This document shows, in pieces, positions 1 through 64,000 of a stretch of DNA of 64,000 nt. The stretch covers positions 622,001 through 686,000 of the forward strand of contig JAJEKV010000034.1 in assembly GCA_021234155.1 (NCBI GenBank), in the 5' to 3' direction. How positions within the stretch are numbered: position 1 is the first letter of the stretch; the number at the start of each line of letters is the position of its first letter. Position numbers and translations under genes: made by a program. The notes under the pieces are model-generated. The model searched no databases and was not told the origin of the DNA. It saw nothing but the letters and a program-made list of their open reading frames with translations. This DNA is from Isoetes taiwanensis. Its lineage: Eukaryota; Streptophyta; Lycopodiopsida; Isoetales; Isoetaceae.

Positions 1-572
1 CAAGTAAGTGTTCTATATTGATTTTCTGCTGCCTTTTTCAATTCTTTTTATAACTTGTGAACTTGCACTCACATGTTACTTTCTATAAACGTTTTACTGC
101 TAAATATCCCAAGTGTGAGGTGTCTTTTTCAATGTTTCATGCTCTATTAATGCTGACACAAATAGAAGGGCCTATACAAAGCAACTGAACTTGAATAGAA
201 GAATTATCTTTGTTGCTGTTAAGAGAAGACTGGCTGCTGAACATGGGGAAGGACCATGGTCAATGTTTAAGAAAAGCACTCGAAGTGACAAGCTTTCTTA
301 TGATCGGAGGAAACTTGTAGTTGACTTTTGGAGGAACAATATTAGAGTGTCACCTTGCAAAAAACATGTGATCAGACTAGGGAAAGGAGTGAACATAATG
401 CATCCCTTGCATTTTCTAGAGAAAACTCAAGTAAGTGTTTCTATATTGATTTTCTGCTGCCTTTTTCAATTCTTTTTATAACTTATGAACTTGCACTTGC
501 AGGTTACTTTCTATAAACGTTTTACTGCTCAATATTCCAAGTTTGAGGTGTCTTTTTCAATGTTTCATGCTC
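1..572. repeat. Direct duplication of an intron-exon junction segment
   Basis: Positions 1-149 and 428-572 are near-identical direct copies. Both carry CAAGTAAGTG, the same T-rich intron and the following coding start ACTTTCTATAAACG. The downstream copy has a proper intron acceptor (TTGCAG at 497-502). The upstream copy reads CACATG at the matching place, so it lacks the acceptor AG. The left copy is cut by the window edge. Confidence 0.85.
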
Positions 573-875
573 TGAAACCACCATATATAAGGAAGGTTAG
601 GGATAGAGAAACTTCTTGTTGTGTGTATCACATGAAAACATATTTCATTAGGCAAGCAATAAATAAGGTTAAGCATGATGAAAAATTACATGGAGCTAGT
701 TGCAAGTGCACATGTGTGGTTTGTGGCCCTGGGCCAACTTGCATGGCAAAGAAATGTACATATTCTTCTACTAATGAGCTTTGGAGATCACTAGTTTGTC
801 CAAGGGATGATGAGACAGAAGTGGTATGCACATGATTGTTTGACTCTCAAGTGCAAGAATTGTGGACCTGCCAGG

Positions 876-1507
876 TGATGACGGATTTCCCCACATCCTC
901 ATCATCGACCTTCAAAGGCAAACATGGGATCAAATAGTGCTGCTGCAGGGCAAAAGAACAAGAACCAAGAAATTTTTTTGAAGGAAAAAAAGGACGAAAA
1001 TCTGGTAATGAAAATTTGATAAAGGAAATGTGGAAGAAAATGTAGAAATATGGAAAAATGGAAAAGATGTGGAAGATAAAAAGAGGGTGCACCACTTTAT
1101 TCAAGAAGGTAATACAAAACAATGCTTCAAGATATCTTGCATGGGGGAAGAGGTCTCTGACACCATCTTCCCAGGGCTGCCACTACCCTTGCTCCATGTG
1201 AGATTCTAGAGCCCAAGAGGAGGAGAACAAGTCCCCTCAAGATATTTATAACTTTTTTGATAAATCTTGGCCATCCACTTGGCATGATCTTGGCACTCCT
1301 TTTTTACACCTCATCAATCCTTTGTTTTTTTGTCTTCTTCTTCTCCATAACCAAATTTGTCTTTTTGTTTAACAACTTAATATGGGCCCTTGGATTCTAA
1401 CAATAAGCACAAATGAATCTGGACCCTTGATCTTCACCCCCCCTTCCAATGGTTCTCTTTCTTTTCTCTTTTTTTATGTTGACCGGGTGCCAAAAACCCG
1501 GTCAACA
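876..1507. mobile_element. Solo LTR (632 bp) with 5-bp target duplication CCAGG
   Basis: The segment begins TGATG and ends CAACA, the TG...CA ends of an LTR. It is flanked by CCAGG at 871-875 and 1508-1512. Removing it together with one CCAGG rejoins the host exon in frame (CKNCGPAR | LPTCSNEL). There is no internal retroviral coding sequence, so this is a solo LTR left by recombination. It overlaps no other recognised gene. The orientation is not settled. Confidence 0.8.
1478..1506. other. Perfect 11-bp stem hairpin at one LTR end
   Basis: GTTGACCGGGT (1478-1488), a 7-nt loop, then ACCCGGTCAAC (1496-1506) form a perfect stem. It lies directly inside the CA terminus of the solo LTR, so it is probably a terminal structural feature of that LTR family rather than a transcription terminator. 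Confidence 0.7.
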
Positions 1508-1689
1508 CCAGGTTACCAACTTGTTCAAATGAATTGAAATACATTCCAGGACACAACATTGAATGGAAGACCTATGACAAGGTAAGAAACACTGTTGCAA
1601 ATTAAACGGGAGTGTTGCAGCACTCCCATTTCGTAGATTACCTTTTAAAAAATACCACATTTCTAAAATTAGCCTTTTTTGAAATTTGT

Positions 1690-2065
1690 TGAGAATTTGT
1701 AGAGGTTCCGTGTTTTTTTCCTATCATTTAGTAAAATTATCTTAGGGACCAAGTCACAATCATTTTTTTCCATGAAAAAAACAGAAACGCTCTACGTGGC
1801 AGTATTCTGCAGGCATCATCTAGGCCAATTGACTATGAGGGTATTGAACATGAACTATTTTGGCGCTCAAAACTTGGTCCTCAAGGTAACATCAATGTTC
1901 TGAGTCCATTGGCAGAGCCAATTCGTACTTTAGCAATGGGGGAGTTACCCTTCGTTGCCAGAGACTTTGGAAGAGGACCTTTGCGGCAAGCTATTTTCGG
2001 AGAATTTTAAGAATCCGTCTTCTGGCATCAGCATCCACCCTCTATGTGATGACATTCGAATATGG
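1690..2065 (+). repeat. Diverged single copy of the unit amplified at 52.7-59.2 kb
   Basis: The order of short matches is the same as in the large array: CTTAGGGACCAAGT, a T-rich stretch, CTCTACGTGGCAGTATT, AACTATTTTGGCGCT, AACTTGGTC, GAGTCCATTGGCAGAG, GAGGACCTTT. One frame stays open for about 80 codons here (including LSPLAEPIRTLAMGELPF), which suggests the unit derives from coding sequence. I do not recognise the protein. Confidence 0.8.
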
Positions 2066-2985
2066 CATTTCATGTGGTGGGTAGAGTCATACAACAATCC
2101 CAGAAAAATCCCTAGCACATGCTCCTGATGACATTCGAATATGGCATTCGAATGTAAACCCAATAACATGGCCATTGTTATATCACGCACTCATAGTTAT
2201 ACCAGTCAGTCTAATAGCTTGATTAGTGAACCCTGCACTCATCTTTCCAAAAAACCAAGTATCTCCACCTAACAGGGGACACCTAAAATTACCTCACTTA
2301 CCCTTGCCATCTCCCCTCGATTGCATAGCATAGGACCTCTCATTCCCTTAATTTCCTAAGTTTACAACAATGTGGACGTTTGTTTCGTAAAATATTGGTT
2401 CATTGCATTTTTGCTCTGCCATTTCCCCCAACTTCGTAGGTTTATAGCAATGTGTTTATTATCTCTACGTCCATCACAAAAGCTCTTTCGTCAAGGAAAA
2501 AATGAGTATTCATAAAAGTGTTGAACTCTTGTAAGATTGGGGCTCCTTCAATGGTGAAGGTTTGTTTAATTGTGTTTTGGGCCCTTTTTTTTGTGAGATG
2601 GCAACTTCTTGTAGCACAGATGGAGATCCCATTGGTGCAATCCTAGCGGCGATGTTGCGAAGTACTACATTTCTTGAGATTGCATTGTCTATTCTCGATA
2701 ATGGTGGAAGTGAAGATATTTGTGACAAGACTATTGCTTGCAAATGGAGTAGATCGAGCGATTGATGGCATATATTTTGTTGCCTTTCGCATTGCCCATA
2801 CCATGGTTTTCTATGGTTTAAAAATGGACCCCGGTAAAAAATGGTGGAAGTCCTAGGAAGGCATCCACATATTGCTCTTAGTACTACCCAATGCATTGAA
2901 CTTCAAAGGGTTAAGTCAATGACTATCCTTCAAAACTTCTATTCTACAACTTAGAACCGTCTATGATGTAACGAATTTTGATCCT
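2066..2985. other. No recognised gene
   Basis: A 21-bp direct repeat (GATGACATTCGAATATGGCAT at about 2046 and 2127) lies at its left edge. Two overlapping open frames around 2,510-2,900 lie on opposite strands, show no family features and look incidental. Confidence 0.5.
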
Positions 2986-3764
2986 TCAAGAATCTAGAAT
3001 CATGACGAAACTGGAGTTCAAGCAGGTTGCAGAACTGAGATGAAGGTTTTAGCTAGAGAGGGGCAGAAAAATGTGATGGAGCATGTACCAAAGGAACAGA
3101 AAATGAATGACAGTTTTAGGATCTGTGAATGCATCAGGTAAGAAATAGTCTCATTTTGCTTCTCTTGCTTGATTAGTTCTTTAAGTTTAACTTCTTGTGC
3201 TTTGCATCTATCAAAGAGAATTCCTAGCATTTATATTTTTGAAGGCAAAAAGAATGAGGAATACAAATCTAATAGCAGGTTGTGAAGCTGGTGCAACTAT
3301 GGCATTTTAAAAAGAAAAGCTTGGATCCCAGACGAATTACTTGAAGCATGGTTAGGCCATTTTAGAAATATTGTTCCTGGAGGGGTAAGTAAAGTGAGAC
3401 CTCATTTATTGATTTACTATGGCCATGGTAGCCATGTTGACAAGGCTACAATTCTTAAGGCTAGGGAAATAAAATTGCAGATTCTTCAACTGCTACTACC
3501 CACGTCACATAGGCTACAACCATTAGACGTGTCATGCTTTAGGCCATTCAAACTCGCATTCAGAAAATTAAAAGGTCACTTCATGCATACCAAGTATGGA
3601 GTGAAGCCTACCAGCAAAGATCTTGCAACCATTGTTTCAAATTCTTTATCTAAGGCATTTTTTGCTAGTAGTATTAGTACTGGATTTTTAAAGACTGGCA
3701 TATCGCGGAACCTCGGGTGCAACTAAATCCTTTAGCAAATAAGATGGAGTTAGTTGTAGTAATT

Positions 3765-4225
3765 GAAATTGATGCATCACAGCAGGAGAAGCATGGTTTG
3801 GTGGTGAAGATCAAGTTGATGTACAAGGTAGATATTTAGACTATTAATAAATTCTGATACAAGAAACAATATCCTATTCTGTCGATGCATCAACTGAGCA
3901 AATGAAGCCAATAATATTGCAACAAGAGAAGCACGCTTTACTGGTGAAGATCAAACTGATATACAAGGGTAAACGTGTAGATTTTTATTGTATTCTGATA
4001 CAAGAAATAATTTTCTTGTTCTATCCTTCTTTTATGTTTTTTAGATGATGAAGATCAAGCCCATAAACAAGGTAAATGTGTAACCTTTTAGCATTTCTAT
4101 ATAAAAAACACCTTTACTATTCTAATCTTTGCTGTTTTGTAATTTAGGTATTGAAGTATTTTATTTGATGGCAATGCTTTTTTGTAATTTAGGTATTGAA
4201 GTATTGTATTTGATGGCAATGGACT
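3765..4225 (+). repeat. Short tandem duplications inside the transposase tail
   Basis: A block of about 125 bp (AGAAGCATGGTTTGGTGGTG... and AGAAGCACGCTTTACTGGTG..., each ending in TTCTGATACAAGAAA) occurs twice. A block of about 42 bp (TAATTTAGGTATTGAAGTAT) occurs at about 4,139 and 4,184. Both are imperfect, so they are old. Confidence 0.7.
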
Positions 4226-4392
4226 AGCTGCACTAGCAGAACTAGTTTCTCATCTCTCTGTTCCTATTGTCTCCAATGCTCGTAACGTTGATAATGACCC
4301 TTTAACAAGTAGTAACCAGCCTCCAACGCCTGTTCTTCCACCTGCTAATGTCCCTTCGACTAGCAATTATAAACCTAAGGCAAGGAGGCTTA

Positions 4393-4596
4393 TGGCCGGT
4401 TCACATGAACTTTTTTTCCTTCAGCGCTGAGAGGTAGCTGAGTCAGCGCTGCCTTGAAACTTCAGCTCGGACTCAGCATCGCAGGTTGCATCCCGCGACA
4501 GCTGAAAACTTATAACGGGGCTGAATATTTTCGGCTCAGCCCAAGATCAGCAAGGATTCAGCCATATCACGGGAGTCTATCCATGTGAACGACCCA
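4393..4596. mobile_element. MITE, PIF/Harbinger type, TSD TTA
   Basis: The left end is TGGCCGGTTCACATGAA. The right end, reverse complemented, is TGGGTCGTTCACATGGA (13 of 17 match). The flanks are TTA at 4390-4392 and TTA at 4597-4599, the target choice of PIF/Harbinger elements. The element is 204 bp with no coding capacity. It sits inside the decayed pogo-like transposase tail, so it is younger than that copy. Confidence 0.7.
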
Positions 4597-5099
4597 TTAA
4601 GCTGCCAGAAAGTTGGAAGGGAAAGTTGCTTGTTACCTTAGACGAGATGGTGGATGCTAGGTTAGAGCAGTAATGGCAATGTGAACATGCTGTTAGAGTT
4701 AGGCAGGAGCAATAGATGAGAAGAAAAAGTTGCAGGCCCAAAGGAAGGAGGTAAAAGAGCAAAAAAAGAAGAGAATAAAAGATTGAGGAGAAGAAGGCGC
4801 GGAGAAGGCGTCAGCAGCAGCAGCAGAGCGCAGTCTTAGAAAGGTCTAATTTAGAGAACCAAGAAATCTTTGCAGCAAGAGTTAAAAGATAAAACCAAAT
4901 GCTAGAATCTGAGGTACAAGAAGCGGATGAAGGTCCACTTATTGTCACATATGAGAATCTTACTAATATGATTGATGAGCATCATAATGTTGAAATTTTT
5001 GATTATCAACATAATGAGGAACATTAGCTATGCAACCAAGGTCTAGTTTTAATTGTAAATTTACCCATGGCTGCATCTGAAGATAGTCAACTTGAGAAT

Positions 5100-5530
5100 G
5101 ACGAGGTTTGCCTTGAGGAAAACAGTTGAACACAGTTTTCTTGAGGAAATTGTTTGTTTTGCAGGTACAAGTAACGGTAATTGGTTTCGGATTATTGCCT
5201 CACCGTTTCTGCAACAGTTCATCACCATGCCTGTCTCACATGAACTCCATGCACCATTGGAGCCAACGTGTCACCATCAAGGGCTTGGACCCCCTGACTT
5301 TGAATGATAATTTTGAACAACAAACTTAATTTTGAGATGTCAAATATTGATTTAGGTTCAGCATGTCTTAAAGCGCATGTTTATGCAAAAATCTCATGAT
5401 CTGACACTGACATGTGAAATTGGGAGTAAATTTTACCTCATGTTCACCATTGCTGGCATCCCCACCTTAAGAATTAAAGACATGCAATCGTTTCAATATG
5501 AACTGCCTTTACAAAAAGTTCAATAAGAAA
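5100..5530. other. No recognised gene
   Basis: Ordinary AT-rich sequence between the transposase remnant and the thioesterase pseudogene. Short overlapping open frames show no family signature. Confidence 0.5.
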
Positions 5531-5533
5531 TGA

Positions 5534-6462
5534 TCATAGTCTTGACAACGCAAGTTCTCTCAGGTGGCTGATTTTTGAAGCACCAGGCAGTCCAATCAAC
5601 ACTGTCACTTTAAAGACTGCAACAACATATGGTTCCCAGTTCGTTGAAGCAGATGTGTTTTCTGAGTTCCCTGTGTTCTCTTTCCTGCTAGTGAATTTCA
5701 CTTCCCAAACCGGAAATTGTTTTAACAAACTATTGGAGGATTGTTGATATGTATACATTTGACATATTCTATGACTTTGAACATCCTAACATCCTTGGTT
5801 AATATGTAAAACGTAGAGTTCCGAACTTATACCACCCTGTTTTTGTCATTTCCTTATTTTAGCAGAAGAGCTACAGGTATTAAAACAAGGATTAATCTTC
5901 ATTATAAGGGCAAAAACAATAAAATACCCCGGGATAGATAAAATGAAAAAAGGGCATAACTACCTATTGACTGAATAAGCAAATGCAAATTTCTAAAAGA
6001 TGAATAGAATGATAACGGACCTGTAACCTTTTACCAATAAGCAGAGGCTTTCCGACAACATATACCTCCTGTCCAACATCAGCAGAACGAAGATGGCTAA
6101 TATTAAGTTCGATTCCAGCCCCATGCTAGCAACAGCCTCTGAAACGTATGCAGAAATGCCTCCATGAAGAACACCAAACGGCTGGAAAACAGAGGAACCA
6201 ATGCAAAGAGTTTGAACGGAAAAGAATATGCAAGAAACATAAAAAAATAAAAAAATCCTAAACTAATCAAATCAGAGTTCGAAACAAAGAGATTGATTAA
6301 TACGAAAAATAGCATAAGATCATAAATGAAAGAATGCCGAACCCGTGAAGAGTTTGAAGAGACCACGAACTTTCCTTTAACGGCGTCCGGCGTATATTTA
6401 AGCACCTGGAAGCCGATAAAGTCGAGAAGGGCCATGCCGTAACATCCATCGCTGGATGCCAT
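5534..6462 (-). pseudogene. Hotdog thioesterase, 1,4-dihydroxy-2-naphthoyl-CoA thioesterase-like
   Basis: Three exons on the minus strand: 6462-6343 (ATG start, MASSDG...ALLDFIGFQVLKYTPD), 6181-6021 (PFGVLHGGISAYVSEAVASMG, the hotdog HGG plus catalytic-acid segment, then ELNISHLRSADVGQEVYVVG), and 5710-5534 (VWEVKF... ending VTVLIGLPGAS). In plants this family removes CoA from DHNA-CoA in peroxisomal phylloquinone synthesis. Two lesions show. About ten codons are missing, out of frame, between ASMG and the ELNISHL block. The last exon is preceded by TTTCCG where an acceptor CAG is expected. Exon 1 and 2 borders (GG|GTTCGG, TTCCAG|CC, ACAG|GTCC) are otherwise present. Identity is fairly sure; function is lost. 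Confidence 0.75.
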
Positions 6463-7769
6463 GCCCTAAACTGGCGCTTCTGGATCTAAACTGGCACATC
6501 AGGCTTATGGGGGATTTAGATGCAAAATGGCGATGGGCCAGCTGAAAATTGCTGACCCACGCTAGGTAGGGGAGGGTGCCCATGAAGCGCCCACTTAAAG
6601 GAAATATCTCTAATATATAATTCTAATATGGAGGGTAAGGGGCTAGGTTAAAATAATGCGCGTAGTGTAAGATAATCGTTTTTTCCATGTTTATTGGCAT
6701 TTGGTTCATCTTTTATTGCAAACCATTGATGTGGGGAATATTCCTGGTATTGTACCAGATCAATGGCCCACATCATTTACAACTAAAGCCAGACAAACTT
6801 TTCCAATGGTGCACCTTGACCTCAATGGTCTAAAACCACAATAACATTAAACGAGAGAAATTACATAAACCTTTGTCTAAAACCCGTGGTGAGATTTGTT
6901 TTCTAGAAGACAGAGGAAGCTCAGGGTAGAATGCAGCTCAAAGAGTCATTCCGATTGATAGGGGCCAAGCTGCCGCCTGCAACAAGTAACAGAAGAAAAA
7001 GATTGAGGATACCATTTGGGGCCGATTTCTTCAGCTTCGATTCTCCAAACTTCCAATTTGTTTGCCAGCAGAAGAGCCTTTTGATTGATCGCTGCCTCAA
7101 GGGCACCTTTTATTAAGCTTGGCCGGAGCTAAGAACTCTGTGACAGATTGAAATTCATGGCCTTTTACTTTTCTGCTCAATCCGATGCCAATTGTGAGCA
7201 GATCCTCGCCGGGTTCTTCTTTCCAGTCACAATCAAATTTGAGCTCTGCTAGTGCTGCCAAATTACAGTGCCGCTACTTTTATGGGGCCGGAAAAACCCT
7301 TTGAAGAGCCTTTGAAGAAATGGAAGACCGGGGGAGAGCTCAGAAAACCACGGTTCCGGCAGAGCGCTCCATAGAAGTCGCGGCGACCAAGCAGAATACC
7401 GATTCTGATCTTGGCTTCAAAGGGAAGAGCAAAGCAGCTTCGGATTCCCATCCTTTGCCAATAAGCTAAGGCCTCCAAAGCCAATTCCGGCATTCAATTC
7501 GTCAAAAAAGCCCACCCAAATTTGGACAACCAGCAAGAATCCTTCAGCGCCGCTATGACAGGAGAAAGCAGACTACTTCGTCTGCAACAGACCGACCATC
7601 TTTGGCCCAGGCACGCGGAGGTGCATTGGCCTGCCTTCTGGACATATACCACAGGGCACGACAGGAATTGGCTCGTGCCTTTCAAATTTGGATGGTGCTC
7701 CTTATCCTTTGCAAAAAGATCCATGCAAAAAGGGAGTTGCAAAGCACCCAGAATAGCAATAACCATTTA

Positions 7770-7900
7770 AGCTCCTCTCACATGGCAAATTATACCATTT
7801 TCCATACCATTGCCAAAAATACCCACCATTGCCAAAATACCCTCCCCAAATACAAAACGAATTGGGCAAAGTATAGGGGCTAGATTAAAATAATGCAAGT
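7770..7900 (+). repeat. Dispersed repeat, copy 1 of 2
   Basis: Shares the ordered phrases CCACCATTGC, ACCCTCCCCAAATAC and GAATTGGGCAAA with 9,005-9,115 in the same orientation. The two are diverged, with indels. Type unknown; no terminal structure seen. Confidence 0.6.
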
Positions 7901-9004
7901 GTTTTTGGAAAGTTGATATTTGCTTAGAGTTATACATGTGGAAAGCTCTAAGAAATTTTAAAAGCAGGCTACCTTTCAGAAATTTACATGTGTACTGCAA
8001 GTGCATGTAAAAAGCTTCATAGTATGTTCAGAAATTTACACGTGTACTGTAAGTGCCTGTAAAAAGCTTAGTAGTATGTTCCAGAAGCTTCATTAAGTTT
8101 CTACAAAAATTCGAAGTAGATTCCAGAAGTTTTAGATTCTAGAACCTTCCGGATTGTGGTTAGCGGCATATAAAAGAAGAAGGGCGCACGGTTGTGTTTG
8201 AATTGCTGCTTTTGTTGAGGTAGTCGAGCCTTAGGCGAAAGGATGCAGGAGAAAATTTATAGTAGTTCCGAAAGATTAGGGTGAAAGAGCAGGGCGAAAG
8301 ATCAGGGCCAATTAGCCGAATATGCAAGGCGAAGATGCTCTCAAGTAGTTCCAGCAATAAATCCTTGTGTTGGAGACGAAAAACTTCTTAGGAAAAGGAA
8401 GCTACTCTAAGTCGGAACCATAAAGGAAGGGTCAAATCCTACGAACCGGGGGAAAAGAGGCCGACTGGTTGCCGGATATGCAGGAGTAAGGGCTAATCTG
8501 CTCAGGCCCAGATCTAATGCGGCATGCTCCTCCATTCTGGCAGGGGACGAAACCCTCTATTCTGTTTTACTTCCCTTGCATTTTAGCAAGAGAACCAGGC
8601 CGGACACCCGGATGCCTAAACACTAACCCCTGTAAGAAATAAACACACAAGAAATCCCCCACAAGAAGAAATAAACGGACGAAGAAATGAATATGGGACT
8701 TGAACCCACTGATCCTTGCACAACAGAAAATAATGTCTGAGTCTCTGAGAGGCCTAAAGCAGCTTCACAGGCTCTGCTCTGCAGCTGGCATATCCGGCAT
8801 GTCCACAGCCCACAGGTGTGCTCCTACCCGCTGCCTTGCCGCCTCCACGTGCTTTCCAATCCGTTGCCCAATTTCGCCCACTGGCATGTGGACACAGCAG
8901 ACCTTCCAAAAACAGACTTCGCATTCCCTTCCTCGCACCATTGAACTCAATTAAAAAAATATAACACAAATAGAAACTTGCCCCTCAAAACAATTAAGCA
9001 GCTC

Positions 9005-9210
9005 AAACATGCACAAACATACCATTTCCAATACAATACAATACCGGAATCTTAGTTCCCACCATTGCGAGAAGACCCTCCCCAAATACCAAAGGAATTG
9101 GGCAAACTTAATGGGGTTCTCAATCAATTTAGAGTTGTCCTTCTCCATTAGAAGTTTTAGCCTGGTTTTGTATTGCGCCAATAATTTTATAGCTAATCTC
9201 ATGGATTAAA
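9005..9210 (+). repeat. Dispersed repeat, copy 2 of 2
   Basis: Second copy of the repeat at 7,770-7,900: CCACCATTGC, ACCCTCCCCAAATACC, GGAATTGGGCAAACTT. Confidence 0.6.
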
Positions 9211-9354
9211 ACAACGTGGCACAACCCCTATGCATGTGGATGTCAAAAATTTGATTTATCCTCTCTTGTTGGATATGGCAGACGACCTTGCCATCAAAAA
9301 AAAAAAAAAGATATGGCAGATGAAGATTTGATGAGCAGTTGTGGTATTTTTTTG

Positions 9355-9470
9355 TTCCAAGCATAGTTATTTTAGATATTACAGGCATAGTTATTTTATT
9401 TTTTTGTTCCAAGCATAGTTATTTTAGATATTACGGGCATAGTTATTTTAGATATTACAGGCATCTGCCT
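9355..9470 (+). repeat. Short tandem repeat, unit about 24 bp
   Basis: The unit AGTTATTTTAGATATTACRG, with a GCAT linker, occurs about four times, with one copy disrupted by a T-rich block. Confidence 0.75.
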
Positions 9471-9679
9471 CTGCCACTAGAGGAGTATGTTGGGAAAAGG
9501 AGTGGAAAAAGGAGTGTTGGAAAGTGGAGTAGGCAGAAAAAAGGGGAATGTACGGTTTGAAATCGATGATAATGGTGGTTTATTTGTCTATAATGATATT
9601 GTATATAAAATCAATACGTTCGTGACTAATAAACGGAAGTTTAAAGATCATGCAAGGGGATGGTTACAAATGTGCTTTG

Positions 9680-9740
9680 AAGAATAGAATAGAATAGAAT
9701 TGTTTTTATCGTCCACAGAGACCAACATTCTAATTGAAGG
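9680..9740 (-). mobile_element. LINE 3'-end remnant with (AATAG)n tail
   Basis: GAATAGAATAGAATAG (9680-9698) is followed by TTTTTATCGTCCACAGAGAC. The same phrase, TTTTATCGTCCACGGAGACC, follows the (GGAA)n tail of LINE-C at 59,617. On the minus strand this is a LINE 3' terminus followed by a simple-repeat tail. The rest of the element is not present. Confidence 0.65.
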
Positions 9741-12700
9741 CACACATTCTAATTATGTATTCATCCGTTTTTTAGGTCAATATCTTACTTCAACTCAATA
9801 GGAAATGTAAATCTATCTTCCTTTCTTCAAAATTATATTCCAATGTAACATCTCAAGATACACACTAGAAAGCACAAAGTAGTGGCGGCGACAAATTCTT
9901 GTATTTTATTATGATGGATAATTTTTGGGTTGCCCGTGGAGAGTATGGGGCAAGACGCATAGATGGCCGCGATTTAAGAATATTGTGGCATATTCCTTAT
10001 CGACGGCTGTGGACTTTTGGGATTTGAGGGGTGCATCAAGACGTTTACACGGTATGGATTTCATTGGAGCGGGGCGGAAGGTGAGGATGCGATCTCCGCT
10101 TCCTGGCAGAGGGGAGCTTCGTGGGATCTCCTCTTTGTTGGGTTGCCCTCTTTGTAAGTAGCTTGCCTTGCCATTTCAGTCTGGAGATTAGTTTCGCAAT
10201 GGTTTTGACTACAACTTAACTTATGGCAATGGTGGCTACAACAAGGACAGATTTATTTTTCACATGAGCTGAAAAGAAATTGTTTGTTGCAGAAAGAGAG
10301 GGCATTCCGTTATCGATCAGGTACTCCTGTCGATTTTGCATGTTGCTCCAAAATGTAGGCCGAAAATATGGTACCAAATTTGATTTTTAGGGAGTCCAAG
10401 ATCTGTGCTCATGATTTATAAAACAGAAGCCTTGGAAATCCAGTGACCTCCGGGAAACTTAGCGACTTTGCTCCCATGTCTCAAGAACTCTGCGACTCTG
10501 AAGGTCTTGTTGTAGGGTTCATAGCCAAGGTTGATGCTTTGGCCGGCTTGTTGCATTGATCGGCCTGTAGACCCAGGGCAGAGTTCAGGGCTGACAAGGT
10601 TTGTATATTGCAAGCTTTTTATCATGTTTTGCTCGACTTGTTTCTCAAATCCATGTGCAGGTAGATTCTCATTTGCCTAAACCTGTATTCCTGCCATTCC
10701 AGACTGTTTTCCTATTTTAGTATTTTTTTTATTCCATTGTTTGCTTCCTCGGCTGCCTGCTGGTTTTCACTTAACATCATTGTGCACTGAAGCTTTCCAT
10801 AAATGGATTTGGCTGTCAGAGTTTTTTAAAGTTCTATGTCAAGATTCCTTCCTTTCAAAATGCCACAGTCCCTGTAGTAACTTGGTTGAATAGCTAGCAT
10901 GATTGCTTGTGTTCAAATTCTCTGCAGAGATCAAGTAGCTTTGCGTAACTTCCTTGTCTTCAAACCTCTTTAACTCTTAGCTATAGTTCAAGACAATATC
11001 CAATTTGTTGTTTTAACCTCCTTGAATCACTTTTTAGGAACTCGTAGCGATTTAAGTACACAGCCCACTTACAGATGCTGCAAAGGATTGTTAAAGGTTT
11101 TACAAAGTCTAGCATTGCTATATACATTCTTTATTTATCCCAATTTTTCTTCTTTTCATAATTGAAAAGGGGATTGTAAACATCATATTTTCTTTATATG
11201 TGGTAGGTGAGTGTCTTTTTTCCCTTTTTTTTGTTTCTGTTATATGCTAACTATTTAGCTTGGTGTGGCTTTAGATACGATGAATATAAGATTATTGATT
11301 GCCAGAACTGAACATAATTACAGGTAACCTTGGGGACTGCAATTGATATTTGGAAGCCATCAGCTGTAAGCCCTCCTTAAAGTTAGTATATGTATTCATA
11401 CAGTCATTCTCGTTTATTTTCACCTTAATCTCCTTCTGATTTGTAGGTAACATGGTTGCAAATACACTTGTTTACATGTTTGCACAAGTGCTGAACAGGA
11501 CATATCTGATAACGCATGATTATATATCATGTGATAACATGTAATTATGGAAGGAGTAATTTGCATGAGGAGAAAATTTCGCGATGAAATTTTCTGGCGG
11601 CTGCCAGCTGACCTGGCCGGCCGCGATTGGCGACCCTAAATAATGCAGAATGTAGGGTTTTATGTTCTTCTCCACCTAAATTTGGTGTTAGGATAACTAA
11701 AGAAAAGCAACCTTTTAGGGCGCCATGGGCCTCCAGCCCCAAGGTTTCTTGGAGGTCAAGACCTTGGCGTGCAGGTTTCGTCGCCGCCTCGCCTTGAAGA
11801 ACTCATGGTTCTGACCTGAATTGAAAGTATTCCTGGCGGTCAAGATCTTGACGTGCAAGTTCCCTTGAACACTAGGTTTTTGCCCTTAATCCAAAGTATT
11901 CTTAATGCACTTTTTAAACCACAGGTTTTGGATCTCGCAAGATATTTTCAGGTTAGTAGTATTATAGGAAACCATCCTTATGCTGCATCCCCCATTAGGG
12001 CTTGGTGCTTCATCGCCTTGCTAAGTTTTTCCAAGTGCTGCAAGGTTTGCAGGTATCTGCTGCCACGTTGCTCTGGCGTTTTTATCCAAGACGTGATTCT
12101 ACCATGCTCTGTCCTTTTCTAGTCTTATACACAAGCATTGCCAGAAGAAACAAAGGTCAAATAAAGGAGTTTGGCTTCAAATTTCTGTGTTGTTTTAGAT
12201 GCTTCAGTTTGCAGGGGATGTTGAAGATGTTTTGCATTTTTCCCAAGCATTTCTATTTTGTTCCACAATCATCTTCCGTAATGTTTTGTTCATCCTAATC
12301 TGAGTGGCAGAACTGTTTGTTTTTGCCAGATATGGTGCAAAATCATGATCAGGACGAAACCGACTTCCAGCCCCAACTGTGGATTCTAAGGGCCAGGTTC
12401 AGATGTGGCTTTAGAGATGCCACATCTTCTTCTACATCGTTTTCCCATCTAGTGCTGCACTAGGAAGTGCCACATATGCAGCTTGATGCTATGGTAAGGA
12501 TGTCGAGATGGGGACAGTTCCGTTTTACAGCCCCCCCCAATGTGGCACAGATCCCCACCATACAATCTAAAAATGAAGGGCTCCGATGCATGCCACGTCA
12601 GAGGGAGGCTGCAAACCAAAAACTAGTCGTCGAGATCTGGGCAATATAATTTCCGTTCTCAATTTGTTCAGATTGCAGGGCACATGAGACTCTCGATTAC

Positions 12701-13380
12701 TTTATCCATATTGTGGATTCAGGTTTAGAAAACCACAACCTTTCTAAAGTTCTTAAAATCTCCATTCTATAACTACGCAATGTCACCACAAATTACCACA
12801 GATTACTAAAAAAGATTCCAATTTTACAATACCAAACAACCAACATAACAAACCTCGAGAATAAATATTTTGTACACCCACTAGAGCTAAAAACGTTTAT
12901 ATTCTAGAGCATTGTCAGCATTGATCCTCATAAGCACTTGCTTGTTTTCTATTTGAGCGAATTGTAGCCCATAAGCTTAAATGTCGTGCCTTTTCATGTT
13001 ATGAGTCTGCTAAAACATTATTAAAAAAAAATGATTATTAACTAAACAAAGTAAATTGGATGCAACATAATAAGTATGTACGGTCTGATTCTCATATTTC
13101 TAATACAATACCATACCTGTCTCACAACACCTACATGTTTCATGTATCGAAATCGTATTTCCTTAACCAACAATTGCACGTTCCATGGATCAATGTCATA
13201 TTTTATTGACCTTTCATAATGCCACTTGCATAGTTATCCAACGGGCAACCTGTTTTGTTAAGTCCTCTTCTTAACATACCATACTGAAGCTTAAGTCCGT
13301 AGGTTTGAATTGATCCCACAGAACAGAGTTTTCGATAAATTTGGAGTTGGCTAGGAAGGTTTTAAGTCAGGAGGTTAATT
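9740..13380. other. No recognised gene
   Basis: A 79-codon open frame at 9,925-10,161 ends at CTTTGTAAGT, a plausible splice donor, but I recognise no family. A hairpin with 9-bp arms (GAAAATTTC / GAAATTTTC) lies at 11,572-11,594. GGAGGTCAAGACCTTGGCGT near 11,750 and its relative GGCGGTCAAGATCTTGACGT near 11,836 form an imperfect duplication. The remainder is AT-rich sequence with no support for a gene. Confidence 0.5.
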
Positions 13381-13384
13381 CAGC

Positions 13385-13500
13385 CCCAATAGACCACACG
13401 TACCCTTCAGTGGACCACAAAGTGCCCTTTAATGGAGCACTGATTACCCTTCAATGGGCCACATGGGACCTTCAATGGACTACATTGGAACCTTTAAGAG
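13385..13500 (+). repeat. Minisatellite, unit about 20 bp
   Basis: Five or six imperfect units around CCTTCAATGGACCACA (variants TTCAGTGGACCACA, TTCAATGGGCCACA, TTCAATGGACTACA). Followed directly by the 3' side of the acyltransferase pseudogene on the opposite strand. Confidence 0.75.
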
Positions 13501-13631
13501 CAAACCATCTTCCAAAATTTATGTACAACAGGCGTCCTAAACTATTTTCAGCTGGAATGGATTGTTGCATGTGGCCATCCAACGAGTCCAGGCAGGTGTT
13601 GGAGCTGCCTTCTTGGGTTCCTTGGGAACAT

Positions 13632-14470
13632 CTAGCATAGGTCCAGCATCCCCAACATTACCAATGTTAGATTCAGGAATGCTGAGCTTTGTAACAGCTT
13701 TCCTCTTTTGGCATCAACCTGCCGAGGCATTACTTCAAACAGGAAATTTCCACCACTTCAAATAGGAAATTTCCACCATTCCATATAGCAGCTGCAACTT
13801 TTAAAAGTTCAAACAAAATGTGCAATCGATATGACTGGAAAATAGGAACAGTGAGTGCCATGGTCGCAACTGTCAGTAAAGCCTGTAAGATGGGATATAT
13901 AACAACCCTCCTTTTGTCTCCAAGTAGGCCACTAACACGCCACCAGATATTGTTAGCTCTTGCTGCCTTCCTGGAAAGCTCCCCATTTCAATAACCAAAC
14001 ATTTCAAACTTTAGCTGCAAGCAACTCCAGCAATAAACTTTTCAGACTTGAATGATCAAGTAGAACTAGCATCATAAAATTAAGGCCGTATAAAATAACT
14101 TTCAGCATAATTCAGACATTCTAGACAACAAGGAATGCCAGAAATAAAGATGTGTAATTGTTGTGCTGCTTGTATACAAAGGCATGAACATACATCATAT
14201 TGAAGAGCATACCCACCGATATGATGTCATAACCTCTGGATCATTGAGCAATCATTGTCGCCTTAAACCATTTACAATAAGAAAATATAGAGCCTGCCAG
14301 ACACTGTAGGCAACCAATGGAACAGTGAACAGCCATGTCCAATAAGACTGCTGTTCTTGCACAACAGGCCATGCAGGCCAAGGACCAACTGCATCTCGTG
14401 AATGAAGAGGAAATGTAACAGGATCCCACCAACGTATAATAAAAATACGTTTCCAGAAATTTATTCCAGA
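13632..14470 (-). pseudogene. Glycerophosphocholine acyltransferase (DUF2838), C-terminal half
   Basis: The first visible exon, about 14,470-14,217, reads IIRWWDP, then WLFTVPLVAYSVWQALYFL and NGLRRQ. The second, about 13,978-13,632, reads [50 protein letters not shown]. This is the membrane-spanning C-terminal part of the GPC1-type acyltransferase, which makes lysophosphatidylcholine from glycerophosphocholine and acyl-CoA at the ER. Lesions: an in-frame TGA at 14,252-14,254 (the family has Arg here, so CGA to TGA); an exact 23-bp tandem duplication at 13,732-13,777 that shifts the frame; and no AG where the second exon should begin. The N-terminal half is not found in the window. Confidence 0.85.
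13732..13777. repeat. 23-bp tandem duplication within the acyltransferase exon
   Basis: ACTTCAAACAGGAAATTTCC plus ACC is repeated at once with one mismatch (C/T). Because 23 is not a multiple of 3, the reading frame after WNGGNF is lost. A single copy would let the frame continue into EVMPRQV, as expected of the family. Confidence 0.9.
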
Positions 14471-14479
14471 AATTTTTAA

Positions 14480-15800
14480 TGAAACTTATTCCAGAAAATT
14501 TTGATGCTATGAAGTTGCAACTACAGAATCACTGCATACCCAGACAAGGAGAAAAATAGAAAAATACTAATACTCAAAGATGAAAAACCTAAGGCGCATG
14601 CACTTTCAAAGCCAACAGAAGGAAAAGATCAAAAGTACAGATCCAGACTCAGATGCATGAGCTTTCATTGACTACGCAGCAGCACTGCCATGCTATTGTA
14701 AAGAACAAATGGCAACAACTTAACACCCCTTGTGCTGATTTGCTGCTGTCCCATCTGTAACTCAATTATAAATAGAGCCTATAGACATCTACAAAAGGTA
14801 AACCTGAATTTATATCCTAAGGGATTGTTTGCTGCTGATGGAGAAGGAAGCTAGTGTCAGATCAATTATTAGTCAGATCAATAAATCTGCTAGTGTCAGA
14901 TCAATTATTACATCAACTTATGTGCAGCTAGGTTAAGAGATTGACTTTTTTTCCCAGATTGTGCAAAATATGAAGTGACATCTGGCTTGTTCATCCTTTT
15001 CCTTTCTGTCCATTTTGATCTTTTTCATGAGGATATCTCTAGAGTTTGAACTTAGTTCTTCATGTGGCAAGCACGGCTTCCGCTTATTACTTTCCATTCC
15101 CTGCACATGTCTACAAAAGCTAAGAAAAAAACTCGTTCTTCAACTCGTCAGCTGAGAAGGCTCCTAGAGGCGTGTTAAGTCTATGCCCTGATAACAAGCT
15201 ATTCCACCATAGCTCATGTCTTGGAGGGACCATTAACCAATTAGAAGGCAAAGAGCAAGAACAATTGACTCACATGACTCAGAAAGGGGAAAGGAAAAGA
15301 GAAGGAGATCTTGCAGTGTTCCATAATGGGAAAATAGACTGTAGATTTTAGTGTAACCTTCAACCTGCCATCCCTGGTCTTCTCCAAACCCTAGATAGCA
15401 ATGACCAATGTTACATTACTGCATGAATACTTGAAGAAAAAGCATTGGATGTATACCAAATGGCAGCAAAAATACAAGTATATCCTTTTAGCTGAAAAGG
15501 AAGATGGATAGAATGGTTTGGGAGAGCAGACTCTTATACTTTACAGCAACGAGGAAGTTGGATACCTAAACAATTAATGCCCCTGCCTATAATGCAGCGT
15601 ATTACTTGCCACAGGCAAAGACTCCAAATAAAAGTTATTTGTTAATACTTCAGGCATCAGGTTTTCTGAAGGCTCCAAAATAAATGATAAGAATCTGCAG
15701 TTGCAGGGTGAGAAGCTGAAGTGCCAATCAGTTGAAAGAGGTGCTGACATACAGTAAATAAATTGAGTAGTTACTAGGCTTCGCTACATGAATACTATAC
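14480..15800. other. No recognised gene between the two minus-strand fragments
   Basis: I looked on the minus strand for the remaining exons of the oligopeptidase (including HEFGH) and the N-terminal exons of the acyltransferase and saw neither. A direct repeat GCTAGTGTCAGATCAATTAT occurs at about 14,848 and 14,889. Confidence 0.45.
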
Positions 15801-15804
15801 ATAC

Positions 15805-16745
15805 TCTAGCCAAGCTTTATAAATTCAGTAGGCATCCCAAGCAGCTCTTCTTCCTTAAAAAGAAGAGTAGTGACATCATTTAAATTCTTTTGGAAGATAA
15901 TACACAATTCTGCTATGCTCTTTCTCAGCCTTTGTACTTGCACCCTTGCCTCCAAACACAAATTGAGCCCTAGTCTTTCATAACTTTTCACCTGCAAACA
16001 GATGAAGTAATTGAACATTAATTCATTTGTTGACCAACAAAACTGAGTAGGACTCTAAGGTATTACCAAGTTATCTACATAACGTTGTACTTCCCATTGT
16101 AATTTCTCTTTTTTCCGTGAATATGCCTTTACAACCCGATAAACATCTTCTCGCATACTGCTCATAAAATAAGCTGCTAAGTGATAAACTATATAACAAA
16201 CTACATGTCCATTAACAATTAAAGGTTCCCCATTATGCTCAGTCACTTTGAACAGAAATCAAGCTCCCCTCACACTTGACAAAAACATGCAAGAACGTGT
16301 ACCCAGAGAACATAAAAGAGGTATGTTGTTATTTTTGTGATTCAAACACGGACACTTACCAAAGAATATATCTTGAGTAGATGAATTTGTCTTCTTACAC
16401 CAATGCTAAACTTTGACCTATCCTAACAGAGTCTCTAGCTGTTCGCCATCATAATTTTTTTATGATGGCATTTGGAATCACATTGAAAGTCATTGATAAA
16501 GGATCCAGAAGCAAACGTATGCTGTGACATTGCTACCCTTGCTATAAAGTTGATTTCAAGATATAAGTATGCTTCAGAAACCTGCATTGCAGATGGTGAG
16601 CTTCAACTTTCTTCTCGGCTTCAATACTTGCATCATGAATATCTTTTGTAGTTGCTACTAGGCTAGGAAAAACGCATGATTGAACAAGTGCAAACTCTTC
16701 TGCTTCTAAACATGCCAGTGGCTCAATGACAGTTTCATATGATAC
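15805..16745 (-). pseudogene. Thimet oligopeptidase-like M3 peptidase, N-terminal exons only
   Basis: Three exons with good GT-AG borders. 16745-16582 (after TTGCAG): VSYETVIEPLACLEAEEFAL...VQSCVFPSLV. 16158-16067: MREDVYRVVKAY...VQRYVDNLV. 15991-15805 (after TGCAG): YERLGLNLCLEAR, IAELCIIFQKNLNDVTTLLF, EELLGMPTEF. These match roughly residues 60-200 of plant thimet-type oligopeptidases, zinc enzymes that cut short peptides. The third exon hits TAG at 15,809-15,807 just before a GTATGT donor, which fits a 2-bp loss. The catalytic HEXXH exons and the first exon are absent, so the piece cannot be an active peptidase. Confidence 0.8.
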
Positions 16746-16759
16746 CTGCAACAATTGCC

Positions 16760-17685
16760 TCTAGTCTGTGAGGGATAACTTCCTATCTTTCCAGGACAAA
16801 ATAAAAGTATACTAGAAGTATTAACATCATCAAAATTCTTCACTGCACCCCAATTGTTGTTAGAAATAGACTTCATTATCATCCATAGAGCAACCATTTA
16901 TAAACAGTATCTGCAGATATTTTGCATATAAACAACCATTTATAAACACAAACAACTAACTAACCTATTCCAGGGTCCAGGCCCATTTCACAAAGCAATG
17001 TGACTCCTGCACTCCTGCACATCAACACAGACAGAAGCAATTTTAACATGACAATCTGGCGGCAGCAGGCTGATCACAACTGCAACCTGTATAACCAGAA
17101 TCCAAAATATAGTTTAAAATGAGATTACTGATGAAGAAAATTGCTACAGAAAGCTACATAAATTTTAGATTCTTTCTCCACAATGTCCAACATGCTAAGA
17201 GATTAAGTCACTAAACAGGAAAAGAAGAACACAGCAAATGTCACAAATACCCCAAAAATAGCACTTGCCATAATTCATCACCATCTTCTATATATAATGA
17301 ACCCACAGTTATAAGGAAAGTTCCTTGTTTAGATACTGCCAAGTCAATGGTCAAGGCCACTATCTCAAGGCCACTGTCTCAAGGCCTTTATACCACTAAA
17401 GTCGTAGAGATCCTTCAAGCTTAGGTTTAAACCAGGCAATTTTAGCACAGCTAGCACAAGCTCTTGTGGTTTAAAACACACTTAATACAAAACAGAAAGA
17501 CACGCTTAAACACACTTGCCAAAACATAAAGACACAGCAAGTCTCAAATCAAATGCCCATAGTAAGTACAATGTTTATCAATTTCTTCCACAATCAAATC
17601 AATTGCAAAGTAAACCCTGCAATCACCACAAAACAATATTAAAGAATGAGTCCAATGAGGGATTATATAAACAAGAGAATGTGTT
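16760..17685. other. No recognised gene
   Basis: AT-rich sequence with CAAGGCCACTATCTCAAGGC-type short direct repeats at about 17,352-17,385. The first oligopeptidase exon would be expected here on the minus strand and is not seen. Confidence 0.5.
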
Positions 17686-17691
17686 AGTACC

Positions 17692-20051
17692 TTAAGCATT
17701 GTTTTCTTTCCCTTGCCTCATTGTAATGTGGTTATAATTGACCCATGCATGTGAATTCATGTCCATGACTCCCATTGAGTCTGTTGGGTATGCTTGAAAC
17801 AAATGTCTTGACCAAATTTGATCACCAAACCTTGATGGTATAGGCCTTGTTGGAGGAGCTCCTCTATTCGCATCTACTAACACATAACGCTCATTGTTAT
17901 TAGTATGCTCAATACCAACAAAATCATGCACCAAATCATGAGGAACACATGGCAATGGTGTCCTCTGAGCAGTGCCAACTTCTGATGTTGCTCCAATTTG
18001 TTTACCCAATTGAGTGGCTTCTTTTAGCCTCTCGCTCTTCCTTCCTCTTCAATACTTCTTTTTGTAACATCTCCTTTGCAATTTTTTTTTCCTTTCTGAC
18101 TCTTTTCTCCTCTCCTCGGCCTTTTGCAACTTTACCTTTTCTGCTTCAAGTTTTCGAGCCCTCTCCTTATCTGTTGCAGCAACAAATGCGTCAGAAGTTA
18201 CAAGCCCTGTTACATTAACTGATGTCTTCCTTCTTTTTGCCACATGGGGCACAGGTTGTGGCTGCAATTGCACATCTCCAGAGATGGACGGTTGTGAAGG
18301 TTGTGGCTGCTATAGAGCATCTCCAGAGGTGGATGGTACAAGATCAATGTTACTAGCACATGCTGAGGCCAAAAATCCATTGATATAAAAGTAATTGACA
18401 ATGGAAATGAACCATTTGCAGGGGCAGCAAGACTGCTGGTATGTTGATATATTGTTTGCATTTGCATCAATGTCAGCTCCTTTACAAAATCAACATTAGT
18501 TCAACTACTGTTACAAATCAGCATTAGCTTCATTGCTAAATGAACTACCTTCATCATGCATACCTTCGGGAAGACCAACGGTAGGCAAATTGTTTGCATT
18601 TGACAAGCCATAAGATGTTGGAACACAATTGATGTTAGCTGCTATGTCGACATGGTCTTCATGTGGATCATTTGTGGTGAGATTAATAGCATTTGTTACA
18701 TCAACATTAGATGTTGCTGCACAGTTAGTATTTGTGGTAAAACCAGTTTCTTCCATGGTATTTGTGGCTATTCCATTTGCTGCCACTGTCACATTCCCAT
18801 TAGCTTGTACACCAAGGCTATTGAATGGATGGATCCCCGTGGCCCTAAGACCGCTCTTGATATTTTGAGGTGTTAAAACATACCTCGAATAGCTTCCCAT
18901 ATCATTGTTGCTAAATCTTCTTTCTTAGGTTCAACTCTCTTATTCACAAGCATATATTTGCCTCTCATTCTTTTGAATGCTGTCTTAAATGGGCTATAGC
19001 ATGATACATCTAAAGGCTGAAGCTTGTGACTTGTATGTGGTGGAAGGACAAATAGATGCAAGCCTATACTCCTTGCTGCCTCAATCACCTCAATATCAAC
19101 ATGACTAGCGTGCCCATCCAAAATTAATAAGTGTGGGTTATCCAATGACACTCCACCCGGTACATTTCTTGCGAAATGATTATTCACCTATTGCTTGAAG
19201 AGGTCTTTCGTCAGCCATGCTTCATCCATGCTTCTTCCTGCACTGCCATGGATGCTTCTTGCTCGCAGCCCATAATATGATTTGCTCTAATTCTTTTGCC
19301 CTTGAAAATATAGAAATTTGGTAGCAAATGGCCTGCAGCATTGCAACAACATAAAATGGTGACCCATTCTCGATTTCGCATGACAGTTTCGGATACATTT
19401 CTTGCGCCTTTCCTAGCAATAATTCTCAGTCCTAAAACCTTGCCCGCTTGAACTCCGGTTTCATCACAATTCCATATATTCCTTGGATCAAACTTGACTA
19501 AAGATAGTGCAGGCTCTAAAGAATTATAAAAAAAGTCCAAATTGTTCTTGTTAGTAGCATTAACTCTTGCTACATCTAGTGTCTCACAAGATCTTAGTGA
19601 AAGTTGTGGATGCCTTCTCTTAAAGCTTCTCCACCACTTGGTACTAGGAGTGCCATTCTTAAATGCGGTGGGCTTATCAGCGCATACCTCTGCTACTCTC
19701 TTTTAGAAGTGCTAATGTCACCATATGACCTGTCTCCGCCCGTTCTAAACACCAACTCACGATATCATTTTCCTCTTCAAGTGTCAATATGCGAGGGGCA
19801 GGTCCTTTCTTACAGGTAATCTTGCCATATAGCCACCCTCTTATAGTTGATCTTGGAATTCCGTACTCTCTAGATGCTGCTCCAATTGTGATCTCACCAT
19901 CTTCTATCCTACTAATAGCCTTAACCATATGTTCTTCTGTCCAGCTGCCTCTCTTTCTTTTCCTAACAGATTTCTTTTTTCCATTTCTTACGAGGCCTTT
20001 CTTTTTACTAATGGCCATTTCTTTGACAATCTGAAATATATGAAAAAGCAT
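17692..20051 (-). pseudogene. Pogo/CENP-B-like DDE transposase, near full length but broken
   Basis: The order on the minus strand is as follows. 20,017-19,680: basic N-terminus, psq/CENP-B helix-turn-helix (EHMVKAISRIEDGEITIGA, YGIPRSTIRGWLYGK). 19,640-19,210: SFKRRHPQLSLRSCETLD, then the first catalytic block NIWNCDETGVQAG. 19,187-18,873: LLILDGHASHVD, PPHTSHKLQPLDVSCYSPF. 18,900-18,500: ATGIHPFNSLG and an Asn/Thr-rich linker. 18,273-18,050: KRRKTSVNVTGLVTSDAF and a Lys/Glu coiled coil. 18,009-17,692: C-terminal tail. Lesions: a 1-bp frameshift near 19,690, a short duplication GAAGCATGGAT/GAAGCATGG near 19,220 that shifts frame, and a TAG near 19,195. Catalytic Asp residues are kept, so the copy is recently dead. 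Confidence 0.85.
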
Positions 20052-20054
20052 ATC

Positions 20055-23000
20055 TTATTCATCATGCAAAAGCATGAATTCTTACTTATCATGCATTCTT
20101 ATCATGCATTTTTGCTCATTTCTCTTCCTTAAGCAAGACAACTTCAAATTTTTATCTTGTCCTTCCTTTTATAAGAATACATGGGAAGCAAGGGGAGGCA
20201 AAGATTTCCTAAATATCCTCTGTCTAGATGGAGCAGCTCAAATTGCTATGAAATCCTAAATTATATGTCCTATCAAGATTATCAAGATGGAGCAACTCAA
20301 AATCGCTCAAAAGAAAGAAAGAAGGAAGGCGAAATACTTGTTTTTGACAGGCTGAGGTGACCGTCCCTTGCCTGGAGCCGCATTCTCCAATCGATTCCAC
20401 TTTTGAAGCTGCTTTGGAGCTGCTTCTGGAGCGTCCGACAAAGAAAACAAGTTGGTCGAATGATAGGCGGAATGAGAAAAAAATTGGCATATAACGGGCG
20501 TCAAAAACACCAATAATGGTCTTTAACGGAGGAAGGTCACCCTCCCCTAGCCAAATTTGTAGAATGAAAATTCGATGGAGTGATTTTACAGGGCACAGAG
20601 GCAATCAGATATGAGATTCAATTGCGAAGAGCCTCTAAGGCCCGTAAATTGCTGGATTGTAACAGGAACAGGGCTGTTACAAAGGGACGAAATTCATGGC
20701 CATGTCAGAAGTAAAAAATGCCTAAAAACTGACATAAAATACTTGCATTTTTTTTGTGCAGCGGAGCTCAAATTGAGCTGATGTCTTTGATCAGGATCAA
20801 TTGCAAACAGTGGGCCAGTTCTTCTTCTCTCTTTTCCCTCATCCTCTTCATGATTACGGCCAATTTTTACTTGCTATATCAAACCCTCAGACTCTTAAAC
20901 CTATGCTCTGCAACTGCAATTAGGCATATAATTCATGATTATTGTTGCCTCTTGAATACGTTCAATGGGATATCTTGAAGAAGGAAAAGCATCTATACCA
21001 CTGGCGTGCCCCTGATTTTGAATCTGTGTTCCTCGGTCATAGCTCAGGTAGACATCCGTTATAGCTCATGCAGGTTCTACTCCTTAAATTGAATGCAAAT
21101 TCTGCTCTCAGAGCAGAAACATTATCTCTACTAAGCAAAACACAGATCAAAATAAGCAGAAATCCGGACAACTTGAACAGCTATGAAGTGTAAGAGAATT
21201 ACCGGGCCAAGAAGAACTGTGGCACATGCTTCAGATGCAGTTTTTATGCCGGATTTGATTCAATAAGCTCTGTTTTTGAAACAGGGCACATGAGCAAGTA
21301 TCTCATCCAAGCCAGAAGAAGCTGAATTTTCGAAAAGTGGCCCCTCTGAGCCCAAAATCAGATGTGCTAACTTACATCAATTGTTTTCGCATCGACAGGC
21401 AAAATCATGTTCTGCAATTAATCTCCAATGAACATAAACTATGCAGTGGCATACCTGGTTTTTTTGTTTCCCTCTTTCTACTCCGTGAACAGCAAGAACG
21501 GCTACTACTCTTCGCCTCCGATCTTACGCACGAATTCGGCTGAGTCATGAATTCAACCATAAAAATCCAAGAATTTGTCTACAAAACACATTAATTGGGC
21601 CCAGAACCAACGTCTAAACTCGGACCAAACTCGAAAGCTCATTATTTTCGTGGAATCGGCCTCTAAACCTTAGACTCAAACGAAATTTGACAAAAGAAGT
21701 ACCCTTTTTTTTTGCAGGGCGGGGTTCCAAATGCCGGATGTTTAAGCCCAGGCGCTTCAAGCCACCGAGATCTTTGTTTCGTAAACAACGGGGAGGGCTT
21801 TTTTCCTCCTGGTTTCTTGTTTTTGTTTCGACCGTGGAAACTTTAGATGTTGGCGGAGCTTAAGCGGCGCCGCCAGATACAGTACACTTTGAATACAATA
21901 CATGTACAGTTTTATACAAGAGTTTATGCACAAACACAACAGAGATCCGGCAGATTCAGGAGATCACAACTCCCTGCTCAAATCCAAAATTGCCCAAAAG
22001 CCCTAAATGGCCTGATACATGCAAATCCAGGACTTTTACTATTAGAATAAGCTACTGGGAACCGAGTCAGAAACAATAAGGCCTTGCCTTTGGATTCTTC
22101 TGGAAGCACGAGTATGGAGCGTTTTGCTGGCTTCTAAGCCTTCTGCAACTGCAATAATTTGGGCATCTTTAGTGTTTCCCAGCTTCCAAAACCCAGATCA
22201 AGTGTCTTTCACCTTCCAAAAACCACACCAAATTATGCTCTGCTTTTCCTTCCAACCATTCTAAACAGCGCATCTATTTCTTTGCAGCCCTTAAACAAAG
22301 GAGCTCCCGCGATTTCTGGTGATGTCTTCTGATCTACAAACAAAGGATAAACTAAGGTCCCGCAGGAAATATTTTGTACACCCCTTGCTTCTGGCAAGCA
22401 ACAAGACAGTAAGAAAGCACGACTGGTTTTCGTCCGCCATAGCGTCCCCAACTGCAACAAAGAAACAAGAACGGTTAGAACTAAACAAGGACAAAGAAAG
22501 CACAGTTAAATCGAGAAAAAAAAAACTAAAAACTAACCTTAAGAACCTTCAAGAATAGGACAAATCTTCTATCTTCTCGCAGATCTTCAAGAACTCCCCA
22601 AAACGCTTGAAGGCGGCTCCAAAACGGGCATCAAAATGAAGCTAAGGGGATGGCGCCACCGTCAAACTACACGGCGAGGCGAAATTTATATAGCAAATAC
22701 CTCTCGAAAAAAACGACTTCGAAGCCGCCGGAGTTACGCCATCGCCAAAGCTTACGCTCAAAAGAAACAGGGGACAATTCATCAAAAAAAATCCACGTAG
22801 GCGACACGTCAGCGCCACCTCGGAAAAAAGCCCTCCCCGGTTGTTTACGTAAGCGAACCCGCCATCGTCCGGAGTTCAGTGGCGGAAACTTTCGGTGGCG
22901 CACCACTCGCGGCTCGCCACATCGTGGCGCGCCGCTGAAAAGTTCATGCCTAAACTCCTCCCCGTGGCGGTTTCCTATTACTAAAAAATTTATGGTTGCT

Positions 23001-23340
23001 ACACGCCAAGGCCACCCGGAAAAAGTGAACTAAAAATCCATTCCGGCAGGCGTAGATAATTCAAAAAACTAGTAATCTTATATATAGAAGGAATATAGAA
23101 AGAATAGTAATAAAAGTAAAAAATAATAGTTTATGCAGAGCATCTCAGCCGTTGAATTGTTGTGTGTAAAAACATTGATTTTAAGCCGTTTAATAATTAG
23201 TTATTGTTTTGCCTACAAGGAAAGATTCTGCAAAGCATCCTTTTTGGGCTTGAGCAAGATAGTTTACACTGCGTTTTTGTTGATGGCTATATCTATATAG
23301 CTATGGTAGCAATGCCATAGCCCAGCTCATTTGCCTGGCT
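20055..23340. other. No recognised gene
   Basis: Contains CAT/TTATCATGCATT-type short repeats at 20,060-20,110 and a GC-richer, CpG-containing stretch at 22,640-22,960. Open frames of 60-127 codons overlap on both strands and match nothing I know. It may hold a promoter or 5' exon of the DUF1365 fragment, but no ATG exon can be assigned. Confidence 0.45.
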
Positions 23341-23378
23341 GTGACCCTCTTTTCTAACCTCATAACCACTTCTTTCAG

Positions 23379-23825
23379 GTCTATTCTTCTCTTCTTCTTG
23401 CCCTGGCTACATTCATTTGGCAATCCCAATTCCGCCACTTCTAATTCCAACGGCTGTGAATTCTATGAAGGAAAAGTATGGCACGAAAGACGGCATCCTG
23501 TTTTCCACTCCTTTGAGTATCCAGTCAGATATGCTCTTGTGGACCTCGACTACCCACCGGACTGGTTTCAATCTGAATCTGCAACACACCACATGTGTGC
23601 ATCTGATGCTCGCGCTATTGCAGAGATCCAAGAAACTGTGTATGTCTAGAATGTATGTTAGTAATGAACTTTGTAACTGTACTGAAAATGCTTTTCCTGG
23701 ATTTGTATAGGCGTTTATTAACAATGCCAACAAGCGTGGGATATGAGCAGAACCCTCTTAGTGTCTATTATTCTTATGATTGCAAAGATGACAAGGACCA
23801 AGAATCAGTCAAATGCATTGCTGAG
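23379..23825 (+). pseudogene. DUF1365 family protein, first two conserved exons only
   Basis: Exon 1 (to 23,639) reads FYEGKVWHERRHPVFHSFEY, YPVRYALVDLDYPPDWF and DARAIAEIQETV. The intron runs GTATGT...TATAG, and exon 2 (23,711-23,825) reads RLLTMPTSVGYEQNPLSVYY and CIAEV, ending at a GAG|GTATAT donor. This is the N-terminal third of the plant DUF1365 protein, whose role is unknown. The usual next block, with TPWGERV and AKPLHVSPFMDM, is absent. Instead PEX14 sequence starts 210 bp downstream. No ATG begins the frame. A pyrimidine tract plus CAG at 23,376-23,378 looks like an acceptor, so an upstream exon may have been lost too. Confidence 0.8.
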
Positions 23826-24689
23826 GTATATCCTAAATTGGACATGACAATGTTAATTGCTTCTCAGATTGCATCCAAACATCGTTTTGTGTGAATTTAG
23901 GTTTGTTTATAAATCCCATATTCTACTTTCCCCTATATAATTCTGTAATAGGTGAACAAATAGCAAACAGTGGGAAGGAAAATATTCAAGAATCAAAAGA
24001 AACTCAACCAACAGATCAGAGATTCATACAGCCGTAGCCTTTAAGAGAGGATCAAATACAAAATGCTGTAAACTTTTTGTCACATCCCAAAGTCAAGGGG
24101 TCTCCAGTTGTTTATCGCCGATCTTTTCTAGAACGGAAGGGATTGACAAAGGATGAGATTGATGAAGCATTTCGGCGTGTTCCGGTATATATTGGCTTTT
24201 CACGATTGCTTGTCTGTACTGATTCAATAAGCAGGCCCATAATCAAGAACAAGGACATTTGGAATTTTGAACCTCTAGAGAGCAACTATCTTCCTATCAA
24301 GTTCTTATGGCAAATTTTGCTGCTTTTCTACCTTTGCATAGAATCAACCCCTATTGGTTGTCATGCTACTTCCACGGTGGAGAATTGAAATGAATTATGG
24401 AAAACCATTGATTGTTTATGTTTTTTGTGCATTAAAATTTTTAGGTCAGGGATTATTTGTCATCTAGGAGCCTGTAAGCCCCATAGAAATTAGTCTAGCG
24501 TTAACCCATTCGAGTTCTCTAATATTGCTCATGCCCCAGCACCTTCTTAAATCATATATAGTCGTATGCATGACATAGCTAGAAAATGCAATCAAACAAA
24601 TGATTAATTAGATGAAGAGGAAAGGTGAGTTGATATAACTTTATGCTTTTGTACCGCAAAAGATGACGCAGTACAAAATTTTACTTGGA

Positions 24690-25880
24690 TTTCTTCAAGA
24701 TTTCCTTGCTCCCTTGAGATATCATTACTGCTGTCTTGAATTCCCTAAGATTCTATAAGATTCCATAAGATTATATGAAGATTTCCATAGATTCCCTAGA
24801 TTCTGCAATATTCTATGTAGATTATCCTTAATTCTCGTAGATTCTATGAAGATTCCCTTAGATTCTCTAAGATTCTATCAAGATTTCTCTCGACTTTCAA
24901 AGATTTTCTAAACATTTCCTTAGATTCCCCAAGATTTCCTAAGATACTCTTGAGATTCCCCTAGATTTTTAAAGATTATCCCAAGATTCCTCTAGATTTT
25001 CCAAGATTCCATGTAGATTCTCTTAGGTTTTTCAAGATTCTATAAAGATTCTCCAAGAATCCCCAAGATTCTCTTGAGATTCCTCTAGATTCTCCAAGAT
25101 CCTATGAAGATTCCCCTTGGTTCCCAAAGATTATCCCATGATTCCTCTAGGTTCTCCAAGGTTCTCGAAGATTCTCTAAGATTCCATCGAGATTCCTTAG
25201 ATTCTCAAAATTTTTTAAAAAGATTCCCTTAGATTTCCAAAGATTCTCTTGAGATTCACTTAGATTATCCTAGATTCCTAAAGATTCTCTTAGATTCCTT
25301 AAAGTTCTACAAAGATTCCCCTAGATTCTTAAGATCCTATGAAGATTCTCCAAGATTCTCTAAGATTCCATCTAGATTCCCATAGATTCTTAAAAATTTC
25401 ATTAAGATTCTTTTAGATTCTTCTAGATTCCCAAAGATTTATTTGAGACTCCCTAAGATTCTTTAAAGATTCCTCTAGATTCCAAAGTAATACCTCAAGA
25501 TTCCTCTAGATTCTACAAGATTCTATGAAGATTCTCCAAGATTCCATCAAGATTACTCTAAATTCTCAAAGATTTTAGGAATATTCCCCTAGATTCCCAA
25601 AGAATCGCTTGAGATTCCTCTAGTTCGCTTAGATTCTATGAAGATTTCCTTAGTATCCCCAAGATTCCATCAAGATTCCTCTAGGTTCTTAAAAAGTTTA
25701 TCAAGATTCCCTTAGTTTCCCTTACATTCTCAAAGATGCTCTCTTGAGATTCTGATAGATTCTCTAAGATTCTCAAGATATTCCTCTGGTATCTTTAAAT
25801 TCCTATAAAGATTCTCTTAGATTCCCTCAACTTACCATAGATTCCTTAAAACTCGAAGATTCCAAGAAGATTCTTAGTAT
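24690..25880 (+). repeat. GATTC-rich degenerate satellite in PEX14 intron 1
   Basis: About 1.2 kb built from short imperfect units such as AAGATTCYYTWAGATTC and TCTAGATTCTCCAAGATTCT. GATTC or a one-base variant recurs about every 8-15 bases, with a looser period of about 100-120 bp (phrase CTATGAAGATTC). No coding sense. It ends sharply near 25,880. Confidence 0.9.
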
Positions 25881-26124
25881 TCGATCTTGTTGGCTCCAAC
25901 TGCGACAAAATACTGCTAAAGCACTACTCATTGAAAAGCTCTCGACGAGAGGAATCCAATGACGTAGGCCCCACCTTCATCCGACCCCTCTACTGCAAGT
26001 TACGTGCCTTTGAAGGCGATTAAACAGAAGGAAGCTTCCTAGAAAGTCCATTCATAAATGCTTTGCCACCTCACTTCCTTTTTATTAGTGAGGGTGCCAC
26101 CTCACCTCTTTTCTAAAAAAAAAA

Positions 26125-26300
26125 ATTAATTTAATATTAAAAAGTTAATGGCTAAGATTTATCCTCACCTTTTGATCCAACGGTTAAGATCTGCTACATC
26201 AAATTCACTTTTGAGCACCTTCCTTGCACCTTCCTCGCAAAAAATTAAGGGCTAAGATTTACCCTCCCCTTTCAATCTAACGGTCCGGGGATGTGGTGCA
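26125..26300 (+). repeat. Two-copy direct repeat
   Basis: GGCTAAGATTTATCCTCACC...ATCCAACGGTTAAGA at about 26,150 and GGCTAAGATTTACCCTCCCC...ATCTAACGGTCCGG at about 26,250. Imperfect copies of about 45 bp, inside PEX14 intron 1. Confidence 0.7.
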
Positions 26301-27634
26301 TGCCCCATGCATGCCCAAGTAGTCCCATCATGGCCATCCATGCACCCCAATGAGGTGGCATTATCCTGACCTTTTATTTTGTGATTGGACGGCTGGAATG
26401 AATCTCTATGAACATGCCCATGGATGACAAAACCACACATCTAATACGTGTATGTATATTAGTGATGATAGTACAAATTTTATTAATATTTATCTAAATT
26501 CGTTTGATTGGATAACAGAGCCAAAGTACAAGCAGCCCCACAGGTACGAGAGCAGGCAAAACAGGTGGAAGGGCCAATTGTTGTAAGGTCCCAGGTTTCT
26601 CAGCCTGCTCGATAGAGTCAATTAATATTTACAATTGGCTTGTTGGCAGCAACTGGTGCTGGAGCTGCGATTCTTACTAGGGTGAAAACCATTCTTTTGC
26701 CCTTTGACTTTACGATTGATTCCTAATAGTAAAATGAAAATCTTTTGCTTCTGGATCGTGGAGAGGTTACTGGAAACTTTCTGGTTAATCACTCGTGAGA
26801 AGAGAGTCGTGATTAGTTTTGAGCTATGTGCTTTTTAATTCCAAAAGGAGGATCTTAGTTGATTTGTTGGGTCGGCAATGCTGCATGAAACCAGTAGTTA
26901 GAACAGTGTCAATTCATCGTCCTGTTTAGAAGTTACAACAGCACCTGTCACTTTAGTTTTGGGTTTCTAAAATAACCAGGCAAAATTCATCTTATTGAAG
27001 ATATTTTTCTGATGCAGAACTATTTACTTGCAAAGTTTAAAGCATGGATACGACGTATTGTTTTTGAGGAGGATAATGAGCTGGAGCTTAACCATCATAG
27101 GAAGCGAAATTTAAGTATTGTTGAGGCTTCGACTGCAGCCACTGCTGCAAGCGCTGCTGCAGCTGCAGTTGCAGAAGTAACTGCACTTACCCAGAAAATG
27201 ATGGCATTTAGGACTTCAGGTTAGATCAATCTCTGGATTTGTTTTTTGAGCTGTATAATTGACATTTATGCTGTTAACTAATACGTTTTGGGCAGAACAT
27301 AAATATTTTGAAATGATGTTGAAGTCTATGGAGGTGCAAACGGATGAGATTAAGTCAACATTGGCCAGCTTTCGAGAGACTATATTGAGCATAGAAAGAA
27401 TGCCCAAAGAATCACCAAACCATCATAAGTTGCATCAGTTGCCTAATGGCGACCATAAAGGTCCGATCTAGCTTTCTCTCCATTGCATCTTGGTCGTTGG
27501 ATATTTTTATTGAATTTGATTCGTTCGATATACCGTTTTGTTTCATAGGCAATGTATACTAGCATTCAAAGTGGAGAAAACTCAGAGCGGGACAGAAATA
27601 ACGATCATTCAGATTGCTGGCCGAGTTGATAAAA

Positions 27635-28200
27635 GCCTCTGACTCATTTGTAAAACTTTGTTTGCTTGGGATGAGTTTGCACTTCCAAGTTACATGAAGT
27701 TGTGTTAGTGTCAATTCTAGCTGATTCGGTGAAGGCACCTTGCTCCTGCTATAGTCGAACTGTGAAATAGAGCATTGCTTGAAGTACCCGCTCTTTATAG
27801 TCAAATAAGAGCATGGTTGAAGCGGCAATCAATTGCTATTTTTTATTGCTTCTCTCGTTGGAGCATTCTCCAGTAGCAAATGCAAATATTGGGGAAAGTT
27901 TATCCAAATCGAGCATGCAATACCTCGATGTCGTTCACTTCACACTGCCATCCCCTTAGATGCAATTGAAGTTGCCCTAAATGTCAACATGAATTGCAGT
28001 CGATTCGCCATTAGATGCCTGCTAGTAAACGTGTGCCCGGCGTTGCCGAGCTAATGTCTGGCTTGTGTTTTTAATTGGCTTTTAACGTCTATTTGTTATA
28101 GGTTTAACAACACTATAGGTTGATGCTTGCAAGAATGGACATGGTTTACTTCTGTAATTGTGGTTCATCACTCGCATGTTTATGGCAACCTCAACATGAT
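27635..28200. other. No recognised gene
   Basis: Sequence between the PEX14 stop and the helicase fragment. Open frames are short and match nothing I know. Confidence 0.5.
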
Positions 28201-28204
28201 CCTA

Positions 28205-28464
28205 TATATAGATGTACTTCAAGGAGGCAAAAATCTCCTCCCAAAATGACAATGAGTCCACCAGTCATATGATATCGCGTCACAGAGTGTTATGTCCAGT
28301 GCTTCATAAACATATTTATGCATCATTGAGGCCTCATCCCAGATAGCCGTGCTAGTCTCTATTGTCAACTTTGCTAGCTCGGACTGCTTAGGAATATTGC
28401 AAGTTGATGTTTCATCTATGTTTATGGGTATCTTGAACCTTGAATGCATAGTGCATCCACCCAT
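28205..28464 (-). pseudogene. Helitron-type PIF1-like helicase fragment
   Basis: On the minus strand MHSRFKIPINIDETSTCNIP is followed by QSELAKLTIETSTAIWDEAS (Walker B, DEAS for the usual DEAP) and MMHKYVYEALDITLCDAI. In the next frame comes GGLIVILGGDF, helicase motif III. This is the arrangement in the helicase half of Helitron Rep/Hel proteins. A frameshift separates motifs II and III, and no Walker A, Rep domain or terminal hairpin is seen, so this is a small decayed piece. Confidence 0.75.
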
Positions 28465-29610
28465 GCTCTTATTGGGCGTTGGTCGGCTTGTGCAAGGGTT
28501 TTACGGGAGTGTAATATTTTGCTCAGGCCTTGCTCAAGCGTGAGGGCTTTAATAAAAAGTGCTATTTTGTTTTTGCAATGTTTGTGCATGTGAGGCCAAG
28601 TTGACTTCATTGCATTGGTAAGAGCATTTGAAAATTTTGCGGCCTGTGCATAGGAACCCACCGGGCTACGGGGGCTATGATGTGACTCAGCACTACATAA
28701 CGGGGCTAGAGGCGAGACGGAGGGAGGGTCCCTGTTGAGCGCAGCTACTGGGCTTATGGTTCGTCACTTCGTGTGGGCCGGGCATGGGTCCGACACCTCT
28801 TGGGACAATGGTGTCGCCCTGCCTCTCAAGAGCTGCAGGTGACGGCCTGGCTTTTGTTTTGGGGGGTTAAGTCGGGGAAGAATCGTGTGTCGCCATGATT
28901 CTCTAGCCGCCCGTGGAACCTCTAGACCTCGGGAAGGGGAGATGCAACCCTTCCATTTGAAAGTCTACAATTGGCTACATCCCAAAATCCAACAACCAGT
29001 TTGAAGAAATAGTATAGACCATAAAGATGTGAGCACGGCTTTTCCATGTGATTAGTTAATGCTAGGATTTTATCGGATACTTAAAGTCTTGAGCAAAGAT
29101 GTGATTCACATAAAAAATCTTAAATTAATCTATTCCATAAATGCTATGGTTAAAAGGAATCTTATTCTAATCTATTCTAAGAATGTTATGTTTAAAACGT
29201 GTCATAATCTACTAGAGAAAATATACCAAGCATATGCGTAAAACATCACATAATAAACCAATGATAGATTTGGATGTCGACATAAACAAGCTCAATCCAC
29301 CAATGACAGAGATGCATGTGTTAGATGGCGACAGAAACAAGCATAAAAGAATTATTTCTATTTTTACTTCTTTTGTAATGGGCCCTTACAAGCAAGAGAC
29401 AATAGGCCAAGACTAAATGGCAAGAGCCCATTCACCTGTTGGAGTGCAACCGTCAAGACAAAAAATAACACATGGGGCACCATGCTGCATGGCCAGTCGA
29501 AGGAGGCCCCTAGCCAAAAAACGGCAAAGGATCGTGTCCTCAACTACCATTATATGTAACTTAAATTTGGTCCCAGTATAAGTTAGACGATAAAAACCAA
29601 CGTCGTTCAG
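28465..29610. other. No recognised gene; GC-rich patch
   Basis: Positions 28,640-28,940 are clearly more GC-rich than the surroundings (CCACCGGGCTACGGGGGCTA, GGGCCGGGCATGGGTCCGAC) and could be a short interspersed element, but I could not define ends or promoter boxes. From 28,980 to 29,610 the sequence is AT-rich, up to the SABATH start. Confidence 0.4.
29574..29583 (+). promoter_or_regulatory. Possible TATA element of the SABATH gene
   Basis: AGTATAAGTT lies about 50 bp upstream of the ATG at 29,628. Spacing fits a TATA box with a short leader. Nothing else supports it. Confidence 0.3.
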
Positions 29611-29890
29611 TTCATTCTTACAAAGCAATGGCCGCAAGGATTGATAGTGTTGCTTATGCCAATAATTCACAAGCTCAAAATTCTATGATTCTTTATGCTA
29701 GATCCAAACTTGTGAACATCATTCAGAAATTAAAATTGCCTCCTCGTTGCAATCTCTTTAGAATTGCCGATTTGGGTTGTGCATCAGGGCCCAATTGTTT
29801 GGTCAACATGCAATTTATTATTATTATTATTATTATTTGTCTGATGCTCTCTTGGGCCTCGAAAGACCATGGAGCACATGAACCATCTAT

Positions 29891-31897
29891 TTACAACTTT
29901 AATAAAAAAGAGCGGTGAGTATCAACCGCCTTAATATAAGGTCCTAAAGCCATTGGTGTCATCTGTAACAGAGATAAAAAATTTGTAGCTTTAATCCCAA
30001 AACTATCTCTGATGTGTGCGTATTCTGGACAGCATGTGAAGACATGGTCTTCGTCTTCAATCTGTCTCGTCTCACATACTTTACAGATGCGTTCTTCTAC
30101 CTGTATCTTGGCCCATCTCCCAGTCTCGATTTCCAATTTATGGGACCCTGTTCTGTACCTAGCCAGCAGGCATCTCTGAGACTTAGGTATATTAGCTATC
30201 AGATAAAGCTGGCTTTCACCTGTTATCATGGGATTGACATTTGTCTGATACTGTACCATTCTCTTTCCTGGGTTTGCCCACATGAGCTGCATTGCTTGTT
30301 TCTTCAGCATAGCGTGGATTTCATCTTTCTCGGATGGCCATGTGGTTATCCCCCATTTAGCAGCCCAGGCAAATAGCTTATTCTTCCATTCCGAGTTCTC
30401 TAAAGCTTGGTGAGACACTCGGGTTGAATCTTGCGCATTCACCCTGTTGAAAAAGTTTATTGCCTGGTATAAACCTTCTAATTCCATTGGTAACAGGCCT
30501 ACTTCAGCAAGCATAATCGAATATGGGATTTGAGACCTAATACCGAGTTCTTCTTTTATGAAGGATTTTTGAATCGCTTCAATCTGCTTCCACATATTGG
30601 CCGAGATCTCTGGACCCCAAATTGGAGCACCGTATAGTACTACTGTTTGTACTAGTGTCTTAAAGAGAAGCTTCTTCAAATTCCAATCCGTGAGTGATGC
30701 TTTATGACATTTAGCTAGCATGCCATAAAGTGCTGCTTTCCCGCCTGAAACTCTTCTATTAATGCATGTTTTCCAGCTGTAGTTAGATGCTATGTCAATC
30801 CCCAAATACTTGTATGATTCAACTATTTCCATCTGCTCTCCCTTGTAGGTGAAAACCGGTCTTTCTCTTGTGCCAAATACCATAATTTTTGACTTTGACA
30901 GATTGACGGTCATCTTTTTTGCTGTACAGAAATCTGCTAGGTGTTCGAGATGCTCTTGCAATGCTTTCTTCTTGCTGGCCATTAGGACTACATCGTCAGC
31001 ATAGAGGAGGAGCTGAAGGATATAGCTGCCCAATTTTGTTCCTGCTAGTGATCTCTGGCGTAGCCAATCATCTAATTCATCAATATAGATGCCGAATAAG
31101 GTGGGGGATAATGGGCATCCCTGCCTTACTCCTATCGTGCTCTTTAGGACCGAACTGCATTCCCTGGAGATTGTTATCAGAACTTCAGCATAAAGTTGAG
31201 ATACTGCCTCCCGGATTTCTTTGGGGACCCCGAGTTGTATCAATCTGTCACCAAGGTCTTTACGGGGAACTGTATCGAACGCCTTAGAAAAATCAATGAA
31301 TGCCAGATACAGGGAAGAGTTTGGTGTTTTAGCTTTCTCAATCACAGCCCGGAGTGTGAGGACATGATCGAGAGTGTTATGATCACATCGGAACCCAGCC
31401 TGGTATTGTGAGCGGGCCTCTTCTTGCTCTGCCCAACTGCTAAGTTTGTTCTCAAGGAGACTGCCCAAAATTTTTGAGAAAATGCTGCCAATAAGAATGG
31501 TTCTATAGTTTGTTGCCACCTTGTGATTTCCCCCCTTATGAATTGGATGTACTCGGTTTAGCTTCCAACTGTATGGCAGACCCTGAGTGAGGCATAAGTT
31601 CAGCAAATCTGTTAGGATTTCGTGAGTCTTCTCTCCGCCCCACTTTAAAAGCTCCATGCATAGACCGTCAGCATCTGGGGCCTTGTTATTTGCTAACTTG
31701 GATAAGCATAGTTTTACCTCTGCAACAGTAAAAAGTGTTTCAGATAGAGCTATAGCAGGCATGCTGGTGGTGCCTTCCCTTTCATAAATATCCTTGACTA
31801 ATTTTAGCAGAGCATCATTATCAAGGCTGTTACGCGTATGGCTATCTTTAAGCATGTTCCAGAACCGTTTAGGTTTCTTTAGAAGCTGGTCAGACAA
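29891..31897 (-). CDS. LINE-A reverse transcriptase frame (668 codons, open)
   Basis: RT motifs occur in order: NRVHPIHKGG, NYRTILIGSIFSKILGSLLE, AGFRCDHNTLDHVLTLRA, LAFIDFSKAFDTVPR (motif A), GVRQGCPLSPTLFGIYIDEL (motif B), LLLYADDVVLMA (catalytic YADD), SYKYLGIDI. The C-terminus has the LINE zinc-knuckle-like signature ICKVCETRQIEDEDHVFTCC. All three catalytic Asp residues are kept and the frame is uninterrupted, so this copy is young. It lacks the endonuclease in frame and cannot move alone. It lies antisense to the SABATH gene. Confidence 0.95.
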   Translation of the reverse strand: MSDQLLKKPKRFWNMLKDSHTRNSLDNDALLKLVKDIYEREGTTSMPAIALSETLFTVAEVKLCLSKLANNKAPDADGLCMELLKWGGEKTHEILTDLLNLCLTQGLPYSWKLNRVHPIHKGGNHKVATNYRTILIGSIFSKILGSLLENKLSSWAEQEEARSQYQAGFRCDHNTLDHVLTLRAVIEKAKTPNSSLYLAFIDFSKAFDTVPRKDLGDRLIQLGVPKEIREAVSQLYAEVLITISRECSSVLKSTIGVRQGCPLSPTLFGIYIDELDDWLRQRSLAGTKLGSYILQLLLYADDVVLMASKKKALQEHLEHLADFCTAKKMTVNLSKSKIMVFGTRERPVFTYKGEQMEIVESYKYLGIDIASNYSWKTCINRRVSGGKAALYGMLAKCHKASLTDWNLKKLLFKTLVQTVVLYGAPIWGPEISANMWKQIEAIQKSFIKEELGIRSQIPYSIMLAEVGLLPMELEGLYQAINFFNRVNAQDSTRVSHQALENSEWKNKLFAWAAKWGITTWPSEKDEIHAMLKKQAMQLMWANPGKRMVQYQTNVNPMITGESQLYLIANIPKSQRCLLARYRTGSHKLEIETGRWAKIQVEERICKVCETRQIEDEDHVFTCCPEYAHIRDSFGIKATNFLSLLQMTPMALGPYIKAVDTHRSFLLKL

Positions 31898-31976
31898 TAT
31901 CTCCTGCCTTGCAGCAAAATAGGTGCGCTTTTTGTGCCTTATAAGGCGTTTATACCATCTTGGGCTTGCACACCTG

Positions 31977-32435
31977 CTATTCTATGTAGTTTATTTCGGG
32001 CTTCTTGGCATTCAAAGATCCCACCAAGAGTTGCAAGGGATGCCTCTCACGTACCTGCATTTTAAGGAGGCCAAAGGTTCCAATTGCAGCATTCAACAAG
32101 TGTTCCTGGAGTAATTTTGCATCTTTTTCTATTTCTCCAGACCAAATAACATCTGTAAGCAATCCCTCCAAATGCTCTCTATAATTGACATGATGTTCAT
32201 AGTCCACCTTGATCCTTGGGTGAAAATGCTGGGCTTGTTTCAGATTTTTAGCATGTGCTTCAAATATCATGTGCAATGGTGCGTGGTCTGATTCCGGCAT
32301 AAGATCTCCTACAAAGAAATCCCTGATTTGGTCTTTGTTTCCAGCTAATAGATAATCAATAGAACTAGCACCTGCGTGGTTCTGGTATGTGAATTTGCCC
32401 GAGAGATTGTAGAGACACTTATGCATCATTTTGGG
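31977..32435 (-). pseudogene. LINE-A endonuclease domain, partial
   Basis: Minus-strand open frame with NHAGASSIDYLLAGN and LMPESDHAPLHMIF. SDHAPL is the terminal SDH catalytic motif of APE-type LINE endonucleases. The upstream GDFNG and catalytic Glu motifs are lost by 5' truncation. A frameshift near 31,980 separates it from the RT frame. The open frame runs to 32,489 but its first residues are antisense of the SABATH exon. Confidence 0.8.
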
Positions 32436-33908
32436 ATGCTTACCTGAAATCCAAACCTTCTTCTGTGATTTGCCTAGCAACGATTTCAACCACTTGATCC
32501 ATCAATGGAATTCTAGCTATAGAGGTAATATAACATCATTTTTTTCCGCAGTACCAGGATCAGTCTACGGAAGACTATTTCCTAAATCCACACTCAATCT
32601 AGTTTTCTCATCATTTTGTATCCATTGGCTCTTTCAAGTAAGTAATTTGATCTTTACTCATGCATTATGTTTCACTATTTCTCTTTTTTCTCTCTAAAGA
32701 CTCAAGTTTGCATCGATTTAGGTTCCCCCGACAGTTTTTGATCCAAAATCTCCTGCTTATAATAAGGGAAGATTTTGGTTACTTGACCAGGGATCAAACG
32801 AGCTCCTGGCCTAGCATATGCTCAACAATGGAAGCAAGATTTGGTTTTATTTTTTAGATGTAGAAGTGATGAAATGGTTCCTGGTGCTATGATGTTGTTA
32901 ATTTGGCTAGCTCGTCCAGAAGGTAACCCTCCTCACTGTCAGCTGGATGAGAATACTAGCCTCATAAATCTCCGAACTGCATGGCAGCAATTGATCCATG
33001 AGGTAACCTGATGTTTTCTCTTTGTTTCTTTCTTTCGTATATGTATATATTAATGATGAAGATTTGATGACCCAAATGTATATTATCTTGCAGGGGACAA
33101 TAGATGAACATACTATAGATACTTTTAATCTTCCTCTTTATTTTTTTAATATCCAAGAGATTAGAGCTGTGATAGATCAATGCCCAGAGTTGAAGATTCA
33201 AAGCTTAGAATATGCAAACGAGAATATGGGGGACAATTATTGGCACCAAAATAGTCTTGATCCAATGCTATTTGCACATAAGCAACAAGAATTCTGTCGA
33301 AGTTTATTCGGTAATGCTATAGAGGAGCATGTTGGAAAACAAAATTGTAAATCCATTTTTGAAAGGTTTGGAGAGCTAGTGAAGAAGGCATTAGAGAGTC
33401 AAACACATTGGAATGCTAAATGGGCAATGCCAATGGAGACCATTATCATGGTGGTTTCTAAGAAATCGATTTGAATCTTTTGCCCTTCAAATTAGATGTA
33501 TCTATAGAAATTATATCTATGGTTCAAAATAAACATCATCTGGATCTATTATAGCTTCACATGATTCCTTTTTACCTAATTTCTAACCCTATTAAATGGT
33601 TGTGATTTTGTTCATTTTCTCTAACTAGGAGAGGAATTCTAGAAAATTCTAGAGACTAGCTATTTCTTTATTTATACTCTACATTCTAGACAACTCCTCA
33701 TTAGCCACTCATGGTCCTCCCCTATCAATGTCTATGCCTATTCTTCCTTCATGTTCAACTCTCTCTCTCTAGCAGGGGAGGATCTTTAAAAAACATTGTT
33801 CTGGGTCAAGCGTCAAGATGGTACAATGAGTTACGACATCGAGGCGACAAAGAAGGCTATCACGCCAGATTTTCGAAGGCAGAGGATTTAAAAAACAAGG
33901 AGTCTTAA

Positions 33909-35013
33909 TGGCACATAAAACTAGGTCGAAGAAATATGATGGAGTTGGGTCCTGCTCAGGTTCTGTGTCGGCTGCAACAGTAAAAACTCTAAAAAACCTA
34001 AAAAAACTGATGGTGGGTCGGATTCTGAGTCAGCAAGCTCGGAATCAGGGGGATATGACGGATCCAATGGATTGAAGGTGGCTGGTGCAGACCCATCTCA
34101 ACTGCAGGTTCCGGAAGGAGCAATTTTGGATGGGATACTTGGTGGAGCAGTCCAAAACAACGTGCTTGGAAAAGCAGAGATGCAATTGAAGAAACTTGAT
34201 GCAAAACATGATGCTTTGGACGGAATATCAGCTGAGTATGAAGTTGGGTCTGTAGCTGCAACAGGGGAGCTTAGTAAGATTGCCGGAGGAGTTACAAAGG
34301 AGGATTTGCTGCTGGCAGTTGGGCATATGAGACAAGCAATGGACCAAGCAATGTCGTCAATGAAATCAGCCATGGAATCTTCAGTCCAAGGTATGGTAAA
34401 TGATCTTAAGTCTTTCCTTCTTGCTCAAGTTCAGCATGAAATTGATAATTGCAAGAATAAAATGCTGCAAGAAGTAGCAGAATTTAAGAGGGAAATGAGA
34501 GAGGAATTTGAGATGTTTAAGCAGGGATTTCCCTCTACTGTAGAGCAGACCAGCGATGTTTGTGAAGAAGATCATAGCAATGATATGATACAGGTGAAAA
34601 GTCAGCTTGCAGCATATATTGAAGAGCAGGAAAGGAAAGAAAAAGCCCTGAATCTTAGAGTCATAGGGCTGTCGGAGGAAGCCGAAGAGAAAACCACTGA
34701 AGCAATGATGTCCTTTTGCAGACACGAGCTCCAAATAATTGATGCTGGTATTATGGAAGCATTCCGGGTTGGGAAGCCTAATAACAGGGACAGACATATC
34801 ATAGTAAAGTTTCGCTCAAGAGAAGATAAGATCAATGTGCTAAAGAAGAAGTCCTTGTTGAAAGGGAAAAAGATATGGATAAATGACGATCTTACTAAGA
34901 TCCAGTTGCAAGAGTATAAAGAGCAGGTGCAGGTATTCCGGGAAGCCAAGCAAAATGGCAAAAAGGTTTTTTGGCGTCGTGGGAAGGTGGTAATTGAAGA
35001 GGAAGCTGCATAG
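33909..35013 (+). pseudogene. LINE-B ORF1 (nucleic-acid-binding protein)
   Basis: ATG at 33,911 (MAHKTRSKKYDGVG), then a frame change within the first ~30 codons into KNSKKPKKTDGGSDSESASS. From there about 330 codons are open to TAG at 35,013. Basic/Ser-rich N-terminus, a middle predicted coiled coil, and a C-terminal RRM-like/Transposase_22-like part: LNLRVIGLSEEAEEKTTEAM, EAFRVGKPNNRDRHIIVKFR, VFWRRGKVVIEEEA. This matches the layout of L1-type ORF1 proteins that coat LINE RNA. ORF2 begins 22 bp downstream. Confidence 0.8.
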
Positions 35014-35034
35014 GAATTCGACACCACCAGGGTT

Positions 35035-36694
35035 ATGTGTTGGAATATAAACAGTTTAAATGCGACCAAAGTAAATATGATGGGAGATATGCTGGAACAA
35101 GCAGATTTAATCTTTTTTTTAGAGACGTGTGAGAATGAAGAGCGCGGTGCTGTAGATATTGCAGGTTTTGATCTGATACATTCTGTGTGGAATTATAAAC
35201 ACTGGAGATTGAAGGGTCATGGTGGCATTGCATGTTATGTGAGGCAGAAAATGAAGCATTTGGTAAGGCTAGTACAGGGACATGGATCTAAACAGCATAT
35301 ATGGGTTGAGATATCTGGGCATAAAGGAAGGATCTTTATAGCAGGATGCTATTTTCCTCCACGTGAATCCCCAGTTTATAATGGTGGAGTGCTAGACAGG
35401 GATGATCCCTTTTTTGATTTGGAGCAAGACGTTCTTAAATTATTGTCTCAGGGGGAAACACTCCTTATGGGAGACTTTAATGGGCGTATTGGGAGTAGGC
35501 AGGCAGCAATTGCAAGTACAGACGGAGAACCTATATGGATGGAAATGATCGATGCAAATGAGCTAATGCAAAGTGGGTGGAATAGAGTTTCTGCAGATGG
35601 AATAAGGTGGCCTACTCCTCAAGGTAATCATCTCCTCAGCATGTGTACAGGATTAGACATGGTAATATATAATGGTGTTCATAAGTACCCAAATACAGGG
35701 AAGCTCACATGTAGAGGATCCAGTGTGGTTGATCTAGTAATAGCAAGACCACAGTTTATGGAGCAGATTGTAAATTTTGTGATTGGGGATGAGAGACCTG
35801 AATCGGATCATGTGCCCATTTTCATCTCTTTACGAGTTAGCAAATATGAGATTGTTAAGAAAGTTGCTAATGATGGCCCAAAAAAAATTGTCATGCGCTT
35901 TCATAAGGCTGATAAATATGAATCCCTATGTGAAGTGGAAGCAGCGAGAATAGATTGGCCTAATAAGGCGGAGGACATTAGTGCATTGCTTAGTACTATG
36001 GTACTGGATGCTGCTAAGAAATGCTACGTATCCCATAGAAAGTTGAAAGGCCTGCCATGTAATAGCTGGTTTGATGAGGAATGTAAGATGAAAAGACAGG
36101 AATTTAAAACAGCAAAGGGGGATGAAAAGAAGTTGATTAAGAGAGAGTATATGAAGATGGTGAAATCAAAGAAGAAGAAATTTCTATATGAAAGGCACTT
36201 GCAAATGATGGGTGAGCTGCTTAAGGAGCCCAAGAGATTCTGGAATCGAATCAAACCGAAATTAAAACACTCGGCGGTGTTAGGGAAGGAAGAATTACTA
36301 GATTATATATCTAGATTGTATCACATCCCAGGCATAGAGGACAATGTGTCAGTGCAATATATAACTGATAGGGGATGGGAGTTCACGTTGGAGGATGTAG
36401 AAGAAGGTTTGCAAGCATTAGCAAATGGGAAAGCTGCAGATACATTAGGATTAGTAGCAGAGATGTTTAAATGGGCAGGCCCGAAAACTCATGAGATTCT
36501 TTGGAAATTAATGAATGCAGTCTTGAGAGAGGGCTTTCCGCACAGTTGGCAAGTGAACAGAGTTATTCCCTTGCACAAACTAGGGGATGAAAAAGATCCA
36601 AACAATTACAGAATGATAATGATTAGCAATTTGTATGCCAAACTATATGCCACCATGGTAAACAGGAAGATTAGTGGATGGGCTGAAGAGAACA
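35035..36694 (+). pseudogene. LINE-B ORF2, endonuclease plus first RT motifs
   Basis: ATG at 35,035 starts MCWNINSLNATKVNMMGDML. APE endonuclease motifs are intact: LETCENE, GCYFPPRESPVY, LLMGDFNGRIG, PESDHVPIFISL. Then a Lys-rich linker and the start of RT: NRVIPLHKLGDEKDPNNYR, YAKLYATMVNRKISGWAEEN. The coding run leaves the LINE at 36,694 where the DNA element begins; the open frame goes 56 bases further inside the insertion and stops. The rest of ORF2 is at 49,063. Confidence 0.95.
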
Positions 36695-36734
36695 AAGCAC
36701 TGTTTCATTATTTATGGACTTTCCGAAAGTCCAT
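36695..36734 (+). repeat. Left TIR with an adjoining perfect hairpin
   Basis: TIR at 36,695-36,719. Overlapping its inner end, ATGGACTTTC (36,714-36,723), one C, then GAAAGTCCAT (36,725-36,734) make a perfect 10-bp stem. The right end lacks the hairpin but has AAAGTCCAC nearby (about 49,016-49,024). Confidence 0.85.
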
Positions 36735-37039
36735 ACGTCTCCGAAATTGAGTCAAATTTCTAAAATATGATGGTTTTTTAAATAGAAGGACGGAATTTTT
36801 CGGGAAACGTGCTGGTAGGTGATATGGCAGAAGCTTTTTCTATTAAGCCAAGGACAAGCCCGCCCAACTCGCGGTCAAGGAAAAGCGCGTCCTGTGTGTG
36901 AGGTGTTGCTAGTGAGGCTTTGTTTTGCAAATCATGCGATAGATTCATAACGGCGGTGAGAATGGTTGAAACGAGGCCGGTATGGATTCACAATGACCGA
37001 AATGCAGTCCCATATCGCTGAGCGATCTTAGCCCACGCG

Positions 37040-37563
37040 AATCAATTGCGTGTTGAGGTGCGAAATGAGATAAATCGAAATGGAAGAAACGAAATCGGTG
37101 GGCGTGTCATGAAGCTCCTCCGTGGGGATGGGTTGTTAAAGGACAACAATTATCAACTCACTAGGGTGGAGTTGGAAGCTTCCCCGATATCATTGAAACG
37201 ACTTGTCTGGCTGGGGAGAGGCCTCAAGAGGCTACTCAAATTAGAGGATGTTTGGTGCACAACTCATTCGCACCATTATTTAAGAAGCTTTATAAAAAGG
37301 AGAAAAGGCAAATGGAAGATTTGGTAACCAAGCTCATTGTCAACACTCCTCACTCGATCCTTGAATTGGATGAATGGCTGGACCTGTATAGCAGAAATTA
37401 CATTGATGAGTTCGATCAGGGTGATCTTATTCAAGTCGAACTAGCCATTGACCTAAAACCGCACCACGATATTTTCTACTTTGTATTACGTTTTTGTCGA
37501 ACTACCTATGTCGAGGCATGTTGTTTTATTTGGTTTTATAATATGTGTATGACATCTATGTAA
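37040..37563 (+). pseudogene. Unrecognised plus-strand frame(s) near the left TIR
   Basis: Two overlapping frames read on from one another if a shift near 37,300 is allowed. The first has RVMKLLRGDGLLKDNNYQLT, the second EDLVTKLIVNTPHSILELDE and YIDEFDQGDLIQVELAIDLK. The composition looks protein-like (acidic/hydrophobic alternation), but I know no family. It may be a decayed first gene of the element. Confidence 0.35.
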
Positions 37564-37569
37564 TGCATT

Positions 37570-38945
37570 TCTTAATGAATGGAACCGGTTCTATCTATTT
37601 TTATGATGGAGCATAGGCCACAATCCCTAGACACCAATTTGTTTTGTGGAAATTGGGCCCCAATTTGCCCTCATAGTCGTTTGAACAAAGTTTAATACTA
37701 GCCTCCAAAGGAAATAGGGCGTCCCAATTTCGTTAGACTTGCGAAAAATACAAATACGATCGTCACAAATATAATTAATCCAACTTGAAAACTATGCGAC
37801 CAAGTGTGGATGCTACCTATAACATCATTTCAGGATATAAATTCTTATGAACTTATGAAATACATCTCATAGATTGTAATTATTGGTGATTTTGTCAATC
37901 TCATAAGCGTCGCTCCCTAACCCAAACAATATGGATAGTAACATGGTACTTTCCGCCGGGAGTCTTTCTACGACCAAGAGCTATACCATGCGGCCCGTGT
38001 ATCAAGGGTGATCCCTTTGATAATGCATGCATGAAGGTCGCCGAAAAAGTCATGAGGCAAGTGAGGGTGTCCAAATGCTCGGAGGTGGAGGCAATTGGGA
38101 CCTCTCAAGAACTCTAGCAGGGCGGCGAGACATTGCAAAGGGCTCACGCTATGCAATCGAATGCGGCAATACTTATAGCCAAGTAATTATTGATGAAGCC
38201 TTTGAGTAACATTATTGGGCGCATATATCACGGTAAGTATATCCAATAATTATTGTGTATAATACCAACAATAATTTTGGTTGGTATAAATATATATCAA
38301 ACCAATGTTGGCCAACAAATTTGGCCTTAGTCTAACCATGTGGTCTCCTGTTGGTCCCGAAAGATTCCATTACGTGCAAGATGAATCACGAAAACTTCAA
38401 AGCAAAGTTGCCTTGAGCGAGAAATAGCCATGGAAGATTGGATGACCACTTGTGAGTCTCAATCCTCGCCATTATCCCGATCCCTTGATGTTATCATCCA
38501 TCCGGGATATGGAATAGAGAGCATCAAATGTACATGATAGAAAAGATCTCCTCGGGTGGTCTGGCGAAAATGACTCGGAAGAGTCCCCCTAGATCAGATT
38601 GTTGTAATGTGATAGTCATGTTGTTGTAATCGGATTGTCGTAATACTCTTTGCTTTTGTAATTTGTAAGGCGCCCACTTGACTTCATGTTCAACCGCCGC
38701 GACCGATAGCCTTAAGGTTCAAATTGGGCTCCCCAATTTCTATGAGGGAACTCTTCTAGTGCGGGGAAATTTTTGACATGTATTTATTTTCTTGGTCAAT
38801 GTACATAAGTTTTTTCACTCATTTTCATTATAAAACCTATATAGTGAGTAGCGGTGGTGCGAAATTGGGCCCGCACCAATTTGCACCCGTCTCACTCTAA
38901 ACATATACCGCAGTGTCGGAGATCAAATTGGGCGCCCAATTTGCA
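37570..38945. other. Spacer of the element with isolated palindromes
   Basis: No clear gene. A 60-codon frame at 38,027-38,209 (EGRRKSHEASEGVQMLGGGG) is of doubtful status. Isolated AAATTGGGC / CCCAATTT palindromes sit at about 37,643, 37,712, 38,716, 38,860 and 38,925 in otherwise unrelated sequence. Confidence 0.5.
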
Positions 38946-38951
38946 CCCCCT

Positions 38952-39620
38952 CTAGCAAAACATACTCCTTGTGCTCAAGGGTCCACCCTTCACCGACGTT
39001 GTTGTGTGGCGCAGCTTTCTTCTCCCCACGCCTGTGCAGCTTAAGGAGTTCCATCGGCGTGGAATTCTTCGATTGGTTAGCATAGCGTCGAGGGGAGCAT
39101 CCTTCTCAATTTCCATTTCAACATCATCCTCCTTCTCATTTTCCTCGTCCTCCTTCTCAACTTCCTCGTCCTCCTCAACTTCCTCGTCCTCCTTCTCAAC
39201 TTCCTTCTCCTTTTCGACATCCTTTTCTTGCTCTGATGGTAGCGGGTCCACAGCTTGAGCTTCTTGTGTCTCCAAGACAACAGAAGGTTCTCCATCCTTG
39301 AGGAGTAGGCTGCGTAAACTTGAGCTACCCTCGATCACATCTTGGGTGCACACTAATGTAGTGCCCGCCAAAGCATTAATGTTATCCTTCTTCTTTCTAA
39401 AGAAAGACATGTCCTTTGCTCCAAAACCTGCAACCTTTCTCAAATGGTCTGTGAGAGAATCTTTAGACAACCGGAGAGTGGATTGCAACTCTTGCACCGT
39501 TTGTGCGGGGAATGGACAAGGAGGTGGAGGAGTGGACACTCTGAAGACTTGCCTTGGAGCCGCTTGCTTTCTTTTTACCCTCGCTATTTTTGCAATGCAC
39601 GGGTCTCGATTTCTTCTCAT
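38952..39620 (-). CDS. Unrecognised protein with a long Glu/Lys/Asp tract
   Basis: 222 codons open on the minus strand. N-terminal basic part (KIARVKRKQAAPRQVFRV), a helical part (ELQSTLRLSKDSLTDHLRKV), then about 50 residues of Glu/Lys/Asp repeats (VEKEKEVEKEDEEVEEDEEV), then a basic end. No enzyme motif. Open length and fairly even composition support a real coding segment, probably the last part of the minus-strand gene that starts near 43.0 kb. Role unknown; acidic tracts are common in chromatin-binding proteins. Confidence 0.45.
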   Translation of the reverse strand: MRRNRDPCIAKIARVKRKQAAPRQVFRVSTPPPPCPFPAQTVQELQSTLRLSKDSLTDHLRKVAGFGAKDMSFFRKKKDNINALAGTTLVCTQDVIEGSSSLRSLLLKDGEPSVVLETQEAQAVDPLPSEQEKDVEKEKEVEKEDEEVEEDEEVEKEDEENEKEDDVEMEIEKDAPLDAMLTNRRIPRRWNSLSCTGVGRRKLRHTTTSVKGGPLSTRSMFC

Positions 39621-39947
39621 CCAAAGATTACTTCGAGTTGATCAAAAATCGAGTAAGTTTAAGCTGCATATTCTCATCACTCTCAAAGGCGGTGGCTTTA
39701 TACCCTTTCCATTATAGGCTTCCGCGGCTAAAGGATCCTCCAGAGAAGAAATCAAGGACACTGCATCCCTCAAGCATAAATTTCCGGACAAGGTATGTGC
39801 ATGTCCTAGAATCTAATTGATGTGGCAAAAGGGCACCCGCGCCTCCTGCCACACTCTTGTCACCCCAAGGCCGATACAACCAGTATGCTGAAGCAAAGTA
39901 CAACCGTTATAAGTGGCATTGAAAAGAAATAGACGCAGACCCTGGGT

Positions 39948-41035
39948 TTAAATCATGTTACCTGCTGCGCACTCATGATCGGGGAGGTTCTTCTCTATGT
40001 CCTCCACTTCTTTCAAGTGCTGCGGGAACTTCGAATACTCTTGAGGATGGTCCGCATCGTTGAAGCATAGATTCAGGTCATTCATTGCAGGGGCAGCTGC
40101 TTGGTCTCTGGCCACATACATTACAAGAACGAGAGTCTGCAGCTCGCGAACACGAGAGGAAGGGTTTCTCTTTTTAGGATCATTGTACGCTCCCACCCAT
40201 ACGCCGACTACCCCCGCCTATAGTCTTCATGGCGGACAAGCATTCACTCAAACAATCTGGGTGATAAAGATCGTGATCCAATATAATTGCTGGTCCGTAA
40301 GCACACCGATCTGGTCCAAGAACTTCGGTAATTCTCCATGCTCCATTTCTTGATATTTCAAATCACATCCAACAAACCGAGCAGAGGTATTGACCACATC
40401 AACTCGACACTCCCAGAGGACCGACCACGGTAGCATTTGAATGATTTTGATCCCTCTTCCACCGGTCCACGCAGGATACTCATTAACCTTCGTGATAAAA
40501 GCCTTTGAAGGTTAAGCTTTTACGCCTTCTTTTTTGCTATCAACCCAATCACCTACACTGTTGGCGAACATCAACATCAAATTCTCCGTGAATATAGGAT
40601 GAATTTTCCTCAAATCGGTCATGTTGTCAACACGAAGCTTTTTCACATCTTTGAGATATTTAAGGAGTGCACGCCGGCAAAGTGCCAATCTTCTTCGGCT
40701 TCCTGCATCGGATTTTCATGACACGCCTTCCAAAGATAGTTTTGGTGGTCTTTATGTGCGTGGTGGTGGCGTCATAATCTCTCGGCAAAAGTCTTTGCGG
40801 ATCCATTGGATGCATGGACTTTAAAGGTCGGCACTTGTTATTCGTGAACATTCTCAGCGGTCCTTTACCACTATCGTCTCACCCAATTCATCTTTTTAGC
40901 TGGTCTTCATAGAATAACTGAGCCACTTGTAGGCACATATTCCAAGTTTCACATCCGTGATACACGGCATCGAGTAGTCTCGCATGCTAAGCTTCTTCAA
41001 TGTGCCTTCGCTTATAGCGAGCCAATCCTCAAGAC
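39948..41035 (-). pseudogene. Middle part of the minus-strand element gene, broken
   Basis: Successive open pieces on the minus strand appear to be one degraded protein: AISEGTLKKLSMRDYSMPC (near 41,000), DVKKLRVDNMTDLRKIHPIF and SVGDWVDSKKEGVKA (40,660-40,500), VNEYPAWTGGRGIKIIQMLP to DQIGVLTDQQLYWITIFI (40,480-40,248), LQTLVLVMYVARDQAAAPAM (40,196-39,948). Stops and shifts interrupt it. I do not recognise it. Order and strand match the neighbours on both sides, hence one gene by inference. Confidence 0.4.
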
Positions 41036-41099
41036 AAACATAGTAAACTTAGCACATTTGACATATCTGATCTCAAAATTTAGCAATGCACAAGCTAAC

Positions 41100-41620
41100 A
41101 TGCAATGCACATGAGGGCCAGCATAAATTGAAATTGGCCCCAATTTCATAGACAAGGAGATGCAATTTAACATGCTATATTCACATGGGGCCAACCCAAA
41201 TTGGGCTACCAATTTAAAGTGACAAGGAGATGCAATTTGACATGCTATATTCACATGGGGCCAACCCAAATTGGGCCGCCCAATTTCATAGACAAGGAGA
41301 TGCAATTTGACATGCTATATTCACATGGGGCCAACCCAAATTGGTAAATTTCATAGCCAAGGAGATGCAATTTAACATGCTATATTCACATGGGGCCAAC
41401 CCAAATTGGGCCCAATTTCATACCCAAGCGGATGCAATTTAACATGCTATATTCACATGGGGGTAACCCAAATTGGTGCCACGCCAATTTCATACCCAAG
41501 CGGATGCAATTTAACATGTGTCATGTAGTATCCTCAGCATCTGAATTGGGCTACCAATTTCATAGCCAAGACGCCAGAAGAAACATGGGAGGCCTCCCAA
41601 ATTGGGCTTCAATTTGATGG
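41100..41620 (+). repeat. Tandem array 1, unit about 66-72 bp
   Basis: The unit runs GATGCAATTTAACATGCTAT, ATTCACATGGGGCCAACCC, AAATTGGGC...CCAATTTCATA, GACAAGGA. Six or seven copies. The palindrome half-sites vary in spacing (AAATTGGGCCCAATTT; AAATTGGGCCGCCCAATTT). Confidence 0.9.
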
Positions 41621-41659
41621 CCAAGGGATTTATGAAAAAAAAAAGCATCGCATCCACAA

Positions 41660-42373
41660 TTAGAAATGACTTACTTCAATATGCGCTATCTTGGGATAGT
41701 CCACGCTTTCCTTTCTTGACTTTCCATAGAATGCCCATTGATTCCTAAGCTGCTGTATTTGTTCGAAGTAGACATCCTGATGGATAGTATTCTTGGTGAT
41801 ATCGTTGCTCTCCTGGCTGACCTTCACATATTCAGTAGGAGTGAGGTTCCCTGCCAGCACACGACATTTTCTTTTGGCGTAGAAGAAAAAGATAAGATCT
41901 TTCAGATGAGCCCTTTCTGGCAGCCATTCCAACGCTGGTTGACAAGAATTTGGGCAACCTGCGGTAGTGTGATTGCCATTTACAATCCGTAATTCTGCAT
42001 TGTCCAAATCGGTGGCCTTCTTCCACTTGATTACACGCCCAATGGATCGATCAAAGGGTACAACATCCGCACAAGGTGGATGCATCTGCACATTAATAAA
42101 TGATTCATAGAGTGTATCAACATGTTCTGGACTGATGACCCTGCAGGTCATATTTGCAGGTGCTTGATGCATTTTGAAGATATCCACCTCTATTTCGAAT
42201 TCAACACCAAGAGGATAGATCCTTTCCCTGTGCTTAATGTTGATCAATGCAGTTTGGGACAGCTCACGTTTGCTTTCTTGAGTCAACGCCCCGCCAGATG
42301 TCGAGCACTTCACAATTTGCCCGTCGTCTTCACAGTGAGCACATGTCGGGTCCCACTCCCCCATCGGATGCAC
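41660..42373 (-). CDS. Element protein with a possible ParB/sulfiredoxin-like domain
   Basis: 237 codons open on the minus strand. Features: CAHCEDDGQIVKCSTSG (a small Cys/His cluster), RERIYPLGVEFEIEVDIFKM, CRVISPEHVDTLYESFINVQ, MHPPCADVVPFDR, then AELRIVNGNHTTAG. A segment that sets arguments for protecting or replacing target positions (VISPEHVDTLYESF) followed by a GNH-x-x-AG loop is how ParB-N-like nucleotidase/DNA-binding folds read (usual loop GxHR). The assignment rests on these two segments only. It overlaps the next minus-strand frame (42,310-42,651), so a splice or shift joins them. Confidence 0.4.
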   Translation of the reverse strand: MHPMGEWDPTCAHCEDDGQIVKCSTSGGALTQESKRELSQTALINIKHRERIYPLGVEFEIEVDIFKMHQAPANMTCRVISPEHVDTLYESFINVQMHPPCADVVPFDRSIGRVIKWKKATDLDNAELRIVNGNHTTAGCPNSCQPALEWLPERAHLKDLIFFFYAKRKCRVLAGNLTPTEYVKVSQESNDITKNTIHQDVYFEQIQQLRNQWAFYGKSRKESVDYPKIAHIEVSHF

Positions 42374-42999
42374 GATGTTGATGGTGGAGTAGGGTCTCTT
42401 CTTTTCTTAGACGAGGAAGCTATTGCCTCGTGCCGACTTCGCTTTGTTCCTTGCTTTTCTGGTGGGGACTGCTCAGATACCTCCTGCGATCTAATGCTAA
42501 CGTCCGGGCTACGTGATGTTCTTCCCATACCACCAAGAATCAGTTTTGGAGTTGATGTTTTACGATCTTTTCTTCTTAGGAACCTTTTCTCGATGACCGC
42601 GGCTGCGGGTTTCTCGTCCCCTTCATCCGTCACCCTTCTTAGGAACTCCATAACGTGATCTCAACCACGCCGTGTCATAGACCTTTGGTTGGCTCTTCCC
42701 ATGATACTGCGTGTAAAGGGCCTTTGATCGATTTTGTTTGTGATCGGTATGCAGCGCCTAAGCGTATTAAATCCATCTATAATATCTCCCGTTTGGTGAG
42801 TCGGATCTCTCAAGGCTTTTCGTAAGAAGACGGGACCCAGACCCTTGGCGACCGAATGTGAAGCCTCGGTGATGCTTGCATGCATTAGGCGAGGATTGTA
42901 AGTCCCAAAGGGTAACCTGTATCCTTGAAATGACTTATCAAGCACGTCCTCTACGACAACCTCTAACTTCGTTGGCAAACTTCGATTACTCCTGAACAT
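42310..42999 (-). CDS. Upstream part of the minus-strand element gene
   Basis: Two open pieces. 42,999-42,661: FRSNRSLPTKLEVVVEDVLD, GYRLPFGTYNPRLMHASITE, DPTHQTGDIIDGFNTLRRCI. 42,651-42,310: MEFLRRVTDEGDEKPAAAVI and a basic Ser/Lys-rich, nuclear-signal-like stretch (KRSRHEAIASSSKKRRD). They lie directly before the ParB-like segment in the same direction. No known family. Confidence 0.4.
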
Positions 43000-43374
43000 G
43001 TCGATTGCTATACACGCGTTCTCGTGTCCTCCGAGTCCCGGCTTTCGACAAAGTACGTACCGCAGATCCTTGAGGTGATTCAGTGCTAGACCCGGGGGGA
43101 TATTGCCTACCTCTATGCACCAAGTAAATTTATCCCTTTCACGCTAGCCATTAGTTCCTGGACGACTTCAATACCATTGAATTGAATTCCGCCTCGCTTC
43201 CTTTGTTGCGGCAAATGCACGTACAACGCCAGCGGAGGGCCGATCACGGTGCACGTGCGGTTTGTTTAGTTCTTGCCATGGGTGCTTGCATAACATCATT
43301 CATGAAACCCATTAGTGGTGTGTCAAAGAATTAAAAGAGCAATTTGCGAGCAGAGGAGATTACAAGACTAACCA

Positions 43375-43880
43375 AAGATTGTAGAGGTCCCAAATTGGGC
43401 CCAATTTGGTGAAAGGCAGGAGATTACAAGAAGAGAAGCTCGAGGGTCCCAAATTGGGCTCACCAATTTGCCGTGAGCGCAGGAGGTTACAAGAAGAGAG
43501 AGGCCAGAGGGTCCCAAATTGGGCTCACCAATTTGCCGAGAGCAGGAGGTTACAAGAAGAGAGAGGCCGAGGGTCCCAAATTGGGCCCAATTTGGCAGAG
43601 AAAGGAGATTACAAGAAGAGAGAAGCCCTGAGGGTCCAAAATTGGGCCAAGCCTCCACCTGCCGTGAGCAGGCAGGAGGTTACAAGAAGAGAGAGGCTTG
43701 AGGGTCCCAAATTGGGCTCCTACCAATTTGCAGAGCAGGAGATTACAAGAAGAGAGAAGCCCGAGGGTCCAAAATTGGGCCTTCCAATCTGCCGTGAGCA
43801 GAGGAGGTTACAAGAAGAGAGAGGCCGAGGGTCCCAAATTGGGCGCCAGCCAATTTACAAAGACATGAGGTCACCTAGAA
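43375..43880 (+). repeat. Tandem array 2, unit about 60-67 bp
   Basis: The unit is GAGGGTCCCAAATTGGGC, a variable 0-9-nt spacer, CCAATTTGCC, GAGCAGGAGRTTACAAGAAG and AGAGAGGC. Eight copies. The repeat frame stays open in places but encodes only low-complexity sequence. Confidence 0.9.
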
Positions 43881-43884
43881 GAGA

Positions 43885-46025
43885 GACCTCCAAATGACTT
43901 CTACTTAAAGCAAGAGCGGATAAATGGGCTACCCAATTTGCCCCAGCTTTGGGAGGTTAGAAAGCAATAAGAAGGTTTAGAGCTTTGATAGATTTAGGGC
44001 TCGCCATTTGCTTGATCCAAGGGACTTATGAAGCCAAGAGGGAGACAAATTGGGCTTCCGCGTGGTAATTAGAATGATCCAATCCGCCAAAGGGTTATTG
44101 GGTGCGGGAGGAGACAACTTCGAGCTACAAGGTGACAACCAAGCAGAGAGGGTGCGCGCCATATCATTGGGTGGACTCCTTAAGGCCGGGTGGCTTATCT
44201 CCTCGCACTAATGTAAAGAACTCAAGTTGAAGAAAAGAGCAAGACCTTTTCCTCCCTTCACGGCCCACTTTCCATGAAAGCAAGTGGCACTGAAGCTAGC
44301 AAATCCGGCGCTTGGAAGAAATCACTTTGAACACTACAGCGCTGGTAGCTCGGTTAGCGCACCAAGAAATCAATTTGAAAACGATAAAGGCTGGATGCTT
44401 GGAGTAAAAGCGCTTGGAAGAAATCGGTGTGAACACGATAGGCGCTGGATGCTCGCGGTCGGTACGCTCAAGAAATCGATATGAACAAAGCTCAAAGAAT
44501 GCGAAATCTAAAAAGGAATGGGCGGTTAGGTTTAACCGCGATGAGTGACAAGTGGCGGCCATGCAAAAAAAGACCCTAAAAATAGACGTTTTTTAAGTAA
44601 ATATGGACCAAAGGACGAACAACAATAAAATATAGACGACTTTGCAATAAATGTGCCCGAAAAATAAATCGCTTTTTAAATTGACATACACGTATTGAAA
44701 TTTAAATTTTAAATTTTGAATTCTCACGATGCCCCCAATTTCAAATTTATAGTGCGGTCCGCTTTGGTACATTTTCAATTTCAAATTAGGGCCCCACCAA
44801 TATTTGATTTTTTGCGTCCACTTTGCATTTGAATTTGAATTTGAATATATATTGAACTATGGTGGGAGAATTGATTTTTGAAATACTCTCGAGGAAGCGG
44901 GCGGCTAAGCCATTCGTTCTCTCACATTCTTGGGCAAAGAACTTCTTCAAATGGATGGCGTCACGATTCATCAAAGGTAGGTTTCTTTTCGGTATATAAT
45001 TCATTCTTTGCCCGGATTGGTATAGAACATTATTGATGATAAGATTCGACGGATAAAAAGATAATTATGAGAGATGTATGTTCTGGTCCCTCTATATTCT
45101 ATCTCGGGTAGCATGGAAGCAGGGGGCCAAATGGGTGCCAAATGGGCTGATAGACCTCCGAATATGTATCATTCCCGGGTGCCCGCCTTTAGAAAGAGTG
45201 GCTATGTTTCATTTATGTATAGCACCTCAAAATTACTAGACCCGGGGAGCCAATTTTAGCAGACTAAAAGCATCAGCGAATGGGAGGAAATTGGGCGGTG
45301 TTCAATTTCAACTCCTCAAAGTTACTAGACCAGGGGGAGCAAATTGGGCTAACCAAATTTCAGCAAGAAACATAAGAACATCAGGAGGAAATTGGGCGCT
45401 GCCCAATTTCAACTCCTCAAAGTTACTATATTGTGGAGCAAATTAAGGCCACCCAGCAGTAAGAACGCCAGAATAGGAAATAGGGCGGGAGCCCAATTTT
45501 AACTCCTCAAAGTTACTATACTGTGGAGCAAATTGGGCCACCAATTTCAGCAGCTAAGAAACATCAAGAATCAGGTGGAAATTGGGCGCCCTAATTTCAA
45601 CTTCTCAAAGTTACTAGATCAGGAGCAAATTACGGCCACCAATTTGACCAAATTTTAAGAAACATCAAGAATCAGTGGAGGAAATTGGGCTGCCCCATTT
45701 TCAACTCCCTCGGGTTACTAGACCAGAGCAAATTGGGCCGCCCAATTTGAGCAGCTAAGAAACATCAAGAATCAGGAGGAAATAGGGCGGGTGCCCAATT
45801 TCACCTTTCCAATTTATTTAACAATAGGAGAAAATTGGGCCGCCCAATTTCACCATCTAAGGAGCATGTCTTTGTAACTTTGCTCTTGAACCCGATTCAT
45901 TTTTTTTGGTGCGGGAGGTGTACCTATTCAAAGATGGTCGGGCGGTTGGCAAAGGGACCATGGGAGCTAGGAGAGATGCCACTTTAAAGACATCCCGATG
46001 GACTTGTGAGTGTGGGTGTTCTAGC
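43885..46025. other. Spacer between arrays 2 and 3 and the plus-strand gene
   Basis: Apart from array 3 (45,270-45,870), no gene is recognised. A triplicated phrase GCGCTTGGAAGAAATC / AAGAAATCGAT occurs at about 44,310-44,480 with ACACGATARRCGCTGGATGC. AT-rich at 44,600-44,860. Isolated half-palindromes at 43,925 and 44,050. Confidence 0.5.
45270..45870 (+). repeat. Tandem array 3, unit about 95 bp with two palindromes
   Basis: The unit is GGAGGAAATTGGGC...CCAATTTCAACTCC, TCAAAGTTACTAGACCAG, then GAGCAAATTGGGC...CCAATTTCAGCA and GCTAAGAAACATCAAGAATC. About six copies. Each unit carries the palindrome twice with different flanks. Confidence 0.9.
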
Positions 46026-46030
46026 TGTGT

Positions 46031-46543
46031 TTGAGGGGCATCATGTTCTCTCTTGGCCTACTCGAAGCAAGTACCTTAGGTGAGGCATTGGGTTCCTTCA
46101 TTCTCGGAGGGAAAGTGATGTTCATGACTCCGATGTCGTGGGCGTCTTGTCGGCATCAAAAAGACAGCGAGGGGAAGCAGACAGACACCATGTCGCTAAC
46201 TAGGTACACACTACATCGAGACCCGATGCGAAATTTATCACTCATGTGCTTTGCCATCCCCGCAAATGAAGGGATTTATATCCTTCCACGGTCCGCATCG
46301 ATGCGATATGTGACCAGGTTCTTGGGTATGAAGACCGTGGGGTGTCTGTTTGAAGGCTTTCCCCCTCCGACGAGAGTGAACTTCCGTGTCCCAAGATGTT
46401 TGACAATACCTAAAGCGGGCATGCTTTTGAGGTGGAATAATGATCTAGTTAGGGTTTGTGGGGTGAAGGTGTCGGAAATTTTAAGTGCAAATGCCGATTG
46501 GAACAAAGATGATACTGACGTCGAGCCAGGGCAGCTTCTCTGA
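46031..46543 (+). CDS. Unrecognised 170-codon element frame
   Basis: Continuous plus-strand frame in front of the DUF7869-like gene, starting ATG at 46,042 or the alternative at 46,031. Contains LCFAIPANEGIYILPRSASM, MKTVGCLFEGFPPPTRVNF, KAGMLLRWNNDLVRVCGVKV. Same direction as the next gene. It may be a separate protein or the N-terminal region of that gene before a frameshift. Confidence 0.4.
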   Translation: MRGIMFSLGLLEASTLGEALGSFILGGKVMFMTPMSWASCRHQKDSEGKQTDTMSLTRYTLHRDPMRNLSLMCFAIPANEGIYILPRSASMRYVTRFLGMKTVGCLFEGFPPPTRVNFRVPRCLTIPKAGMLLRWNNDLVRVCGVKVSEILSANADWNKDDTDVEPGQLL

Positions 46544-46549
46544 GATTCG

Positions 46550-48990
46550 AAGCATCCGCAGATGACGAGAAGCGTAAATACACCTTCCATTCTCGTCGGC
46601 CAAAGAAAGCATCAAAGCCTCCAAAGATAGATCGGCTAACAACCAATGAAGCCATCTTGAGGTATAGGAAGACCATGTGTTGCAAAACAGAGATGTTGTG
46701 AGAAATTCAAAGGGGATCAAGCTATAAACATGCAAAAGGATTTCTTTTGCCATGAAATCGAAAGTGACGTGACCACTTTTGTGTATGACATGTTAGGCAA
46801 CAATATGAAGGGTAGAAGGGTTCATCGACTAGTCTTGCAAGGCATCGCTTAATCCGTGAGAGGGCTTGGTACCTTGGTCTTGGGATTTCAAAGTCGGGGT
46901 ATCCGGGGTGGAAGGCGAATTCGCCCGGTGCTCGAAAAGGCCGAGCATGGCAATTCGTGCACTATGAAAGCACGCGGCCACCTTGGCCTCGAGGTCGCTG
47001 TTTTTCCATGTTTGTGAAGGAAAATTGTGAGTCTTTACCTCACCGTGAAAGGTGAGGAATGATGATGGGATTCGAGAAAACGTGAGGAAGTTGCCTGCTA
47101 TGTTTACGAAGACATGCATTCTCGAAGAGGTCAACGCTGAAGTGATGGCTCTCACAGGCAAGAAGGTATCTCCGACAGGATTTCATAGCACGTGGAGACG
47201 TAGCTTCAAGGACGTCGGTATTGCTAAGAAGAATGCGTTCTCCAAGTGTGACACTTGCGCAGGTTATCCGCATGGTGAGCCAAGACCAAGGATGAGGCCG
47301 AGAGGAGAATATTGCATGATCGAGAAGGGCACATAGACTAGAGCAGCAATCATGTCACACCCAAGATCTTGGGTCATGGAGATCAAGTATCCCACGGGCA
47401 TCCTCGAGACTTTGTATGTATCATTCACGACAAAATGGATCGAGGCAAAGACTATGATTCCAAAGTTGTTCGATTCCGTGGAAGTCCCTTTGGAGACTAG
47501 ATAAGCTAAAAGACTTCATTGACAGTGCACTTACCCACGGCCATGGGAGAGGGTGCTATGGAAATTTTGCTTTGGATCTGTGGTCGGGGCGACTCCAACT
47601 TCCATGTAGGTTCTTTGAATAGTATTTTGAAAAGGTTGGAGCTGCCTAATGAGTTTGCGGGGAGGCCATCTTGCACCTTGTCCGATCCATCAGTCCCGTG
47701 TTGGGCGAGGGCCTTACGTGACACCAACTGCGCTAAGCGTCAAGTTGTCGCTGTCCGGGAAGAGCATCCCGTTGCCATCCCTCAACCCGAGGGACCTCAT
47801 TGAAGCGTCTCCCTCGAAATTCTTTGTTGCAACTAGACAATGCATCCGGACAAAACAAAAATAGGTATGTATTCTCGTATCTTTCATACCTTGTATATCC
47901 GGGTGTTTTCGAGGAGATTGAGTTAGGGTTTATGATGCCTGGCCATACACATGGCGATATAGATGCTATGTTTGGAAATTTTCATCTACCTTGAAGAAAG
48001 CGAAGTGCTAACCATGCCCGAAGTTGTTGTATGAATTTCATCGTGCAATCTCAACACGCCCGATGCCATATGTTGTTCATAAGGTTCCAGATTGGAAAGG
48101 TTTCATAGAAGGGTATATCCCCGATGGGGAAGATAGATTGACAGTCACACCGAGCCTCGACCTTTTTGTTTGCTATGAATGGTGGCCTTTGTCATGTACC
48201 ATAAGGCTCGGCCCTACGTTCGTGGATTGGCTACCCGCGGTGGAATAAGAATGTGGAAAGAAGGAGAGGATGGAAAACCCTAATGCCATCCGAAATCAAG
48301 ATGCTAGCACCTAAGAGCTCGGTGAAAGACATTGGTCAGCTCAAAAGCGGATCCATAAGCATATCCTCCATTGGGTCGCATGCTCGACGAACAAGAAGGG
48401 CACACCGAGAGACGGCCAAATATACTGACACAATTCTACGGCGACAATTGAATATTGGATGGGACTCTTGGAGCATCGAAATTAACATCACCAACGTGGA
48501 AGGTCCTTACGAGGACTTTTGGCCGCGCACTAGGCAAGATAGACTTGACGTACCTGATGTGGTGGAGCCAATTGCAACCATCACTCCTGCTTATGTTGGT
48601 CCATTGAAGGATAAGCCCGTACCAGAATTCAATCCTTTCAAGGATTTGAAGAAGGGCATGTTTGTATTGGCGCGCCCTGATGATGTCTTGTGCCCAACAT
48701 GGCTAGGGTATGCTACAGAAAAACCCCAAATGGATGATAAGAAAGACAACTTCGAGACTATCCAGGTCACTTGGTGGGAGCCTGTCCCTGTTAGGAACCA
48801 GGTGTTCCCAGCCAACTATGTCAATTGTTGGAAGAAGAGATGGAGGCCGACCACTGCTAGTGACCGCATTGAGATAGAGAGTATCGACTACGCTTGGAGT
48901 CCTTCGAATAAGAAGAAGCTACCAAACACTGTCAAGATTCCCACACTTGTTGCAGAAGCATATGCGGCACTTGCCGGGGATGTATGTTAG
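46550..48990 (+). pseudogene. DUF7869-like (RNase H-like) putative transposase, frameshifted
   Basis: Pieces follow in the order known for DUF7869 proteins. About 46,670-46,850: CCKTEM, FFCHEIESDVTTFVYDML. 47,052-47,336: LEEVNAEVMALTGKKVSPTG, FHSTWRRSFKDVGIAKKNAF, SKCDTCAGY. 47,510-47,700: HGHGRG...NFALDLW, then DSNFHVGSLNSILKRLELPN. 47,815-47,990: LLQLDNASGQNKNRYVFSYL, MMPGHTHGDIDAMFGNFHL (candidate acidic and His residues). 48,024-48,240: PYVVHKVPDWKGFIEGYIPD. 48,253-48,990: C-terminal module MFVLARPDDVLCPTWLGYA, VTWWEPVPVRNQVF, NCWKKRW, possibly chromo/SH3-like. At least four frame changes. The gene ends about 50 bp before the right TIR, as expected for an element's own transposase. Homology recognised by motif order only. 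Confidence 0.7.
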
Positions 48991-49037
48991 TGTTATCGAA
49001 GCGTCTCTTTTATAAAAAGTCCACAATTCAAGGTATT

Positions 49038-49062
49038 GTCCATATTTAATGAAACTGTGCTT
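49038..49062 (-). repeat. Right TIR of the 12.4-kb element
   Basis: GTCCATATTTAATGAAACTG plus TGCTT; the reverse complement matches the left terminus except at three positions. It lies about 50 bp past the stop of the DUF7869-like gene. Confidence 0.85.
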
Positions 49063-50740
49063 AACAATGCTAGGGCAGTGGGGCAAGCAGGTTTCAGGCC
49101 TAAAAGATCAACGACAGATCATTTGATCACTTTGCGTGCTCTGATAGACTCAGTCATAGGAACTAGAAAACCATTATATGCACTTTTTGTGGATTTTACA
49201 AAAGCATTTGACACTGTACATAGGGGGAATCTTTGGGAGCGGATGGAGATGCTTGGGATACCTGAGGAATTGAGAAATGCTGTCAAGATGCTATATGAAA
49301 AGGTATTGGTAAAGCTTTCATTTCCTTACTATGGTGTAGGTTCAGAAGAGGTGAGCAGTAATATGGGGGTCAAACAGGGCTGCCCTATGTCCCCTACTTT
49401 GTTTGGACTGTTTATAGACCAGCTTGAAGATTGGGTGAAACAACTTGGAGGAGATGGTATGGTCATGGGAGGCTATGTGTTGCACATGTTGTTGTACGCA
49501 GATGATATAGTTATTTTATCCAGGTCAGTGGCAGGTATGCAGAAGCATTTAGATGCTTTGTCTCTCTTCTGTGACAATAAGGGCATGAAGGTGAATTTGA
49601 CTAAAACTAAATTGATTGTTTTTGGGGCACTTAAAGTTGGACATCTTAAATTTTTATATAAAGGAGAACAGGTTGATATTGTAGACTCATATAAATATTT
49701 GGGGATTCAAGTGGATAAAACTCCAAGTTGGAATCAGGCTGTAGATCAGAGGGTAAGTGGTGGGTTGAAGGCTTTATATAGTATGCAACGCAGAAGTGCA
49801 AATGCTGATATTTGGAATTTTGAACTAAAGAAAATGCTATATAAAGTGCTTGTACAAACTGTTGTACTATATGGCTGCGAGATGTGGGCACCTGGGCTAG
49901 CAGAAGAAACCTGGAAAAAAGTTGAAAAGGTTCAGAAGAAATTTTTCAGAACAGAATTAGGGGTTAAGGCACAAACTCCATACGATATGATGTTGGCAGA
50001 TTGTGGCATGATGCCTCTAGAGGCCCGAGGCACCGCGCAGAACACTTGAATATGTTTGCAAGGTACAAATGGATATGCACGAAGAGAGCTTGCCTAGAAT
50101 TGCCATGGATGCAACGAGGTCCAAGGGATGGTACTCTGATGTTCAAGCTTGGATGAAAAAATGGGGATTGGAATGTAATGATTTACATATCCAACGTGGT
50201 GATATTAGGGGCACAGGTACGGGAACACGCGTGATTATGAGATCGTGGCGTGTCCCGTATGAAAAAACATATTATAAACAGTGCATTAATCCTTCCCTTC
50301 AGCAGCCAGGATATTTGAGTGAAGGGATATCAGTGAAGTATAGGCATGCAATTAGTAGACTAAGGCTCAGCTCACACAGATTAGGAGTGGAAGTGGGTAG
50401 ATGGAGCAACATACCTCATGAGCTTAGGATGTGTAGGCTATGCGGTATGGGAGAAATTGAGGATGAGGCACATGTTCTTTTGCGCTGCCCACAGTATGCA
50501 GGTCTACGTCTTATATACCAAATTAACTGTAATGATTTGGTTGCATTTTTTGGTCTCTCGGGAAACATCACAGGTCATTTTATAATTGAAACGATGGAAC
50601 ACAGGAACAATGTGCTAAAGGTTATTGATGGTAATGAGAATGAGGGAGATGAGGGGGAGAGCTCTGATGCATTTCTTTCTGAAGATGCATTAGAGGATAT
50701 TTTTTATAATGTGGAATGCATGGATTTGAACGTCTCATAG
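49063..50740 (+). pseudogene. LINE-B ORF2, remaining RT domain and C-terminus
   Basis: NARAVGQAGFRPKRSTTDHL, LYALFVDFTKAFDTVHRGN (motif A), MGVKQGCPMSPTLFGLFID (motif B), HMLLYADDIVILSRS (catalytic YADD), then the thumb region to PLEAR at about 50,030. Two frame changes between 50,030 and 50,070 (HLNMFARYK in one frame, then QMDMHEESLPRIAMD in another) break the protein. After that it is open to 50,740 with MCRLCGMGEIEDEAHVLLRC, the C-terminal Cys/His motif shared with LINE-A. So LINE-B is inactive even apart from the insertion. Confidence 0.95.
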
Positions 50741-50770
50741 ACCTGGTGGTCTGCAGACGTATTATATACA

Positions 50771-50939
<169 letters not shown>

Positions 50940-51850
50940 CCCGGTTTTTGGTCCACTGTTGAAAACATCAGTTTTGGTAGGTCTACATGTCCTGTTTTCA
51001 AAGAATCCTACATGTGGATTTGTGAAGGTATGGTTTTGTTCGATAATGGTGTTCTTTTTTTTTTATGGACTAAAACATCCATTGTTGTTTTGTAGTTTCT
51101 TCTATTGTGACATGTCATTTTATAATACAATCCACTGTAGGAAAAATACTTGAATTTCTACATGTCTAATAATTCTATTGTCACATGTCTTTTTAGATGT
51201 AGGAAAGAATATTTGATTCTCTACATGTCCTATACTTCCATTCACATGTCTTTATAGTAGTAGGACCAGAGTACTTTATTTGCTAAGGCATTGTAGGAAA
51301 GAATACATGAATTACGACATGTGTAATACTTCTATTGTCACATGTCTTTATAGAAGTAGGAAAAGAATACTTGATTCTCTACATGTCGTGATGCTTCCAT
51401 GTCACATGTCTTTATAGTAGTAGGACGTAGTACTTTATTTGCTAAGGCATTGTAGGAAAGAATACATGAATTACGACATGTGTAATAATTCTATTGTCAC
51501 ATGTCTTTATAGAAGCGAGGAAAGAATACTTGATTCTCTACATGTCCTATCCTTCCATATCACGGGTCTTTATAGTGGTAGGGCCAGTACTTGATTTGCT
51601 ACATGTGATGCACGTGCATCACATGTCCTTATACTAGTATTCCATGCAAGACAAGTTACTTCAACTACTTCAATTACTTAACGCCTATTTTTTGCATAAC
51701 AAAACCATCAAGAATTTGATTTGTATTCCTTGAGGGGTGCAGGACCGCGCAACAAATCCCTAAGCATTAATGTCATAGGACCACGCAAAAATCCTAACAA
51801 TATCCTAACGCCATCAAGTCCATGTCCATGTCATTCATATCTTGCCTTCA
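50940..51850. other. No recognised gene around the minisatellite
   Basis: Apart from the minisatellite at 51,130-51,630, this flank holds a phrase at 51,812-51,846 (CATCAAGTCCAT...CATATCTTGCC) that recurs at the far side of the satellite block at 59,527-59,555. Confidence 0.5.
51130..51630 (+). repeat. Minisatellite, unit about 60 bp in a higher-order repeat
   Basis: Alternating phrases GTAGGAAAGAATACTTGATT, CTCTACATGTCCTATACTTC, CATGTCTTTATAGTAGTAGG, TTTATTTGCTAAGGCATTG, ACATGAATTACGACATGTGT. Two related units of about 60 bp make a longer period of about 150-175 bp, repeated roughly three times. Confidence 0.85.
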
Positions 51851-52730
51851 CATTCATGCGTTGGAGCCTACGTGGCATGTTGAAGCCTTGGTGGCATGTT
51901 GGAGCGTAGGTGGCATGTTGGAGCCTAGGTGGCATGTTAGAGCTCACGCGGCATGTTGGAGCCCGTGGCATGTTGCGCACGGGCATGTTGGAGCTGATGG
52001 TGGCATATTTGAGCCACGCTGGCATGCTTGAGCCTAGGTGGCACGTTGGAGCCAACTTGGCATGTTGGAGCCTATGTGGCATGTTGGAGCTCACGTGGCA
52101 TGTTGGAGCCGGTGGCATGTTGGAGCCTAGGTGGCATGCTAGGTGGCATGTTGGAGCCCACGTGGCATGTTGGAGCATAGGTGGCACGTTGGAGCCTAGG
52201 TGGCATGCTAGAGCTCACGAGGCATGTTGGAGCCCTAGTTGGCATGTTGGCGCCTCGTGGCATGGTGAAGCCTTGGTGGCATGTTGGAGCCTAGGTGGCA
52301 TATTTGAGCCACGTTGGCGTGCTTGAGCCTAGGTGGCACGTTGGACCCAACTTAGCATGTTGGAGCTCACATGGCATGTTGGAGCCCAGGTGGCATGTTG
52401 GAGCCTAGGTGGCATGTTAGAGCCCACGTTGGCATGTTGGCCACGCAGACATGCTTGAGCCACCTTGGCACGCTTGAGCCTAGGTGGCATGTTGGAGCCA
52501 AATTGGCATGTTGGAGCCTAGGTGGCATGTTGGAGCCTAGGTGGCACGTTGGAGCCTAGGTGGCATGCTAGAGCTCACGAGGCATGTTGGAGCCTAGTTG
52601 GCATGTTGGAGCCTAGGTGGCATATTTGAGCCACCTTGGCATGCTTGAGCCTAGGTGGCACGTTGGAGCCAACTTGGCATGTTGGAGCTCACGTGGCATG
52701 TTGGAGCTCACGTGGCATGTTGGAGCCCGG
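51850..52730 (+). repeat. Minisatellite, unit GGCATGTTGGAGCCTAGGT
   Basis: About 40 imperfect copies of a 19-22-bp unit; common variants are GGCATGTTGGAGCTCACGT, GGCATGCTTGAGCC and GGCATATTTGAGCCAC. It ends at GGAGCCCGGCCAGACCCC, where the next array begins. Open frames through it encode only repeats such as GMLEPRWHVGA and are not evidence of a gene. Confidence 0.95.
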
Positions 52731-52734
52731 CCAG

Positions 52735-55700
52735 ACCCCAGGAGACGGACATCACAAAGGTTACCGAGACAGGCTTTCCTACCAGTTCTCCTCTGGGAGG
52801 GCAAATGCCAATGCCTCCCTTCCCGGAACCCGGTTTCCCTATCCGACCGTTGAATTCTCCATTCGAGTAACTTGCTTCGAAAGGGCTCAAAAATTCAAGA
52901 TCCGTCCGGGAGAACATATCAAATCGCAAGTGTCCTGCGCAATGAATCGTGTAGAAACCCAAGTGTTTTGTCGTTCGGGCAAGCATGCAAAGGCTCCTGA
53001 ATGGAGATTTGACTTCGCCATGTCGTCCAAAAACAGCAGTGAAATTACCCTAGGGACCAAGTTACGCCGGGTCATTTTTGCGACAAAGAAACACGAACCC
53101 TCTACATGGCAAGATATTATGCACCCTCCGCTAAGGCCAATTCACTACTGAACGTGTTGGACATGACCTACTTTGGCGCTTCCGGGAGCAAGGGTGGTCT
53201 TCACCCAAAAACTTGGTCTCCGTGGATAATGTCGATGTTTCGAAATCATTGGCGAAGTCGATCACACGCCCGGTGGGAGAGTTGCCCGTCCGTGGCCAAG
53301 GACCCTCCGTGAGGACCTTTGGGACGAACTTCTTCCTAAGGTTTTAGGGCTCAGATCCTTCGTCAACGCCTCCCACTACCTCATGACATTGTGCAAGATC
53401 CCGGTCCAATCGGCTGGGGTATGGCCTCCAAAACGTAAACCCCGGTTATTGCGTTTACGCTATGGAGGTTATTGTAGGGTTTACATGGTTATGGAGGTCA
53501 AAGTTTTATCTTGCCTCCCTTCCCGAACTTGAGACATGGTCGAGAAGCTCAAGAAAATTCAAGATTGAAAAACAAGAAGTGTCAATAGAAAGCCCAAGTG
53601 TTTTGTGGGGTTTGGATTTATCGCATGGTCCTGTGCTTTCCCTACCAATTACAATCCTCCCGGAGGGCAAATGCCAATTTTGCCCCCCTTCACTAAACCC
53701 ATGAGCTTTTGGCCTATCCGACCGGTCTGAATTCTCCATTCAAGTAACTTTGCCTTCGGGAAAGGTGGGCTCAAGAAAATTCAAGATCCCGTCCAATCCG
53801 CTATAGGGTATGGCCTCCAAAAGAGAAACATATCCCTTTTCCCAGTGCAGTGTCCCTTCCTGAATCCGGGGGTATTCAAGAAGCCCAAGAAAATGTTTTG
53901 TCGTAGTCGGCAGAAACCGCGTTCGGTACAAAGGCTCCTGAATGGAGATTTGACTTCGCCATGTTGTCCTCAAACAACGAAATTACCCTAGGGACCAAGT
54001 TACACCTGTCATTTTTTGCAAAGAAAAGAAACACGAACCCTCTACATGGCAAAGATTTTGCACCCTCCGCTAAAGCCAATTCACTACGAACGTGTTGGAC
54101 ATGAGCTACTTTGGCGCTTCCGGGAGCAGGGGTGGTCTTCTGCCCACAAAACTTGGTCTCCAGGGTAATGTCGATGTTTCGAGTCCGTTGGCAGAGTCAA
54201 ATCACAGTTCCGGGGTGGGAGAGTTGCCCGTCGTGGCCAAGGACCCTCCAGAGAGGACCTTTGGGACGAATTTCTTTTGAAGGTTTTAGGGCTCCTCCTT
54301 CAACGCCTCTACCTCATGACATTGTGCAAGATCCTCGTTAAGCCAATGCCCTCCCAAACTAAACCCCGGTCATGGTTATTGTAGGGTTTACGATCCTGGT
54401 CCAATTCAGACATGCACTTGAGACATGGTCGATGGCCTCCAAAAGAAGCAATAGAAACCGACGAAAATGGGGTTTGGATTTATTGAGGCAGTGCTTTCCT
54501 ACCGGTGCTCCTCCCGGAGGGCAAATGCCAATGCCTCCCTTCCGAACCCGTTTCCCTATCCGAATCGCTTGAATTCTCCATTCAAGTAACTTTATTCGAG
54601 CAGGCTCAAGAAAATTCAAGATCTGTCCGGGAGAACATATCCCTCCGCAAAGTGTCCTGCAAGTCGACCGTGTAGAAACCGAAGTGTTTTGTCGTTCGGG
54701 CAGTACAAAGGCTCGAATGGAGATTTGACTTCGCCATGTCGTCCAAAACAACTAAATTACCCTAGGGACCAAGTTACACGGGTCATTTTTGCAGCAAAAG
54801 AAACACGAACCCTCTACATGGCAAGATTTTGCACCCTCCGCTAAGGCCAATTCACTACTTAACGTGTTGGACATGAGCTACTTTGGCGCCGGAGCAAGGG
54901 TGGTCTTCGCCCACAAAAACTTGGTCTCCGGGGTAATGTCGATGTTTCGAGTCCGTCCGCGAGAGTCAAATCACAATTCCGGGGGCTGGAAGAGTTGCCC
55001 TTCGCGGTGGCCAAAACGACCCTCCGAGAGGACCTTTGGGACGCACTTTTTTCTTGAAGGTTTTAGGGCTCCGCCTTACGGCAAATTCAATGCCCTCCCA
55101 CTACCTCATGACATTGTGCAAGATCCTGGTCCCAAGATCCGCTGGGGAACATATCCTCCAAAACACAAACCCCAAGTGTTTTGTCGTTGCTAGGTTATTG
55201 TAGGGTTTACGTTATGGAGGTCGAAGTTTTATGGCACTCCCTAACATGGTCGGACCTCCGCTAATTGAAAACAAGCACATGAGCTACTTTGGCGAAAATG
55301 GGGTTTGGATTTATCGAGGCATGCTTTCCTACAAATCACGTGCTCCTCCGGGAGGGCAAATGCCAATGCCTCCCTTCCGGAACCCGGTTTTATCCGAAGG
55401 TTTTGCTTCGAGCAGGCGGTTCCCTATCCGAAACCATTGAATTCTCCATTCAAGTAACTTTATTCGAAAGAAGCTCAAGAAAATTCAAGATCTGTCCGGA
55501 GAACATATCCCTCCGCAAAGTGTCCTGTAGTCGAATCGTAGAAACCGGTGTTTTGTCGTTCGGGCAAGATACAAAGGCTCCTAATGGAGATTTGACTTCG
55601 CCATGTCGTCCCGTAAACAAATAAATTACCCTAGGCACCAAGTTACGCGGTCATTTTTGCAGCAAAAAGAAACACGAACCCTCTATATGGCAAGATTTTG

Positions 55701-58700
55701 CACCCTCCGCTAAGGCCAATTCACTACTTAACGTGTTGGACATGAGCTACTTTGGCGCTCGGGGAGCAAGGGTGGTCTTCGCCCTCGAAACTTGGTCTCC
55801 GTGGATAATGTCGATGTTTCGAGTCCGTTGGCGAGTCAAATCACGCCCCGGGGTGGGAGAGTTGCCCGTCCGGTGGCCAAGGACCCTCCGAGAGGACCTT
55901 TGGGACGAACTTCTTCCTGGGTTTTAGGGCTCCGCCTCTTACGCGCCAACGCCCTCCCACTACCTCATGACATTGTGCAAGATCCTGGTCGAATCGGCTG
56001 GGGTATGGCCTCCAAAACGTAAAACCCCGCGTTGCTAGGTTATTGTAGGGTTTACGTTATGGAGGTCGAAGTTTTATTCAGTTGCACTTGAGACATGGTC
56101 GAGAAGCCGCAGCTTGAAAACAAGAAGCAATAGAAACCCGGCGAAATGGGGTTTGGATTTATCGAGGCGGGCTTTCCTACCGTGCTCCTCCGGAGGGCAA
56201 ATGCCAATGCCTCCCTTCCCCGAACCGGTTTCCCTATCCGGCCACCGTTGAATTCTCCATTCAAGTAACTTTATTCGAAAGCAGCTCAAGAAAATTCAAG
56301 ATCCGTCCGGAGAATATCCCTCCGCAAGTGTCCTCGTAGTCGTAGGTGTAGAAACCGAAGTGTTTTGTCGTTCGGGCAGTACAAAGGCTCCGGAATGGAG
56401 ATTTGACTTCGCCATGTTGTCCGAAACATCGAAATTACCCTAGGGACCAAGTTACACAGTCATTTTTTGCAGCAAAAGAAACACGAACCCTCTACATGGC
56501 AGTATTTTGCACCCTCCGCTAAGGCCAATTCACTACGAACGTGTTGGACATGAGCTACTTTGGCGCTTCCGGGAGCAGGGGTGGTCTTCTGCCCACAAAA
56601 CTTGGTCTCCAGGGTAATGTCGATGTTTCGAGTCCGTTGGCAGAGTCAAATCATAGTTCCGGGGTGGGAGAGTTGCCCGTCCATGGCCAAGGACCCTCCA
56701 GAGAGGACCTTTGGGACGAACTTCTTTTGAAAGGTTTTAGGGCTCCTCCTCTGGCGTCAATGCCGTCCCACTACCTCATGACATTGTGCAAGATCCTGGT
56801 CCAATCTGGCTAGGGTATGGCCTCCAAAACGCAATAGAAACTAACGAAATGGGGTTTGGATTTATCGAGGCAGGCTTTCCTACCAGTGCTCCGGGAGGGC
56901 AAATGCCAATGCCTCCCTTCCCGGAACCCGGTTTCCCTATCCGACCGTTGAATTCTCCATTCAAGTAACTTTATTCGAGCAGGCTCAAGAAAATTCAAGA
57001 TTTGTCCGGGAGAACATATCCCTCCGCAAAGTGTCCTAAAGTCGACCGTGTAGAAACCGAAGTGTTTTGTCATTCGGGCAGTACAAAGGCTCCGGAATGG
57101 AGATTTGACTTCGCCATGTCGTCCGAAACAGCGAAATTACCCTAGGCACCAAGTTACGCGATTATTTTTTGCAGCAAAAGAAACACGAACCCTCTACATG
57201 GCAGTATTATGCACCCTCCGCTAAGCCCAATTCGCTACGAACGTGTTGGACATGAGCTACTTTGGCGCTGACGGGAGCAAGGGTGGTCTTCTGCCCACGA
57301 AACTTGGTCTCCAGGGTAATGTCGATGTTTCGAGTCCGTTGGCAGAGTCAAATCACAATTCCGGGGTGGAAGAGTTGCCCTTCCGTGGCCAGGGACCCTC
57401 CAGAGAGGACCTTTGTGACGAACTTCTTCTGGAAGGTTTTAGGGCTCTGTCTTCTGGCTTCAACACCCTCCCACTACCTCATGACATTGTGCAAGATCCT
57501 GATCCAATCTGGCTAGGGTATAGCCTCCAAAACACAAACCCTGTGCGTTGCTAGGTTATTGTAGGGTTTACGTTATGGAGGTCGAGTTTTATTCAGTTGC
57601 ACTTGAGACATGGTCGAGCAGCTGCAGTTGAAAACAAGAAGCAATATAAACTGACGAAATGGGGTTTGGATTTACCGAGGCAGGCTTTCCTACCAGTGCT
57701 CCTCCGGGAGGGCAAATGCCAATGCCTCCCTTCCCGGAACCCGGTTTCCCTATCCGACCGTTGAATTCTCCATTCAAGTAACTTTATTCGAGCAGGCTCA
57801 AGAAAATTCAAGATCTGTCCGGGAGTACATATCCCTCCGCAAAGTGTCATGTAGTCGACCGTGTAGAAACCGAAGTGTTTTGTCGTTCGGGCAGTACAAA
57901 GGCTCCGGAATGGAGATTTGACTTCGCCATGTCGTCCGAAACAGCGAAATTACCCTAGGCACCAAGTTACGCGGTCATTTTTTGCAGCAAAAGAAACACG
58001 AACCCTCTACATGGCAGTATTTTGCACCCTCCGCTAAGGCCAATTCACTACGAACGTGTTGGACATGAGCTACTTTGGCGCTTCCGGGAGCAGGGGTGGT
58101 CTTCTGCCCACAAAACTTGGTCTCCAGGGTAATGTCGATGTTTCGAGTCCGTTGGCAGAGTCAAATCACAGTTCCGGGGTGGGAGAGTTGCCCGTGCGTG
58201 GCCAAGGACCCTCCAGAGAGGACCTTTGGGACGAACTTCTTTTGGAAGGTTTTAGGGCTCCTCCTCTGGCGTCAATGCCCTCCCACTACCTCATGACATT
58301 GTGCAAGATCCTGGTCCAATCTGGCTAGGGTATGGCCTCCAAAACGCAATAGAAACTGACGAAATGGGGTTTGGATTTATCGAGGCAGGCTTTCCTACCA
58401 GTGCTCCTCCGGGAGGGCAAATGCCAATGCCTCCCTTCCCGGAACCCGGTTTCCCTATCCGACCGTTGAATTCTCCATTCAAGTAACTTTATTCGAGCAG
58501 GCTCAAGAAAATTCAAGATCTGTCCGGGAGAACATATCCCTCCGCAAAGTGTCCTGTAGTCGACCGTGTAGAAACCGAAGTGTTTTGTCGTTCGGGCAGT
58601 ACAAAGGCTCCGGAATGGAGATTTGACTTCGCCATGTCGTCCGAAACAGCGAAATTACCCTAGGCACCAAGTTACGCGGTCATTTTTTGCAGCAAAAGAA

Positions 58701-59165
58701 ACACGAACCCTCTACATGGCAGTATTATGCACCCTCCGCTAAGGCCAATTCACTACGAACGTGTTGGACATGAGCTACTTTGGCGCCCGGGAGCGGGGGG
58801 TGGTCTTCTGCCCAAAAACTTGGTCTCCGGTGGTAATGTCGATGTTTCGAGTCCGGCCGGGCGGTCGAATCACGCGATTCCGGGTGGAAGAGTTGCCCGT
58901 CCGCGGGCGTGGACCCTCCGTAGAGGACCTTTGGGACTAACTTCTTCGAAGGTTTTAGGGCTCCGTCTTACGCATCAACGCCCTCCCACTACCTCATGAC
59001 ATTGTGCAAGATCCTGGTCCAATCCGACTAGGGTATGGCCTCCAAAACGCAAACCCTGTGCCTTGCCAGGTTATTGTAGGGTTTACGTTATGGAGGTCGA
59101 GTTTTATTCAGTTGCACTTGAGACATGGTCGAGAAGCTGCAATTGAAAACAAGAAGCAATAGAAA
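52735..59165 (+). repeat. Tandem array of about eight units, 700-940 bp each
   Basis: The phrase GTGTTGGACATGAGCTACTT recurs at about 53,154, 54,092, 54,864, 55,733, 56,541, 57,243, 58,056 and 58,761, spaced 938, 772, 869, 808, 702, 813 and 705 bp. Each unit also carries GGAGGGCAAATGCCAATGCC, GAATTCTCCATTCAAGTAAC, GACTTCGCCATGTCGTCC, CTCTACATGGCA, CTCATGACATTGTGCAAGAT and usually TTATTGTAGGGTTTACG. Copies from 56 kb on are nearly identical; the first copies are more diverged. Length differences come from losing or keeping the block TTATTGTAGGGTTTACG...CTTGAGACATGG. Not recognised as coding, though long stretches stay open. Confidence 0.95.
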
Positions 59166-59364
59166 CTAACAAAATGGGGTTTGGATTCAATCTCCTCCTA
59201 GTTTTGCAATTAAAAGTCTAGAGCGCCGTATGCAGTGGCAAAATTGTTTGGGATCACTCGGGTTGGCCAATAGATCGAAACTCTGTTATTTCAGTTCTCA
59301 TGGCTCCCCATGCATGTTTAGAAATGGTCCACCACGTTATCAAAGAAGTCGACCATGTTTTGGC

Positions 59365-59440
59365 CTCCAAAACGTGAACCCTGTGCGTTGCTAGGTTATT
59401 GTAGGGTTTACGTTATGGAGGTCGAGTTTTATTCAGCTAT
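59365..59440 (+). repeat. Detached partial unit of the large array
   Basis: GGCCTCCAAAACGTGAACCC, GCGTTGCTAGGTTATTGTAG and TTATGGAGGTCGAGTTTTAT match the block at 59,040-59,110. They are separated from the array by about 200 bp of other sequence. Confidence 0.85.
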
Positions 59441-59585
59441 TTTTAACTCTTTCAAAACATATTCGTTGCCAAATTTCTATACAAACATCCTAAAAAGTTA
59501 TCATATGTCTTACAAGAATACCTAGTCATCAAGTCCATATCACTCATATCTTGCCATGTCAGCCAAAAATTGCGACATCACCCAT

Positions 59586-61200
59586 GGAAGGAAGGAAGGA
59601 AGGAAGGAAGGAAGGTTCTTTTATCGTCCACGGAGACCAATCGGTCTATGGGACCCAATACAAGAACGCAAGAAGTTTAATTCATCGCCGGATTAAAACC
59701 CCGCCGGGTTTTCGAGGGAAAACCGCGGCAAAGAATCGGCCTGACAACCGGCCCTAACATATAAAATGCAGAAACACCCAAATATATACAGTCATGCACC
59801 ACACCTGTAGTGCCTAATCAGCGGGCAGGCAGGCGGGGGCAAAGGTGACCTCGCAGGTCCAAGACCTCTCCGAATGTAACGACCCTGGAGCACGCATCGA
59901 CGGCGGTGTTTCATCAGCAAATGCAAGGGCAAGTCCGGCCGCATTAAGGGGGAGGCGTATCCGCCCGGATCCGACCAACGCCGGGCAACTCTGGAAAGTG
60001 TGAGACTCATCCTCAATGGCACCCGCTTGACAAAGACCGACAGAGCTCGCCCCGGGCGGGCTCCCCAATCCACCCGCCCGCCTCGATCGCGAAGATGGTG
60101 GGCACCCGTCGCGAATGGAGGCAATGAGTCTTTTTCGTGGGCATTTGGGAATGCGTAGAGCCGCGGCCCCGCTAACACGGGGTTGATGTGCTCCTTGTAA
60201 TGGGCCATTTTGACGTGCTCTAGAGCGCCGGGTCCCGAGCTTGCCAAGGAAACAAGCGCCTAGGTACTCCCCGGAGGTCACCACGATCGGGTCGCTGTGC
60301 CCACTGCGACGCATCCGTGCTCCTGCACATTCCATCCGGGCGACCACCATCTCTCTTACCCCTCCAACAGGGCCCTAAGCCGGCTGGACCCCATGGCCAC
60401 AAGCCGGTCGCGGGGAGCCTAGCATCACCCATAGTAACCACTTTACAAAATAGACGATGTGTCTATCAAAGGGCTGCCAATGGCGGCAAGTATCCGGTTT
60501 CTGCAGCGGACCGATAGGGGACTGGAAGGTTTCACCCAAGTGCCCGCCAAAAATGCCTTCGCGCACACTGCTCCAAGTCATTCCAGTCGCCAAAGAAACG
60601 ACCGGGCCCACGCAAACCTCGACCCCGCATGAAGGGACGGGCTTCGACCGGTGCGAACGATGTGACCGATGGCCCCAATCATAGAGCTCTTCCGCATCGG
60701 TGTTTGTTCCATGGCATAAAAAGCGCTTTCCGGCCTGCCGTCACTTTCATAAGCGGATAGACGCCTCCCGCCAGAGCGAGGAGGGAACTCCACCCCTAGG
60801 TACTTGTAGGTGGGCTGACGTCCACAAAAGCCGCCCCCCGATATGTGAGTGCAGGAGGCATGGGGTGACGTGAAGCGGATATGAGAACCACCCTGGTCTT
60901 GGCCAGATTGACGCGCATGTCTGTAGCCTGACAAAATGTGTCTAGGGCGTCTAGGTGAGACTGCATAGCTTCTGGGGTGTGGGCCAGCAGGCCAACATCG
61001 TCCGCATAGATGAGCTGGTGGATGACCTGGTGCAAAAGCTGTATGCCATCCCCCCCATGCTCAGTAAGCCAGGGCTCTAACTGATCAATGTAGAGGCCAA
61101 AAAGTGTTGGCGAGAGGGGGCAACCCTGCCGCGTACTCTTGGCATGACATGTCACTGCTTGAGGTGCCACATCATCATATTCCATGCCAACTTTTGCTGA
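59586..61200 (-). mobile_element. LINE-C, GC-rich 5'-truncated fragment with (GGAA)n tail
   Basis: Minus-strand LINE. RT motifs B and C at 61,185-60,800 (TRQGCPLSPTLFGLYIDQLE; HQLIYADDVGLLAHTPEAM), then TYKYLGVEFPP in another frame, and the C-terminal motif GLCQAGAIEDESHTFQSC near 60,030. The 3' end is at 59,617 (TTTTATCGTCCACGGAGACC on the plus strand), followed by GGAA repeats at 59,586-59,615. Motif A and the endonuclease are absent. Several frameshifts. It is much richer in G+C than the surrounding DNA. Confidence 0.9.
60796..61185 (-). pseudogene. LINE-C reverse transcriptase fragment
   Basis: 129 open codons with RT motif B (QGCPLSPTLFGLYIDQLE) and the catalytic YADD (HQLIYADDVGLLA), then MRVNLAKTRVVLIS, the usual post-YADD helix. 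The downstream thumb and C-terminal parts lie in other frames at 60,930-59,814. Dead. Confidence 0.85.
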
Positions 61201-61204
61201 CTAT

Positions 61205-61665
61205 GGGGTACTTAATATATAAGATCCCATATTTGACTATAAAATAGTCAAACCTATCCTAAATTTCAACAAATCAGGTGCTAGAAACTTGGCGGGTTAT
61301 ATAGATCATTTTGCCTAGTATTTACAAACTTGTGGGGAATAATAGTGAGCCAAATGAGAGCACATGTTCCAGGGGAGGCGATTCCCGCCAAAAACATAGT
61401 GCTCAACTGAAGCTATTACACCTGTCCCTTTTTATGTTTGTCAAAAAAATAAACCATAATTTTTATGCCTTGGGCCATCGCATGGCAAGATGCTTCGGCG
61501 GTGCCACCACAGAGGGCTCGCGGCCCTCTGCCCCAGCTAGAAGCACCGCAACAGCATTATCCCCTGCAATGGCCTTCCTCCTCAAAAAAAGTTATATAGT
61601 ACACATTTAGGAACCATGCAAATTGTGTAGCACATTTAGGAACCATGCAAATTAAGTAAAATTAA
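61205..61665. other. No recognised gene
   Basis: A 27-bp direct repeat (CACATTTAGGAACCATGCAA) at about 61,604 and 61,631 lies just before the Mutator-type element. Confidence 0.5.
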
Positions 61666-62694
61666 GGGAAATCTTTAAAAATGCCCTCGTATTTTTGCAT
61701 ATTTATCGAAATGCCCTTATATTTTTGTTATTTGTAAAAATGCCCTTAATTTAAGACAATGGAATTTTTCTGTAAAACAATGCAAATGAAAGCTCCATCA
61801 TGAACTCCTTTGACTGAAGCAGGAATCGGCGAAGAACCGGGGGCATCAAATCCCCTCCTCCATGTCAAATCTCATGTTTTCGATTTAAATCCCCCATTTT
61901 CGGCAGATCAATTTCTCATCCACAAAAGAAAGTAAAGTAAAGCTTCGATTCCTTTGAAGCAAGAATCCGCAGAAAAAAACTTGGACATCAAGAATCGGTG
62001 GAAAAACACCTGGGCATCAAATCACATGCTCTGCATTTGAGTCAGACATCGACTGTTTTTGGCGACAGTAAAGGGATGGCCGGATTTGTTTTGTGATGTT
62101 GCAGATGTCTGAACAGGAGAGTTGAAAATGTGAATAGCTTTAGCAAGGATGTATTCCGATTTGAAGCTCTAAAGGTTTTTGAAGGACAAACTAGATTGGG
62201 CACAAACTTGGAGCGACGAGAAGAAAAAGATTTTCCAGTTTCTGAGTCTGCACCATGTGTTGTTGGAATTTCCAGTTTCCAATTGCTCAGCTCGTGAAAA
62301 AGCTGGGAACATCGATTTATGAGGTCGAGCAAATAACTGGAACTAGGAGTATTGTCGTCTGCAACTGGTACACGATTTGGAGATAGCTGGAGCGAATTTG
62401 GAGTTGCACTAGCAGAAGCAGTCTTGAGAAAGGTGGTTTCATCTATTGGGTTAGAATCTTAAGCTCTGTTTTTATCATGTAATCAAGAATTGAAAACAAA
62501 AAAGAATAGATTTGTACAAAGAACATCAAGACAAATGTAGAGATCGAGCGAAGGAGAGGAGGAACATAGAGATCGATCCAGCTATGCCATATGCAGAAGA
62601 GTACAAAAATAGGGGCAATTTGATAAATACACAAAATACAAGGGCATTTTAACAAATATGGGAGAATATATAGGGGCATTTTTAAAATTTTCCT
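61666..62694. mobile_element. Non-autonomous Mutator-like element, 9-bp TSD TAAAATTAA
   Basis: Long imperfect terminal inverted repeats (about 90-100 bp): left GGGAAATCTTTAAAAATGCC, right (reverse complement) AGGAAAATTTTAAAAATGCC, continuing with TATTTATC and AAATGCCCTT on both sides. Flanked by identical TAAAATTAA at 61,657-61,665 and 62,695-62,703. Nine-base duplications are typical of Mutator-like elements. No transposase inside; the 800-bp interior matches no gene I know but could be captured sequence. Confidence 0.85.
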
Positions 62695-62704
62695 TAAAAT
62701 TAAA

Positions 62705-63260
62705 GAAGCCGAAACCATCAACGGCCGAGATGGACCGAGATGAACGGTCTGGATTTTGATCCAGGTCGTATCATCCTATTGGTTGGGTCGATTTGTGTTT
62801 CTTTCCCGCTTTCCTTGTGATGCAGCTAGGCTATGGTGATTCCATTTCCTGCTCCTTCCAGCTATGGCGATGGCAGCATCCCGTGAATCTGGCAGCATCC
62901 CGTGGTGAGCTCGTGAATCCGGCAGCATCCCGTGGTGAGCTCGCAGCCTGTTCTAGGTGATCAATACAAGGTTTCACTGGCAGACCCAATATCCCCTCTT
63001 TGCCTACACATCTGTAGCTGCGACCTCTGTGTTTGCCATGTTTGTCTCTTGTCTGCTTTCTCAATCTACCTCGCTTTTCTCTTTGCCGACCGCTTCATTG
63101 GGGCTACTCTACCCATGTTCGCCGATCCGCGCTTCTCTGCCAGGTGCTTCCGCTGTTGGGCTAATCTACCATGAAGTGAATGAAGAATGACAGTGGAGCT
63201 TAGCGTAAGGGTGATTTCGCCATATGGCAAATGCCTAAATGAAGGTTTTATTATCGTCTG
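62705..63260. other. No recognised gene upstream of the CSN1 fragment
   Basis: Contains the 33-bp tandem repeat. A pyrimidine-rich stretch at 62,990-63,170 may be intron. No earlier CSN1 exon is visible. Confidence 0.4.
62860..62945 (+). repeat. Short tandem repeat
   Basis: GGCAGCATCCCGTGGTGAGC, TCGTGAATC: two to three copies of an about 33-bp unit. Confidence 0.8.
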
Positions 63261-63261
63261 T

Positions 63262-63670
63262 TTGGGTTGCCTGCAAAAGCTGAAGTCCAATCTTCTGCTT
63301 GACGTCCATCTCTATGAGAATGTGGAGACTTTATATGAGCAAATACGGCACACGGCTCTGATTCAATATACAAACCCTTTCATTTCGGTTGACCTTAATA
63401 CAATGGTCGATTCAAACCAACGTCACAGGCTTGGAAAAGGAGCTTGCGGTTTTGATCATGGAAAACCAAACTCAGGTATGCCTCTCAGGTGTATTTGGCA
63501 TGTATTGGCAAAAATCATTGTCTGACATGTGCATTTACAGGCCAGATCAAAGAAATACAACTTTCCAACGTGCTTTCGCAAAATGTGTCTCGAGTTCCAA
63601 TAAAATATGAAGACGATGTTGCTACGTGCGAACCTCATGCGCAATGATTTTATGCTTAGTGCTAAAGGAA
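63262..63670 (+). pseudogene. COP9 signalosome subunit 1 (CSN1/FUS6), C-terminal exons, decayed
   Basis: CSN1 is a PCI-domain subunit of the complex that removes NEDD8 from cullins. Exon up to 63,475: LQKLKSNLLLDVHLYENVET, LYEQIRHTALIQYTNPFISV, DLNTM, then after a frame change NVTGLEKELAVLIMENQTQ, donor CAG|GTATGC. Next exon from 63,541 after TTTACAG: DQRNTTFQ and, in another frame, MLLRANLMRNDFML. Lesions: an indel in the MADAFKT-equivalent region near 63,405, about 13 codons missing before DQRN, a frame change near 63,570 and a TAA at about 63,602. N-terminal two thirds absent. Confidence 0.8.
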
Positions 63671-63689
63671 GTGATCTCTGCACGATGAA

Positions 63690-64000
63690 AGCCAGCAGCT
63701 ATTTGCAGCATATTCATATATTTGATCTTATGAGGAAACAGTTTCTATTTTTGATGCTTCCAATATGCCTTTTTAATGGCATTGGTCCTTTTTAGAAGTA
63801 ATCTCATCTCCGTATATGATATACATGTTACACAGTCAGTGTTCATCTCTTAGCAAGATTTAAGGTAATATGCTTTCATGAACTTTGATTCATTCTGAAC
63901 TGGCTATGTCTTAGCATAGCATTGTCTTAGGCAAATCTCGGCCTCCTTAGCTCCTTTCCTTTCTGTTTTGCAAAAGATATTTTAGTCTATTTTAGTTTTG
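63690..64000. other. No recognised gene
   Basis: AT-rich sequence to the window edge; nothing I can support. Confidence 0.5.

Follow-up and report, generated by a model that had tools for sequence, protein, structure and literature searches.

VANDAL transposons belong to the MULE group. In the VANDAL/VANC system, as described in excerpts of the source paper, an element-specific short motif occurs in tandem repeats of noncoding DNA, both intronic and upstream, the motifs differ between related elements, and the VANC proteins contain the domains DUF1985 and DUF287 (PMC5735166). The 21.5-kb element Sola1-1_Ec32 of Ectocarpus carries a ParB-methyltransferase gene on the strand opposite the transposase; its authors propose that ParB-methyltransferases may both bind the transposon that carries them and modify it, and the excerpts available name no target (PMC12477816). 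Fungal DNA transposons that carry TET/JBP have, in the available text, a gene for a DNA-modifying enzyme beside the transposase (PMC12730594). Elements of the Sola superfamily are described, again in excerpt, as having 4-bp target-site duplications (TSDs), a DDD transposase and terminal inverted repeats (TIRs) of 11-1124 bp, with some elements exceeding 15 kb (PMC10741241), and Sola1 is present in Physcomitrella (PMC9033089). Here we describe a multi-copy element of Isoetes taiwanensis, probably of Sola type, in which a putative DUF7869 transposase gene is accompanied by a divergent accessory gene and by arrays of a 22-bp palindrome.

Results

The window is a 64,000-nt stretch of the forward strand (GCA_021234155.1, JAJEKV010000034.1:622,001-686,000), from whose first letter all positions are counted. 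The element, 12,368 bp in length, occupies positions 36695-49062. Its left TIR, AAGCACTGTTTCATTATTTATGGAC (36695-36719, + strand), and right TIR, AAGCACAGTTTCATTAAATATGGAC (49038-49062, - strand), agree at 22 of 25 positions, as the earlier note had read them, and are flanked by the TSD AACA, read from the sequence at 36691-36694 and 49063-49066. The note had allowed AACA or AACAA; the shorter form stands and the longer falls, because AACAA gives asymmetric ends and the other copies have 4 bp. Within the window, the TIR consensus (up to 3 mismatches) matches these two ends only, against an expectation of 0 from shuffles, and five TIR-like pairs (at least 22/25, spaced 2-20 kb, 8-base seeds) are present, the other four of which lie within repeats.

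The element interrupts ORF2 of a LINE, separating a 5′ part with the endonuclease (35014-36694, + strand; Pfam PF03372, E 1.9e-9) from a 3′ part with the reverse transcriptase (49067-50049, + strand; PF00078, E 1.6e-29). With the element and one TSD removed, the flanks read together as 887 stop-free codons; these align with another copy of the LINE at 29.9-32.0 kb (E 3e-151), with no gap where the flanks meet. This bears out the claim that removal of the segment restores the reverse transcriptase frame. What had been called an exact excision footprint is instead the insertion of a DNA transposon into the LINE, with target duplication.

The left end (window 36690-36950), searched against the host genome, gave at least 40 near-full-length matches with the window included, and at least 41 matches in all; only the best 40 of 326 candidates were scored, and the copy counts are lower bounds. 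Among the 39 near-full matches listed besides the window, 35 start at query base 5 or 6 (window 36694/36695). All ten fetched copies have both ends in common, and nine have a perfect 4-bp TSD (TTAA, ATAT, ATAC, GTTT, AACC, TAAC, TTTG, CTTA and CTGA), the remaining copy, C952, having TATG with one additional T at the right. TIR identity is 22/25 in subfamily A and 20-21/25 in subfamily B. The further copies that the earlier note had proposed looking for are thus present, and the TIRs do not occur only once.

These features had been thought to fit no classical plant superfamily, but Sola, as excerpted, does fit in TSD length (AACA in the window, perfect 4-bp TSDs in nine of the ten further copies and one with an extra base), in TIR length (25 bp, within the 11-1124 bp range), in size and in its occurrence in moss. 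Compared by description and not by alignment, the element appears to be of Sola type, probably Sola1, a likeness that includes moss relatives and may extend to a DDD-type candidate triad. The Sola superfamily, with Sola1, is reportedly the subject of Bao et al. 2009. The palindrome arrays and the histone-like protein start described below set the element apart, neither being mentioned in the excerpted descriptions (PMC10741241, PMC9033089). Zisupton (KDZ) is ruled out, its TSD being 8 bp and not 4 bp (PMC12730594, in excerpt), as is Ginger, which has TG...CA termini, absent here, and TIRs of 40-270 bp rather than 25 (PMC10741241, in excerpt).

The right part of the element contains a broken DUF7869 gene (46519-48987, + strand; Pfam PF25273, E 1.8e-26 in an X-joined reading), whose frame stops some 50 bp short of the right TIR. 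The unbroken core of this gene (47800-47988, + strand), with its LDN and GHTHxDID motifs, matches PF25273 at E 4.8e-22 and 78.9 bits (cut-off 26), so the DUF7869 gene that had been placed next to the right terminus does have its profile match. Five acids, D421, D424, D546, D586 and D588, are conserved in 96-100% of 73-74 rows and are all retained in the window copy, in which D585 (D or E in 97% of rows) is replaced by G. Read from this conservation, D421/D424, D546 and D586/D588 form a candidate triad. A profile search returned 380 relatives among the 8,000 best candidates scored, the named ones including Physcomitrium and Ceratodon proteins. We infer that the DUF7869 protein is, and acts as, the transposase of the element. 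DUF7869, a domain of unknown function, is named in no paper found by our literature search. Against PDB sequences the profile gave two matches (E 0.028 and 0.84), which we take as chance. Viral contigs yielded 41 pattern stretches and no relatives when scanned with A2 and no match to the TIRs, and a scan for the pattern GHTHxDVDA found three stretches, none similar to DUF7869 proteins.

In the window gene, the stretch 46591-48786 contains 12 frameshifts and 3 stops, and none of the 11 copies examined has an intact DUF7869 gene: each shows between 2 and 16 frameshifts in the aligned part. Sequencing error is an unlikely cause, given that the adjacent LINE reads its 887 codons without a stop and that private indels are not clearly more numerous in the window copy than in the seven other subfamily A copies, although the left 1.6 kb of the window copy has the most private substitutions (36 vs 7-23). 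The 2.2-kb gene has 15 lesions and roughly 4.4 kb of LINE has 1 (Fisher p 7e-7, with LINE figures set by hand from the frames and with any short introns counting as lesions), an excess from which the broken gene may have been moved in trans.

On the - strand, the region 38955-43279 comprises several broken segments or exons and is best read as one accessory gene, not as the multi-part gene set previously suggested for the left of the element. Its probable start is MARTKQTAR (43253-43279, - strand), the letters of the histone H3 tail; in subfamily A the start is not fixed, because the frame is open upstream of MARTKQTAR and has other ATGs there. A 248-codon frame (41663-42406, - strand), 71% identical to subfamily B, includes the stretch IVNGNHTTA, in which GNHTTA would, by eye, mark a ParB-like part. 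A ParB domain in the protein gave no matches in Pfam, NCBIfam, PHROGs or PDB; against PDB the frame had one match at E 0.61 and a two-row profile none. Sub-threshold matches of the same frame (phrog_21182, E 0.0055; DUF3634, E 0.049) and of a middle accessory piece (bPH_9, E 0.0019, under the bPH_9 cut-off) were set aside.

A methyltransferase motif I region (EGCSVLDFFSGGS; 39640-39906, - strand), opposite the transposase strand, has weak PHROG matches and is not detected by Pfam. The window piece matches phrog_498 at E 0.02, and the pieces from other copies match phrog_3008 at E 2e-4 in both subfamilies and phrog_498 at E 0.0015 (A) and 0.018 (B); the accessory gene also aligns with M.RsrI at motif I (E 0.18). 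These weak matches hint that the protein is methyltransferase-like. None of the 11 copies, all broken to some degree, was found to have the catalytic motif IV, [DNS]PP[YFW], inside its accessory gene, and in five of them the likely position of the motif reads NTSARF; without motif IV, the protein may be enzymatically inactive. Scans of the accessory frames with Pfam and NCBIfam gave neither a ParB nor a methyltransferase domain, and a search of 5.8 billion proteins with the broken window reading brought up nothing related at E 1e-3 in the 7,999 best candidates scored. One phage tblastn search of accessory pieces gave no match and another gave five records at E 3-9.

Both genes have evolved under purifying selection between the two subfamilies: dN/dS is 0.22, 0.08 and 0.11 in the three of nine between-subfamily comparisons with measurable dS, and in the remaining six dS is saturated, with dN of 0.11-0.34.

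A 22-bp palindrome, AAATTGGGCGNNCGCCCAATTT, and its centre-deleted forms recur across the noncoding parts of the copies. In the window, the palindrome scan finds a single site at 37650-37666 and three more at 38721, 38862 and 38925 (within 38721-38942), and, together with the tandem-repeat scan, three arrays: between accessory-gene coding segments (array 1, 41131-41518), just upstream of the accessory gene (array 2, 43386-43856) and upstream of the DUF7869 gene (array 3, 45285-45850). The palindrome is enriched in the element: all 19 pairs in the window lie within it, and ten copies have 170 pairs in 119,928 bp of element vs 0 in 80,072 bp of flanks. The 35 9-mer sites all lie outside the 5,874 bp assigned as coding sequence, and the first 0.95 kb and final 2.5 kb of each of the 11 copies are free of such sites. 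Spacer length varies between 2 and 11 bp; beyond the core the units of the three arrays are not alike, and there are also single sites whose flanks are unrelated. Conservation is partial; in the subfamily B copy C930, four of eight sites match subfamily A over 23-30 bp only, that is, over the site itself, whereas one lies in the common left end, two match over 59 bp at 81%, and one has no match. The arrays resemble VANC target arrays, and VANC domains DUF1985 and DUF287 had no Pfam matches in the element frames scanned. A palindrome scan of viral contigs gave nine stretches.

In L001, a relative whose DUF7869 gene is moss-like, the palindrome is a different one (10 half-sites in the flanks, 0 in the CDS). 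Its palindromes lie on both sides of the DUF7869 gene, and no accessory gene is visible in 4.3 kb.

Discussion

The account that we favour, and hold to be somewhat probable taken as a whole, is a Sola-type, multi-copy cut-and-paste family with a DUF7869 transposase and an accessory protein that reads the palindromes and alters silencing or control. The transposase would cut at AAGCAC...GTGCTT, and joining would be staggered by 4 bp. The product of the second, divergent gene would begin like the H3 tail and have both ParB-like and methyltransferase-like parts; probably as a dimer, this protein would bind the 22-bp palindromes in the noncoding DNA of the element. It may then mark the DNA, or block or recruit host chromatin factors, with altered host silencing or control of the element as the result.

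A more specific form of this account, offered tentatively and with somewhat less than even confidence, is an element-encoded epigenetic identity system in which the H3-tail mimic, the DNA reader and the methyltransferase-like part act together on palindrome arrays found only in the element. The palindrome would be methylated or, if the enzyme part is inactive, the protein would act as a decoy; by recruiting or titrating H3K4 readers or erasers of the host, the H3-like tail would cause the transposon to be handled as active chromatin. Protein and palindrome would change together among related elements, as is suggested by the moss-like element with its different palindrome.

The same transposon could instead have palindromes that serve its DUF7869 transposase or a host factor, the accessory protein doing something else, an unlikely reading that deserves serious weight. 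The L001 palindromes, which flank the DUF7869 gene without a visible accessory gene, also fit transposase binding. End-binding transposases usually need sites near the element ends, and the empty terminal stretches of all 11 copies argue against such a role, as does the position of the window sites in and beside the accessory gene. Were the palindromes functionless, slippage-prone minisatellite cores, tandem repetition in the three arrays and spacers of 2 to 11 bp would be expected features; yet single sites have unrelated flanks, array units differ outside the core, half of the C930 sites match subfamily A at the site only, and L001 is marked by an unrelated palindrome, all of which makes this reading improbable.

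Even less credence, and very little, is given to a captured DUF7869 passenger in an element moved by another, unseen protein. Breakage in all 11 copies and a domain whose function is unknown and which goes unnamed in the literature searched are compatible with it, but the frame end close to the right TIR, the purifying selection between the two subfamilies and the 380 relatives, those in Physcomitrium and Ceratodon included, speak against it. Least credible of all is that the element belongs to the CACTA (EnSpm) type and has CACTG...CAGTG as its true ends, a reading ruled out by the size of the TSD, by the exact ends and by the motifs of the transposase. The element shares with CACTA large size and a CAC that starts three bases inside each end; in contradiction to this reading, the 4-bp TSDs lie outside AAG/CTT in nine of ten copies. 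As excerpted, EnSpm has a 3-bp TSD and CAC ends, and CACTA and its kin have C(2)C and H(3-4)H between the second D and the last acid (PMC12730594), whereas D546-D586, if the triad is right, spans 40 residues without these motifs.

Our favoured account, a transposase with a palindrome-reading accessory protein, finds its closest parallel in Sola1-1_Ec32, likewise with a transposase and an opposite-strand protein, here read as ParB-like and methyltransferase-like. So far as the excerpts go, the present element differs in its size (12 kb vs 21.5 kb), in its land plant host and in having a candidate target site; its ParB-like part is read by eye, and catalytic motif IV was found in none of the 11 copies. 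With VANDALs, as excerpted, it has in common an element-specific motif in noncoding tandem repeats that differs between relatives; the motif here is a 22-bp palindrome and the partner is methyltransferase-like. The fungal TET/JBP transposons share a DNA-modifying type of gene next to the transposase and differ, in the text available, in having an oxidising enzyme, other superfamilies and other TSDs.

We infer that the accessory protein binds the palindromes, marks the element and affects its silencing. The palindrome is a candidate target for a transposon-borne ParB-methyltransferase-like protein, for which the available excerpts of PMC12477816 name none, and it is sharp enough for a direct test of binding or of native methylation; the histone-tail-like start suggests a chromatin partner. 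If true, the function that VANC has in Arabidopsis would have a second, unrelated case in a different superfamily of transposons, and DUF7869 would gain a role.

Boundaries, copies and assignment of the element

The element occupies 12,368 bp of the window (36695–49062) and ends in 25-bp inverted termini, identical at 22 of 25 positions, which are the only matches to the terminal inverted repeat (TIR) consensus in the 64 kb at up to three mismatches, where none is expected by chance. AACA flanks the segment on each side. Removal of the segment and one AACA leaves the interrupted LINE ORF2 with 887 stop-free codons, and the rejoined frame aligns, gapless across the joint, to a second LINE copy at 29.9–32.0 kb. 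Elsewhere in the window lie a fragment of a SABATH-type carboxyl methyltransferase (33007–33474, + strand; PF03492, E = 2.6e-15), which suggests a land-plant host, and an array of long related tandem units, about 74–95% identical (52761–59187).

The left 261 bp of the element, used as a query against the 1.658-Gb host genome (326 candidates, 40 scored), has at least 41 matching places. Forty near-full-length matches, the window counted, are 92–100% identical, and 35 of the 39 others begin exactly where predicted or a single base before that. Both ends are found in all ten copies for which 20 kb was fetched. Nine carry perfect 4-bp target site duplications (TSDs; TTAA, ATAT, ATAC, GTTT, AACC, TAAC, TTTG, CTTA and CTGA), and copy C952 has TATG with a single additional T on the right side. 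Copy lengths range from 5.5 to 18.2 kb; the 18.2-kb copy C1071 (regions L032 and L033) contains extra internal stretches of about 3.9 kb and 1.9 kb, probably nested insertions. The window copy and seven of the ten form subfamily A, and C930, C1042 and C929 form subfamily B. The left 1.9 kb of subfamily B is 92% identical to the window copy, whereas the remaining alignable part is about 70–78% identical, a contrast that hints at recombination or conversion in the left end.

Sola elements are described as having a DDD transposase, TIRs of 11–1124 bp and 4-bp TSDs, as mainly 2–9 kb long with a few exceeding 15 kb, and as present in Physcomitrella (PMC10741241, PMC9033089). By these features the element is classed as Sola-like, probably Sola1. 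CACTA and its kin were ruled out by the TSD, the ends and absent motifs.

The DUF7869 gene

On the + strand, an unbroken frame at 47800–47988 matches PF25273 at E = 4.8e-22, far better than the cut-off. A search among 5.8 billion proteins gave 14 relatives, and of 8,000 candidates scored with the profile built from them, 380 were relatives; the 120 matches listed include named proteins of Physcomitrium patens and Ceratodon purpureus. Residues D421, D424, D546, D586 and D588 are 96–100% conserved in 74 DUF7869 sequences and all are kept in the window copy, where position 585 (D or E in relatives) is G. The conserved acids would be compatible with a D, D, D triad of the RNase H type. The gene is broken in all 11 copies, with 2–16 frameshifts and 0–3 stops within the aligned part, the count for C1028 covering 296 aligned profile positions. 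Between subfamilies A and B, dN/dS is 0.22 and 0.08, dS being saturated in one of three comparisons.

The accessory gene

The accessory gene lies on the − strand as frames of 248, 229 and 160 codons, from 43279 down to about 38955; a frame of 248 is reached by 2% of 300 random sequences of similar composition. Its pieces keep 58–83% protein identity between the subfamilies, with synonymous sites saturated in five of six comparisons and dN/dS of 0.11 in the sixth, which shows that the gene was under purifying selection.

The N-terminus reads MARTKQTAR, the letters of histone H3 residues 1–8, in the window copy, C952 and the three B copies, that is, in five of the ten copies retaining the region (C1067 has lost it). 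MARTKQ is present in all ten and MARTKQT in nine, and the remaining copies diverge afterwards by small changes. MARTKQTAR is the protein start in subfamily B, because a stop closes the frame six codons upstream and no further ATG intervenes; the frame stays open upstream in the window copy and in part of subfamily A. The nine codons differ between the window copy and C930 by five synonymous and no nonsynonymous changes. Capture of an H3 gene seems unlikely, since the downstream sequence bears no resemblance to H3 by eye.

The middle part (41663–42406) looks ParB-like by eye (IVNGNHTTA); profile searches gave no ParB match. The C-terminal part, read from copies with fewer lesions, matches two phage DNA methyltransferase families, phrog_3008 (E = 2e-4 in both A and B) and phrog_498 (E = 0.0015 for subfamily A and 0.018 for B). 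It also matches the beta-class enzyme M.RsrI at E = 0.18, in an alignment that includes motif I; the window copy's own piece scores only E = 0.02–0.35. Pfam and NCBIfam detect no methyltransferase domain in the accessory protein. The catalytic motif IV, [DNS]PP[YFW], was sought within the accessory gene of 11 copies and found in none, and its probable position reads NTSARF in five of them. Given this absence, the protein may be an unusual or inactive methyltransferase.

Palindromes within the element

The 9-mer half-sites AAATTGGGC/GCCCAATTT are concentrated in the element, which holds 35 of the 37 copies in the window and all 19 inverted pairs. The sites form three tandem arrays with unrelated units, together with single sites in unrelated flanks, giving nine independent loci, all of them outside the 5,874 bp counted as coding. 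Across the ten further copies the site is a 22-bp palindrome, AAATTGGGCGNNCGCCCAATTT, with 110 pairs at its 8-bp spacing; pairs of any spacing number 170 in 119,928 bp inside the copies versus 0 in their 80,072 bp of flanking DNA. The 9-mer is absent from the first 950 bp and last 2,500 bp of all 11 copies. Each subfamily B copy has 7–8 pairs. Compared with subfamily A, four of the eight C930 sites match solely over the 23–30 bp of the site itself and two over 59 bp (81% identity); of the other two, one falls in the shared left end and the other is unmatched.

None of the 19 window pairs, which lie between 37650 and 45850, has the 8-bp spacing, every centre being 1–6 bp shorter. In the seven other A copies, namely C1072, C952, C1035, C1034, C1028, C1071 and C1067, the spacer is kept in 1/3 to 21/26 pairs, and in subfamily B in 20/23. 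On these counts the centres look like deletion hot spots, with hairpin loss, central cleavage and age as candidate causes. Nine IMG/VR stretches (L005–L013) each contain one occurrence of AAATTGGGC N0–5 GCCCAATTT.

The comparison with a relative covers one contig, L001 (1–4327; 4.3 kb), which is filed in a Synechococcales cyanobacterium assembly, is taken for moss DNA and is a probable contamination of that assembly. It codes for a DUF7869 protein of 944 unbroken codons, which shares 55% identity with the protein P0008, and has a palindrome unlike that of the element (about TTTAGCTCGAsTCGAGCTAAA). Ten half-sites lie in the flanks and the coding region contains none, against a mean of 0.3 and a maximum of 3 in random flanks (500 trials); because the motif was picked from the same contig, this count is a description and not a blind test.

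A possible role for the palindromes

In Arabidopsis VANDALs, VANC targets are characterised by element-specific noncoding tandem-repeat motifs that vary among related elements and are located in introns and upstream regions (PMC5735166). The motif layout of the present element is similar to the VANC target arrays, but the candidate partner here resembles a methyltransferase and has an H3-like start. The main rival explanation is that the palindromes are sites bound by the transposase or a host factor. The economical model, drawn from sequence, is that the accessory protein would read the palindromes of its own element, and that this putative binding would change how the host handles the element.
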